DNA of 64,000 nucleotides from Lineus longissimus (Eukaryota; Nemertea; Pilidiophora; Heteronemertea; Lineidae), in the NCBI RefSeq assembly GCF_910592395.1, contig NC_088322.1, positions 1,800,001 through 1,864,000 of the forward strand, given 5' to 3'. Positions 1 through 64,000 of the stretch are shown here, in pieces; position 1 is the stretch's first letter; each line of letters starts with the position of its first letter. The translations under genes were made by a program, and so were the position numbers. The notes under the pieces are model-generated. The model saw only the letters and a list, made by a program, of their open reading frames with translations, searched no databases and was not told the origin of the DNA.

Positions 1-3000
1 ATTCAGAAACTGAGCTATAAGTGTGTGGATACCTAGATACTTGGACACTATTTTTGAATATCTAAGTGTCCTGGTGTCCAGGGCCGTATTCAGGAAGCAC
101 TCTTAGTCAGAGCACGCTCTTAGCGTCCTCGTAGGCTATTCAGAAAACGAGCTATAAGCGTGTGGATACCTAGATACTTGGACACTCTTTTTAGGTATCT
201 AAGTGTCCGGGTGTCCAGGGCCGTATTCACGAAGCACTCTTAGTCAGAGCACGCTCTTAGCGTCCTCGTAGGCTATTCAGAAAATGAGCTATAAGTGTGT
301 GGATACCTAGATACTTGGACACTCTTTTTAGGTATCTAAGTGTCTGGGTGTCCAGGGCCGTAATCACGAAGCACTCTTAGTCAGAGCACGCTCTTAGCGT
401 CCTCGTAGGCTATTCAGAAACTGAGCTATAAGTGTGTGGATACCTAGATACTTGGACACTCTTTGTATGTATCCAAGTGTCCGGGTGTGCAGGGCCGTAT
501 TCACGAAGCACTCTTAGTCAGAGCACGCTCTTAGCGTCCTCGTAGGCTATTCAGAAACTGAGCTATAAGTGTGTGGATCTAAGTGTGTGGATCTAAGTGT
601 CCTGGTGTCCAGGGCCGTATTCACGAAGCACTCTTAGTCAGAGCACGCTCTCAGCGTCCCCGTAGGCTATTCAGAAACTGAGCTATAAGTGTGTGGATAC
701 CTAGATACTTGGACACTATTTTTGAATATCTAAGTGTCCTGGTGTCCAGGGCCGTATTCAGGAAGCACTCTTAGTCAGAGCACGCTCTTAGCGTCCTCGT
801 AGGCTATTCAGAAAACGAGCTATAAGTGTGTGGATACCTAGATACTTGGACACTCTTTTTAGGTATCTAAGTGTCCGGGTGTCCAGGGCCGTATTCACGA
901 AGCACTCTTAGTCAGAGCACGCTCTTAGCGTCCTCGTAGGCTATTCAGAAAATGAGCTATAAGTGTGTGGATACCTAGATACTTGGACACTCTTTTTAGG
1001 TATCTAAGTGTCCGGGTGTCCAGGGCCGTAATCACGAAGCACTCTTAGTCAGAGCACGCTCTTAGCGTCCTCGTAGGCTATTCAGAAACTGAGCTATAAG
1101 TGTGTGGATACCTAGATACTTGGACACTCTTTTTATGTATCCAAGTGTCCGGGTGTGCAGGGCCGTATTCACGAAGCACTCTTAGTCAGAGCACGCTCTT
1201 AACTAGCGTCCTCGTAGGCTATTCAGAAACTGAGCTATAAGTGTGTGGATACCTAGATACTTGGACACTCTTTTTAGGTATCTAAGTGTCCGGGTGTCCA
1301 GGGCCGTTTTCACGAAGCACTCTTAGTCAGAGCACGCTCTTAGCGTCCTCGTAGGCTATTCAGAAACTGAGCTATAAGTGTGTGGATACCTAGATACTTG
1401 GACACTCTTTTTAGGTATCTAAGTGTCCGGGTGTCCAGGGCCGTATTCACGAAGCACTCTTAGTCAGAGCACGCTCTTAGCGTCCTCGTAGGCTATTCAG
1501 AAAATGAGCTATAAGTGTGTGGATACCTAGATACTTGGACACTCTTTTTAGGTATCTAAGTGTCCGGGTGTCCAGGGCCGTATTCACGAAGCACTCTTAG
1601 TCAGAGCACGCTCTTAGCGTCCTCGTAGGCTATTCAGAAACTGAGCTATAAGTGTGTGGATACCTAGATACTCGGACACTCTTTTTAGGTATCTAAGTGT
1701 CCGGGTGTCCAGTGCGGTATTCACAAAGCACTCTTAGTCAGAGCACGCTCTTAGCGTCCTCGTAGACTATTCAGAAACTGAGCTATAAGTGTGTGGATAC
1801 CTAGATACTTGGACACTCTTTTTAGGTATCTAAGTGTCCGGGTGTCCAGGGCCGTATTCACGAAGCACTCTTAGTCAGAGCACGCTCTTAGCGTCCTCGT
1901 AGGCTATTCAGAAACTGAGCTATAAGTGTGTGGATACCTAGATACTTGGACACTCTTTTTAGGTATCTAAGTGTCCGGGTGTCCAGGGCCGTATTCACGA
2001 AGCACTCTTAGTCATAGCACGCTCTTAGCGTCCTCGTAGGCTATTCAGAAACTGAGCTATAAGTGTGTGGATACCTAGATACTTGGACACTCTTTTTAGG
2101 TATCTAAGTGTCCGGGTGTCCAGGGCCTTATTCACGAAGCACTCTTAGTCAGAGCACGCTCTTAGCGTCCTAGTAGGCTATTCAGAAACTGAGCTATAAG
2201 TGTGTGGATACCTAGATACTTGGACACTCTTTTTAGGTATCTAAGTGTCCAGGTGTCTAGGGCCGTATTCACGAAGCACTCTTAGTCAGAGCACGCTCTT
2301 AGCTTCCTCGTAGTCTTTTCAGAAACTGAGCTATAAGTGTGTGGATACCTAGATACTTGGACACTCTTTTTAGGTATCTAAGTGTCTGGGTGTCCAGGGC
2401 CGTATTCACGAAGCACTCTTAGTCAGAGCACGCTCTTACCGTCCTCGTAGGCTATTCAGCAACTGAGCTATAAGTGTGTGGATACCTAGATACTCGGACA
2501 CTCTTTTTAGGTATCTAAGTGTCCGGGTGTCCAGGGCGGTATTCACGAAGCACTCTTAGTCAGAGCACGCTCTTAGCGTCCTCGTAGGCTATTCAGCAAC
2601 TGAGCTATAAGTGTGTGGATACCTAGATACTCGGACACTCTTTTTAGGTATCTAAGTGTCCGGGTGTCCAGGGCGGTATTCACGAAGCACTCTTAGTCAG
2701 AGCACGCTCTTAGCGTCCTTGTAGGCTATTCAGCAACTGAGCTATAAGTGTGTGGATACCTAGATACTCGGACACTCTTTTTAGGTATCTAAGTGTCCGG
2801 GTGTCCAGGTCAGTATTCACGAAGCACTCTTAGTCAGAGCACGCTCTTAGCGTCCTCGTAGGCTATTCAGAAACTGAGCTATAAGTGTGTGGATACCTAG
2901 ATACTTGGACACTCTTTTTAGGTATCTAAGTGTCCGAGTGTCCAGGGCCGTATTCACGAAGTACTCTTAGTCAGAACACGCTCTTAGCGTCCTCGTCGGC

Positions 3001-6000
3001 TATTCAGAAACCGAGCTATAAGTGTGTGAATACCTAGATACTTGGACACTCTTTTTAGGTATCTAAGTGTCCGGGTGTCCAGGGCCGTATTCAGGAAGCA
3101 CTCTTAGTCAGAGCACGCTCTTAGCGTCCTCGTACGCTATTCAGAAACTGAGTTATAAGTGTGTGGATACCTAGATACTTGGACACTCTTTTTAGGTATC
3201 TAAGTGTCCGGGTGTCCAGGGCCGTTTTCACGAAGCACTCTTAGTCAGAGCACGCTCTTATCGTCCCCGTAGGCTATTCAGAAACTAAGCTATAAGTGTG
3301 TGGATACCAAGATACTTGGACACTCTTTTTGAATATCTAAGTGTCCTGGTGTCCAGGGCCGTATTCACGAAGCACTCTTAGTCAGAGCACGCTCTTAGCG
3401 TCCTCGTAGGCTATTCAGAAACTGAGCTATAAGTGTGTGGATACCTAGATACTTGGACACTCTTTTTAGGTATCTAAGTGTCCGGGTGTCCAGGGCCGTA
3501 TTCACGAAGCACTCTTAGTCAGAGCACGCTCCTAGCGTCCTCGTAGGCTATTCAGAAACTGAGCTATAAGTGTGTGGATACCTAGATACTTGGACACTCT
3601 TTTTAGGTATCTAAGTGTCCGGGTGTCCAGGGCCGTATTTACGAAGCACCCTTAGTCAGAGCACGCTCTAAGCGTCCTCGTAGGCTATTCAGAAACTGAG
3701 CTATAAGTGTGTGGATACCTAGATACTTGGACACTCTTTTTAGGTATCTAAGTGTCCGGGTGTCCAGGGCCGTATTCACGAAGCACTCTTAGTCAGAGCA
3801 CGCTCTTAGCGTCCTCGTAGGCTATTCAGAAACTGAGCTATAAGTGTGTGGATACCTAGATACTTGGACACTCTTTTTAGGTATCTTAGTGTCCGGGTGT
3901 CCAGGGCCGTATTCACGAAGCACTCTTAGTCAGAGCACGCTCTTAGCGTCCTCGTAGGCTATTCAGAAACTGAGCTATAAGTGTGTGGATACCTAGATAC
4001 TTGGACACTCTTTTTAGGTATCTAAGTGTCCGGGTGTGCAGGGCCGTATTCACGAAGCACTCTTGGTCAGAGCACGCTCTTAGCGTCCTCGTAGGCTATT
4101 CAGAAACTGAGCTATAAGTGTGTGGATACCTAGATACTTGGACACTCTTTTTAGGTATATAAGTGTCCGGGTGTCCAGGGCCGTTTTCACGAAGCACTCT
4201 TAGTCAGAGCACGCTCTTAGCGTCCTCGTAGGCTATTCAGAAACTGAGCTATAAGTGTGTGGATACCTAGATACTTGGACACTCTTTTTAGGTATCTAAG
4301 TGTCCGGGTGTCCAGGGCCGTATTCACGAAGCACTCTTAGTCAGAGCACGCTCTTAGCGTCCTCGTAGGCTATTCAGAAACTGAGCTATAAGTGTGTGGA
4401 TACCTAGATACTTGGACACTCTTTTTAGGTATCTAAGTGTCCGGGTGTCCAAGGCCGTATTCACGAAGCACTCTTAGTCAGAGCACGCTCTTATCGTCCC
4501 CGTAGGCTATTCAGAAACTAAGCTATAAGTGTGTGGATACCTAGATACTTGGACACTCTTTTTGAATATCTAAGTGTCCTGGTGTCCAGGGCCGTATTCA
4601 CGAAGCACTCTTAGTCAGAGCACGCTCTTAGCGTCCTCGTAGGCTATTCAGAAAATGAGCTATAAGTGTGTGGATACCTAGATACTTGGACACTCTTTTT
4701 GAATATCTAAGTGTCCTGGTGTCCAGGGCCGTATTCACGAAGCACTCTTAGTCAGAGCACGCTCTTAGCGTCCTCGTAGGCTATTCAGAAAATGAGCTAT
4801 AAGTGTGTGGATACCTAGATACTTGGACACTCTTTTTAGGTATCTAAGTGTCCGGGTGTCCAAGGCCGTATTCACGAAGCACTCTTAGTCAGAGCACGCT
4901 CTTATCGTCCCCGTAGGCTATTCAGAAACTAAGCTATAAGTGTGTGGATACCTAGATACTTGGACACTCTTTTTGAATATCTAAGTGTCCTGGTGTCCAG
5001 GGCCGTATTCACGAAGCACTCTTAGTCAGAGCACGCTCTTAGCGTCCTCGTAGGCTATTCAGAAAATGAGCTATAAGTGTGTGGATACCTAGATACTTGC
5101 ACACTCTTTTTAGGTATCTAAGTGTCCGGGTGTCCAGGGCCGTATTCACGAAGCACTCTTAGTCATAGCACGCTCTTAGCGTCCTCGTAGGCTATTCAGA
5201 AACTGAGCTATAAGTGTGTGGATACCTAGATACTTGGACACTCTTTTTAGGTATCTAAGTGTCCGGGTGTCCAGGGCCTTATTCACGAAGCACTCTTAGT
5301 CAGAGCACGCTCTTAGCGTCCTCGTAGGCTATTCAGAAACTGAGCTATAAGTGTGTGGATACCTAGATACTTGGACACTCTTTTTAGGTATCTAAGTGTC
5401 CGGGTGTCTAGGGCCGTATTCACGAAGCACTCTTAGTCAGAGCACGCTCTTAGCTTCCTCGTAGTCTTTTCAGAAACTGAGCTATAAGTGTGTGGATACC
5501 TAGATACTTGGACACTCTTTTTAGGTATCTAAGTGTCTGGGTGTCCAGGGCCGTATTCACGAAGCACTCTTAGTCAGAGCACGCTCTTACCGTCCTCGTA
5601 GGCTATTCAGAAACTGAGCTATAAGTGTGTGGATACCTAGATACTTGGAAACTCTTTTTGAGTATCTAAGTGTCCTGGTGGCCAGGGCCGTATTCACGAA
5701 GCACTCTTAGTCAGAGCACGCTCTTAGCGTCCTCGTAGGCTATTCAGAAAATGAGCTATAAGCGTGTGGATACCTAGATACTTGGACACTCTTTTTAGGT
5801 ATCTAAGTGTCCGGGTGTCCAGGACCGTATTCACGAAGCACTCTTAGTCAGAGCACGCTCTTAGCGTCCTCGTAGGCTATTCAGAAAATGAGCTATAAGT
5901 GTGTGGATACCTAGATACCTGGACACTCTTTTTAGGTATCTAAGTGTCCGGGTGTCCAGGGCCGTATTCACGAAGCACTCCTAGTCAGAGCACGCTCTTA

Positions 6001-9000
6001 GTGTCCTCGTAGGCTATTCAGAAACTGAGCTATAAGTGTGTGGATACCTAGATACTTGGACACTCTTTTTGAGTATCTAAGTGTCCTGGTGTCCAGGGCC
6101 TTATTCACGAAGCACTCTTAGTCAGAGCACGCTCTTAGCGTCCTCGTAGGCTATTCAGAAAATGAGCTATAAGCGTGTGGATACCTAGATACTTGGACAC
6201 TCTTTTTAGGTATCTAAGTGTCCGGATGTCCAGGGCCGTATTTACGAAGCACTCTTAGTCAGAGCACGCTCTTAGCGTCCTCGTAGGCTATTCAGAAAAT
6301 GAGCTATAAGTGTGTGGATACCTAGATACTTGGACACTCTTTTTAGGTATCTAAGTGTCCGGGTGTCCAGGGCCGTATTCACGAAGCACTCTTAGTCAGA
6401 GCACGCACTTAGCGTCCTCGTAGGCTATTCAGAAACTGAGCTATAAGTGTGTGGATACCTAGATACTTGGACACTCTCTTTAGGTATCTAAGTGTCCGGG
6501 TGTCCAGGGCCGTATTTTCGAAGCACTCTTAGTCAGAGCACGCTCTTAGCGTCCTCGTAGGCTATTCAGAAACTGAGCTATAAGTGTGTGGATACCTAGA
6601 TACTTGGACACTCTTTTTAGGTATCTAAGTGTCCGGGTGTCCAGGGCGGTATTCACGAAGCACTCTTAGTCAGAGCACGCTCTTAGCGTCCTTGTAGGCT
6701 ATTCAGCAACTGAGCTATAAGTGTGTGGATACCTAGATACTCGGACACTCTTTTTAGGTATCTAAGTGTCCGGGTGTCCAGGTCAGTATTCACGAAGCAC
6801 TCTTAGTCAGAGCACGCTCTTAGCGTCCTCGTAGGCTATTCAGAAACTGAGCTATAAGTGTGTGGATACCTAGATACTTGGACACTCTTTTTAGGTATCT
6901 AAGTGTCCGAGTGTCCAGGGCCGTATTCACGAAGCACTCTTAGTCAGAGCACGCTCTTAGCGTCCTCGTCGGCTATTCAGAAACCGAGCTATAAGTGTGT
7001 GAATACCTAGATACTTGGACACTCTTTTTAGGTATCTAAGTGTCCGGGTGTCCAGGGCCGTATTCACGAAGCACTCTTAGTCATAGCACGCTCTTAGCGT
7101 CCTCATAGGCTATTCAGAAACTGAGCTATAAGTGTGTGGATACCTAGATACTTGGACACTCTTTTTAGGTATCTAAGTGTCCGGGTGTCCAGGGCCGTAT
7201 TCACGAAGCACTCTTAGTCAGAGCACGCTCCTAGCGTCCTCGTAGGCTATTCAGAAACTGAGCTATAAGTGTGTGGATACCTAGATACTTGGACACTCTT
7301 TTTAGGTATCTAAGTGTCCGGGTGTCCAGGGCCGTATTTACGAAGCACCCTTAGTCAGAGCACGCTCTAAGCGTCCTCGTAGGCTATTCAGAAACTGAGC
7401 TATAAGTGTGTGGATACCTAGATACTTGGACACTCTTTTTAGGTATCTAAGTGTCCGGGTGTCCAGGGCCGTATTCACGAAGCACTCTTAGTCAGAGCAC
7501 GCTCTTAGCGTCCTCGTAGGCTATTCAGAAACTGAGCTATAAATGTGTGGATACCTAGATACTTGGACACTCTTTTTAGGTATCTTAGTGTCCGGGTGTC
7601 CAGGGCCGTATTCACGAAGCACTCTTAGTCAGAGCACGCTCTTAGCGTCCTCGTAGGCTATTCAGAAACTGAGCTATAAGTGTGGGGATACCTAGATACT
7701 TGGACACTCTTTTTAGGTATCTAAGTGTCCGGGTGTGCAGGGCCGTATTCACGAAGCACTCTTGGTCAGAGCACGCTCTTAGCGTCCTCGTAGGCTATTC
7801 AGAAACTGAGCTATAAGTGTGTGGATACCTAGATACTTGGACACTCTTTTTAGGTATATAAGTGTCCGGGTGTCCAGGGCCGTTTTCACGAAGCACTCTT
7901 AGTCAGAGCACGCTCTTAGCGTCCTCGTAGGCTATTCAGAAACTGAGCTATAAGTGTGTGGATACCTAGATACTTGGACACTCTTTTTAGGTATCTAAGT
8001 GTCCGGGTGTCCAGGGCCGTATTCACGAAGCACTCTTAGTCAGAGCACGCTCTTAGCGTCCTCGTAGGCTATTCAGAAACTGAGCTATAAGTGTGTGGAT
8101 ACCTAGATACTTGGACACTCTTTTTAGGTATCTAAGTGTCCGGGTGTCCAAGGCCGTATTCACGAAGCACTCTTAGTCAGAGCACGCTCTTATCGTCCCC
8201 GTAGGCTATTCAGAAACTAAGCTATAAGTGTGTGAATACCTAGATACTTGGACACTCTTTTTGAATATCTAAGTGTCCTGGTGTCCAGGGCCGTATTCAC
8301 GAAGCACTCTTAGTCAGAGCACGCTCTTAGCGTCCTCGTAGGCTATTCAGAAAATGAGCTATAGGTGTGTGGATACCTAGATACTTGGACACTCTTTTTA
8401 GGTATCTAAGTGTCCGGGTGTCCAGGGCCGTATTCACGAAGCACTCTTAGTCAGAGCACGCTCTTAGCGTCCTCGTAGGCTATTCAGAAACTGAGCTATA
8501 AGTGTGTGGATACCTAGATACTCGGACACTCTTTTTAGGTATCTAAGTGTCCGGGTGTCCAGGGCGGTATTCACAAAGCAGTCTTAGTCAGAGCACGCTC
8601 TTAGCGTCCTCGTAGACTATTCAGAAACTGAGCTATAAGTGTGTGGATACCTAGATACTTGGACACTCTTTTTAGGTATCTAAGTGTCCGGGTGTCCAGG
8701 GCCGTATTCACGAAGCACTCTTAGTCATAGCACGCTCTTAGCGTCCTCGTAGGCTATTCAGAAACCGAGCTATAAGTGTGTGAATACCTAGATACTTGGA
8801 CACTCTTTTTAGGTATCTAAGTGTCCGGGTGTCCAGGGCCGTATTCAGGAAGCACTCTTAGTCAGAGCACGCTCTTAGCGTCCTCGTAGGCTATTCAGAA
8901 ACTGAGCTATAAGTGTGTGGATACCTAGATACTTGGACACTCTTTTTAGGTATCTAAGTGTCCGGGTGTCCAGGGCCGTATTCACGAAGCACTCTTAGTC

Positions 9001-12000
9001 AGAGCACGCTCCTAGCGTCCTCGTAGGCTATTCAGAAACTGAGCTATAAGTGTGTGGATACCTAGATACTTGGACACTCTTTTTAGGTATCTAAGTGTCC
9101 GGGTGTCCAGGGCCGTATTTACGAAGCACCCTTAGTCAGAGCACGCTCTAAGCGTCCTCGTAGGCTATTCAGAAACTGAGCTATAAGTGTGTGGATACCT
9201 AGATACTTGGACACTCTTTTTAGGTATCTAAGTGTCCGGGTGTCCAGGGCCGTATTCACGAAGCACTCTTAGTCAGAGCACGCTCTTAGCGTCCTCGTAG
9301 GCTATTCAGAAACTGAGCTATAAGTGTGTGGATACCTAGATACTTGGACACTCTTTTTAGGTATCTTAGTGTCCGGGTGTCCAGGGCCGTATTCACGAAG
9401 CACTCTTAGTCAGAGCACGCTCTTAGCGTCCTCGTAGGCTATTCAGAAACTGAGCTATAAGTGTGTGGATACCTAGATACTTGGACACTCTTTTTAGGTA
9501 TCTAAGTGTCCGGGTGTGCAGGGCCGTATTCACGAAGCACTCTTGGTCAGAGCACGCTCTTAGCGTCCTCGTAGGCTATTCAGAAACTGAGCTATAAGTG
9601 TGTGGATACCTAGATACTTGGACACTCTTTTTAGGTATATAAGTGTCCGGGTGTCCAGGGCCGTTTTCACGAAGCACTCTTAGTCAGAGCACGCTCTTAG
9701 CGTCCTCGTAGGCTATTCAGAAACTGAGCTATAAGTGTGTGGATACCTAGATACTTGGACACTCTTTTTAGGTATCTAAGTGTCCGGGTGTCCAGGGCCG
9801 TATTCACGAAGCACTCTTAGTCAGAGCACGCTCTTAGCGTCCTCGTAGGCTATTCAGAAACTGAGCTATAAGTGTGTGGATACCTAGATACTTGGACACT
9901 CTTTTTAGGTATCTAAGTGTCCGGGTGTCCAAGGCCGTATTCACGAAGCACTCTTAGTCAGAGCACGCTCTTATCGTCCCCGTAGGCTATTCAGAAACTA
10001 AGCTATAAGTGTGTGGATACCTAGATACTTCGACACTCTTTTTGAATATCTAAGTGTCCTGGTGTCCAGGGCCGTATTCACGAAGCACTCTTAGTCAGAG
10101 CACGCTCTTAACGTCCTCGTAGGCTATTCAGAAAATGAGCTATAGGTGTGTGGATACCTAGATACTTGGACACTCTTTTTAGGTATCTAAGTGTCCAGGT
10201 GTTCAGGGCCGTATTCACGAAGCACTCTTAGTCAGAGCACGCTCTTAGCGTCCTCGTAGGCTATTCAGAAACTGAGCTATAAGTGTGTGGATACCTAGAT
10301 ACTCGGACACTCTTTTTAGGTATCTAAGTGTCCGGGTGTCCAGGGCGGTATTCACAAAGCAGTCTTAGTCAGAGCACGCTCTTAGCGTCCTCGTAGACTA
10401 TTCAGAAACTGAGCTATAAGTATGTGGATACCTAGATACTTGGACACTCTTTTTAGGTATCTAAGTGTCCGGGTGTCCAGGGCCGTATTCACGAAGCACT
10501 CTTAGTCATAGCACGCTCTTAGCGTCCTCGTAGGCTATTCAGAAACTGAGCTATAAGTGTGTGGATACCTAGATACTTGGATACTCTTTTTAGGTATCTA
10601 AGTGTCCGGGTGTCCAGGGCCTTATTCACGAAGCACTCTTAGTCAGAGCACGCTCTTAGCGTCCTCGTAGGCTATTCAGAAACTGAGCTATAAGTGTGTG
10701 GATACCTAGATACTTGGACACTCTTTTTAGGTATCTAAGTGTCCGGGTGTCTAGGGCCGTATTCACGAAGCACTCTTAGTCAGAGCACGCTCTTAGCTTC
10801 CTCGTAGTCTTTTCAGAAACTGAGCTATAAGTGTGTGGATACCTAGATACTTGGACACTCTTTTTAGGTATCTAAGTGTCTGGGTGTCCAGGGCCGTATT
10901 CACGAAGCACTCTTAGTCAGAGCACGCTCTTACCGTCCTCGTAGGCTATTCAGAAACTGAGCTATAAGTGTGTGGATACCTAGATACTTGGAAACTCTTT
11001 TTGAGTATCTAAGTGTCCTGGTGGCCAGGGCCGTATTCACGAAGCACTCTTAGTCAGAGCACGCTCTTAGCGTCCTCGTAGGCTATTCAGAAAATGAGCT
11101 ATAAGCGTGTGGATACCTAGATACTTGGACACTCTTTTTAGGTATCTAAGTGTCCGGGTGTCCAGGGCCGTATTCACGAAGCACTCTTAGTCAGAGCACG
11201 CTCTTAGCGTCCTCGTAGGCTATTCAGAAAATGAGCTATAAGTGTGTGGATACCTAGATACTTGGACACTCTTTTTAGGTATCTAAGTGTCCGGGTGTCC
11301 AGGGCCGTATTCACGAAGCACTCCTAGTCAGAGCACGCTCTTAGTGTCCTCGTAGGCTATTCAGAAACTGAGCTATAAGTGTGTGGATACCTAGATACTT
11401 GGACACTCTTTTTGAGTATCTAAGTGTCCTGGTGTCCAGGGCCTTATTCACGAAGCACTCTTAGTCAGAGCACGCTCTTAGCGTCCTCGTAGGCTATTCA
11501 GAAAATGAGCTATAAGCGTGTGGATACCTAGATACTTGGACACTCTTTTTAGGTATCTAAGTGTCCGGATGTCCAGGGCCGTATTTACGAAGCACTCTTA
11601 GTCAGAGCACGCTCTTAGCGTCCTCGTAGGCTATTCAGAAAATGAGCTATAAGTGTGTGGATACCTAGATACTTGGACACTCTTTTTAGGTATCTAAGTG
11701 TCCGGGTGTCCAGGGCCGTATTCACGAAGCACTCTTAGTCAGAGCACGCACTTAGCGTCCTCGTAGGCTATTCAGAAACTGAGCTATAAGTGTGTGGATA
11801 CCTAGATACTTGGACACTCTTTTTAGGTATCTAAGTGTCCGGGTGTCCAGGGCCGTATTCACGAAGCACTCTTAGTCAGAGCACGCTCTTAGCGTCCTCG
11901 TAGGCTATTCAGAAACTGAGCTATAAGTGTGTGGATCCCTAGATACTTGGACACTCTTTTTAGGTATCTAAGTGTCCGGGTGTGCAGGGCCGTATTCACG

Positions 12001-15000
12001 AAGCACTCTTATTCAGAGCACGCTCTTAGCGTCCTCGTACGCTATTCAGAAACTGAGTTATAAGTGTGTGGATACCTAGATACTTGGACACTCTTTTTAG
12101 GTATCTAAGTGTCCGGGTGTCCAGGGCCGTTTTCACGAAGCACTCTTAGTCAGAGCACGCTCTTAGCGTCCTCGTAGGCTATTCAGAAACTGAGCTATAA
12201 GTGTGTGGATACCTAGATACTTGGACACTCTTTTTAGGTATCTAAGTGTCCGGGTGTCCAGGGCCGTATTCAGGAAGCACTCTTAGTCAGAGCACGCTCT
12301 TAGCGTCCTCGTAGGCTATTCAGAAACTGAGCTATAAGTGTGTGGATACCTAGATACTTGGACACTCTTTTTAGGTATCTAAGTGTCCGGGTGTCCAGGG
12401 CCGTATTCACGAAGCACTCTTAGTCAGAGCACGCTCTCAGCGTCCCCGTAGGCTATTCAGAAACTGAGCTATAAGTGTGTGGATACCTAGATACTTGGAC
12501 ACTATTTTTGAATATCTAAGTGTCCTGGTGTCCAGGGCCGTATTCAGGAAGCACTCTTAGTCAGAGCACGCTCTTAGCGTCCTCGTAGGCTATTCAGAAA
12601 ACGAGCTATAAGCGTGTGGATACCTAGATACTTGGACACTCTTTTTAGGTATCTAAGTGTCCGGGTGTCCAGGGCCGTATTCACGAAGCACTCTTAGTCA
12701 GAGCACGCTCTTAGCGTCCTCGTAGGCTATTCAGAAAATGAGCTATAAGTGTGTGGATACCTAGATACTTGGACACTCTTTTTAGGTATCTAAGTGTCCG
12801 GGTGTCCAGGGCCGTATTCACGAAGCACTCTTAGTCAGAGCACGCTCTTAGCGTCCTCGTAGGCTATTCAGAAACTGAGCTATAAGTGTGTGGATACCTA
12901 GATACTTGGACACTCTTTTTATGTATCTAAGTGTCCGGGTGTGCAGGGCCGTATTCACGAAGCACTCTTAGTCAGAGCACGCTCTTAGCGTCCTCGTAGG
13001 CTATTCAGAAACTGAGCTATAAGTGTGTGGATACCTAGATACTTGGACACTCTTTTTAGGTATCTAAGTGTCCGGGTGTCCAGGGCCGTTTTCACGAAGC
13101 ACTCTTAGTCAGAGCACGCTCTTAGCGTCCTCGTAGGCTATTCAGAAACTGAGCTATAAGTGTGTGGATACCTAGATACTTGGACACTCTTTTTAGGTAT
13201 CTAAGTGTCCGGGTGTCCAGGGCCGTATTCACGAAGCACTCTTAGTCAGAGCACGCTCTTAGCGTCCTCGTAGGCTATTCAGAAACTGAGCTATAAGTGT
13301 GTGGATACCTAGATACTTGGACACTCTTTTTAGGTATCTAAGTGTCCGGGTGTCCAAGGCCGTATTCACGAAGCACTCTTAGTCAGAGCACGCTCTTATC
13401 GTCCCCGTAGGCTATTCAGAAACTAAGCTATAAGTGTGTGGATACCTAGATACTTGGACACTCTTTTTGAATATCTAAGTGTCCTGGTGTCCAGGGCCGT
13501 ATTCACGAAGCACTCTTAGTCAGAGCACGCTCTTAGCGTCCTCGTAGGCTATTCAGAAAATGAGCTATAAGTGTGTGGATACCTAGATACTTGGACACTC
13601 TTTTTAGGTATCTAAGTGTCCGGGTGTCCAGGGCCGTATTCACGAAGCACTCTTAGTCATAGCACGCTCTTAGCGTCCTCGTAGGCTATTCAGAAACTGA
13701 GCTATAAGTGTGTGGATACCTAGATACTTGGACACTCTTTTTAGGTATCTAAGTGTCCGGGTGTCCAGGGCCTTATTCACGAAGCACTCTTAGTCAGAGC
13801 ACGCTCTTAGCGTCCTCGTAGGCTATTCAGAAACTGAGCTATAAGTGTGTGGATACCTAGATACTTGGACACTCTTTTTAGGTATCTAAGTGTCCGGGTG
13901 TCCAGGGCGGTATTCACAAAGCACTCTTAGTCAGAGCACGCTCTTAGCGTCCTCGTAGACTATTCAAAAACTGAGCTATAAGTGTGTGGATACCTACTTG
14001 GACACTCTTTTTAGGTATCTAAGTGTCCGGGTGTCCAGGGCCGTATTCAAGAAGCACGCTTAGTCAGAGCACGCTCTTAGCGTCCTCGTAGGCTCTTCAG
14101 AAACCGAGCTATAAGTGTGTGAATACCTAGATACTTGGACACTCTTTTTAGGTATCTAAGTGTCCGGGTGTCCAGGGCCGTATTTACGAAGAACCCTTAG
14201 TCAGAGCACGCTCTAAGCGTCCTCGTAGGCTATTCAGAAACTGAGCTATAAGTGTGTGGATACCTAGATACTTGGACACTCTTTTTAGGTATCTAAGTGT
14301 CCGGGTGTCCAGGGCCGTATTCACGAAGCACTCTTAGTCAGAGCACGCTCTTAGCGTCCTCGTAGGCTATTCAGAAACTGAGCTATAAGTGTGTGGATAC
14401 CTAGATACTTGGACACTCTTTTTAGGTATCTAAGTGTCCGGGTGTCCAGGGCCGTATTCACGAAGCACTCTTAGTCAGAGCACGCTCTTAGCGTCCTCGT
14501 AGGCTATTCAGAAACTGAGCTATAAGTGTGTGGATACCTAGATACTTGGACACTCTTTTTAGGTATCTAAGTGTCCGGGTGTGCAGGGCCGTATTCACGA
14601 AGCACTCTTGGTCAGAGCACGCTCTTAGCGTCCTCGTAGGCTATTCAGAAACTGAGCTATAAGTGTGTGGATACCTAGATACTTGGACACTCTTTTTAGG
14701 TATCTAAGTGTCCGGGTGTGCAGGGCCGTATTCACGAAGCACTCTTAGTCAGAGCACGCTCTTAGCGTCCTCGTAGGCTAATCAGAAACTGAGCTATAAG
14801 TGTGTGGATACCTAGATACTTGGACACTCTTTTTAGGTACCTAAGTGTCCGGGTGTCCAGGGCCGTATTCACGAAGCACTCTTAGTCAGAGCACGATCTT
14901 AGCGTCCTCGTAGGCTATTCAGAAACTGAGCTATAAGTGTGTGGATACCTAGATACTTGGACACTCTTTTTAGGTATCGAAGTGTCCGGGTGTCCAGGGC

Positions 15001-16564
15001 CGTATTCACGAAGCACTCTTAGTCAGAGCACGCTCTTAGCGTCCTCGTAGGCTATTCAGAAACTGAGCTATAAGTGTGTGGATACCTAGATACTTGGACA
15101 TTCTTTTTAGGTATCTAAGTGTCCGGGTGTCCAGGGTCGTATTCACGAAGCACTCTTAGTCAGAGCACGCTCTTAGCGTCCTCGTAGGCTATTCAGAAAC
15201 TGAGCTATAAGTGTGTGGATACCTAGATACTTGGACACTCTTTTTAGGTATCTAAGTGTCCAGGTGTCCAAGGCCGTATTCACGAAGCACTCTTAGTCAG
15301 AGCACGCTCTTATCGTCCCCGTAGGCTATTCAGAAACTAAGCTATAAGTGTGTGGATACCTAGATACTTGGACACTCTTTTTGAATATCTAAGTGTCCTG
15401 GTGTCCAGGGCCGTATTCACGAAGCACTCTTAGTCAGAGCACGCTCTTAGCGTCCTCGTAGGCTATTCAGAAAATGAGCTATAAGCGTGTGGATACCTAG
15501 ATACTTGGACACTCTTTTTAGGTATCTAAGTGTCCGGGTGTCAAGGGCCGTATTCACGAAGCACTCTTAGTCAGAGCACGCTCTTAGCGTCCTCGTAGGC
15601 TATTCAGAAACTGAGCTATAAGTGTGTGGATACCTAGATACTTGGACACTCTTTTTAGGTATCTAAGTGTCCGGGTGTCCAGGGCCGTATTCACGAAGCA
15701 CTCTTAGTCAGAGCACGCTCTTAGCGTCCTCGTAGGCTATTCAGCAACTGAGCTATAAGTGTGTGGATACCTAGATACTTGGACACTCTTTTTAGGTATC
15801 CAAGTGTCCGGGTGTCCAAGGCCGTATTCACGAAGCACTCTTAGTCAGAGCACGCTCTTATCGTCCCCGTAGGCTATTCAGAAACTAAGCTATAAGTGTG
15901 TGGATACCTAGATACTTGGACACTCTTTTTGAATATCTAAGTGTCCTGGTGTCCAGGGCCGTATTCACAAAGCACTCTTAGTCAGAGCACGCTCTTAGCG
16001 TCCTCGTAGACTATTCAGAAACTGAGCTATAAGTGTGTGGATACCTAGATACTTGGACACTCTTTTTAGGTATCTAAGTGTCCGGGTGTCCAGGGCCGTA
16101 TTCACGAAGCACGCTTAGTCAGAGCACGCTCTTAGCGTCCTCGTAGGCTATTCAGAAACCGAGCTATAAGTGTGTGGATACCTAGATATTTGGACACTCT
16201 TTTTAGGTATCTAAGTGTCCGGGTGTCCAGGGCCGTATTCAGGAAGCACTCTTAGTCAGAGCACGCTCTTAGCGTCCTCGTAGGCTATTCAGAAACCGAG
16301 CTATAAGTGTGTGGATACCTAGATACTTGGACACTCTTTTTAGGTATCTAAGTGTCCGGGTGTGCAGGGCCGTATTCACGAAGCACTTTTAGTCAGAGCA
16401 CGCTCTTAGCGTCCTCGTAGGCTATTCAGAAACTGAGCTATAAGTGTGTGGATACCTAGATACTTGGACACTATTTTTAGGTATCTAAGTGTCCGGGTGT
16501 CCAGGGCCGTATTCACGAAGCACTCTAGTCAGAGCACGCTCTTAGCGACCTCGTAGGCTATTGT
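1..16564. repeat. 137-bp satellite array, about 121 units, with higher-order structure
   Basis: Units begin with ATTCAG at 1, 138, 275, 412 and so on, a strict 137-bp period. A few units differ in length: one is 17 bp short at 549-668, one has a 4-bp insertion near 1200, one has a 6-bp deletion near 13990 and one a 2-bp deletion near 16525. Each unit holds the perfect dyad ACGCTcttAGCGT, and GGACACT paired with AGTGTCC across a 15-nt spacer. Diagnostic variants recur at exact multiples of 137: CCTAG at 3531, 7230 and 9011 (27 and 13 units apart), and AGCTTCC at 2301, 5452 and 10795 (23 and 39 units apart). The variant block at position 1 returns at 669 and 12455. The array therefore grew by block duplication. 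No open frame of useful length occurs on either strand. The array begins before the window. Confidence 0.97.
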
Positions 16565-17104
16565 GCGAGGGTTGACGAACAATAGTTTGCGTGGACGCTA
16601 AGAGGGTGTTCTGTCGCTGTGTGTATCCATCCTGTAAGATGACAACAGGATTGATGTCGATTACAGTAAACTGGCATGGTCATAATAGGAGATGCTGTCT
16701 TAACTTAGTTATCAATACCATCTTTGTCTATCTTTGTAAAGGTAGTATTGCTGACCATAGTGATAATGAAATAACTGAACAGAAAATAATGCAACTCTTA
16801 TGATTCGCCATACACACATATTTATTATTATCAAATATATATTAACGGAATTACTCTTAACGGAATTATTGCTTAACGAAACTAAATGCTGTTCGACGGG
16901 AATTCAATTGCCGTTCAACGGTAAAGAAATAACGTTGAACGGGAATAGGGTTATTGTGACCGCAATACAAGGGCGGGGTCATTTTGTTGAATAAAGTGTG
17001 AAATAATGCTCAAATCTATGTTTCACTTCAAGTTCAAGAATGTATAAAGACTAGTCTTGAAAGTTTATAGGCCTACTTGATGCCATGTATCACGGCAGCA
17101 GCTT
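16565..17104. other. Unique flank of the satellite
   Basis: No gene is recognised. At 16592-16603 there is an inverted copy of the satellite core (GGACGCTAAGAG), so the array edge forms an imperfect inverted repeat with its last unit. The rest is AT-rich, with irregular repeats of TTAACGGAATT around 16850-16890. Confidence 0.5.
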
Positions 17105-17830
17105 GCAAAGGTGAACATTGCATCAATAACGGTTGGAGGGACAGATATCAAACCAGTCCAATGTGTCCGCAATCTCGGTGCATGGTTCGATTGCAACATG
17201 TCCATGGAGACACATGTAAACAAAGTGTGTGCTAAGGCCTACTGCGGTCTCTATCGGATACGACAAATCCGAACTTTTCTCTCAGAAAAATCTACCAAGG
17301 CCCTAGTACATGCTTTTATCATCGCCCACCTTGATTATTGTAATGCTCTCCTAAATGGTATTCCCACCAAGTTGTCAAACCGAATCCAACGGGTTTTCAA
17401 TTCTGCCGCGAGAGTTGTGCGTTTGGTGGGAAAGTTCGACCATATTTCCCCAGTGTTGGTTCACCTGCACTGGCTACCAGTCAAGTTCAGGATCCAGTAC
17501 AAGATCCTGTTTCTAGTATTCAAGTGCTTGAATGTGGAGGCTCCGGGATATCTCAGATCCATGATTCAATTCAGAAGGTTTGATCGCCAAGGCCTTAGAT
17601 CAGGACCTGCTATGTTCCTTGAGGTTCCTCGATTCAAGTGCCAGACTCTTGGTAGTCGTTCGTTTGCGGCGGCTGCTCCAAAATTGTGGAACCAGCTGCC
17701 GCAAATGCTTCGTAACACTGATTCCCTCCAGACTTTCAAGTCAATCCTAAAGGCCCACCTTTTTGCAGAAGCCTTTGGGAAAAAAGCGCTCCAGAATACC
17801 CACTCGCTGAGTAATTGGAGCGCTTTATAA
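17105..17830 (+). mobile_element. 5'-truncated non-LTR retrotransposon (CR1/L2/jockey-like), 3' end of the RT ORF
   Basis: About 239 residues are open up to TAA at 17828. They match the region after the RT catalytic core in CR1/L2/jockey-type LINEs. The conserved block begins with a LG-x-W/F-x-D segment (LGAWFD near the N terminus). It continues with a helical KTKALVHAFIIAHLDYCN-like segment (here STKALVHAFIIAHLDYC), then the HLHWLPVKFRIQYKI signature and a VFKCLNVEAPGYL segment. The catalytic YxDD part and the endonuclease are absent, so this is a typical 5'-truncated insertion. The annotated first codon at 17111 is GTG and is not a real start. The family was recognised from motif pattern; clade assignment within CR1/L2/jockey is uncertain. 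Confidence 0.85.
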
Positions 17831-18913
17831 ATGCCAACATTGATCGATCGATAGCTACTGAATAGGAGCCGATTTATCTTGTAAAAGCCCCCTATGGTCA
17901 GAAATTGGTAGCTAGTGCATGATAAATTACGTATTCTTTATATTTATTAGTTCTTGTTATTTCTAAATGGCGGGGGGACTTCGTCTTTGAGAAATTAGGA
18001 CGTTAAGAATGTAATCCTGCTGTTAGCTTCATGAACTCCTAGGATATACATGTATATTGTAATACAAAATCGTCCTCATATTGGTGTGGTCGTCGTCACC
18101 TCGTACTCTTATCTAACTCGGAGGTGCGCATGTGCGGCGGCCAAGGAAAACCGATGAGGCTTCCTATGGGCGGGGCTGCATAGGAGAAGACTCACATTAC
18201 ACTGGAACCTCACTGTTTAGATAGGCCTACAGGTCATGTAAATTATACATTCTGTTTCATTTTAATATGAAGAGCAAATACATAATTGAGACAACGACCA
18301 TCCTTATACGTTAAAATATTTATTATTATACAATGTGTACAGAATTAAAAATTAAGAATCTTTCTTTTCTTTGACAGTTACACAAAGTTGCCTATAGGGG
18401 TCTCTCCTATCTCTCACTACATCAAAACTGTTGTGCTTGTACGAGGAATCAATCATGACCCAGTCCGATAATTGGTCATTACCCAACAGGAAGACCACCA
18501 GTTTCACTCCCAACCTAGTCTAAAGTCCTCTTTAAAGTTGATTAAGTTAGCTAGAGGTGCACTCTTTTGGTCTTAAAGAAAACAACCTATCCTGAGTCCT
18601 GTATTATTTCATTTCCCTATATTTCACACTTCTATCCTAAATTGCCATCCAGAATAACGATATTGATGAAGTGTTGCTCAACACCACTTTAACCCTTAAC
18701 TCTCCAGCCTCCTCCGTGTCATCTCTCTTCTCCTCCAAATGACCGCATACTCAGCCAGGTGGATCACGGTCGGCTACTCACCCATGTGGTATTCAAAGAT
18801 GGTGGTGTTACCTCTCTGCTGGAGGTATCTGATGATCAGGGAGCGACTTGATGTTATATCAGAACTGGAAAAACAATTCAGAACTTGTGTTGGTTGGTAG
18901 TCAATAGGATATG
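17831..18913. other. Intergenic; includes the presumed LINE 3' flank
   Basis: No coding region, RNA gene or tandem array was recognised. The first part probably includes the 3' UTR of the truncated LINE, but no clear poly(A) or microsatellite tail marks its end. Confidence 0.5.
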
Positions 18914-19091
18914 CAGTATAACCGCTCTATTAAGGACAACCTAGGGACTGACAAGTTCTGTCCCTAATAAAGAGGTGTCCTGATTAGAGAGCTCAAATTG
19001 AATGGAAACACCCAATTTGGGACCAAAACTAGTGACCTTGATATGGAGGGTGTCCTTAATGGAGAGGTGTCCGCTATGGGAGGTTCTACTG
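18914..19091. mobile_element. Short terminal-inverted-repeat element (MITE-like), 178 bp
   Basis: The left end reads CAGTATAACCGCTC and the right end, reverse-complemented, reads CAGTAGAACCTCCC. Both arms go on to imperfect ATTAAGGACA.CC blocks. TATG flanks both sides (18910-18913 and 19092-19095) and may be a target duplication. The interior has repeated GAGGTGTCC motifs. There is no coding capacity. The terminus resembles those of Tc1/pogo-type elements, but that assignment is an inference. Confidence 0.6.
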
Positions 19092-20940
19092 TATGTGACC
19101 CATCACAGCAAAACCTGGTGCAGGTCTCACAGAAGATGAGCCTAAATGACACCAGGAAGAAATTGATGTGCTCAAATTTTACGACAGGTAGACAACAGAG
19201 AAATGAACTCCGTCTCAACCTGCCAAACTCAGAGCGATATGCGCCTGGTATTGACGTGATGGGCCACATTAGTATAAACACAAACATCCTGATCCCTGTG
19301 CTAATTTCTTTTTAACTCATGGCACATTTGTATGAAAATGACCTCTGTGACCGGGAAAAGTACATCGTTATAATGTCATGAAGTCTCATCAGAAGTATCC
19401 AGAGTGAAATGTCATGATTCTGGCTCTTAGAGTTCTTGACTTACTTTTTCCGGATGAGGAAATTGGGACATGCCCTAACAGACATCCTGTAGCGACACAT
19501 ATTTCACTTAGGATATCACCACTTGAAATATTATCAAAAAGAAATGCTGGGATTTCCAATGGTTAAGTACAAAGTATCACCAAACATAATACTTGAGAGT
19601 GATAAATGTCAGGCAAGATATTAAGCTGACAGTTTGAAATTACTTTAAAAAGGTAAGATGACATAAAGTTTTCATATTTTATTTACTTAGGTGTATAGTT
19701 CTTTGTATGGGCAGGTCTATAGATTATCAACAAGCATGCAGGACGTCCAATGACGGCATCCAGAATTATTTTGGTGGCATCCAGGCGGCCGCTGGTATTC
19801 TGGCAGCTCTCAAAGCTGTTTCTGATTCCACAACATTCTTCTTCCAAAAAATCATCAGAAAGCACGCTGCAGGCTTCTGAAACACTAATTCTGTGGGGAG
19901 AACAAACATACCCTCCCTTCAAGTCTTCACTTTGAATGTTTCGAAAGCATTTCGTGAATTTGCAAATCTTAAGATTGAAAATGTCCCACTCCCACAGCCA
20001 ACCCGACGTCTTCTGAACCTTAAATTATCCAATGTCATTTATGATTTTGAGGGGATAAGAAAATCTCACAAAAATCTTCGAAAATTTAAAATCTCAGATG
20101 TTTGATATTTTGCGATTATCAAGAAAGCAGACACAACTTTTGTTGAACTTTCTTTTAGTCAGAGAAGTGACCAGAGCATGATTCCACTCTATTTTAAGAT
20201 TAATAACTTCATGATTTGAAGAGATAGATTTTTTGTGACATTTTGATGAAGAATTTTACGATTGACGTAAGTGCAGAGCAAACGCTAAGAAGAAGAAAAA
20301 TTAATAATGATCAAGAAATGTCCCACGTAAAATGGGTCCAACATGAGTGAAGAGAAAGTGAGACACGTCTCAATTGGCGATCAAAGGCCGCCTGGGTGGA
20401 AATAGGCTTTGTCGTATTAATAGTCTCTGGCCAGAAAGATGCCTATTTTAGAACAAGCCAGCCAAGATGAGTTTGAAAACATCAGATCACACAAACTCGG
20501 GCATGTCTCAGTACACATGTACATATTATCACTGACACAATAACATTTTCATATTTGATCAGGCTGAAGTTTGAGTTTCACTTTACATTCATTTCATTGA
20601 TCAGGTTGATGGGGAATAATGATTTTTGAAGATGATATAATGTTATTACATCTACCTGTGATAAAAACTTGGTGATAATCGAGTCCCAAGTTAGCGAGAT
20701 ATAACACTTTTTGTGTTTTTGGTCAATACTCTAAACTCTCCGATCTAAGACTGTTTCTGGATATGTAAGCCAAGCCCCCTGTAGATATTATGCGCATTGT
20801 CGTTGGATGCCATCCAACATTCAACTCAATCGGGATGGACAGTGGGTGGGTAATAACAATTTGTTCAATGCTTATGCCTTTCGCCATTGGATCAACTTCA
20901 AAGTCAGAGTTTAGGCCCTTAAAGATTTCGCTTTATTATC
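19092..20940. other. Intergenic, nothing recognised
   Basis: AT-rich DNA with no tandem array and no identifiable gene. A 57-codon open stretch at 19707-19880 on the plus strand is noted under rejected items. Confidence 0.45.
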
Positions 20941-21010
20941 CAATAGTTGATTAACTATCAACACTGATAGAGAGGTGTCCTAAGTAGGGAGGTTATGCCT
21001 TTATTGTCCA
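20941..21010. repeat. Fragment related to the GAGGTGTCC inverted-repeat family
   Basis: Around 20970 a GAGGTGTCC block is followed by a GGGAGGTT block, as at the right end of the 18.9-kb element. The flanking words CCAATAGTTGATT occur on both sides (near 20940 and 21007). Confidence 0.35.
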
Positions 21011-21719
21011 ATAGTTGATTCATATGTATGTTTCATGGGGGGGGGGGGGCTTGGGTCCTTTATATGCACTTTGATAAAAAGAAATCAGTCTTAATTATTG
21101 ATTATTTCAACATCATTGAGAGGCACATTCGAGAGCATTTCATTATGATACCTTATACCTTATGACTATTCTACTGGAGGCAATTTATAATTACCAACAT
21201 TGCTATTACATTGTAGTGTTAGTACTTAGGTCATTCTAATTAGGGCATCCTGACAAATATATCTGTCAACCTCGATCCTAGTACCGTACTTCTAATGATT
21301 TGTATGAATGGAAATCACAATAAGAAATCTCCGAATCGAGGTTGCATTGCACACCATGAAGGAGACAATACTCTCTAATCATCAGATCAAACAAACAGGG
21401 AAAATGTGAGCTACTAAGTGTGTGAAATTCCCAGACTCAAATGTAAGCGACGCTCTGATTGGGTGCACTTACTTCTGCGCTGGCTACTTCACCAAATGCG
21501 GGCGAATGTCTCTTGGGTTTGTGGGCACGGTCAGAGAAGCAAACATTAACCCCTGATTTGCTCAGGATGTAACTAGAGAAGCAACAAACATTGAATTCAC
21601 TCCACCCTTATTAACTGAACACAATGTCTAATTCATCAATTATGGAAACTTCTCACTTGTTAGGCCTAATCAGAGTTGTTTGAAAGATCCGGGCCTAATC
21701 AACTTCCTAAGTGCACACG

Positions 21720-21884
21720 GGTAGCCATTGCTTTTGTTCACTGTCTGTAATTGCAAGGTAATTGGACCAAAAAGTCACCATCGCCATCTCCGCAATTCCA
21801 AGTAGATCGGGACTGAACAGACTTGTCTGTAATACAGAGGCATCCGCATGGTAGAGGTGTCCGCAAGGGGAGGTTCTACTGTAT
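21720..21884 (+). repeat. Dispersed repeat with GGAGGTTCTACTG terminus
   Basis: The 3' end (GAGGTGTCCGCAAGGGGAGG then TTCTACTGTA) matches the right terminus of the 178-bp element at 18.9 kb. The upstream part (GGACCAAAAAGTCACCAT, then ACTTGTCTGTAAT) is shared with 29.83-29.95 kb. Both are copies of a dispersed non-autonomous family. Confidence 0.55.
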
Positions 21885-23930
21885 TCTTCTAACTGATGGC
21901 ACACTTTATTCATCAAATATCGTTATGAAGGGTATTTATGGAGGAAGTAGGCTAATTTTGAGACTGATGTTTTTTTTAATCAAAAAAACCCAATGTCACA
22001 GGGCAGTCAGAGTAGAAAACGGGTTAAATAGAATGTTGACTAGCAGGATATCGCCACTTCAACTGAGTTCGAAATAGAAAGAATCCACTCAACAAATGGT
22101 CTGATTTTTCACGAGACATAAACACTTGAGAACGTTAAAAATAATTCCATCAATAAGTTTTTGAGAAGGTCAGACCAAATATCAGGCACACTGTTTATCT
22201 TGGCAAGTAGAAACAGTGGAGGAAATATGCCAACACCTTATAGAAGATTACTCAAAATAATGCCAAGCTCAATCAGGTAAACTGGCGTGTGTTCCTTCCC
22301 ACCACCAAGACAAGTTCGGTCCGCTGTCATTTCGGCCCATGATCTATGACTAAAAGGACCAATGGGATTATTAAAGGACCATTGGTAAAATTATGGGCAA
22401 TATTACCAAGCTGTTGGCAGCCCATTCACGACCTATTTTACATAAGTCATTTCCATCAACAACTAACCCAAACCCCTGTCAAAAAATTGCACTAAAAAGA
22501 AAAAATTCAAAATCTGACTGAATTATAATGATATTCCGATGTTGACAGCGATTTGAGCCGAGTTAGCCCTCCATGCGTTGATCCTCTCCATGTGGGCCGA
22601 TGCACTAGTGACACCTTGGCATAACGACGTGATGCTGTAGATATCGATACTTCCTTTGTGCTTAGCAAATCAGGGATTTCCCCAATCAACATGTTACTTG
22701 TTATTGATTTAGCAAACTAAAAAGTACACTTTCTACAATCGACATCTTTTCCTAAAATGGCTTCGAAAAGTGTGAATGAAAATGTGTTATTTGCAAGGCT
22801 TCAGCCCCAGAAATCACGGCAAAACAATGCGACCTTCACTGGGTGAAATCAAAATGACATCACAGAATTATTCACCAGTTTGAAAAGCAATTCCTGCACC
22901 AGGAGTTCATTCACAAAAGTGGGAATTTTGAACAGCCCAATAAAAAGCTTCGGTGGCGATAAAGTCGTTTTGAAGACATGGCCACAGGTGTTTTGGGGGG
23001 GGGGGGGGGGTATCCCCCATTCCAACACTTTTTACTCTTTCTCACTTGAAATCTTTCTCATGAAAGAGTTTCAAGTTTCACCGATCAAAGACAGTTTCTT
23101 TATTCATGTCCAGCCCCAAATGAGCACATGGACCTTGGATGCCTTCAACAACATGATTTTTTTCCAAAAACAATTGGTTGGGAACATCCCTTATCTGATA
23201 GTCATGACGTCCTGGTTTTTGGGTCGATTTTGTAGTAATTAACAAAGCAGTCTAAGATTGCTGGAAGTTTGTCAGAGAGAAAGTCTGACACAAAAATGTA
23301 GCATTGCAAAGAAATGACAAAAAACCACACCAAACTCATCTGACAGAGATTAAAGGCAAGATTTGTTTGTTCCATAAAAACTAGAAACTATATATTGAAT
23401 TTGAGATTTTTCAATTGGGACATACTAGAACAATAATATGAACGAACCATGGCCTTAAAGGGGGACTATAGGCAGGAGCAGAGGGGCTTATTTGGTCATC
23501 CTCAGCTGACTAATGTACAGAGTAAGGAAGGGCCCTGGGTCATGTCTGATTCAGCACTATTCCTCATACAAGTATGAATCATTTTGACATACTGTGAGAT
23601 GTTAAAGACCCCTATTGGCGACTTCGTGTAACTTTATCTTGCCTGCCTAGCTTCTGCCTATATTGTCCCTTTAAATCTAGATCATGTAGAAAGTTGATAT
23701 AAAGTGAAACTCAAAATTCAGCCTTATTAAAATTTGAAATGTCAATGAGATGATACTGGTACTTATAAAGTGAACCAATCGGTTGGTACAGAAATATTTG
23801 CCAATGTGACCTTTTCAAAATCTTGTTGACTGATTTTTTTTTTAATGTTATCTATAAGTTTTGAACATTTTAAGTGTTTTTGTCCATGACAAATCTGTTA
23901 TTTCATGGTTTGTTTTTCGAAAAATATGTG
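21885..23930. other. Intergenic, nothing recognised
   Basis: Holds an interrupted G-run near 22996-23010 and AT-rich DNA. A similar G-run lies at about 21039-21049. No gene is supported. Confidence 0.4.
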
Positions 23931-23940
23931 AAGTTACATG

Positions 23941-24120
23941 GCTCACCATACCAGCTCCAGGCTGGGACCAGCATCAAGCAACACAGTTTGGCTCACCAAA
24001 CCAGCTCCAGGCCAGGATCAGCATCCAGCAACACAGTTTGGCTCACCAAACCAGCTCCAAGCCAGGACCAGCATCCAGCAGAGAATATTGGCTCACGAAA
24101 CCAGTTCGAGGCACAATATT
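23941..24120. repeat. 50-bp minisatellite, about 3.6 copies
   Basis: Unit starts GCTCACCA..CCAG lie at 23941, 23991, 24041 and 24091, an exact 50-bp period with a few substitutions. The fourth copy is partial. Overlapping open frames in three phases here are by-products of the repeat. Confidence 0.9.
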
Positions 24121-25151
24121 TCTAAGTTTGGATTATACAATTTACACAGTGTTTTGAATAGAACAGGACGGAAATTTGTTTTGGATAAAGGTACTGTACA
24201 TTCACATGTGATTATTCAAAACCTGATTTTGGATTAATTCCATCAGTTTCAATTCAAATAGCTGCAGACTTGATTTTATCCAAACTGACTGTGATATTTT
24301 GGACCAGTGCAAGTAGTGAGGAGGATTGTGGAGCCGCTAGACAACTTGAATGTGGGTAACAAAACTCACAAGAACATTTTAAAGACACGAATGATGGACT
24401 TTTGGTTGTGATTTTTTTAATCACTATCAACCTGAGGTTTAACAGTCTTCAAGTCTACACCAAACACAGGTAAAGCAATTATATTTCTACTTATTTTGGC
24501 CTTAAAATGCATTGACATTCACAGGTTCATTTCATTTTAACTTACCAGTATTTTTCCTACAAATTTCTTTAGTCAGAAGAAAAAACATTTGCAAATTTGC
24601 CTTTCCAGTATTGATCATAATACATTGCTACAAGATTGACATGATCAATGTGTGCATTCTTACAACCAGTTTGAATAGAAACTTGCAAAAGGAATCTTAA
24701 ATTAGTCTTATATCAGACAACGTCATAAGTAGTCATTTTTTTTCAAAGCCAACTGAAAAAAAAACTACACACTTTGAAAGATCGCCAAAGCCTCTCTCCA
24801 TTGCGCCAAGGAACATATCAATCAGTGATTATTTTCATTTTCTCAAAAAGTTCTAGTTTAGAGTTGACCTAACAAATTGACCTCTTGGTTATCATCCCAA
24901 TGCAAGCCAATACAATACCCTAACCCACTATAACAGAAAGGATTGCATAAAAGAACATCAAAATATGTAAGACATTAACCATTTGCTTGGAACGCAGAAA
25001 ATAATACAAAGTAAGATTCAGTGCACAGACAAAGGTAAACAATCACGAAACAACTACTTCTTCTTCAGACAAGTCAAATAGTTTCACTTTCAGGATTAAA
25101 CAATTCTGTATCATATCAACGATAAATATATTTAATTTCCATTTTATCAAA
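24121..25151. other. Upstream region of the ankyrin/Mab-21 locus
   Basis: AT-rich DNA with no recognised exon. It may hold the promoter and 5' UTR of the gene starting at 25152, but no clear TATA box or initiator stands out. Confidence 0.35.
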
Positions 25152-27074
25152 ATGGCCGCGGCGATAACTTCACAAAAGAGTAGTGGTGAAATGCCACCTG
25201 GTGAGAAACCTGAAAAGTATCCTTTACACAAAGCGGCCAAAGATGGCAACTTGGATCAAGTTCAGTCTCTTGTCCACCAGGGGGCAGATATCACCGCCAA
25301 GAATGACGAGGGGCGGATGGTGCTGCATTGTGCGGCAATGTCAGGTGAACAGAAAGTTGTTGAGTACCTAGTCAGTCAAGGAGCTGATGTGAACGCCACT
25401 GAGGAGGATGGGTGGAATGTGATGCACTGGGCAGCTCTGTCAACCAATACTGATCTTGTAGATTACCTGGTTAATAGCCTCCGCTTGGATGTGAACTGTA
25501 GGACTGGTGATGATAGCACCCCGCTACTGTTGTTATCATTGAAGGGTAACCTGGACATGTTCAAATATTTCATCAGTCTCGGGGCTGATGTGAACGCCAC
25601 TGATGAGGATGGGGACAATGTGATGCACTGGGCAGCTCAATCATCCAACACTGATTTTGTAGATTACCTAGTTAATAGCCTCGGCTTGGATGTGAACTGT
25701 AGGAATGGTTATGATAGAACCCCGCTGCTGATCTCATCAATGCAGGATAACCTGGACATGTTCAAACATCTCATCAGTCTCGGGGCTGATGTGAATGCCA
25801 CTGATAAGAATGGGTGGAATGTGATGCACATGGCGTCTCAATCATTCAATACTGATCTTGTAGATTACCTGGTTAATAGCCTCGACTTGGATGTGAACTG
25901 TAGGACTGGTGATGATAGAACCCCGCTACTGATCTCATCATTGAAGGGTAACCTGGACATGTTCAAACATCTCATCAGTCAAGGAGCTAACGTCAACGCC
26001 ACTTATAAGAATGGGTTGAATGTGATGCATAGGGCAGCTCAATCATCCAATACTGATCTTGTAGATTACCTGGTTAATAGCCTCGGCTTGGATGTGAACT
26101 GTAGGACTGGTGATGATAGAACCCCGCTACTGATCTCATCAGAGGAGGGTAACCTGGACATGTTCAAACATCTCATCAGTCTCGGGGCTGATGTGAACGC
26201 CACAAATGAGGATGGGGACAATGTGATGCACTGGGCAGCTCAATCATCCAATACTGATCTTGTAGATTACCTGGTTAATAGCCTCGGCTTGGATGTGAAC
26301 TGTAGGAATGGTTATGATAGAACCCCGCTACTGATCTCATCAATGCAGGATAACCTGGACATGTTCAAACATCTCATCAGTCTCGGGGCTGATGTGAATG
26401 CCACTGATAAGAATGGGTGGAATGTGATGCACATGCCAGCTCAATCATCCAATACTGATCGTGTGGATTACCTGGCTAGTCTTGGTGTGAATCCTCAAGG
26501 TGAACAATCTAGTTCGACTCCTATTGATATTTCTATCATGAGAAGAGATGAGGACATGGTATCACATTGGATCAAAACCAACCATGCTCACCCTAAATCT
26601 TCAATTGATACATGTGTTGGACCTGGATACACCTGGTGTGCAAGAATGATTTTGGATGCAGTGGAAGACGATAATGACCTTGCAACTCCGCTACTTCAAA
26701 ATTGTCTTAAGTTGAGTTGCACTCATGGATTTATTGATATTGTTCGGTTACCATTACTGAAAGGATTCGAGGAAGCATCTCCTGCAATATGTTGCTTGCC
26801 ATTTTCTGATTGCATTGATAATTTCAAATGGTTCTCAATTAGCCCAGCAGAGATACTCAAAATGCCAGTGGAAAACTTCAGCCAAGTTCCAGGGATAGGA
26901 AGTGTCTTGAAAATACCTAATGCGACGGCACAGAAGGTGCATGATGCAGTTTTGAAATTTATGCCTGACTCCCTGCACACAGGTGAAATGTTAAGGCTAT
27001 TTGATACCAGCCAGATCCGGAAGGTTTGTGGTAGTGTTGCAGAGGGATGTAGGGTTGGTCTCCCTAATGAATAA
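25152..27074 (+). CDS. Ankyrin-repeat protein with the start of a Mab-21/cGAS-like nucleotidyltransferase domain
   Basis: The 640-codon intronless frame starts at an ATG in a good Kozak context (aaaATGg). Residues about 22-450 are ankyrin repeats, with GADVNATDEDG turns and NVMHWAAQSSNTD helices. They are organised as 67-residue (201-bp) double repeats that are very similar in DNA sequence, so the array expanded recently. After a degenerate stretch (450-550), residues about 565-640 resemble the start of the Mab-21/cGAS fold. They contain the GS-x2-EG motif (CGSVAEGCRVG) and then LPNE, where the first metal-binding acid of cGAS-like enzymes lies. The frame stops with TAA at 27072-27074 and the domain resumes at once in the same frame. 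The product was likely a cytosolic cGAS-like receptor or signalling protein. As it stands it is ankyrin repeats plus a cut enzyme domain. Confidence 0.85.
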   Translation: MAAAITSQKSSGEMPPGEKPEKYPLHKAAKDGNLDQVQSLVHQGADITAKNDEGRMVLHCAAMSGEQKVVEYLVSQGADVNATEEDGWNVMHWAALSTNTDLVDYLVNSLRLDVNCRTGDDSTPLLLLSLKGNLDMFKYFISLGADVNATDEDGDNVMHWAAQSSNTDFVDYLVNSLGLDVNCRNGYDRTPLLISSMQDNLDMFKHLISLGADVNATDKNGWNVMHMASQSFNTDLVDYLVNSLDLDVNCRTGDDRTPLLISSLKGNLDMFKHLISQGANVNATYKNGLNVMHRAAQSSNTDLVDYLVNSLGLDVNCRTGDDRTPLLISSEEGNLDMFKHLISLGADVNATNEDGDNVMHWAAQSSNTDLVDYLVNSLGLDVNCRNGYDRTPLLISSMQDNLDMFKHLISLGADVNATDKNGWNVMHMPAQSSNTDRVDYLASLGVNPQGEQSSSTPIDISIMRRDEDMVSHWIKTNHAHPKSSIDTCVGPGYTWCARMILDAVEDDNDLATPLLQNCLKLSCTHGFIDIVRLPLLKGFEEASPAICCLPFSDCIDNFKWFSISPAEILKMPVENFSQVPGIGSVLKIPNATAQKVHDAVLKFMPDSLHTGEMLRLFDTSQIRKVCGSVAEGCRVGLPNE

Positions 27075-28637
27075 ATGGACATTCTGTTCCTATATGAGGA
27101 GAGGTCAACTCATCCCAAACCATTGCATTCAGGATATGCGAAATATTTTGGAGGCAAAAGAGATTTGCCAAGTGGCAGCAGAGACTTTCATCAATATTTT
27201 TTGTATGAATTGCAGACTACTATTGAATCAAAACCGTCTGGATATGGATTGGAATATTACAATTTTTCTGAGTACTTACAGCGTCATCAGGACAAAAATC
27301 GAAAAGCCTGTTCTCCCATTTTACTTGGTTGGGAATCAAACCAACTGCGTGTATCAATTGATGCTGTGCCTTGTGTTCACTTTGATGACTGGCGGGAGGA
27401 ATTCAAACAAAGCACCCGGTTGATGGACCACAATGAACTCAAGAAGTGGGGATACCTCCTGGTACCTAAACCACCTCATGAAAAGAGCAAACTAGCCAAG
27501 CAGTTGACGAAACAACAATTAAAGGAACTCTGGCGGATATCGTTTTCACATCTTGAGGTGGAACATATCAATAGCCTAGAAAACAGGATCAAGAATGTGT
27601 ATATCACAGCCAAATGTCTGAAGAACCCAGATGTGTGCCGCATCATGATTGCTGAAGGTGAAAGACTACCTAAGAATGTTGATGACTACATCAGCAGTTA
27701 CCACCTGAAGTCCATGTTTCTGATGAATGCTGAGGATTTCCGTAAGTCAAAGCAGAGTCTTGGTGAGATGGTGTGTAAGGTGTATGAGGACCTTGCTGAC
27801 GCCCTCCACAAGGGTTTCATCCCTACATTCTTTGCACCAGGTCACAATGTCTTGGCGGGACTCAAACTTGATGTTGCCAAGAGTGCAAAAGTGGCCAGCA
27901 TAATAAAAGCCTTTGTGAGAAGACTGTGCAGAAAGGGAGAAGAAACCAAAGATGTTGGTGTCGATATTGAATGTCAAACAGCAACGGTGAAAGACAATGT
28001 AAGGACCTCACATGAAAAGATTGAGGACACTGCAAACCCTGTGGCTGTTTCAATAGAAGATGAATCCACCACAGAAGTGGCGGGGAGAGACCATGCCAGG
28101 AGTTGCCTTGGACAGACCAAGGACACCAGAGACCCTGGGACAGTTCCACTGGAAACTATATCCACAGAAGTGGAGGTGAGAGACCATGCCAGGAGTTGCC
28201 TTGGACAGACCAAGGACACCAGAGTCCCTGGGACAGTTCCACTGGAAACTATATCCACAGAAGTGGAGGGGAGAGACCATACCAGGAGTTGCCTTGGACA
28301 GACCAAGGACACCAGAGTCCCTGGGACAGTTCCACTGGAAACTGAATCCACAGAAGTGGAGAGGAGAGACCATACCAGGAGTTGCATTGGACAGACCAAG
28401 GACACCAGAGACCCTGGGACAGTTCCACTGGACACTGAATCCACAGAAGTGGAGGGGAGAGACCATGCCAGGAGTTGCCTTGGACAGACCAAGGACACCA
28501 GAGACCCTGGGACAGTTCCACTGGAAACTGAATCACAGAAGTGGAGGGGAGAGGCCATGCCAGGAGTTGCCTTGGACAGACCAAGGACACCAGAGTCACT
28601 GGGACAGTTCCACTGGAAACTGAATCCACAGAAGTGA
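27075..28637 (+). pseudogene. Mab-21/cGAS-like domain, remainder, with repeat-coded tail (same gene as the ankyrin ORF)
   Basis: This frame begins directly after the TAA at 27072 and is in phase with the ankyrin ORF (1,923 bp from its ATG). It opens with MDILFLYEE, the position of the second catalytic acid. Mab-21 C-terminal hallmarks follow: LLGWESNQLRVSIDAVPC, LWRISFSHLEVEHI, ISSYHLKSMFLMNAEDF and LHKGFIPTFFAPGHNVL. From about residue 335 the protein becomes a tandem 31-residue repeat (RDHARSCLGQTKDT... type). A missing C near 28534 shifts the frame, so the last about 30 codons before 28637 are out of phase. The original phase is 28541-28918 and then 29006-29470. It could be a young pseudogene, a polymorphic allele, or two separately translated ORFs. 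Domain assignment is firm; functionality is doubtful. Confidence 0.75.
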
Positions 28638-29250
28638 AGGGGAGAGACCATGCCAGGAGTTGCCTTGGACAGACCAAGGACACCATAGTCCCTGGGACAG
28701 TTCCACTGGAAACTGAATCAACAGAAGTGGAGGGGAGAGACCATGCCAGGAGTTGCCTTGGACAGACCAAGGACACCATAGATACTGGGACAGTTCCACT
28801 GGAAACTGAATCCACAGAAGTGGAGGGGAGAGACCATACCAGGAGTTGCCTTGGACAGACCAAGGACACCAGAGTCACTGGGACAGTTCCACTAGAAACT
28901 GAATCCACAGAAGTGTAGGGGAGAGACCATGCCAGGAGTTGCCTTGGACAGACCAAGGACACCATAGATACTGGGACAGTTCCACTGGAAACTGAATCCA
29001 CAGAAGTGGAGGGGAGAGACCATACCAGGAGTTGCCTTGGACAGACCAAGGACACCAGAGTCCCTGGGACAGTTCCACTGGAAACTGAATCCACAGAAGT
29101 GGAGGGGAGAGACCATACCAGGAGTTGCCTTGGACAGACCAAGGACACCAGAGACCCTGGGACAGTTCCACTGGAAACTGAATCCACAGAAGTGGAGGGG
29201 AGAGACCATGCCAGGAGTTGCCTTGGACAGACCAAGGACACCATAGATAC
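28082..29250 (+). repeat. 93-bp coding minisatellite, about 12.6 units
   Basis: ACCATG-CCAGG anchors lie at 28090 and 28183, 93 bp apart, and recur to about 29215. Because 93 is divisible by three, each unit encodes 31 residues in the Mab-21 frame. One unit is 92 bp (AATCACAG instead of AATCCACAG at about 28534) and causes a frameshift. Another has TAG for GAG-type sequence at 28916-28918. Long reverse-strand frames here are shadows of the repeat. Confidence 0.95.
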
Positions 29251-29470
29251 TGGGGCCGTTATCCGAGAATTGGAATCTATAGATGAGAAAGGGGCATACC
29301 TTGCTGTTGACAGTGGCCAAATGACTAGATGGAAGATGAAAAACATTCCAACTTCTCAAACAATGGCTGCATCTCCATGGCAACGCTTTTGCCGACGAGT
29401 TCACAAGAGACTGCAGAGGTTTTCATGTGCAACTCAATGTTCTAGTAACGTAAGAACAGGAACTGACTGA
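28541..29470 (+). pseudogene. C-terminal continuation of the Mab-21 gene, interrupted by TAG
   Basis: After the one-base loss near 28534, the 31-residue repeats continue in this phase. They meet TAG at 28916-28918 and stay open in the same phase to TGA at 29468. The last about 75 residues are non-repetitive and basic, containing WQRFCRRVHKRLQRF. They look like the genuine C-terminus of the ankyrin/Mab-21 protein. No known domain is recognised in the tail. Confidence 0.6.
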
Positions 29471-29969
29471 ATCTATGATCGGGAAATCTTGGGGGAAATC
29501 ATTAGCAGAGAGCCTCCTTTGTTGATCAAAGTGTAATATCATCTCACTGTACATGTACATCACCATCTAGTTTTGGAAAAATCCTACAATTTAGAAAATA
29601 ATGACCACTGAGAACTTGCCTATTTAAATATCTGACACTAGAATACACAGATAAGTCTCGGCACCTTTCCTTTGATCCCAAAGCATTCTTGTGTAACTTA
29701 GTGGAAGTCTAAATGAAGGTCTTTTTAATTTAGCTACAAACTGAACTGAATTTCTCATGGTGGGCTTACTGGTCTAAAAGCAGACCCGAGAAGCCATTAT
29801 TTTTTTAATTTACAGTCCGTATTTGCGGGGGATATGATGGTTGGACCAAAAAGTCACTATCTCAACAATTCAGAATAATCTGCCCTACAGAGGTTTTTGC
29901 TATTAGAAATGACCTAGAAAATAATTCACGGGGACTTGTCTGTAATGTGGATAGAAAAGGTCTTAGATT
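29471..29969. other. 3' flank of the Mab-21 locus with a dispersed-repeat copy
   Basis: At 29830-29950, GGACCAAAAAGTCACTAT and then GACTTGTCTGTAAT match the dispersed repeat at 21.75-21.83 kb. No gene is seen. Confidence 0.5.
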
Positions 29970-31630
29970 GTTCAAACTTGAGTGCTCTGTGCAATTAATG
30001 TGTCAAACCAACTAAATGTTCAGTGAAAGAGGACATCGCAGTGTTCATTTCAAGACACTGTGGCTCAGAGAGAAATCTATATAACTCTGTTTTATCTGGA
30101 TTGTAGGATTGTAGACTGGTAATAGATTATATAATAGATACACAAAACTATAAAAGCTGTATTAACTATTTAAACTGTAGGTACATTAACTATATAAACT
30201 GTCATGATAAACTGTTAACTGTATGTTTTGGGGCGCGACTGTGGACATGGCAGAATTCAGGTGAAAGATAGGTGAAGATTTTGAAACCGATATCCCTGTT
30301 TCATCTAGATGACAGGGAATGTTGCTTAGTTGAGTAGACTTGTACTAGCAATAGGTTATATGAACCATATGATTATGAACCATATGATTATGAACCACAT
30401 TGAACTATATAAACTATTTAAACTATTTAAACTGTCAGTACTGTCACAATAAACTTCAAACTGTATGAAACAGTTTGTGAAACCAGAGTTCTCTCTGCAA
30501 CTACTGGGTAAACCAAAAGCACTTTTCACCAACCTCAGTTCAGTGAAAGTGGAGATTGCAAATTTCATTTAACATGTACAATTAATTCAGGAGAAAACAG
30601 GTAAAGAGTTTGAAATCGAGACCCGTCTTATCTGGATGACAACAAATGTTGTTGACTTATACTAATAAAAGATTATAATCAACTGTGTTAACTATTTAAA
30701 CTGAAGGTTCATTTACTATATAAACTGTAACAATAAACTTTAAACTGAATGAAATATTCTTATGATAAAGAAAGACAAGGAGAGTAGTAGAATTTTGTTT
30801 GAAGCTTAAGCTTTCTAACAACTGGTTTATGTGAAGTATATAAACTACATGAACTATATAAACTGTATCAACTATTTACACTTTAGGTACTGTAACAATA
30901 AAGTGTAACTGTATGTTTTGGGGTCTGACTTGAAGACTGTAAATCACGATGCTTAAATTTGACGAATTTGCATTTTCACTTGGCGATCGGCTAAATATCA
31001 TGTTTGCCGCTGAAAGGGTTAATGCATTGAGGTTGAAATTTTCTGGCTTTTTTAATTTGCATTTTATGGTGCAGTTTCGAAAATTTCAGGGTTCACAGTA
31101 TTCAGAAAGAGTCTTATATCGATGAAACTATGAGTATTTTCTCTGCAATTACAAGGTAAACCATAACCTCTTATTTCACAGACTTCCGTTTAGTGAAAGT
31201 AGACTTTGCAGAATTCATTTTAATGCTTTCAGAGGAGAAATGTGTGAAGAGTTTAAAATCGGGAACCCTGTATTATCTAGACAACAGGGAATGATGTTGA
31301 GTATTGTAGACTTATCCCAGTAATAGATTATATAATCCACATCGATAAATAGAACTATTGAAAACAATATAAACCACATGAACTATAAACTGTGTGAACT
31401 ATTTACACTGCTGCAGGTCGTTTACTATATAACCTGTAACGATAAATTGTTGACTACAAGAAATAATATTATAATGAAGAAAGGCAGGGAAGCTGGTAGA
31501 ATTTTGTTTGAACCTCTAAAGCTTTCTAATAACTGGTTTATAAGGATGTGCATTTTGGTACTTTTGCTTTTCACTCAACTCACTTCAAAGATATCTGTCA
31601 TAAGACATGCTTATATCTCATAGTTCTGTA
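29970..31630. repeat. Degenerate long tandem repeats, 0.5-0.7 kb spacing
   Basis: Blocks recur in the same order. CTCTGCAA...GGTAAACCA...CAGTGAAAGT lies near 30490 and 31140, with an older version at 29980. GTAGAATTTTGTTTGAA...CTTTCTAA..ACTGGTTTAT lies near 30785 and 31495. CTATATAAACTGT words fill the intervals. Spacing is 500-700 bp and copies are diverged. No coding content was recognised. Confidence 0.7.
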
Positions 31631-31849
31631 AAAGGTTTGGGATGAGGTTTAATTTGGAAACATTTCCAGTTTCATACATCATGTCCTTGGACAGCGTCGG
31701 AGTTTGTTATCCATGTCTGAGCCTTCGTCCTTAGTCGGGAACACTCCCAAACAAAGTCACGACGCACCCTTGATTTCCCAGGCGAGGCGCCCCACAGTGC
31801 ACTCTAAATGTATTCCAATATGCATTTATTACTTGCCGCGTCATCTCAA

Positions 31850-34800
31850 ATTCTGAATTTAAAAGAAATGTTTCAGAATTCACCTCATCCTGGACTGGTA
31901 ACAGTCTGTATGTTAGCATATTGGAATTTAAAAGAAATGTTTCAGAATTCACCTCATCCTGGACTGGTAACAGTCTGTATGTTAGCATATTGGAATTTAA
32001 AAGAAATGTTTCAGAATTCAACCTCATCCTGGACTGGTAACAGTCTGTATGTTGGCATATTGGAATTTAAAAGAAATGTTTCAGAATTCAACCTTAACCT
32101 GGACTGGTAACAGTCTGTATGTTGACATATTGGAATTTAAAAGAAATGTTTCAGAATTCACCTCATCCTGGACTGATAACAATCTGTATGTTGGCATATT
32201 GGAATTTAAAAGAAATGTTTCAGAATTCACCTCATCCTGGACTGATAACAGTCTGTATGTTAGCATATTGGAATTTAAAAGAAATGTTTCAGAATTCACC
32301 TCATCCTGGACTGGTAACAATCTGTATGTTAGTATATTGGAATTCAAAAGAAATGTTTCAGAATTCACCTCATCCTGGACTGGTAACAGTCTGTTTGTTA
32401 GCATATTGGAATTTAAAAGAAATGTTTCAGAATTCAACCTCATCCTGGACTGGTAACAGTCTGTATGTTGGCATATTGGAATTTAAAAGAAATGTTTCAG
32501 AATTCAACCTTATCCTGGACTGGTAACAGTCTGTATGTTGACATATTGGAATTTAAAAGAAATGTTTCAGAATTCACCTCATCCTGGACTGGTAACAGTC
32601 TGTATGTTGGCATATTGGAATTTAAAAGAAATGTTTCAGAATTCACCTCATCCTGGACTGGTAACAGTCTGTATGTTAGCATATTGGGATTTATAAGAAA
32701 TGTTTCAGAATTCACCTCATCCTGGACTGGTAACATTCTGTATGTTAGCATATTGAAATTTAAAAGAAATGTTTCAGAATTCACCTCATCCTGGACTGGT
32801 AACAGTCTGTATGTTAGCATATTGGAATTTAAAAGAAATGTTTCAGAATTCACCTCATCCTGGACTGGTAACAGTCTGTATGTTGGCATATTGGAATTTA
32901 AAAGAAATGTTTCAGAATTCACCTCATACTGGACTGACAACAAAATGAATGTTAGCATATTGGAATTTAAAAGAAATGTTTCAGAATTCACCTCATCCTG
33001 GACTGGTAACAGTCTGTATGTTAGCATATTGGAATTTAAAAGAAATGTTTCAGAATTCACCTCATTCTGGACTGATAACAATCTGTATGTTGGCATATTG
33101 GAATTTAAAAGAAATGTTTCAGAATTCACCTCATCCTGGACTGATAACAATCTGTATGTTGGCATATTGGAATTTAAAAGAAATGTTTCAGAATTCACCT
33201 CCTCATGGACTGGTAACAGTCTGTATGTTAGCATATTGGAATTTAAAAGAAATGTTTCAGAATTCACCACATCCTGGACTGGTAACAGTCTGTATGTTAG
33301 CATATTGGAATTTATAAGAAATGTTTCAGAATTCACCTCATCCTGGACTGATAACAATCTGTATGTTAGCATATTGGAATTTAAAAGAAATGTTTCAGAA
33401 TTCACCTCATCCTGGACTGGTAACAATCTGTATGTAAGCATATTGGAATTTAAAAGAAATGTTTCAGAATTCACCTCATCCTGGGCTGGTAACAGTCTGT
33501 ATGTTGACATATTGGAATTTAAAAGAAATGTTTCAGAATTCAACCTCATCCTGGACTGGTAACAGTCTGTATGTTGGTATATTGGAATTTAAAAGAAATG
33601 TTTCAGAATTCACCTCATCCTGGACTGATAACAGTCTGTATGTTGGCATATTGGAATTTAAAAGAAATGTTTCAGATTCACCTCATCCTGGACTGGTAAC
33701 AGTCTGTATGTTAGCATATTGGAATTTAAAAGAAATGTTTCAGAATTCACCTCATCCTGGACTGATAACAGTCTGTATGTTAGCATATTGGAATTTAAAA
33801 GAAATGTTTCAGAATTCAACCTTATCCTGGACTGGTAACAGTCTGTATGTTAGCATATTGGAATTTAAAAGAAATGTTTCAGAATTCAACCTCATCCTGG
33901 ACTGGTAACAGTCTGTATGTTGGCATATTGGAATTTAAAAGAAATGTTTCAAAATTCAACCTTATCCTGGACTGGTAACAGTCTGTATGTTGACATATTG
34001 GAATTTAAAAGAAATGTTTCAGAATTCACCTCATCCTGGACTGGTAACAGTCTGTATGTTGGCATATTGGAATTTAAAAGAAATGTTTCAGAATTCACCT
34101 CATCCTGGACTGGTAACAGTCTGTATGTTAGCATATTGGGATTTATAAGAAATGATTCAGAATTCACCTCATCCTGGACTGGTAACAATCTGTATGTTAG
34201 CATATTGGAATTTAAAAGAAATGTTTCAGAATTCACCTCATCCTGGACTGGTAACAGTCTGCATGTTAGCATATTGGAATTTAAAAGAAATGTTTCAGAA
34301 TTCACCTCATCCTGGACTGGTAACAGTCTGTATGTTGGCATATTGGAATTTAAAAGAAATGTTTCAGAATTCACCTCATACTGGACTGACAACAAAATGA
34401 ATGTTAGCATATTGGAATTTAAAAGAAATGTTTCAGAATTCACCTCATCCTGGACTGGTAACAGTCTGTATGTTAGCATATTGGAATTTAAAAGAAATGT
34501 TTCAGAATTCACCTCATTCTGGACTGATAACAATCTGTATGTTGGCATATTGGAATTTAAAAGAAAAGTTTCAGAATTCACCTCATCCTGGACTGATAAC
34601 AATCTGTATGTTGGCATATTGGAATTTAAAAGAAATGTTTCAGAATTCACCTCCTCCTGGACTGGTAACAGTCTGTATGTTAGCATATTGGAATTTAAAA
34701 GAAATGTTTCAGAATTCACCTCATCCTGGACTGGTAACAGTCTGTATGTTAGCATATTGGAATTTATAAGAAATGTTTCAGAATTCACCTCATCCTGGAC

Positions 34801-37800
34801 TGATAACAATCTGTATGTTAGCATATTGGAATTTAAAAGAAATGTTTCAGAATTCACCTCATCCTGGACTGGTAACAATCTGTATGTAAGCATATTGGAA
34901 TTTAAAAGAAATGTTTCAGAATTCACCTCATCCTGGACTGGTAACAGTCTGTATGTTAGCATATTGGAATTTAAAAGAAATGTTTCAGAATTCAACCTTA
35001 TCCTGGACTGGTAACAGTCTGTACGTTGGCATATTGGAATTTAAAAGAAATGTTTCAGAATTCAAATCATCCTGGACTGATAACAATCTGTATGTTGGGA
35101 TATTGGAATATAAAAGAAATGTTTCAGAATTCACCTCACCCTGGACTGGTAACAATCTGTATGTTGGCATATTGGAATTTAAAAGAAATGTTTCAGAATT
35201 CACCTCATCCTGGACTGGTAACAGTCTGTATGTTAGCATATTGGGATTTATAAGAAATGTTTCAGAATTCACCTCATCCTGGACTGGTAACATTCTGTAT
35301 GTTAGCATATTGAAATTTAAAAGAAATGTTTCAGAATTCACCTCATCCTGGACTGGTAACAGTCTGTATGTTAGCATATTGGAATTTAAAAGAAATGTTT
35401 CAGAATTCACCTCATCCTGGACTGGTAACAGTCTGTATGTTGGCATATTGGAATTTAAAAGAAATGTTTCAGAATTCACCTCATACTGGACTGACAACAA
35501 AATGAATGTTAGCATATTGGAATTTAAAAGAAATGTTTCAGAATTCACCTCATCCTGGACTGGTAACAGTCTGTATGTTAGCATATTGGAATTTAAAAGA
35601 AATGTTTCAGAATTCACCTCATTCTGGACTGATAACAATCTGTATGTTGGCATATTGGAATTTAAAAGAAATGTTTCAGAATTCACCTCATCCTGGACTG
35701 ATAACAATCTGTATGTTGGCATATTGGAATTTAAAAGAAATGTTTCAGAATTCACCTCCTCATGGACTGGTAACAGTCTGTATGTTAGCATATTGGAATT
35801 TAAAAGAAATGTTTCAGAATTCACCACATCCTGGACTGGTAACAGTCTGTATGTTAGCATATTGGAATTTATAAGAAATGTTTCAGAATTCACCTCATCC
35901 TGGACTGATAACAATCTGTATGTTAGCATATTGGAATTTAAAAGAAATGTTTCAGAATTCACCTCATCCTGGACTGGTAACAATCTGTATGTAAGCATAT
36001 TGGAATTTAAAAGAAATGTTTCAGAATTCACCTCATCCTGGACTGGTAACAGTCTGTATGTTGACATATTGGAATTTAAAAGAAATGTTTCAGAATTCAA
36101 CCTCATCCTGGACTGGTAACAGTCTGTATGTTGGTATATTGGAATTTAAAAGAAATGTTTCAGAATTCACCTCATCCTGGACTGATAACAGTCTGTATGT
36201 TGGCATATTGGAATTTAAAAGAAATGTTTCAGATTCACCTCATCCTGGACTGGTAACAGTCTGTATGTTAGCATATTGGAATTTAAAAGAAATGTTTCAG
36301 AATTCACCTCATCCTGGACTGATAACAGTCTGTATGTTAGCATATTGGAATTTAAAAGAAATGTTTCAGAATTCAACCTTATCCTGGACTGGTAACAGTC
36401 TGTATGTTAGCATATTGGAATTTAAAAGAAATGTTTCAGAATTCAACCTCATCCTGGACTGGTAACAGTCTGTATGTTGGCATATTGGAATTTAAAAGAA
36501 ATGTTTCAAAATTCAACCTTATCCTGGACTGGTAACAGTCTGTATGTTGACATATTGGAATTTAAAAGAAATGTTTCAGAATTCACCTCATCCTGGACTG
36601 GTAACAGTCTGTATGTTGGCATATTGGAATTTAAAAGAAATGTTTCAGAATTCACCTCATCCTGGACTGGTAACAGTCTGTATGTTAGCATATTGGGATT
36701 TATAAGAAATGTTTCAGAATTCACCTCATCCTGGACTGGTAACAATCTGTATGTTAGCATATTGGAATTTAAAAGAAATGTTTCAGAATTCACCTCATCC
36801 TGGACTGGTAACAGTCTGCATGTTAGCATATTGGAATTTAAAAGAAATGTTTCAGAATTCACCTCATCCTGGACTGGTAACAGTCTGTATGTTGGCATAT
36901 TGGAATTTAAAAGAAATGTTTCAGAATTCACCTCATACTGGACTGACAACAAAATGAATGTTAGCATATTGGAATTTAAAAGAAATGTTTCAGAATTCAC
37001 CTCATCCTGGACTGGTAACAGTCTGTATGTTAGCATATTGGAATTTAAAAGAAATGTTTCAGAATTCACCTCATTTTGGACTGATAACAATCTGTATGTT
37101 GGCATATTGGAATTTAAAAGAAATGTTTCAGAATTCACCTCATCCTGGACTGATAACAATCTGTATGTTGGCATATTGGAATTTAAAAGAAATGTTTCAG
37201 AATTCACCTCCTCCTGGACTGGTAACAGTCTGTATGTTAGCATATTGGAATTTAAAAGAAATGTTTCAGAATTCACCTCATCCTGGACTGGTAACAGTCT
37301 GTATGTTAGCATATTGGAATTTATAAGAAATGTTTCAGAATTCACCTCATCCTGGACTGATAACAATCTGTATGTTAGCATATTGGAATTTAAAAGAAAT
37401 GTTTCAGAATTCACCTCATCCTGGACTGGTAACAATCTGTATGTAAGCATATTGGAATTTAAAAGAAATGTTTCAGAATTCACCTCATCCTGGACTGGTA
37501 ACAGTCTGTATGTTAGCATATTGGAATTTAAAAGAAATGTTTCAGAATTCAACCTTATCCTGGACTGGTAACAGTCTGTACGTTGGCATATTGGAATTTA
37601 AAAGAAATGTTTCAGAATTCAAATCATCCTGGACTGATAACAATCTGTATGTTGGGATATTGGAATATAAAAGAAATGTTTCAGAATTCACCTCACCCTG
37701 GACTGGTAACAATCTGTATGTTGGCATATTGGAATTTAAAAGAAATGTTTCAGAATTCACCTCATCCTGGACTGATAACAATCTGTGTGTTGGCATATTG

Positions 37801-40800
37801 GAATTTAAAAGAAATGTTTCAGAATTCAACCTCATCCTGGACTGGTAACAGTCTTTATGTTGGTATATTGGAATTTAAAAGAAATGTTTCAGAATTCACC
37901 TCATCCTGGACTGGTAACAGTCTGTATGTTGGCATATTGGAATTTAAAAGAAATGTTTCAGAATTCAACCTCATCCTGGACTGGTAACAGTCTGTATGTT
38001 GATCTATATATGAATTTAAAAGAAATGTTTCAGAATTCACCTCATCCTGGACTGATAACAATCTGTATGTTGGGATATTGGAATATAAAAGAAATGTTTC
38101 AGAATTCACCTCACCCTGGACTGGTAACAATCTCTATGTTGGCATATTGGAATTTAAAAGAAATGTTTCAGAATTCACCTCATCCTGGACTGATAACAAT
38201 CTGTGTGTTGGCATATTGGAATTTAAAAGAAATGTTTCAGAATTCAACCTCATCCTGGACTGGTAACAGTCTGTATGTTGGCATATTGGAATTTAAAAGA
38301 AATGTTTCAGAATTCAACCTTATCCTGGACTGGTAACAGTCTGTATGTTGACATATTGGAATTTAAAAGAAATGTTTCAGAATTCACCTCATCCTGGACT
38401 GATAACAATCTGTATGTTGGCATATTGGAATTTAAAAGAAATGTTTCAGAATTCACCTCATCCTGGACTGATAACAGTCTGTATGTTAGCATATTGGAAT
38501 TTAAAAGAAATGTTTCAGAATTCAACCTCATCCTGGACTGGTAACAGTCTGTATGTTGACATATTGGAATTTAAAAGAAATGTTTCAGAATTCAACCTCA
38601 TCCTGGACTGGTAACAGTCTGTATGTTGACATATTGGAATTTAAAAGAAATGTTTCAGAATTCACCTCATCCTGGACTGGTAACAGTCTGTATGTTGACA
38701 TATTGGAATTTAAAAGAAATGTTTCAGAATTCACCTCATCCTGGACTGGTAACAATCTGTATGTTAGTATATTGGAATTCAAAAGAAATGTTTCAGAATT
38801 CACCTCATCCTGGACTGGTAACAGTCTGTATGTTGGCATATTGGAATTTAAAAGAAATGTTTCAGAATTCACCTCATCCTGGACTGACAACAAAATGAAT
38901 GTTAGCATATTGGAATTTAAAAGAAATGTTTCAGAATTCACCTCATCCTGGACTGGTAACAGTCTGTATGTTAGCATATTGGAATTTAAAAGAAATGTTT
39001 CAGAATTCACCTCATTCTGGACTGATAACAATCTGTATGTTGGCATATTGGAATTTAAAAGAAATGTTTCAGAATTCACCTCATCCTGGACTGATAACAA
39101 TCTGTATGTTGGCATATTGGAATTTAAAAGAAATGTTTCAGAATTCACCTCCTCCTAGACTGGTAACAGTCTGTATGTTAGCATATTGGAATTTAAAAGA
39201 AATGTTTCAGAATTCACCTCATCCTGGACTGGTAACAGTCTGTATGTTAGCATATTGGAATTTATAAGAAATGTTTCAGAATTCACGTCATCCTGGACTG
39301 ATAACAATCTGTATGTTAGCATATTGGAATTTAAAAGAAATGTTTCAGAATTCACGTCATCCTGGACTGGTAACAATCTGTATGTAAGCATATTGGAATT
39401 TAAAAGAAATGTTTCAGAATTCACCTCATCCTGGACTGGTAACAGTCTGTATGTTAGCATATTGGAATTTAAAAGAAATGTTTCAGAATTCAACCTCATC
39501 CTGGACTGGTAACAGTCTGTACGTTGGCATATTGGAATTTAAAAGAAATGTTTCAGAATTCACCTCATCCTGGACTGATAACAATCTGTATGTTGGGATA
39601 TTGGAATATAAAAGAAATGTTTCAGAATTCACCTCTCCCTGGACTGGTAACAATCTGTATGTTGGCATATTGGAATTTAAAAGAAATGTTTCAGAATTCA
39701 CCTCATCCTGGACTGATAACAATCTGTGTGTTGGCATATTGGAATTTAAAAGAAATGTTTCAGAATTCAACCTCATCCTGGACTGGTAACAGTCTTTATG
39801 TTGGTATATTGGAATTTAAAAGAAATGTTTCAGAATTCACCTCATCCTGGACTGGTAACAGTCTGTATGTTGGCATATTGGAATTTAAAAGAAATGTTTC
39901 AGAATTCAACCTCATCCTGGACTGGTAACAGTCTGTATGTTGATATATATGAATTTAAAAGAAATGTTTCAGAATTCACCTCATTCTGGACTGATAACAG
40001 TCTGTATGTTAGCATATTGGAATTTAAAAGAAATGTTTCAGAATTCAACCTCATCCTGGACTGGTAACAGTCTGTATGTTGACATATTGGAATTTAAAAG
40101 AAATGTTTCAGAATTCAACCTCATCCTGGACTGGTAACAGTCTGTATGTTGGTATATTGGAATTTAAAAGAAATGTTTCAGAATTCACCTCATCCTGGAC
40201 TGATAACAGTCTGTATGTTGGCATATTGGAATTTAAAAGAAATGTTTCAGAATTCACCTCATCCTGGACTGGTAACAGTCTGTATGTTAACATATTGGAA
40301 TTTAAAAGAAATGTTTCAGAATTCACCTCATCCTGGACTGGTAACAATCTGTATGTTAGTATATTGGAATTCAAAAGAAATGTTTCAGAATTCACCTCAT
40401 CCTGGACTGGTAACAGTCTGTATGTTGGCATATTGGAATTTAAAAGAAATGTTTCAGAATTCACCTCATCCTGGACTGACAACAAAATGAATGTTAGCAT
40501 ATTGGAATTTAAAAGAAATGTTTCAGAATTCACCTCATCCTGGACTGGTAACAGTCTGTATGTTAGCATATTGGAATTTAAAAGAAATGTTTCAGAATTC
40601 ACCTCATTCTGGACTGATAACAATCTGTATGTTGGCATATTGGAATTTAAAAGAAATGTTTCAGAATTCACCTCATCCTGGACTGATAACAATCTGTATG
40701 TTGGCATATTGGAATTTAAAAGAAATGTTTCAGAATTCACCTCCTCCTAGACTGGTAACAGTCTGTATGTTAGCATATTGGGATTTAAAAGAAATGTTTC

Positions 40801-42715
40801 AGAATTCAACCTTATCCTGGACTGGTAACAGTCTGTATGTTGACATATTGGAATTTAAAAGAAATGTTTCAGAATTCACCTCATCCTGGACTGGTAACAA
40901 TATGTATGTTAGTATATTGGAATTCAAAAGAAATGTTTCAGAATTCACCTCATCCTGGACTGGTAACAGTCTGTATGTTAGCATATTGGAATTTAAAAGA
41001 AATGTTTCAGAATTCAACCTCATCCTGGACTGGTAACAGTCTGTATGTTGGCATATTGGAATTTAAAAGAAATGTTTCAGAATTCAACCTTATCCTGGAC
41101 TGGTAACAGTCTGTATGTTGACATATTGGAATTTAAAAGAAATGTTTCAGAATTCACCTCATCCTGGACTGGTAACAGTCTGTATGTTGACATATTGGAA
41201 TTTAAAAGAAATGTTTCAGTATTCACCTCATCCTGGACTGGAAACAGTCTGTATGTTGGCGTATTGGAATTTAAAAGAAATGTTTCAGAATTCACCTCAT
41301 CCTGGACTGGTAACAGTCTGTATGTTAGCATATTGGAATTTATAAGAAATGTTTCAGAATTCACCTCATCCTGGACTGGTAACAGTCTGTATGTTAGCAT
41401 ATTGGAATTTATAAGAAATGTTTCAGAATTCACCTCATCCTGGACTGGTAACAATCTGTATGTTAGCATATTGGAATTTAAAAGAAATGTTTCCGAATTC
41501 ACCTCATCCTGCACTGGTAACAGTCTGCATGTTAGCATATTGTAATTTAAAAGAAATGTTTCAGAATTCACCTCATCCTGGACTGGTAACAGTCTGTATG
41601 TTGGCATATTGGAATTTAAAAGAAATGTTTCAGAATTCACCTCATCCTGGACTGATAACAATCTGTATGTTAGCATATTGGAATTTAAAAAAAATGTTTC
41701 AGAATTCACCTCATCCTTGACTGGTAACAGTCTGTATGTCAGCATATTGGAATTTAAAAGAAATGTTTCAGAATTCACCTCATCCTGGACTGATAACAAT
41801 CTGTATGTTGGCATATTGGAATTTAAAAGAAATGTTTCAGAATTCACCTCATCCTGGACTGATAACAATCTGTATGTTGGCATATTGGAATTTAAAAGAA
41901 ATGTTTCAGAATTCACCTCATCCTGGACTGGTAACAGTCTGTATGTTAACATATTGGAATTTAAAAGAAATGTTTCAGAATTCACCTCATCCTGGACTGG
42001 TAACAATCTGTATGTTAGTATATTGGAATTCAAAAGAAATGTTTCAGAATTCACCTCATCCTGGACTGGTAACAGTCTGTATGTTAGCATATTGGAATTT
42101 AAAAGAAATGTTTCAGAATTCAACCTCATCCTGGACTGATAACAATCTGTATGTTGGCATATTGGAATTTAAAAGTAATGTTTCAGAATTCACCTCATCC
42201 TGGACTGATAACAATCTGTATGTTGGCATATTGGAATTTAAAAGAAATGTTTCAGAATTCACCTCATCCTGGACTGGTAACAGTCTGTATGTTAGCATAT
42301 TGGAATTTAAAAGAAATGTTTCAGAATTCACCTCATCCTGGACTGGTAACAGTCTGTATGTTAGCATATTGGAATTTATAAGAAATGTTTCAGAATTCAC
42401 CTCATCCTGGACTGGTAACAATCTGTATGTTAGCATATTGGAATTTAAAAGAAATGTTTCAGAATTCAACCTCATCCTGGACTGATAACAATCTGTATGT
42501 TGGCATATTGGAATTTAAAAGTAATGTTTCAGAATTCACCTCATCCTGGACTGATAACAATCTGTATGTTGGCATATTGGAATTTAAAAGAAATGTTTCA
42601 GAATTCACCTCATCCTGGACTGGTAACAATCTGTATGTTGGCATATTGGAATTTAAAAGAAATGTTTCAGAATTCACCTCATCCTGGACTGATAACAGTG
42701 TGTATGTTAGCTGTA
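31850..42715. repeat. 69/70-bp satellite array, about 157 units, EcoRI site in most units
   Basis: The unit reads ATTGGAATTTAAAAGAAATG then TTTCAGAATTCACCTCATCC and continues to 69 bp. Some units carry one extra A (TTCAACCTC) and are 70 bp. Nearly every unit holds GAATTC. A rare variant GACAACAAAATGAATG lies near 32935, 34387, 35492, 36944, 38885 and 40477. Markers TAACATTCTG (32731 and 35288) and TTCAGATTCA (33671 and 36228) repeat exactly 2,557 bp apart. A 1,452-bp block is also duplicated (32465 and 33917). Long open frames on both strands follow from a period divisible by three and are not genes. Confidence 0.97.
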
Positions 42716-42718
42716 TTG

Positions 42719-44607
42719 GACAGGCTTATTCTAAAACACCTCGGTTACAACTTAGTAATGTTTTCAATATAAAATATAAACAGCCTCCTTTTGGTTGAAG
42801 CAGTGTTTTGTGTCGCTACTATTAGTATAACTGCTTTGAATGCGACAAAATATGGAAGCAGATTTCTGCAGGGGGGTCTAAGTTGCCGTTCAGGCTCTTT
42901 ACTACTTACTTTTGCCTTCAACTGTCAATCATACACAGACGGATTTTCAATACAGCGCTGTATGAAATATAAAGCTTGATTTCTACAGGAATATTCTGAC
43001 ATAAATACAGCAGGTGAAATCAGGCAGTTAGTAGCAAAAGGGTTAAATATGTCAGGTGCTGTACACCTGATTGTGAGTTACCTGATTAATTATGCAAACA
43101 TTCCTGGTTTATAGCATTGATTGACATCCCCAGTGTACAGGGTGTCTGTAAAAAGGTAATCTTGAAATAATGAGTTGATACAAGCTCAGATTAACCTTGT
43201 CTTGGGTAGAATGCCTTTATATCCAAAATGTAAGTTTAATGTGAGTGTTTTTGTTCTTTATTTGTGACCCCACCACACCCGCCAGAAGCACTGATGATAT
43301 GAAATTATGTAGACGTTGATCCACCCTTTAGATTATGACCTCATATGTCTCATGAACAGCAAACCTGCCTTCCACCAGTCAATATGGCAAACATAGAATC
43401 CAAAATACATTTCAAAGAAAGTTTCATGAAGTTCACCCAAAGGAAAATGTCTCATGTTTTGTCAGAAAACTTTGATTTCTCCAAACAAAGTCCATAAAAG
43501 CTTGTTGTTTCCTCTGAACATATTTATGAATCTCTCAAGCATCAGGAAAGTTCCACAGATGGATTTCTTATCAAAATGTACATAGCTGATTCGCTAAGCT
43601 ATACGAACACGTGGATAACTCCAATGGCCCCTCAAGCAATATGCTACCCATTTTGGTTTGATGGGCCACATGAGGTCAACAGAGTGAATTCCTCTCACCA
43701 ATGAGGCATTATCAGAAAGCCGATTGCTGACTGGCCGATTGCTGACTGGCCGATTGCAGGCACAGACCAAAAGGGGGCGCACGGACACATGCACCCCCTC
43801 CCCAATTAACCATAATCTTTGAAATAGATTATGAAATTTAGGAACAAACCGGAAATTTGGAGGAGAAATGCAGCGCATGCCTACTTTTTTCTGTCACCTG
43901 GATACGCCCCTGGATTGGACGCTGTCAGTGATGATGTCATGGATGATGCTCTGTTACCATGACAACACTGGGGAAGCTCACCAAACTTCTATCGCACAAC
44001 ACACGTCACAGAGCTGACAGATTCTTGTCACAGGCAAGGACCTGACCATAACATGGTAATGCCATCATAAGTTGGAAACTTGTACTAACAGACCCACAAC
44101 TGTCTGAGTGGACCCAAATATAGCCACAGTCCCCTGTCCCTTGGAGGGACAGCCAAGTATGTGTTGGTTTTTCATTGTGACATCTAGCGAAGCTGCGGTT
44201 AGCATACACGGTTAACAACCTTCCCATCTTCAGCGAGTTGAAGTCTCTGCACCTTACCAAGGTATTTGCAGCTGAGAGACTTAATGTCGACACCACAGAT
44301 TCATCTTGTCAGCCTCTCATGGTTTCATGGGTCACAAGTGATGCAGGTAACTAGTCTTGTAGTATGTTATCATATCCGATCAGCAAAATTTAAGAACAGC
44401 AACATCGAGCAGCAAAGATCAGAAGAGGCTGGAATGTTCCAAGGTAAGTATCTCCAAGATTTAGCTTACAATGATCAGGAAATGGTCATTATATTAGATA
44501 AGGAGACTTAGCTCTTCTAATAGGGGGATTTGGCAGCCAATAATACGTCATATGCAATATCAGTATCCGACAATAACAGGCTTTATGTCAGTCAAACCAG
44601 TACTCAC
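42719..44607. other. Region between the 69-bp satellite and CDK5RAP3 exon 7
   Basis: No further CDK5RAP3 exons were found here on the minus strand. There is a short 17-bp tandem (CCGATTGCTGACTGG) at about 43722-43757 and a 7-bp dyad TCAGGTGctgtaCACCTGA at 43052-43070. Nothing else is supported. Confidence 0.45.
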
Positions 44608-44745
44608 CTTTTTTAATGTGAACTCGATGAACATTTCATACAAGTTGACTGGTTCTTTGAGGTCCCTGGTAGCTGTTGTTATTCTATCAAACTCGGCAGG
44701 AAGATGTTTCACTAACGATAACAGCTCTGATTTTATCTTATTGCC
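44608..44745 (-). CDS. CDK5RAP3 exon 7
   Basis: The acceptor is CATTTTTCAG|GGC. The exon encodes GNKIKSELLSLVKHLPAEF and on to EMFIEFTLKK, with a strong donor AAG|GTGAGT. Length and phase fit the vertebrate GELLALVKDLP exon. It is the last exon recognised. Confidence 0.9.
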
Positions 44746-47700
44746 CTGAAAAATGAGAGACACAAATCAGCCCTACTTTCACTTCTGAGGCTATATTTCT
44801 TGGTTTGACACTATTGCTTGCGATTGTCCCTGAAAGCAAAACTCTTACCCAATGAAAATTTGCAGAAAATTTGTCACCGAGATTAACCACTCGGATGGCA
44901 ATGCTCAATGTATCTTACCCTGATACCCTGATCTCCATCTATCGACACGCTGCATTATATTTCTCCAGATACTCAGCCTCCCCGCTCCTGTACTCAGACT
45001 CCTTCCTCACCATATCCTTCTGAATCTGTTTACATTTCACGATCTGTTTCTTCAGTGCAGTTACCTCATAATTAACATTCCTCATCAAGATTTGCGCGAC
45101 TTCAGCTGAAAAAACATTTTCAGAGTTTACATAAAGCCCTCTTCCTTGTATAGTCAAGGAGTGTCATAGCCTGAAGGTCATCAGCGCTGGCTACCCTGCA
45201 TCAAGCCTTCCTTCGATCCTGATGAGAACAACCCGGGACTGTATTTCTCGATGAACCACAAGGCTTTCAAGAAACTATAATTCCTGGCTCATCACAGTCT
45301 TTTGAATGAGATGTAAAACCGATGTTCCTTGTATCTGATATCACTGCCAGGGCAGGCAAAAGATGACACCAAGTGAAAAAACATGAGTAGCCTGCGTGGA
45401 CTCAACCTCTGGGTGAAGACAGAGTCGCTTGGATAATAAATCCAATTGGCACCTAACCGCGGTGGCACATGTTAAGGAACGACCATAGGCGCCACTATTT
45501 TGGCTAGAACTTGAAATCCTAAAATAATTAGAACGCCTTCAAAATGAAGTGAATACCAATTTGAAGGGTGTGAGTCTGTTCTGTCGAAAACAATGAACAG
45601 ACTTCCATCCCTTGAAACTGGCATTCACTGCGTGTTGAAAGTGTTCTGATTGCTTTAGGACTTCAAGTTCTGGCCAAAATGGTGGTGCCCTATGGTCAAT
45701 CCTTATGCAAAGTTAGACTGGAAGGGTGAATTTGAGTGGTATAAATTCCCTACCCAATCGTCAACTTTATTCACAATCGACTAACCTAAATAAACGCCAT
45801 CCTTTTCATGTAGTTTGAGAATCTCACACCAATCCTTAAACAACAAAGACACAAACTCTACCGTGGAAATTACTTTGAACATTATTTCCCAGACATGCAC
45901 ACTGCAAACCCATAAATAGTTGTAAGCCTTTTTTGAGCCATTTTTTCATGTTTAAAGATAATCTAGAAACTACACCGCCATGAACAAGAAAATCTGATTG
46001 TGAAGGTAGTACTGTTACTAGGTTCTCAAAATGGTGAATAAAAAGTATGAAAAAGTTCTCATTTCACAAAAGCGCAAACAAAATAGCAGCAAATATTTCT
46101 GGATTTATTGTACTAGACACATAACAGATCACCATTCAATAGACACCTCTATCTTAAGATGCTGATTTCAATCCAAATTGATCATTATCATTTGGACTTC
46201 GGTGACAGTACTCCTCACTTTGAAAGGTTAGCAACTCTCAGGGCCAAAGGTGTCTCAATAGAGAGGTCCTATTGGATATAGAACTTGACATCTGTTATCA
46301 GGACACCCATCTGTAAGAGAGGTATTGACAAGACACTTCGCAACCAAGATGGAACTGGGAGAGCCCAGCCAAAAGATGCTGAGACGATTGATGGAGGATG
46401 GAAGGCCGGAGCAACTGCCGCCACCAAAACTCTTCTGTAGCTAGAGGTGAGCGTTTGCCAGGACTGTTCCAGGGTCAATCACTTTTTCTCCAAGGAACTG
46501 AAGATGCTAAATGTTGGCCAAACCATGGTGCAAACAGGTGATTTTTAACACTGTGACCTGCAACAGTTATCGCTACAATAAACAATATAAACAGATTGCA
46601 CTCTGCAGGTACAACCAGTAATTCCTGGGTTTGATGTTGTCGCAGGTCCCAGCGATCACCAATTCTTGTCGCAGGTTGCGATGACCACGGCAAATATGTT
46701 TTTTGTCGCATGCATTCATGATCACCGGTCGCAATGACGAAATCACTTTTCTGCAGGGCACTTTATCATACCACTTGTTGAACATCACCAACTATACCCA
46801 CCTTCATGCGCTGCGATCTCCCAAACATGTTTTTACTTCCCGCTTCTGTCTCCTTGAGCAGATCAACGATTCTCAGACAATGAATGTTGTTGATGTCTGA
46901 ATGAAAGATAAAATGAATTTTATGTTAAATTCGCTAAAATTTCCTAATCCTACAGATGTTTTGGACCAGGTATGATTGTCCTGTTGTCATGAATATGTTG
47001 CCAATTGCAGCAACAAAAATTGCCTGTTTGCAAGAATCAGTGTCAGTATTAAATAGCATTTAAAACCGTTTGAAATACATTTTACCTGTGAGAGACCTGC
47101 AACACATCAGGTGTTTAAATCGGCTGTTCAAGGGACAAATGTCTCAGCACCAAAACCAAACGTCGGCCATGTTGACGAAAATAACGTCATACCATATAAA
47201 GTTTAAGAAAAACATCTGCCAATGGCTGGGCACCTGCAAAAATGACACACCTCATCGCAACAGAGGTGATTATGATGACATATATAATCTTGTGACATCA
47301 CCCGGTGGACCAGCAGCGTGTGTTTTTTGGTAGGGAATGACCAGCCAAGACAAAAGTGGACCCATTTTAGCTATATGAGGCCTGATATCCACTCGGAAGT
47401 TTCTCGGGTTTTTAAATTCCCATCATGGTTACAGTAATGAAGAGCAGTGCAGCTTCTTTAAGAGCATTTGGAAGGAGATGTCAACATAACGAAGGAATCT
47501 GATGCAGTTGAAGACTTACACGTTCCCTGCAGCATGGTTGTTATCTCCTCCACCGGAGGCAAGTCTTGGATGGTGTTATTGACCTGGATGACGAGTGTTT
47601 CTCACCTGCCATAGCTGGTGGCAGTGATGACGAGTGTTCTCACCTGCCATGCTGGCAGCGATGACCAAGGAGGATACCGCGGTGACGTCACGGCTTTTCC

Positions 47701-49829
47701 AAGATGGCGCTGCATATTGTAAACAAACTCGATCCACGGCCAAGGGAAAATCAAGTCATCAAAAAAGTTAGATATTTCGCATCAAATCAGAGTTATTAGT
47801 ACTTTTCTGCTATGAAATACGTCTTCAGACAATAAGCTATCATTTGAATAATGAAAAGTGCTGTTTTGATGGGGAAAAATAGGGTTTTTTTAACCAAATA
47901 GCCGGGCACCGATCTTCCAAAATTAGCGATGGTTTCAAAACAGTCTCCCAGATATGGGCAATCTCTTCATTATCATAATGGGATTTGGAGGCATGTTTAC
48001 AGATTTTACAAGTTCGAGACCTGTAGGACCTAAAACTCGCATAGATCCCCATAGATCCCCTCTATTTGTCGAGTTAGCGCCCCTGTAAGATCATGCATTT
48101 TCGGACAATAGAACGAAATCTTCCCGCGGATATCGCGGTTTCGGTGATGATTTGGGACAGAAATGAGTTCATACTTCATGAATACATGAATATATTATGA
48201 TATGGGCGGGCTTCTAAGTCAAAACAATAACAAACTCAACTGCATCTCTACTGTATATTGCGTAGTGCATTGCCTAGTGTATTTCGTAGTGTATTTTAGC
48301 GGAGACATTATTTCCGCACTTTGGCCACGCCAAACGTCTTTTTTATTCGTGGAAGTTAATCTGCTCTGCAAATTTTATTTTACACAGGAAGAATCCATAC
48401 CAGGTATTGCAATATTTCATGTCTATTGGTGTTTTTGTATGCAGGAGCGCACCAGACAGTGAGACGTGGAGATGTGCTCAGTGCTGGTGCTGTCAGTGGA
48501 CTGAATCTGATTGGCCATAGCGATCACTAATATGGGTCGGGATCACGTGATGTGACGTCACCGCGGTATCCTCCTTTAGCGATGACGAGTGTTCTCACCT
48601 GCCATAGCTGGTGGCAGTGATGACGAGTGTTCTCACCTGCCATAGCTGGTGGCAGTGATGACGAGTGTTCTCACCTGCCATAGCTGGTGGCAGCGATGAC
48701 GAGTGTTCTCACCTGCCATAGCTGGTGGCAGCGATGACGAGTGTTTTCACCTGCCATAGCTGGTGGCAGCGATGACGAGTGTTCTCACCTGCCATAGCTG
48801 GTGGCAGCGATGACGAGTGTTCTCACCTGCCATAGCTGGTGGCAGTGATGACGAGTGTTCTCACCTGCCATAGCTGGTGGCAGTGATGACGAGTGTTCTC
48901 ACCTGCCATAGCTGGTGGCAGTGATGACGAGTGTTCTCACCTGCCATAGCTGGTGGCAGTGATGACGATTGATTAACCAATCTGAAACAGAATGGTCAAG
49001 GTTGCTTAATCTTAATCCCTCCTCGCAAGACTACTGCCACTGACATATGACATGTATGATGTCGACATGCGACCCACCGTCATTGGATCGATGATGGGAT
49101 CTACCATGGACCATCATAGAATCTATGATGAGATCCGAGTGTAAAACACAGTTTGTTATTAATCATCATAGATCCATCCATGTGCCAATCAATGATCCTA
49201 TGAGGGAATGTTATGCATGTGAGAATGGTGTGACATATCAAGTAACAATAAATGACTGATGGAAAGTGGAAAGTTAATGGACCCCGACACTGACACTGAT
49301 GCAGATGAACCTGATGCATGAGCCACGACAGAATACCCCTGATTTTTGTCGGTGGCATGAATATGACTGGACTTACCCAGGAACTTTAATTACTAGACTC
49401 ACCAAGTAACTATCATGACTAGACTTACAATTATACCAAGTAACTATGATTACTAGACGCACCAAGTAACTGTAATGACTGGACTCATCCAGTAACTATA
49501 ATTACTAGACTCATCAAGTAACTATAATGACAAGACTTATCAAGTAACTATAATGACTGGACTTTCCAGGTAACTATAATTACTAGACTCAACAAGTAAC
49601 AATAATGACTGGACTTACCCAGTACCTATAATTACTAGACTTACGAAGTAACTATAATGACTTGACTTACCAAGTAACTATATGAAGGGACTTAACAAGT
49701 AACTATAAATGACTGGACTTACCCACTAACTATAATGACTGGACTTACCCACTAACTATAATTACTAGACTTATCAAGTGACTTATTGTAATGAATATCT
49801 ATTGGAACATTGTCCATGCTTCTTCCCAT
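44608..49829 (-). CDS. CDK5RAP3 (C53/LZAP) homologue, exons 1-7, 3' part not found
   Basis: Seven minus-strand exons with matching phases encode a protein that follows vertebrate CDK5RAP3 from its N-terminus for about 220 residues. CDK5RAP3 is a subunit of the UFL1-DDRGK1 UFM1 ligase complex and an ER-phagy adaptor at the ER surface. Recognisable blocks are VPIDIHYNKSL, DWLINRHHC, IHCLRIVDLLKETEA, LMRNVNYEVTALKKQI and SELLSLVKHLP. The C-terminal half (shuffled UFIM/IDWG motifs and the final helical region) was not found downstream, where a 10.9-kb satellite begins at 42.72 kb. Three oddities suggest decay or misassembly: the exon-1 donor is ATAAGT, an in-frame TAG lies in exon 6, and exon 2 and its donor are embedded in a minisatellite. 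Identity is firm; an intact product is doubtful. Confidence 0.85.
44927..45115 (-). CDS. CDK5RAP3 exon 6 with in-frame TAG
   Basis: The acceptor is GTTTTTTCAG|CTGAAG. The exon encodes EVAQILMRNVNYEVTALKKQ and on to YLEKYNAACR, the most conserved coiled-coil block. The best phase-0 donor is AGG|GTATCA at 44926. Four codons before it TAG (44939-44941) interrupts the frame at a position that is Gln in vertebrates. Confidence 0.88.
45786..45834 (-). CDS. CDK5RAP3 exon 5
   Basis: A 49-bp exon encoding DWCEILKLHEKDGVYL plus one base, between acceptor TTTAAG and donor TTAG|GTTAGT. It matches the family DWQEI--LYEKDN-YL block. Phase 1 joins exon 6 to give Ala. Confidence 0.9.
46802..46896 (-). CDS. 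CDK5RAP3 exon 4
   Basis: The acceptor is CATTCAG|AC, which completes Tyr with the T from exon 3. The exon encodes INNIHCLRIVDLLKETEAG and on to SQRMK, with donor AAG|GTGGGT. It is near-identical in pattern to the vertebrate FHCLRIVDLLK-TEA block. Confidence 0.92.
47520..47583 (-). CDS. CDK5RAP3 exon 3
   Basis: It encodes VNNTIQDLPPVEEITTMLQG-T and ends in phase 1 at ACGT|GTAAGT. The acceptor CATCCAG lies in the edge of the 38-bp array and has a poor pyrimidine tract. The peptide matches the NxAIQD-P family block. Confidence 0.8.
47586..48968 (-). repeat. 38-bp minisatellite spanning the CDK5RAP3 exon 2/intron 2 boundary
   Basis: On the minus strand each 38-bp unit is CGTCATCACTGCCACCAGCT followed by ATGGCAG|GTGAGAACACT. 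The first 27 bases equal the end of exon 2 and the last 11 the start of the intron. There are about 12 units: about two at 47586-47665 and about ten at 48578-48968, split by a transposon. Every full unit carries a consensus-like CAG|GTGAGA donor. CGTCATC occurs at both outer ends of the array. Confidence 0.93.
47666..48577. mobile_element. 912-bp DNA transposon inserted in the 38-bp minisatellite
   Basis: Terminal inverted repeats of 25 bp begin AAGGAGGATACCGCGGTGAC (from 47667 and, reversed, to 48576). The target AGCGATGAC is duplicated at 47657-47665 and 48578-48586, giving a 9-bp (or 8-bp) duplication. That size fits MULE or hAT-like elements, and the CAAGG start is hAT-like. No convincing transposase is encoded; the open stretches (47840-48052 minus, 48202-48462 plus) match nothing known. 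It is a non-autonomous copy. Confidence 0.9.
48941..48981 (-). CDS. CDK5RAP3 exon 2
   Basis: The acceptor is CTGTTTCAG followed by AT-TGG. The exon encodes (D)WLINRHHCHQLWQ, matching the DWL-x2-R-x-HC-x3-WQ block of the family. The donor is GGCAG|GTGAGA. The 3' 27 bases of the exon and the first 11 of the intron form the 38-bp unit repeated downstream. Confidence 0.8.
48990..49375. other. CDK5RAP3 intron 1, proximal part
   Basis: Ordinary intronic DNA, with several GATCTATGATG/ATCATAGATC words at 49090-49180. A minus-strand open stretch at 49101-49358 is not supported as coding. Confidence 0.4.
49377..49785 (-). repeat. 26-bp minisatellite at the CDK5RAP3 exon 1/intron 1 boundary, about 16 units
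   Basis: The unit TAACTATAATTACTAGACTC-ATCAAG repeats every 26 bp (25-27). Read on the gene strand, each unit contains a CTTGGTAAGTC-like donor word. The last unit runs into the 3' end of exon 1, where the word is CTTGATAAGTC. Confidence 0.88.
49775..49829 (-). CDS. CDK5RAP3 exon 1
   Basis: It encodes MGRSMDNVPIDIHYNKSL plus the first base of the next codon. Two in-frame ATGs (49829 and 49817) are possible starts; the inner one gives MDNVP, closer to the vertebrate N-terminus. The exon should end at CTTG, because exon 2 supplies AT to complete Asp. The next bases are ATAAGT, not GTAAGT. Confidence 0.75.
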
Positions 49830-52763
49830 GCTGTAGCTGGAATGGAATAATTTTAGGTTTGAATTATGTGCTCGTCATTTTTGGAAGAATTACGAAAAAG
49901 AAATGACGTATTTTACTCTTCTTGTCAAGTAAACATTCATTCGGTTATCGGCTAATCTTCATCACTGATCTGGGTCATGGACATTTCTTTCAAACAACTG
50001 GTAACTGATCTTAATTTACTAGAAGTAGAAGTAGAATGACTGTGGCAATTAATGATAATTCACCAATTGACTGATCAGTGACATTTCGAATATATTTCTG
50101 TCATCATATAATATACACAGTCTACGCCTATGCATACCAGAATCCCAGGACCAGAAATCTGCAGAATTACGACGGGGACACTTTATTGATGTCATGATGT
50201 TGTTGTTGCTGTTGTTGAAAGTAATGTCACTGGCGTCTAATCTCACACACACGAGACAGAAGTAAGCGTTAGCTGCTGAGCACAGAGCTACTGTTGTGGA
50301 TCTGGGTTTCAGGGGGGGGGGAAGTATTAACTAAAATATATATGCATATTCAGTGCAATATGCAGTGTTTCCTTGGGTTGATTTTATTATACTCATTCTG
50401 GGATGATCCACAGCCAAATGCATGTAGTTAGGTGAGGGAACGTATATTTCTGCTATTATGGGATTATATGGAGATTATAAGCCATTCACTTTGTATGTAA
50501 TACATGTCTGGTACAAGGTGTAGTGTACATAGTTTGACATGGCATTTAGGATGAAGTTATGTAATGTAGGTATTGTCTGAATGAGTAGGGGCCGTTTCGT
50601 CACCCTTGAACATGGGCTATTGTTCAGGGTGTCAGGGGTTGGGGAGGGCCTGAGACTAGGGGTTTTGTTATGCCACGAGACACGAAGAGAGAAAGACCTA
50701 AAATATACCTGTCCAGAGAAATAACCGAATTGCCTGAAGAGACCAGCTACATCGCTGTAAACAACCTAACTTCCGCCATCGGCATCATCACCTGACGCAG
50801 CGCCAGCTGTCGGATTACCTGCTAAGTAGCGCCGCGCCAAGTGGCTAGTATTCATATACGCCCGAAATTACAACACTGGTGTCAGTTAAAAGAACCCGTT
50901 GCTAGCCATTTTTACCGCCATATTTTTACTGCAGCGTACAACACATTGCACTGCAGTGCATTACAAACACTGTGGATTATTTTGTACATGCAAAGCACAA
51001 CGTGTATGTATAGTACTTAGGCCTATACTGCATTGCATACACACACACATGGGTATGAAAACCAGGAGAGAGCCCTGAATGTTAAAATCGTATTTGTATT
51101 GTGGAGTGCAATTAATACACTAGTTGTTTAATTGTCTCCTGGACACTACTTTTTTCATAATTTGTGCATTTTGACACAGTCATGGTGGATTTCTGCCAGG
51201 TCCAGTTGTTGATGAATAGCGACAGCCATCTTGTTGAACTTTAATTTCGCACATTCGATTCGGCTTGCGTCCCAATTAATTAAGTTTAATTATATTTGAC
51301 TTCTGTAACCATAAGTATTGACTGGAAGGACGTTGCCCCGTCTTACTTGTGTTTTTGGGTTGCATGATATTCTTTTTATGTGTTGAAGTCAAATATTGGA
51401 TTTAGGCAAGTTTAGTGTGTGCGTAGATTGTAGTCAAATGGTGGCGCGAAATTCAAAACGACCTGCATTTCATTAACTCTTTAGTGTTGAATCATTTTGT
51501 GGTTATTTGGAAAAAGTGAACTGAATACATTTGTATAGTGACATTTAGGGTGTGTCCTTGTGCATATTTTCATGGTGTCAATTTTGCTGGTGTTTGTGCG
51601 GAAAATTATGGTTTGAGCAGACGATATAAAATAGGTGATACCGGTATTAACAATATTTGGTAATAAATTTTGAAAATAAATATCGGTTGACAATATTTTG
51701 ATATAAAACCTAGTCGGTGATATCATAATAATTCTCGTATTATTAAGAGGAGTGTAAAGTGTTCTAAAGTGCATTTATTTATTCTCATTTTGTGACTGAA
51801 ATAGAAATTTCTGCTAAAATTAGGAAATAAATTAGATATTGCACAGCAGAAATAAAGATTAACGGTGAAAAGTGTTTTAGTAAATAGAGTGAAGTTATAG
51901 TAAAAAGTGAAATTCAACATTGTTGTTTTCTTTTTCCTTTCATCCTAAAATAACAGAGGAATAGTGGTATATCAATTTATATAAATTATTCGACATTCTG
52001 GTATTTGGTGAATGAATGTAGATTCATAGATACCACATTGTGTTGAAATTAAATAGTTTTTCTTGTCTCCATTACTATAGCTAACCGTGTATTCTTTTTT
52101 TCACCTAAAGTTAGTGATTTAGTCTCATTGGTTAAAATTTAAATAGATCACTCACTGCGGATAGATTAACCCTTGTTTGCCAATTGAAATATAATATTAA
52201 CCCCTGGATATATGTTTACCGTTGGGTCAAATTAAATTTTATATTGGTTAAATTAACCATTGGCTACTTTCTGGTATAGGAAATATAGTTAACCCCTTGA
52301 GGTCTATTTTTCAATAATTACATTAACCCCTTTGGGACATAGTAAAAACTAGTATATTGCTTGGCATTGTGGTTTTTTTGTGTTAAATCGTGCAATTACG
52401 GTACTTGTCTTTTCCTAAATTAATCTGTGATTTACGGCATTAGGATTTGAATTGAGGAGAGTTTTTTTTGTGATGAGGTAGGAGATATACAGTATTTTGA
52501 TCGTGCTTAGGCAAAATCCCTACCTTGTTATATTGTACAGTTCTCTGCTGACACGTATAGATACCTGATCAGATTATTATATAGATACCGAGTGTATCAC
52601 ACCTGATTCTTGCATAGATTTAGATGATACTATACTTGGTTCTTATAATCTATACCGATACAATCTATACCAGGCATCCCACAAGGCCTGAAAACATAAT
52701 TTCAATACCGGGACTTGACCATTACCTTGATTCTTCTGATACTTGAGATCTGTCCAAATCAGA
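49830..52763. other. Region between CDK5RAP3 exon 1 and the retrotransposon gag
   Basis: No gene was recognised. It should contain the CDK5RAP3 promoter and any 5' LTR and leader of the element. I found no sequence here that repeats after the integrase, so no LTR pair is supported. TTAACCC words recur irregularly at 52165-52330. A G-run lies near 50312. Confidence 0.4.
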
Positions 52764-55700
52764 ATGTCGGATCAAAGGAAGTCTCCTATTTCCGCTAAGC
52801 CGGAGGACTCGCAGCCCCACATGACTACGTCAGAGATGCAGGAACCTATCACATTGGTTCGTCAGCCACATCCACTTAGTGTTCCAGAGGCTACAGTCCT
52901 TGACCTCCTACAGCTAAAAGGGATTGGTGAAACCCGTGCCGGCACCGTGGTTAACTATTGTCAGGATCGACTGCGTGAGGGAAGAGACTAGAGAAGCAGG
53001 TCCAGGACAGATTGCCGCGAAAATTTATAAATAGTTCGGGAAACTTATAACATTCTCTTGCAGCATCCTCTTGCAAACAGGGCCTACTCCTTACGCATCT
53101 TTCTGATTGAGGGAGTAAACATATCGAGGCCACATATCGAGTGATCGATGGCCGGATTTGTCAGGATGTCAAGCCAGCTTCCCAAACTATTTATAAATTT
53201 TCGCGGCAATCTGTCCTGGACCTGCTTCTCTAGCCTCTTCCCTGCGTGAGGGTAAGCCTTTCATCCTAGATGAGTTACGGCTGCCATCTATAGGTGGAAA
53301 TCGGAATACCTGGATCCAATATTACCTGGAAGGTAAAATCGAGTTATACTTTGATACCGAACATCACCATGCCGTACTCCTTGCACCACCGCCAGGGGGT
53401 TCTGTCTCACATTGCGGAGAATGCATTCATCTGAAAAATCAGTTGGATACCTTGATGAGAAAGAGTGATGAAGAAAATGGGCCGTGTAAAGAATGTGCCG
53501 GATTGAGAAGCCAGTGTGTGCAGCTAGGACTGAAGATTGAGGAGAAGAAAAAGGAGTTAGAAAACCAGAAATATACGAAGGTCCAGCAGAGGGAGAAGTT
53601 CTTGACAGAGACGGAGAGGCGCCAGTCGGATCACGTTAACGGGATGCGAGAGCTCAATGAGAGACATGATTCGTCAACCAAAAAGATAAGGTCTTACTTG
53701 GAAGTAGCGGAGTATCGCCTGCAGGCCAACGAGGAAGAATTCGAGAAACAACAAAATACCAATCATTCTCTCCAGGAAGAGGTTGGGTCCATGAGTAATA
53801 TAATAGGTCTTTTGGAGGAGGAGAGAGACTCCTTGGTAAGTTCTATCGATTGTCAGACAAATGAGTTTGAGAAATTTACGATGGAGAGAGAGAAATTGTT
53901 AGGACAGAATATTTATCTCGAGGGTGCTCTCAATGAGGAGAAAGAACAAATTGCAAATATGCGACACGCTCTGACAGAGTCGGAAAATCAAAAGAACTAT
54001 CGGCAGAAAGCTTTGAATGTTGAGAGAGAGAAAACATTAAAAGCTATTGATTCAGCCAAGAGCTACCTGGATAGGATCTCCAGTTTAGAGAAGACTGCTC
54101 AGAACGGGACGATGCCACCAAAGCATGAAGCAAACGAGCCATACCTGAAACAGTCACAGGATGTCCGCCAAAATAGCCAGCAATGTTATCCGGAGTCTTC
54201 GCGTGGACCACCACAGATGCAGGACACCAGAAAAGACTGCTATCAGCAAAACTGGACCGAGACCTCCCAGCGGCGAATAGAACAACGGGATGTAAGATCA
54301 CATCAGTTACCACATGGTCGTCAACGGTCTTCTTCCCGAGGAAGGGGAGGAAGAGGGTACAGCAGAAATTCTTATTCGATCGATTCGCAGCCACCATACG
54401 TCCAACCCAGGGGTATTTCAAACCATTGGGACCAGCTGTCAGCTGATTCTCAGCCAGGATTCGCTCCAGTGAAACAGGAAATACTTCCCGACACACGAGC
54501 AGAGGGATTCTTTGCAAGCCGCCATGACACAAGAATAGAGGGAACATTCTTCGGTCCACCTGAACACCGATTTGAGGGAAACTGTCCTGAGTTCGGAAAT
54601 GAGAGAGCGGCGTACCTGTACATTTCTGGACCCTCAAAGAAGAAATCACCATCCTCTAGTTCCAGAAGGAGGTCTAGGACAAGAAAGGAGAAGCCAAAGA
54701 AGCGTGTTAGCCATAGCAACTCAGAGAGTGATTCCGAGTCCGAGAGTTCAAGAGACACCGAAAACTCTGCCTCAGAATCAGAAAGGTCGGGAAAGGGACA
54801 GAGACGGCGGTCTCCACCTCGTAACAAGCTTCCAATGTTCACAGGTAAAGAAAACTGGGGCACTTTCCTGTTTCAATTCCGGAAACAGGCAAAGCGGTAC
54901 AAGTCGGATAAAGAGGAAAAAGCTGATCGCCTATACGACTGTTTAGCAGACCAAGCGCTGTTGTACGCTATTCAGATGAAAGCCCATAGCTATAAACAGC
55001 TGACGAAACATCTGTCGCAACGTTATCAGAAGTCAGTCGCACCCTCTATTGCCAGGAGAGAGGCCATGACGTGTAAGCAAAAGGAGGACGAACCTCTTGA
55101 AGACTTCGGCCAACGTGTGTTACAAGCTACTATGGGAGGTTATCCAGATGCCCAGAAAAAGACGGTAGACACCCTAGCTGTAGAAGTGTTTTTTCGAGGA
55201 ATGAGAGACAAGAAAGTAGCTGAGATAGTGGTGGAGAAGCAACCTGTAGATCTTTTTGAGGCCCTAAAATGCTCCAAACAGACAGAGGCTAATCTGATGA
55301 CCCTCTATGGTACAGGCCGGCCTTCTCTTCGCCACGTGACCTTTTGTGAAGAGGATGACAATATTCCGGTAGTTCGGGCTGCACGAGTAGAGGATCCTAA
55401 ATCCGGAAGTAGTGATAAGCCTACAAGACCGTCTACCCCCAAATCTGATGGTACTTCAAACACTCAGGTGACGAGCCCACAGTCCATGAATGACTTGATT
55501 CCACAGCTGTTGGCAGCGGCCTTGGGTGATTACTTTCACAACCAAGCACCTGGATTCCAAGGATCAAGGAACAACCCACCACCATTTCGTCAATCCATGG
55601 ACAGAGGAAGCTCACCATCACCGGCTGGAAATGGACGTTCGTTTTCTAGTCCTAGACGTGAACGGACCCCGTCTCCGCGTAGAGGGAATAATTGTTACAA

Positions 55701-55869
55701 CTGTGGAGAAAACGGACATTTCTCCAAAGACTCCCCGAGACCTCATAGACCATCCACTTGCTACAAATGTGGAGCCGAGGGTCATTTCGCCAAGGACTGT
55801 CCGGTGCCTCTGAATTGTTATAATTGCGGACGAGAGGGCATTTTGCGAAGGAGTGCCCCCAGCCAGTGA
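52764..55869 (+). pseudogene. Gag of the Gypsy element, split by an inverted-repeat element
   Basis: The ATG at 52764 starts MSDQRKSPISAK. Residues about 45-70 (LLQLKGIGETRAGTVVNY) resemble a helix-hairpin-helix, and a second GIG-like turn (LPSIGG, 53281) follows after the insertion. From 53443 there is a long Glu/Lys-rich coiled coil (to about 54100), then a Gln/Arg/Ser-rich linker. A capsid-like Retrotrans_gag region follows (about 54835-55310: FTGKENWGTFLFQFRKQAKR, LEDFGQRV, VEVFFRGMRDKKV). Zinc knuckles come last. The first reads CYNCGENGHFSKDS and has lost its final Cys, the second is intact (CYKCGAEGHFAKDC), and the third is frameshifted near 55840. The insertion duplicates nine bases and frames on both sides agree. 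Confidence 0.85.
52980..53241. mobile_element. 262-bp MITE with long terminal inverted repeats (MULE-like) inside gag
   Basis: Arms of about 52 bp start GGAAGAGACTAGAGAAGCAG on the left and match the reverse complement of the right end at 53190-53241 with few differences. CTGCGTGAG is duplicated at 52971-52979 and 53242-53250. A 9-bp duplication with long inverted repeats is typical of Mutator-like MITEs. There is no coding capacity. Confidence 0.9.
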
Positions 55870-57799
55870 ACCGAGAGAAAAGGTCACAGAGTCCGTTAAA
55901 CGATTCCGGGCGACGCTAAGCGGTCAGGCTGTTGCCCCAGAAGGAAGACGAGACCGTAAAACCATCATAGCCATAGAGGACATTCCAACGTGGCCAGATT
56001 ATGCGGCAGACCAGCGTATCCATGTGTCAAGTGGAGATGCCAGTCTATTTCCCTTAATTCCAGACATAAACAGCAAAGTATCACTGTGGAAAGGGGACAT
56101 AACTCAATTGAAGGTGGATGTCATAGTCAACGCTGCCAATCAGTCCTTACTTGGAGGGGGTGGAGTTGATGGCGCTATCCACGATGCAGCTGGACCGGGA
56201 ATTCGCCAAGAGAATGCCGGACATGGGGGATGTCAGTGTGGCGAAGCAAATATTAGTGGAGGATACCAGTTACCTGCTCGATATGTCATCTCTTCAGTAG
56301 GCCCTCAGGATAAAAGGGAAGACAAGTTGACAAGCTGTTATGACAAGTCTCTAGAACAAGCTAAAAAGCATGGACTTGGTTCTATAGCGTTTCCATGCAT
56401 AGCCACAGCGCTATACGGGTACCCACCTGAGGAGGCCGTTCGGGTAGCTCTACGAACAGCACGCCGATTCCTAGAGAAACACGGAGACTGTATAGATAGA
56501 ATCATATTCTGTGTTTTCCAGGACAGTGATGTCAAGCGATACACCTTGATACTACCCACATACTTCCCATTGACAGATAGGACTACCAAGTTAATTAGAC
56601 GAGTTTCAGTAGACGAACCTGAAGACTCTGAAGATGACCAGACTGATACACAACCGAGTGAGTTACCTCCGGCCATGACAGAAATTTCGAGGGATGTATC
56701 GCGCAGAGATACGCAACCTGAACTTAACCCTTTGAAGGATGTCACCCCATCATCAGCCGGCCCAGACGTTGGTGTTAAAGAGCCAGTCCGAGACAGTGAA
56801 CTAGGAGATTCTTTGGCATCACCTTTATCGCCGGCACAGGACGACATTCCGGGAAAAATGGAAGATACACACCGGAGTACCAGCGGAGCCAACCAGAGTA
56901 GTCCCACGGAGATTGGAAATCTTTCTACAGATAGTACCCATTCATCCACCAACAGGAATTCCACCTATGTCAGTGCCAATCGAGTTGAAGGCAGCAAGAT
57001 AGCATCATTGTCGTTACCCTGCAAGATATTTGGAGAGAACATTAATGCAATTGTAGACACTGCGGCGATGATTACCATTCTCAGCCAAGAATTCTATGAC
57101 AGTCTTGACAATCCTCCTCCACTTGGGCGAAGCATTGACATTAAGGGTCCAGGAGAGGGAGGCCGTATGAAGGGTTACTTGATTGATGACACTGAAATCA
57201 CTATTGCTGATCATGACTTTCCCATTGATGTGTGTGTGGCACCCATCAGCGATACTATGTTATTAGGGATTGATTTTCTGGATGCTCATGAGTCAATTAT
57301 CAATTTTAAAGATTATACCGTGAAGCTGGACCAGGAAACAGCACCCGCCAGGATCAAGAGACATCCTACGAAGGGGAATTTTGTCAAGACTGTTCAAACA
57401 AGCCGAGATACTGTGATTAAACCGAACTCAGCCACTTTCTTCTCTGCCCGAGTCATCAGACCAGTGAGGAACAACACTTGCGTGGTTTTCCAGCCTGACA
57501 ATACCATCGATGGTCTACAATTTCCTGCAGTGTTAGCCAAAAATGGATCCACCATTTCACTACATGCTGTAAACCTGACGGACCGCTACATTACCATCCC
57601 AGCTCAAACTCAGATCGGCATAGTCACAGAGGCTCTAGAGATAGTGGAGGAAGACCCTGAGGACGAATGTACTATCAGAAGCGTCCGGACCTCCGATGAA
57701 AAATTGGATTTAGCGAGTATCAAGCGGATAATGCCCTCACACTTAGTCGACCTTTTCAGTAGATCTTGCACTAACTTGACGGAAGAACAATCCATCTAA
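55853..57799 (+). pseudogene. Macrodomain plus aspartic protease segment of the retrotransposon polyprotein
   Basis: This frame is open from before 55853 (GTG, not a genuine start) and overlaps the end of gag. Residues about 76-245 are a MacroD-type macrodomain: GDITQLKVDVIVNAANQSLL, GGGGVDGAIHDAAG, CGEANISGGYQLPARYVIS and SIAFPCIATALYGYP. The Asn of NAAN and the Asp of GVDGAIH, which bind ADP-ribose and support hydrolysis, are kept. The STG-x-YG loop reads ATALYG, and the usual VIHTVGP reads VISSVGP. A Ser/Thr/Asp-rich linker follows. The retropepsin has IVDTAAMITILS (Asp at about residue 402; DTA in place of DTG) and LLGIDFLDAH. TAA at 57797-57799 is in phase with the RT that follows. Confidence 0.9.
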
Positions 57800-57808
57800 G
57801 TAGGGGAG

Positions 57809-58154
57809 TTGCTTATCGAGTACCAAGATGTGTTTTCAAAACACGATCTCGATATAGGATGTGTTGAGGGAATAGAGCATAGCATCGACACTGGCAACCA
57901 TGCTCCAGTGAAGCAGCGGATGAGGCGTACCCCCATTGGCTTTGAAGAGGAGGAGGAAAAACACTTAGATAAATTACTCGCTCAAGGAATCATCACCCCT
58001 TCGAGTTCTGCTTGGGCATCACCTCCAGTCTTAGTCCGAAAAAAAGATGGTTCTGTGAGGTACTGCTTAGACTACCGGGTCCTGAATGCCTGTACCGTGA
58101 AGGATTCGTTTCCTATTCCATCGATTGATCAGTGTTTAGACACAATGGCTGGTA
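57809..58154 (+). pseudogene. N-terminal part of Gypsy reverse transcriptase
   Basis: In the same phase as the protease frame, directly after TAA 57797-57799. It contains LIEYQDVFSKHDLDIGCVEG, the RMRRTPIGFEEE linker, LLAQGIITPSSSAWASPPVL and VRKKDGSVRYCLDYRVLNAC, and ends at the CLDTMAG position where the Harbinger element is inserted. The nominal first codon (TTG) is not a start. Confidence 0.9.
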
Positions 58155-58612
58155 TTTATAAAAACCAAGCATATGCTTATTCTTGGATTTTCAAGTGTTA
58201 AGTACGCTGCATATTCATAAAACCTAAGGTAATGCTTGTACCTGTAACCTTATGCTTCAAGTATAAGTGTCTGCTTTTCAGGCATCTTGCCAAAACTTAA
58301 AGTCTAAGCTTCTGCTTCTTTCCATATTTATAAACACGAGTATTAAGCATATGCTATAAGGATATCCTTAGATTTTTTAAGGTAGCTTCAGACCAGGCTT
58401 GAACTTCGAAGTAGGAAGACGTGTTTGACATGGCAGCTTTTCTTGCACTTGCGGGGCGACATCCAAAGGAGTACACCCCAAGAAAATCATGTTGCCCAGC
58501 ATTTCATCGACGATTTTATCGATTTGATGAGCAAAATGTTGAATGGTAAGCTGATCATTTTTTAGAAGATAGTGGAGAAACTCGTGGCGGGGCACTGACA
58601 GTAAAGACACAA

Positions 58613-59221
58613 ATGGAGACTTTCCTTCGATATATATCGGACCCAGGGTTTCAGATGGGTGTTGCTGAGGATGTTGGAATTTTCCAACCCACCGTGTCAA
58701 GAACATTCCACGCAGTACTCGACAAGATTGTTGAAAATGCAGGACTGTGGATACATTTCCCAAGCACGGTGCATGAAATGCAGTCAGCAATGGACAACTG
58801 GCAAACGACCTATGAGATGCCTTGTGCGATAGGTGCTGTCGACTGTACCCACGTCCGAGTTCTGAAGACACAAGGGAGGCATGCACATGGCGACGAATAC
58901 GTAGGCCGGAGTGGAAAGGCTACGTTAAACGTTCAGAGAATTTGTGATGCAAAGGAAACGTTCACAAGTATTGTAGCCGAGTGGCCAGGGTCTGCACACG
59001 ACAGTAGAATATGGAGAAATTCGGTAGTTTGTCATCGTTTGTCCACTATGAGGACGGATGCATTACTGCTAGGGGATAGTGGATACGGCATTGACCCCTG
59101 GCTCTTTACACCTTATGGGAATCCTCAGCAACCGGAAGAGGTAACGTTTAATAGGATTCTAACAGTTGGTGTACAAACCAGAAGGTTTACATGCACTAAG
59201 GACAGGCATGACTATCCGTGA
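58613..59221 (+). pseudogene. Harbinger (HARBI1-type) DDE transposase, incomplete
   Basis: Residues 1-202 show the PIF/Harbinger core. QPTVSRTFHAVLDKIVE is the helix-turn-helix-like part. GAVDCTHVRVL holds the first catalytic Asp, LNVQRICDAK and WPGSAHDSRIWRNS follow, and LLGDSGYGIDPWLFTPY holds the second Asp. The third catalytic Glu is normally in an ENxFG segment after the FNRILT block. It is missing because the frame runs into VGVQTRRFTCTKD and stops. The phase is open upstream to about 58547, where a TAA interrupts it. The gene is catalytically dead. Confidence 0.88.
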
Positions 59222-59494
59222 CCTCAATAACAAAGGATTTCCCCCTTCCCAGGGCAGCAATGATTGCCATAATCACGAAACCGACCAGCCTTACACCACA
59301 AATACCACATGGGAAATCTAATTTCACCCTGTTATGCAGTATGAGGAATTAAGCATAAGCTTAAAAATTACAAGCCAAGCATCATCCACAAATGCTTGTT
59401 TTATAAATATGAAATCAAGTATAAGGCTATGCTTCTACTTAATTCTTTAAGTATTAAGTACATGCTTAAAGAACATGCTTATAAGCATATACTT
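59222..59494. other. Harbinger 3' subterminal region
   Basis: AT-rich non-coding DNA with many AAGCATA/TATGCTT and TTAAGTA words that mirror the 5' subterminal region (58200-58370). Confidence 0.5.
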
Positions 59495-59514
59495 GTTTTT
59501 ATAAATACCAGCCA

Positions 59515-61932
59515 TTGGCCGGGAGTCTGTTCTTCAGCACCCTTGATCTGTCTTCTGGATATTACAATCTGAAAGTGAAAGAGTCAGACAGGCATAAGAC
59601 GAGTTTTCTTTCGAAATTTGGGATTTTTGAACATGTCCGGCTCCCTTTTGGGTTTTGCAACGCTCCAGCTACGTTCCAGAGAGCCATGGAACTCGTGTTG
59701 AGAGGACTAACCTGGAAGACAGTGTTGGCGTATTTGGATGATGTGATCGTCTTAGGAAAATCATTTGAAGACCATATGGAAAATCTGAGCGAAGTGTTTC
59801 ACCGTATGAGAATCAACAATCTGAAACTCAAGCCAAAGAAATGCAATCTATTTCAAACATCCGTTGACTTCCTAGGGAAATTAGTATCATCAGAGGGTAT
59901 ACAGATCAGCCCCACAAAGCTGGATGCCATCAGGGAATGGCCTCCCCCTAAGAGTCCAAAAGAAGTAGCTTCATTTGTCGGGTACGCTTGTTACCACCGT
60001 GATTTTGTCTCGCGCTTTGAGGAGAATGCCGCCCTCTTGCGCAGACTCATTGCCGGAGGTAGAAACAAAGAACCTTTCGAATGGACTGATACCGAACAGC
60101 GCGCCTTTGAGAAAATAAAGGAAGCCCTAGCATCTTCGCCATGCCTGGCATACCCAATGCCAGACGGCAACTTCATACTAGATACAGATGCCTCAGATTC
60201 CTGCGTAGGAGGGGAGCTGTCCCAGGTACAAGAAGGAGTAGAACGGACAATAGCGTATGCGAGCAATGTCTTGACAAAAGAACAGAAGAAATATTGCACT
60301 ACCCGTAAAGAGTTACTAGCAGTCATAAAGTTTACCAGACAATATCGGCATTACCTTATAGGGAGACCATTTATACTCCGGACGGACCATGGCAGCCTGG
60401 CCTTGTTAATGCGTTTCAAGGATCCTCATGGTCAATTAGCCAGATGGATTGAGGAGCTACAACACTATGATATGACCATAGTACACCGTCCTGGCAGGTT
60501 GCATATTAACGCTGATGCTCTTTCCCGGATTCCTTTGAAAATGGCAGAGTGTGATTGCTACCGTGCAGGAGAAAGCCTGGAAGATCTTCCTTGCGGAGGG
60601 TGTGAGTACTGCACACGAGCACATACAGAGTGGGAACGCTTTGCTGCAGACGTGGATGATGTAGTACCCCTTGCTGTTCGATGTGTTACAACCAACCTTG
60701 GAGAAGAAGTTTCCATTCCAGAGGACCAGGAGCCGGTTGTTATATCTGAAAATGAAGAGGAGATTGGTGAAGAACATGTGATTGTTGAAGGTGAAGAGAG
60801 TCCGAATTGGGTACAAGCTTATACTCAGCAGGAGATACGTCAAAAGCAACTGGATGACCCAAATCTTAGCCCCATTTTTACTTGGATTGAAAATGAAGAG
60901 CCGTCAGAAGCCGAAGTTTATCTCAATTCTCCAGCCACCAAATGCATGTGGAACAGTAAGAAACAACTTCACCTGAAGGAAGGAGTGTTATACTATAAGT
61001 GGGAAGCTGGCCAAGACTCTCGAGACCTGTTGGTAGTGCCTGAGTCACTTATGGAAGAAATCTTTCTTTGGGCACATGACAAACGCGTTGCAGGGCATCT
61101 GGGACAGAAGAAAACACTCACGCGTATCCGTCAGTCTTTTTACTGGTACAAAGTCACCCGGGATACCATGGACTACGTAAGATCATGTGGCACCTGCAAT
61201 AGATACAAGAAAGCTAGAAAGAAGAAAACTAATCTCCGGGCCTGTCATGCTGGTTACCCAATGGAGCGGCTACACATAGACATCCTTGGTCCATTCACGC
61301 CAAGTGATAAGAACAACGTCTATGTTCTGAGCATGATTGATCAGTTCACCAAGTGGATAGAATGTGCCGCCTTACCTCAACAGAATGCGCAGGTGGTGGC
61401 AGAAGAACTGTTAATCCGCTTCATAACCACTTTCGGATGTCCACTTCATCTACACTCTGACAGAGGGCTTCAGTTTGAGGGACAGTTATTCCAGGAGTTG
61501 TGTCGAGTTTTAGAAATCACCAAGACCCGGACAACCCCTTACCACCCTTCCGGGAATGGACAAGTTGAACGTTATAATCAAGTGATCCTCCAAATGATAA
61601 GGTGTTTTGTGGAAGGGAACGTGACTTCCTGGAATGAGGAGCTGCCACTTTTAACCATGGCATTGCATGCAACCGTCCATAGACAGACTGGATTCACCCC
61701 AAACCGCTTGATGTTAGGACGGGAGGTTCATCTGCCTATAGATCTCATTTTAGGCACGTACAAACGAGGTTTAGTAACTCCGCAGGTTTGGGTTAAAGAC
61801 CTTCAGAGGAAACTTACGGAAGTTCATCTCCTTGCCAGGGAGGCACTTAAGAGTTCTCAGAAACGTCAAAAGAGGGACTATGATGTGAAGTTGCTTAAGT
61901 CCACTTTTCACCCTGGGGATGTGGTATACTGA
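59515..61932 (+). pseudogene. Gypsy RT (remainder), RNase H and integrase
   Basis: Coding resumes mid-RT. LPFGFCNAPATFQRAM precedes the YLDD catalytic box (residues 73-76). The connection and RNase H follow: ILDTDASD, TRKELLAVIKF, FILRTDHGSL and HRPGRLHINADALSR. A Cys-rich insert (DCYRAGE...CGGCEYC) comes next. The integrase has an HHCC zinc-binding region (HDKRVAGHLG...CGTC, about 520-563) and a D,D35E core with Asp in LHIDILG, Asp in HSDRGLQF and Glu in GQVERYN. TGA at 61930-61932 ends the frame and the next part is in phase. TTG at 59515 is not a true start. Confidence 0.93.
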
Positions 61933-62523
61933 GTGAACGATGCAAGTACCTTAGGTGTTGGTAGAAAGCTGAAGCCCCCGTGGGCAGGCCCTTACCTGGT
62001 GACGGAGTCCCGCCCTCCTATCTACAGAATAAGATTTCCAAAGCGAGAAACTTTTGTTCATCATGACAAGCTGAAGTTGTGTCACGACCGGACTCTGCCT
62101 GTCTGGCTAAAGAGAGTCAGACATGAGTTATTGAACTCACATCTCGACCCAAGCAGTGAGGGAGAACCACATGAACCAGGAGCGGGGGATCCCGGAGCGA
62201 CAGAGGAAGCGTCGACCACAGACAAACAGCGAGACTCTGAAAATAGACAAGATGGTGAGAGGGATGGTTCTGACCAGGAGTTGAGGGAACTTTTGGAACA
62301 GAGTGAAGTGCTAGAGGAATGTGACGGATCATTGGACGACAGAGGCGACCAACAACTTCCTAATTTTGATGAGGGTGGCCTTTCAGATGATAGCGCCGAT
62401 CGATTACTTCAACACTTGGAAGGTTGTGAGCTCCCACGATTGTTCGAAGAGAAAGTGACCACAAGGCATGGCCGTAAAGTGAAACGCCCTGCCTGGATGG
62501 CGGATTATCATTGCAACCAGTAA
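61933..62523 (+). pseudogene. Integrase C-terminal (GPY/F-like) domain and acidic tail
   Basis: In phase with the preceding frame after TGA 61930. It contains LKPPWAGPYLVTESRPPIYR, the GPY/F-type module of Ty3/Gypsy integrases, then HHDKLKLCHDRTLPVW. A Glu/Asp-rich low-complexity tail ends GRKVKRPAWMADYHCNQ. TAA at 62521-62523 is the natural end of pol. Confidence 0.88.
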
Positions 62524-62908
62524 CGTCCCTTTGTATGATGGAGGGGACTGGTCCAAACTGTCCCAAGTTGAAGTGTTATCGCATTTCCTTGGAATATGCT
62601 GGGCCGACTGTAGCGATAAACCAGTCAAACTTAACAAATTGACAGAATAATATTTTTAGAATTCTTTCAAGTTAATAGAGTTATGAAGTTCCTAATCATG
62701 TACATATATACATACTTATTTTTCTTGGTTCGGTTCGGAGTGTCTCAAGTTGAAGTGTTATCGCATTTCCTTGGGATGTGACAAACTGGCTGTAGTTTTA
62801 CCTGAACAAACTTGATTGGAATATGGTAATGTTGGCGACAAGGATGTTTCCACTTATATGTATGTACATAGATTGAGCCTGTTTTTATTTCTGTTGATAG
62901 GACTTACC
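62524..62908. repeat. Pol-R2 spacer with an imperfect direct repeat
   Basis: CAAGTTGAAGTGTTATCGCA followed by TTTCCTTGG occurs at about 62567 and again at about 62748, with weaker similarity continuing about 40 bp. The two copies are about 181 bp apart. The 5' flank of the element holds no copy, so these are not shown to be LTRs. Confidence 0.7.
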
Positions 62909-63876
62909 ATGGAACTGGAGCCACTATTGAAACCAAATCCAAAAAGATTTGTGGTCTTCCCAATTCAATACCCTAAAATTTGGGCCATGTATAAGAAAGC
63001 TGAAGCCTCATTTTGGACGGTGGAGGAAGTTGATCTGGCTGACGATATGGCAGACTGGAATCGGCTGAAAACAGAGGAACAAAGCTTTATCAAACATATC
63101 CTGGCATTCTTTGCAGCGAGTGATGGGATTGTCAACGAAAATCTAGTGGAACGGTTTAGCAAGGAGGTACAGGTGACTGAGGCTAGATTTTTCTATGGAT
63201 ATCAAATAACTGTGGAAAACATACATTCAGATATGTATGCTCTCCTGATAGAAACATATGTAAGGGATATAGAGGAAAAGAATCATCTTTTCAATGCCAT
63301 TGAGACAATGCCCTGTGTGAAAAAGAAGGCGGAGTGGGCATTGAAGTGGATCAAAGATCAGCGTGCCACTTTTGGGGAGAGAGTTGTTGCGTTCATGGCA
63401 GTGGAGGGGATATTTTTCAGTGGGTCGTTTGCCGCCATCTTTTGGTTGAACAAGAGAGGATTGATGCCGGGATTGACCTTCAGTAATGAGCTGATCAGTC
63501 GGGATGAAGGCCTGCACTGCGAGTTTGCCTGTTTGCTCTTCCAACTTCTCGTTAATAAACCTGAAAAGAGTAGGATTTTAGAGATAATCACAGAAGCAGT
63601 CAAGATAGAAAAAGAATTTTTGTTGGAAGCCATACCTTGTTCCCTTATAGGTATGAATGGTGATCTGATGGGAACCTACATCGAGTTTGTGGCCGACAAA
63701 TGGTTAACAGAGTTGGGTTGCCACACTCATTTTGGCTAGGAAAATCCATTTCCGTTTATGGATCAAATCTCGATGGAAGGGAAGACAAACTTTTCGAGAA
63801 GAGGGTGGGAGAGTATCAGAAAGCTGGAGTAATGGATGGTCAGTCCTGGGAGTTTTCTTTAACTACTGAGTTTTAA
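62909..63876 (+). pseudogene. Ribonucleotide reductase small subunit (R2/RRM2-type), intronless, C-terminus disrupted
   Basis: The ATG at 62909 starts [20 protein letters not shown]. The frame covers the whole class Ia R2 core without introns. Iron ligands are all present: Asp72, Glu103, His106, Glu166, Glu200 and His203. The radical tyrosine is Tyr110 (ENIHSDMY). R2 with R1 reduces ribonucleoside diphosphates to deoxyribonucleotides in the cytosol. TAG at 63737-63739 cuts the frame after LGCHTHFG. The family sequence continues in phase (ENPFPFM, then MEGKTNF), then a one-base loss near 63776 shifts it. EKRVGEYQ follows in the other phase, and an R1-binding-type end (TTEF) stops at 63876. The lack of introns suggests a retrocopy. 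An upstream in-frame extension from 62816 has no family match. Confidence 0.9.
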
Positions 63877-64000
63877 TTTTAAAATGGTGTTTGAATTTTG
63901 AGATTTTGAGATGTGTCACCTCGTTTGCTGCACAGGACCGCCCAATTGTTGTGTTAAGAACTGTAATACTTATAACACATATTTTATACACTTTCTGATC

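Follow-up and report, generated by a model that had tools for sequence, protein, structure and literature searches.

A Ty3/Gypsy element in the window, the whole 64,000-nt stretch analysed here (C15:1800001-1864000 of a 391-Mb assembly), carries a macrodomain between its gag zinc knuckles and its protease. We read it as a decayed copy from a Ty3/Gypsy clade whose Pol starts with an ADP-ribosylhydrolase-type macrodomain that would reverse host ADP-ribosylation, and we give this reading, in which the activity is predicted from sequence, a probability of about two in three.

The element in the window

The macrodomain and a retropepsin share a single open frame of 661 codons without a stop (55814-57799, +), located between the gag zinc knuckles and the reverse transcriptase (RT). 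The Macro profile (PF01661) is matched at all 118 of its positions (E 1.5e-33, residues 105-212), with NAAN and GGGGVDGAIH both present, and the retropepsin profiles PF13650 and PF13975 match residues 402-490 (E 1.6e-07 and 6e-07). A complete macrodomain in frame with the protease, between knuckles and retropepsin, is what an earlier sequence-only reading had described, and this description stands. The upstream ORF (53197-55869) contains the CCHC knuckles (PF00098, E 5.8e-14), and the region downstream (59485-61929) encodes RVT_1, RT_RNaseH, Integrase_H2C2 and rve. The element is assigned to Ty3/Gypsy by the order protease-RT-RNase H-integrase, seen in the window and in its copies, by the CCHC-knuckle gag upstream, and by its RT, which groups with the Gypsy type in an RT tree; the RT-integrase region is 46-56% identical to 120 listed Gypsy-order proteins, the best 120 of 3482 matching proteins. 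The features of the window copy (copy A) are as follows, in window positions.

52764-52977, +: start of gag, from the first in-frame ATG up to the MITE (frame 52740-52991; 52663-52981 is 99.7% identical in copy B)
52978-53243, no strand: MITE-like insertion with 68-nt inverted ends, absent from copy B (from sequence and comparison with copy B)
53244-55839, +: gag, with a coiled-coil-like N-terminal part (by eye), capsid part and CCHC knuckles
55814-57799, +: open frame macro-linker-protease, the N-terminal part of Pol after the predicted frameshift
55895-55901, +: slippery heptamer GTTAAAC of -1 type in the gag/pol overlap
55908-55957, +: possible H-type pseudoknot, 6 nt 3' of the heptamer (GGGCGAC/GTTGCCC and GCGGTC/GACCGT)
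55917-55919, +: stop codon of the gag frame, 3' of the slippery site
55931-56587, +: putatively captured MACROD-type segment, comprising the EDIPTW region and the macrodomain (Pfam core 56126-56449)
57017-57283, +: retropepsin
57797-57799, +: nonsense codon in pol of the window copy
57800-58142, +: start of the RT
58143-59517, no strand: Harbinger-like DNA transposon nested in the RT (DDE_Tnp_4 at 58550-59221; 37/38-nt inverted ends), absent from copy B
59518-61929, +: RT, RNase H and integrase
61930-61932, +: nonsense codon close to the integrase C-terminus, window copy
61933-62523, +: integrase C-terminal part and Pol tail

Besides the two inserted DNA transposons, the disabling changes seen in the window copy are a single frame break in gag and a pair of nonsense codons in pol. 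The break lies at the third gag knuckle, which copy B reads in one frame with the end of gag. The earlier argument that the key residues were kept while the rest decayed is therefore not borne out: with so few disablements overall, an intact macrodomain says little by itself. Identity between copies A and B runs from window position 50284 to C15:1865028, with a 500-N gap at the 5' side of B. An Rfam search returned no match.

Class and fold of the macrodomain

Among solved structures, the window macrodomain matches MACROD1 (5.1e-49), a Trypanosoma brucei macrodomain (5fsu, 1.4e-47) and MACROD2 (1e-46) most strongly, and GDAP2 (7.1e-35), PARP14 (7.8e-22) and coronavirus nsp3 (1.1e-06) more weakly. 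An AlphaFold2 model of 56078-56587 (pLDDT 91.9) has human MACROD2 as its best structural match (TMq 0.91, rmsd 1.3), with MACROD1 also among the first, as for a MACROD-type fold. The sequence-only reading had delimited the domain to this same interval, which does hold the macrodomain; the host-derived part, however, starts earlier. Similarity to animal MACROD begins at about 55931 with an EDIPTW-like stretch common to the MACROD proteins of Liolophura and Biomphalaria.

The signature residues are well preserved across the six element copies found in this genome (listed below). NAAN is kept in 6/6, as is GGGG-x-DG with its Asp, and the following His is present in five of the six; the window copy, B, C and C5 read as MACROD, C13 has GGGGLDGTIH and C1 replaces the His with Gln (GAIQ). 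The loop motif TG-x-YG is TGLYG in the other five copies and TALYG in the window, where a near-invariant Gly has been lost. Key residues, said earlier to be retained, are so for NAAN and GGGGVDGAIH but not for this loop Gly. Measured against 56 other MACROD rows, picked from the best 120 of 929 matching proteins, the window domain keeps 41 of the 46 columns that are at least 95% conserved and 13 of the 55 that are conserved below 50%. By sequence and modelled fold it is a complete MACROD-type macrodomain, for which ADP-ribosylhydrolase activity is predicted.

Copies in the genome

A macrodomain search of this one genome scored 14 candidates and gave nine matches, corresponding to seven loci; these counts are lower bounds.

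A (window), C15:1800001-1864000: element copy
B, C15:648836: 95%
C, C2:16572430: 94%, one stop
C1, C1:10417579: 57%, one stop
C5, C5:18093842: 56%, within a 1245-aa open frame holding macro and RT matches
C13, C13:12860293: macro in two frames
Host-type MACROD gene, contig C3: separate exon-like pieces

In piecewise searches gag was found upstream of the macrodomain at all six element loci, so that the genome holds at least six copies and other family members do carry the domain; their lacking it would have told against the sequence-only reading. Protease, RT and integrase follow it in five of the six (A, B, C1, C5 and C13), and copy C ends at the linker/protease border. That reading had also allowed for a host exon merely abutting this copy. 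The two are distinct: at the C3 locus macro pieces occur alone and scattered over 2.6 kb, like an intron-bearing MACROD gene, and the window version is intronless and runs into the protease. The macrodomains of C1 and C5 are identical at 197/204 residues, so the copies fall into three lineages: A/B/C, C1/C5 and C13. Pairwise identity of the macrodomain is 51-53% between lineages and 56-57% between each lineage and the C3 host gene (167 or 168 positions).

Copy C1 provides a bounded element (C1:10411265-10423124). Its 404-nt LTRs are 98.8% identical with TG...CA ends, a PBS-like sequence (TGGCGACGAAGATGGGAT) begins 3 nt past the 5' LTR, a purine tract precedes the 3' LTR, and both flanks carry the 4-nt target duplication ATTG, all features of a Ty3/Gypsy element. 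A second repeat pair of 811 nt lies outside these LTRs in swapped order and is not counted as part of the element. In the stretches compared, no LTR pair was found for A, B, C, C5 or C13.

A predicted frameshift signal at the gag-pol junction

How is the macrodomain translated? The gag frame in which the third knuckle is completed stops at 55917-55919, and the heptamer GTTAAAC ends 15 nt earlier, in the phase from which a -1 slip leads into the macro frame. GTTAAAC is unique within 53197-58140, where seven other canonical heptamers occur in any frame. The score of the candidate pseudoknot in copy A is equalled at 1 of 400 other element positions; a plain fold of the 99-nt junction is weakly better than shuffles (z -1.35, with 18 of 200 shuffles folding as well). 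A heptamer in phase before the gag stop and a downstream structure make up, as a sequence signal, what -1 frameshifting calls for.

Relative to the macro frame, the heptamer has a constant position in 6/6 copies, as GTTAAAC in A, B, C, C1 and C5 and as TTTAAAC in C13. The gag frame meets it in 0 phase in A, B, C1 and C5, and the phase is also right in the related locus C5b (see below). Copy C has lost knuckle sequence through a deletion that fuses gag with the macro frame, and C13 has its knuckle in the same frame as the macrodomain; in both, gag reaches the macro frame without a slip, and neither shows the -1 step directly. Copy C5 has an extra frame break between the frameshift site and the macrodomain. 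The pseudoknot rule gives a score of 23 for each of A, B and C and of 22 for both C1 and C5, the last with a different first stem; it detects none in C13, although GCGGTC and GACCGC both occur there. Since a heptamer precedes the macrodomain in every copy, the domain probably stands first in Pol and would be translated through -1 frameshifting.

Selection on the domain and its origin

Selection was assessed by Nei-Gojobori counts on aligned codons, comparing copy A with C1, C5 and C13, in that order.

Macrodomain: pS 0.85, 0.83, 0.79; pN 0.31, 0.32, 0.31
Integrase: pN 0.29, 0.27, 0.31
Protease: pN 0.39, 0.38, 0.39
Gag: pN 0.47, 0.38 (296 codons), 0.44
RT-RNase H: pN 0.16, 0.16, 0.26

Between lineages, pN of the macrodomain is far below pS, which it would approach without constraint, so the domain has been kept by selection. 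The constraint is similar to that on the integrase and stronger than that on the protease and gag. Such a count, of the dN/dS type proposed in the sequence-only reading, upholds its claim that the domain was functional in the parent element, through saturated synonymous and limited nonsynonymous change between lineages (pS 0.79-0.85 against pN 0.31-0.32) and not through the single-copy argument on which the claim had been based. Within the A/B/C lineage the picture differs: A and B are separated by 2 synonymous and 10 nonsynonymous changes in the macrodomain and A and C by 4 and 12. These pairs are without recent constraint, fitting dead copies.

Could the segment be a MACROD retrocopy or host exon that landed in the window copy by chance? 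It is clearly of host MACROD ancestry and it is intronless, as such an insertion would be. The segment nevertheless sits at one and the same position in all six copies, which span three lineages, behind a conserved heptamer and with saturated synonymous divergence, and we reject a chance insertion as having a negligible probability.

We suppose instead that the source was a spliced mRNA of a host MACROD-type gene, and that it was acquired most likely once, before the three lineages split. A macrodomain tree, another check proposed earlier, has now been built with the copies included (60 rows, seven long-branched or odd rows of an earlier set having been omitted): all six macrodomains from the elements fall into a single clade (91/85), to which the C3 MACROD gene is sister (88/80), neither node being starred. 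It fits, without proving, one capture from the host lineage. Earlier macro trees without the element copies gave the window domain no firm placement. The step of a single capture is weakened by distances, as the element macrodomains are equally far from the host gene (for copy A, pS 0.84 and pN 0.31 over 168 codons) and no farther from it than from each other. Separate captures from a constrained host gene could be an alternative, and part of the constraint would then possibly be host-side.

Three MACROD-type proteins encountered among the macrodomain relatives (P0083, P0046 and P0053) are closely related to one another, and one of them is fused to a THUMP domain.

RT relatives and a second hydrolase class in the same slot

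A search of the genome with the RT, in which 123 of 1405 candidates were scored, led to four loci without a macro match, whose upstream sequence was inspected.

C5b, C5:13865807: RT 63%, OARD1/TARG1-class macrodomain
C4 locus, C4:11815472: RT 73%, C1-like, 5' part lost
C10 locus, C10:8252686: RT 61%, macrodomain not found upstream
C3 RT locus, C3:1967129: RT 51%, macrodomain not found upstream

Between its CCHC knuckle and its protease, C5b carries a domain that matches OARD1/C6orf130 PDB entries only, over two pieces of 105 aa (2.5e-18) and 193 aa (1.3e-16) split by one in-frame stop; OARD1 is the best match over the domain. Both the Lys that opens the second piece and the Asp of GCGLD, which we take to be catalytic in TARG1, are retained. 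The C5b gag ends right at a slippery site (GTTAAAC, then TAG) and the macro frame lies in -1. The macro pieces do not share a frame with the protease, which lies about 1.3 kb away, and the interval contains a further open frame that looks THAP-like by eye and may be an insertion.

The RT tree combines eight element RTs of this genome with 65 of the 120 listed proteins. All eight, together with the metagenomic protein P0123, form a nine-row clade (100/99), within which the MACROD-type lineages, P0123 and the 5'-truncated C1-like copy on C4 group together (92/59) and C10 and C5b are a sister pair (91/57). A test of the five macro-bearing RTs as one group against the 65 did not reject it (p 0.322); an AU test of the same five gives p 7e-75 but is ill-posed, as the truncated C4 copy sits inside the group, and we disregard it. 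Because C10 is a close RT relative without a detected macrodomain, the domain is not essential to the whole clade. At C10:8253600-8257100 (L035) a second retropepsin-like stretch (by eye) separates gag from the main protease, at the site where the others have their macrodomain.

Outside this genome, a custom profile found no macrodomain in the 120 listed RT-integrase relatives (up to 1426 aa), which is uninformative, none of the 85 with a protease having 150 aa or more upstream of it. A search of viral contigs for relatives confirmed none, and a search of genome contigs gave three distant loci in symbiont or MAG records. Two RT-integrase relatives (L001, 33%, and L002, 31%) lie in contigs labelled as bacterial symbionts of marine animals and are probably host contamination.

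A different arrangement is found in P0081, a protein encoded on a 2044-nt metagenomic contig, in which a full macrodomain (5.1e-40), with a short tail behind it, comes after an integrase C-terminal domain (PF22938, 1.5e-09). Its integrase part is 36% identical over 131 aa to the Gypsy-type P0122, and its macrodomain groups with bivalve MACROD proteins in the 60-row tree (94/83); in an earlier tree without element copies, a clade of P0081 and the window domain was not rejected (p 0.389). The signature reads NSAK, against NAAN, and GGSG, making hydrolysis by this domain doubtful.

What the macrodomain may do

In the reading we prefer, ribosome slippage would make Gag-Macro-Pol as a minor product, packaged together with Gag, and the protease may release the macrodomain from it. 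In line with the role against PARP-type responses that the sequence-only reading had put forward, the domain would then remove ADP-ribose that PARP-type enzymes of the host attach to Gag, integrase, nucleic acid or host proteins nearby, which would keep particles or integration complexes active. That two hydrolase classes occupy one slot speaks for hydrolysis as the selected function.

Alternatively, the domain may be a reader, since macrodomains can bind ADP-ribose without hydrolysing it. Like the chromodomains of other Gypsy integrases, it would steer the integration complex or particle to ADP-ribosylated chromatin. The macrodomain of P0081, placed after the integrase, where targeting domains sit, and with its signature Asn lost, would suit that role. 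In the clade of the window element, however, the module lies at the N-terminus of Pol, far from the integrase, and most copies have hydrolase-type signatures; the C5b module belongs to the OARD1/TARG1 enzyme class and keeps the presumed catalytic Lys and Asp. We consider a reader unlikely. Less likely still, and by a good distance, is an action on small metabolites (O-acetyl-ADP-ribose, ADP-ribose phosphate) that would adjust NAD-linked metabolism or the nucleotide supply of the particle and have nothing to do with defence. Structure records do call MACROD2 and OARD1 O-acetyl-ADP-ribose deacetylases, but a retroelement has no evident use for such an activity, and two classes in one slot would fit de-ADP-ribosylation of protein or nucleic acid as well or better.

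Removal of host-added ADP-ribose remains our preferred reading; to a broader, tentative one we give slightly less than an even chance. The stretch from the frameshift site to the protease may be a cassette slot that has taken both a MACROD-type and an OARD1/TARG1-type domain, while another Gypsy lineage bears a MACROD-type domain after its integrase; these would be convergent answers to ADP-ribosylation-based restriction in invertebrate-like animals. We know of no report of ADP-ribosylation-based defence against LTR retrotransposons. A MACROD-bearing clade and a relative with the other class in the same slot suggest host ADP-ribose tagging as a pressure on the elements. If two hydrolase classes have been kept in one slot of a Gypsy clade, they point to ADP-ribosylation as a pressure on retrotransposons themselves, and PARP-type restriction of LTR retrotransposons becomes a testable question. 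The MACROD-type and TARG1-type modules also form a natural enzyme pair, whose substrates would reveal the linkage that is targeted.

Neighbouring sequence

After pol, copies A and B both have an intronless ORF for a ribonucleotide reductase (RNR) small subunit (window 62909-63840 and C15:643062-643889). The other RNR matches listed, from four candidates scored, are exon-like pieces on C4 only. Against the C4 gene the ORF has pS 0.93 and pN 0.15, which indicates long constraint before its end was disrupted; no LTR bounding it was found. Between the pol stop and this ORF lies a 64-nt direct repeat (62550-62613 and 62732-62795, 78%), and a PBS-like sequence occurs at 62833 (13/18, a score shared by three other sites in the window).

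Past the window, C15:1864301-1865083 is a 261-aa open frame with zinc-finger-like cysteines and 'LDSHFHLD' (by eye), within which the block of A-B identity ends at 1865028, and C15:1867373-1872057 contains open frames resembling Polinton capsid and chromodomain-integrase genes (by eye). Elsewhere in the window are a satellite array (1-16562; 137-nt unit, 121 copies, 95% matches), an open frame resembling ankyrin repeats (by eye) and, after it, a 93-nt repeat without stops in several frames (25005-29470), and a minisatellite with long open frames on both strands (31855-42720; 69-nt unit, 157 copies).

Comparison with known systems

Is this arrangement new? The sequence-only reading knew of no standard Gypsy architecture with a macrodomain in this place, and the literature listings that we searched showed no Ty3/Gypsy macrodomain. 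For LTR retroelements at large the claim needs qualifying, since ORFs for macro-domain or CNPase proteins are reported in fish epsilon-like endogenous retroviruses (PMC4977317, citing Basta et al. 2009). These are likewise animal LTR retroelements said to carry macro-domain proteins (PMC4977317). They differ in belonging to the Retroviridae and, as described there, in having the macrodomain as an additional ORF, whereas the window element is Ty3/Gypsy, its RT being nearest to Gypsy-type proteins among the 120 listed matches.

A macrodomain fold within a retroviral polyprotein is also seen in an endogenous retrovirus of Rhinella marina (BFVD A0A2U9K508, 873 aa; TMq 0.87). There it is part of a protein labelled Gag in a vertebrate retrovirus, and its identity to the window domain is low (23%).

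In position and expression there is also a parallel of another kind. The dUTPase of betaretroviruses is a captured host enzyme that lies after nucleocapsid and before protease and is made through -1 frameshifting. It differs from the window module in fold and substrate, and its carrier is a retrovirus, not a Gypsy element.

Viral macrodomains reverse host ADP-ribosylation and have a counter-defence role. Those of coronaviruses, alphaviruses, rubella virus and toroviruses, which are RNA viruses, share the fold and are parts of viral polyproteins, but the structural matches named as such are 18-24% identical to the window domain, which lies much nearer to cellular MACROD. Among viral proteins the top structural match comes from Scale drop disease virus, a fish DNA virus and not a retroelement (ORF_067R, BFVD A0A0K1L687, 621 aa; 46% identity).

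Both modules also have cellular counterparts. With MACROD1 and MACROD2 the window module shares the fold, the EDIPTW-type N-terminal stretch, NAAN and GGGGVDG-x-IH; these are free-standing enzymes, whereas the window module is part of a polyprotein. OARD1/TARG1 (C6orf130) gives its class to the macrodomain of C5b (C5:13.87 Mb), and it too is a cellular enzyme, whereas the C5b version sits between gag and protease.
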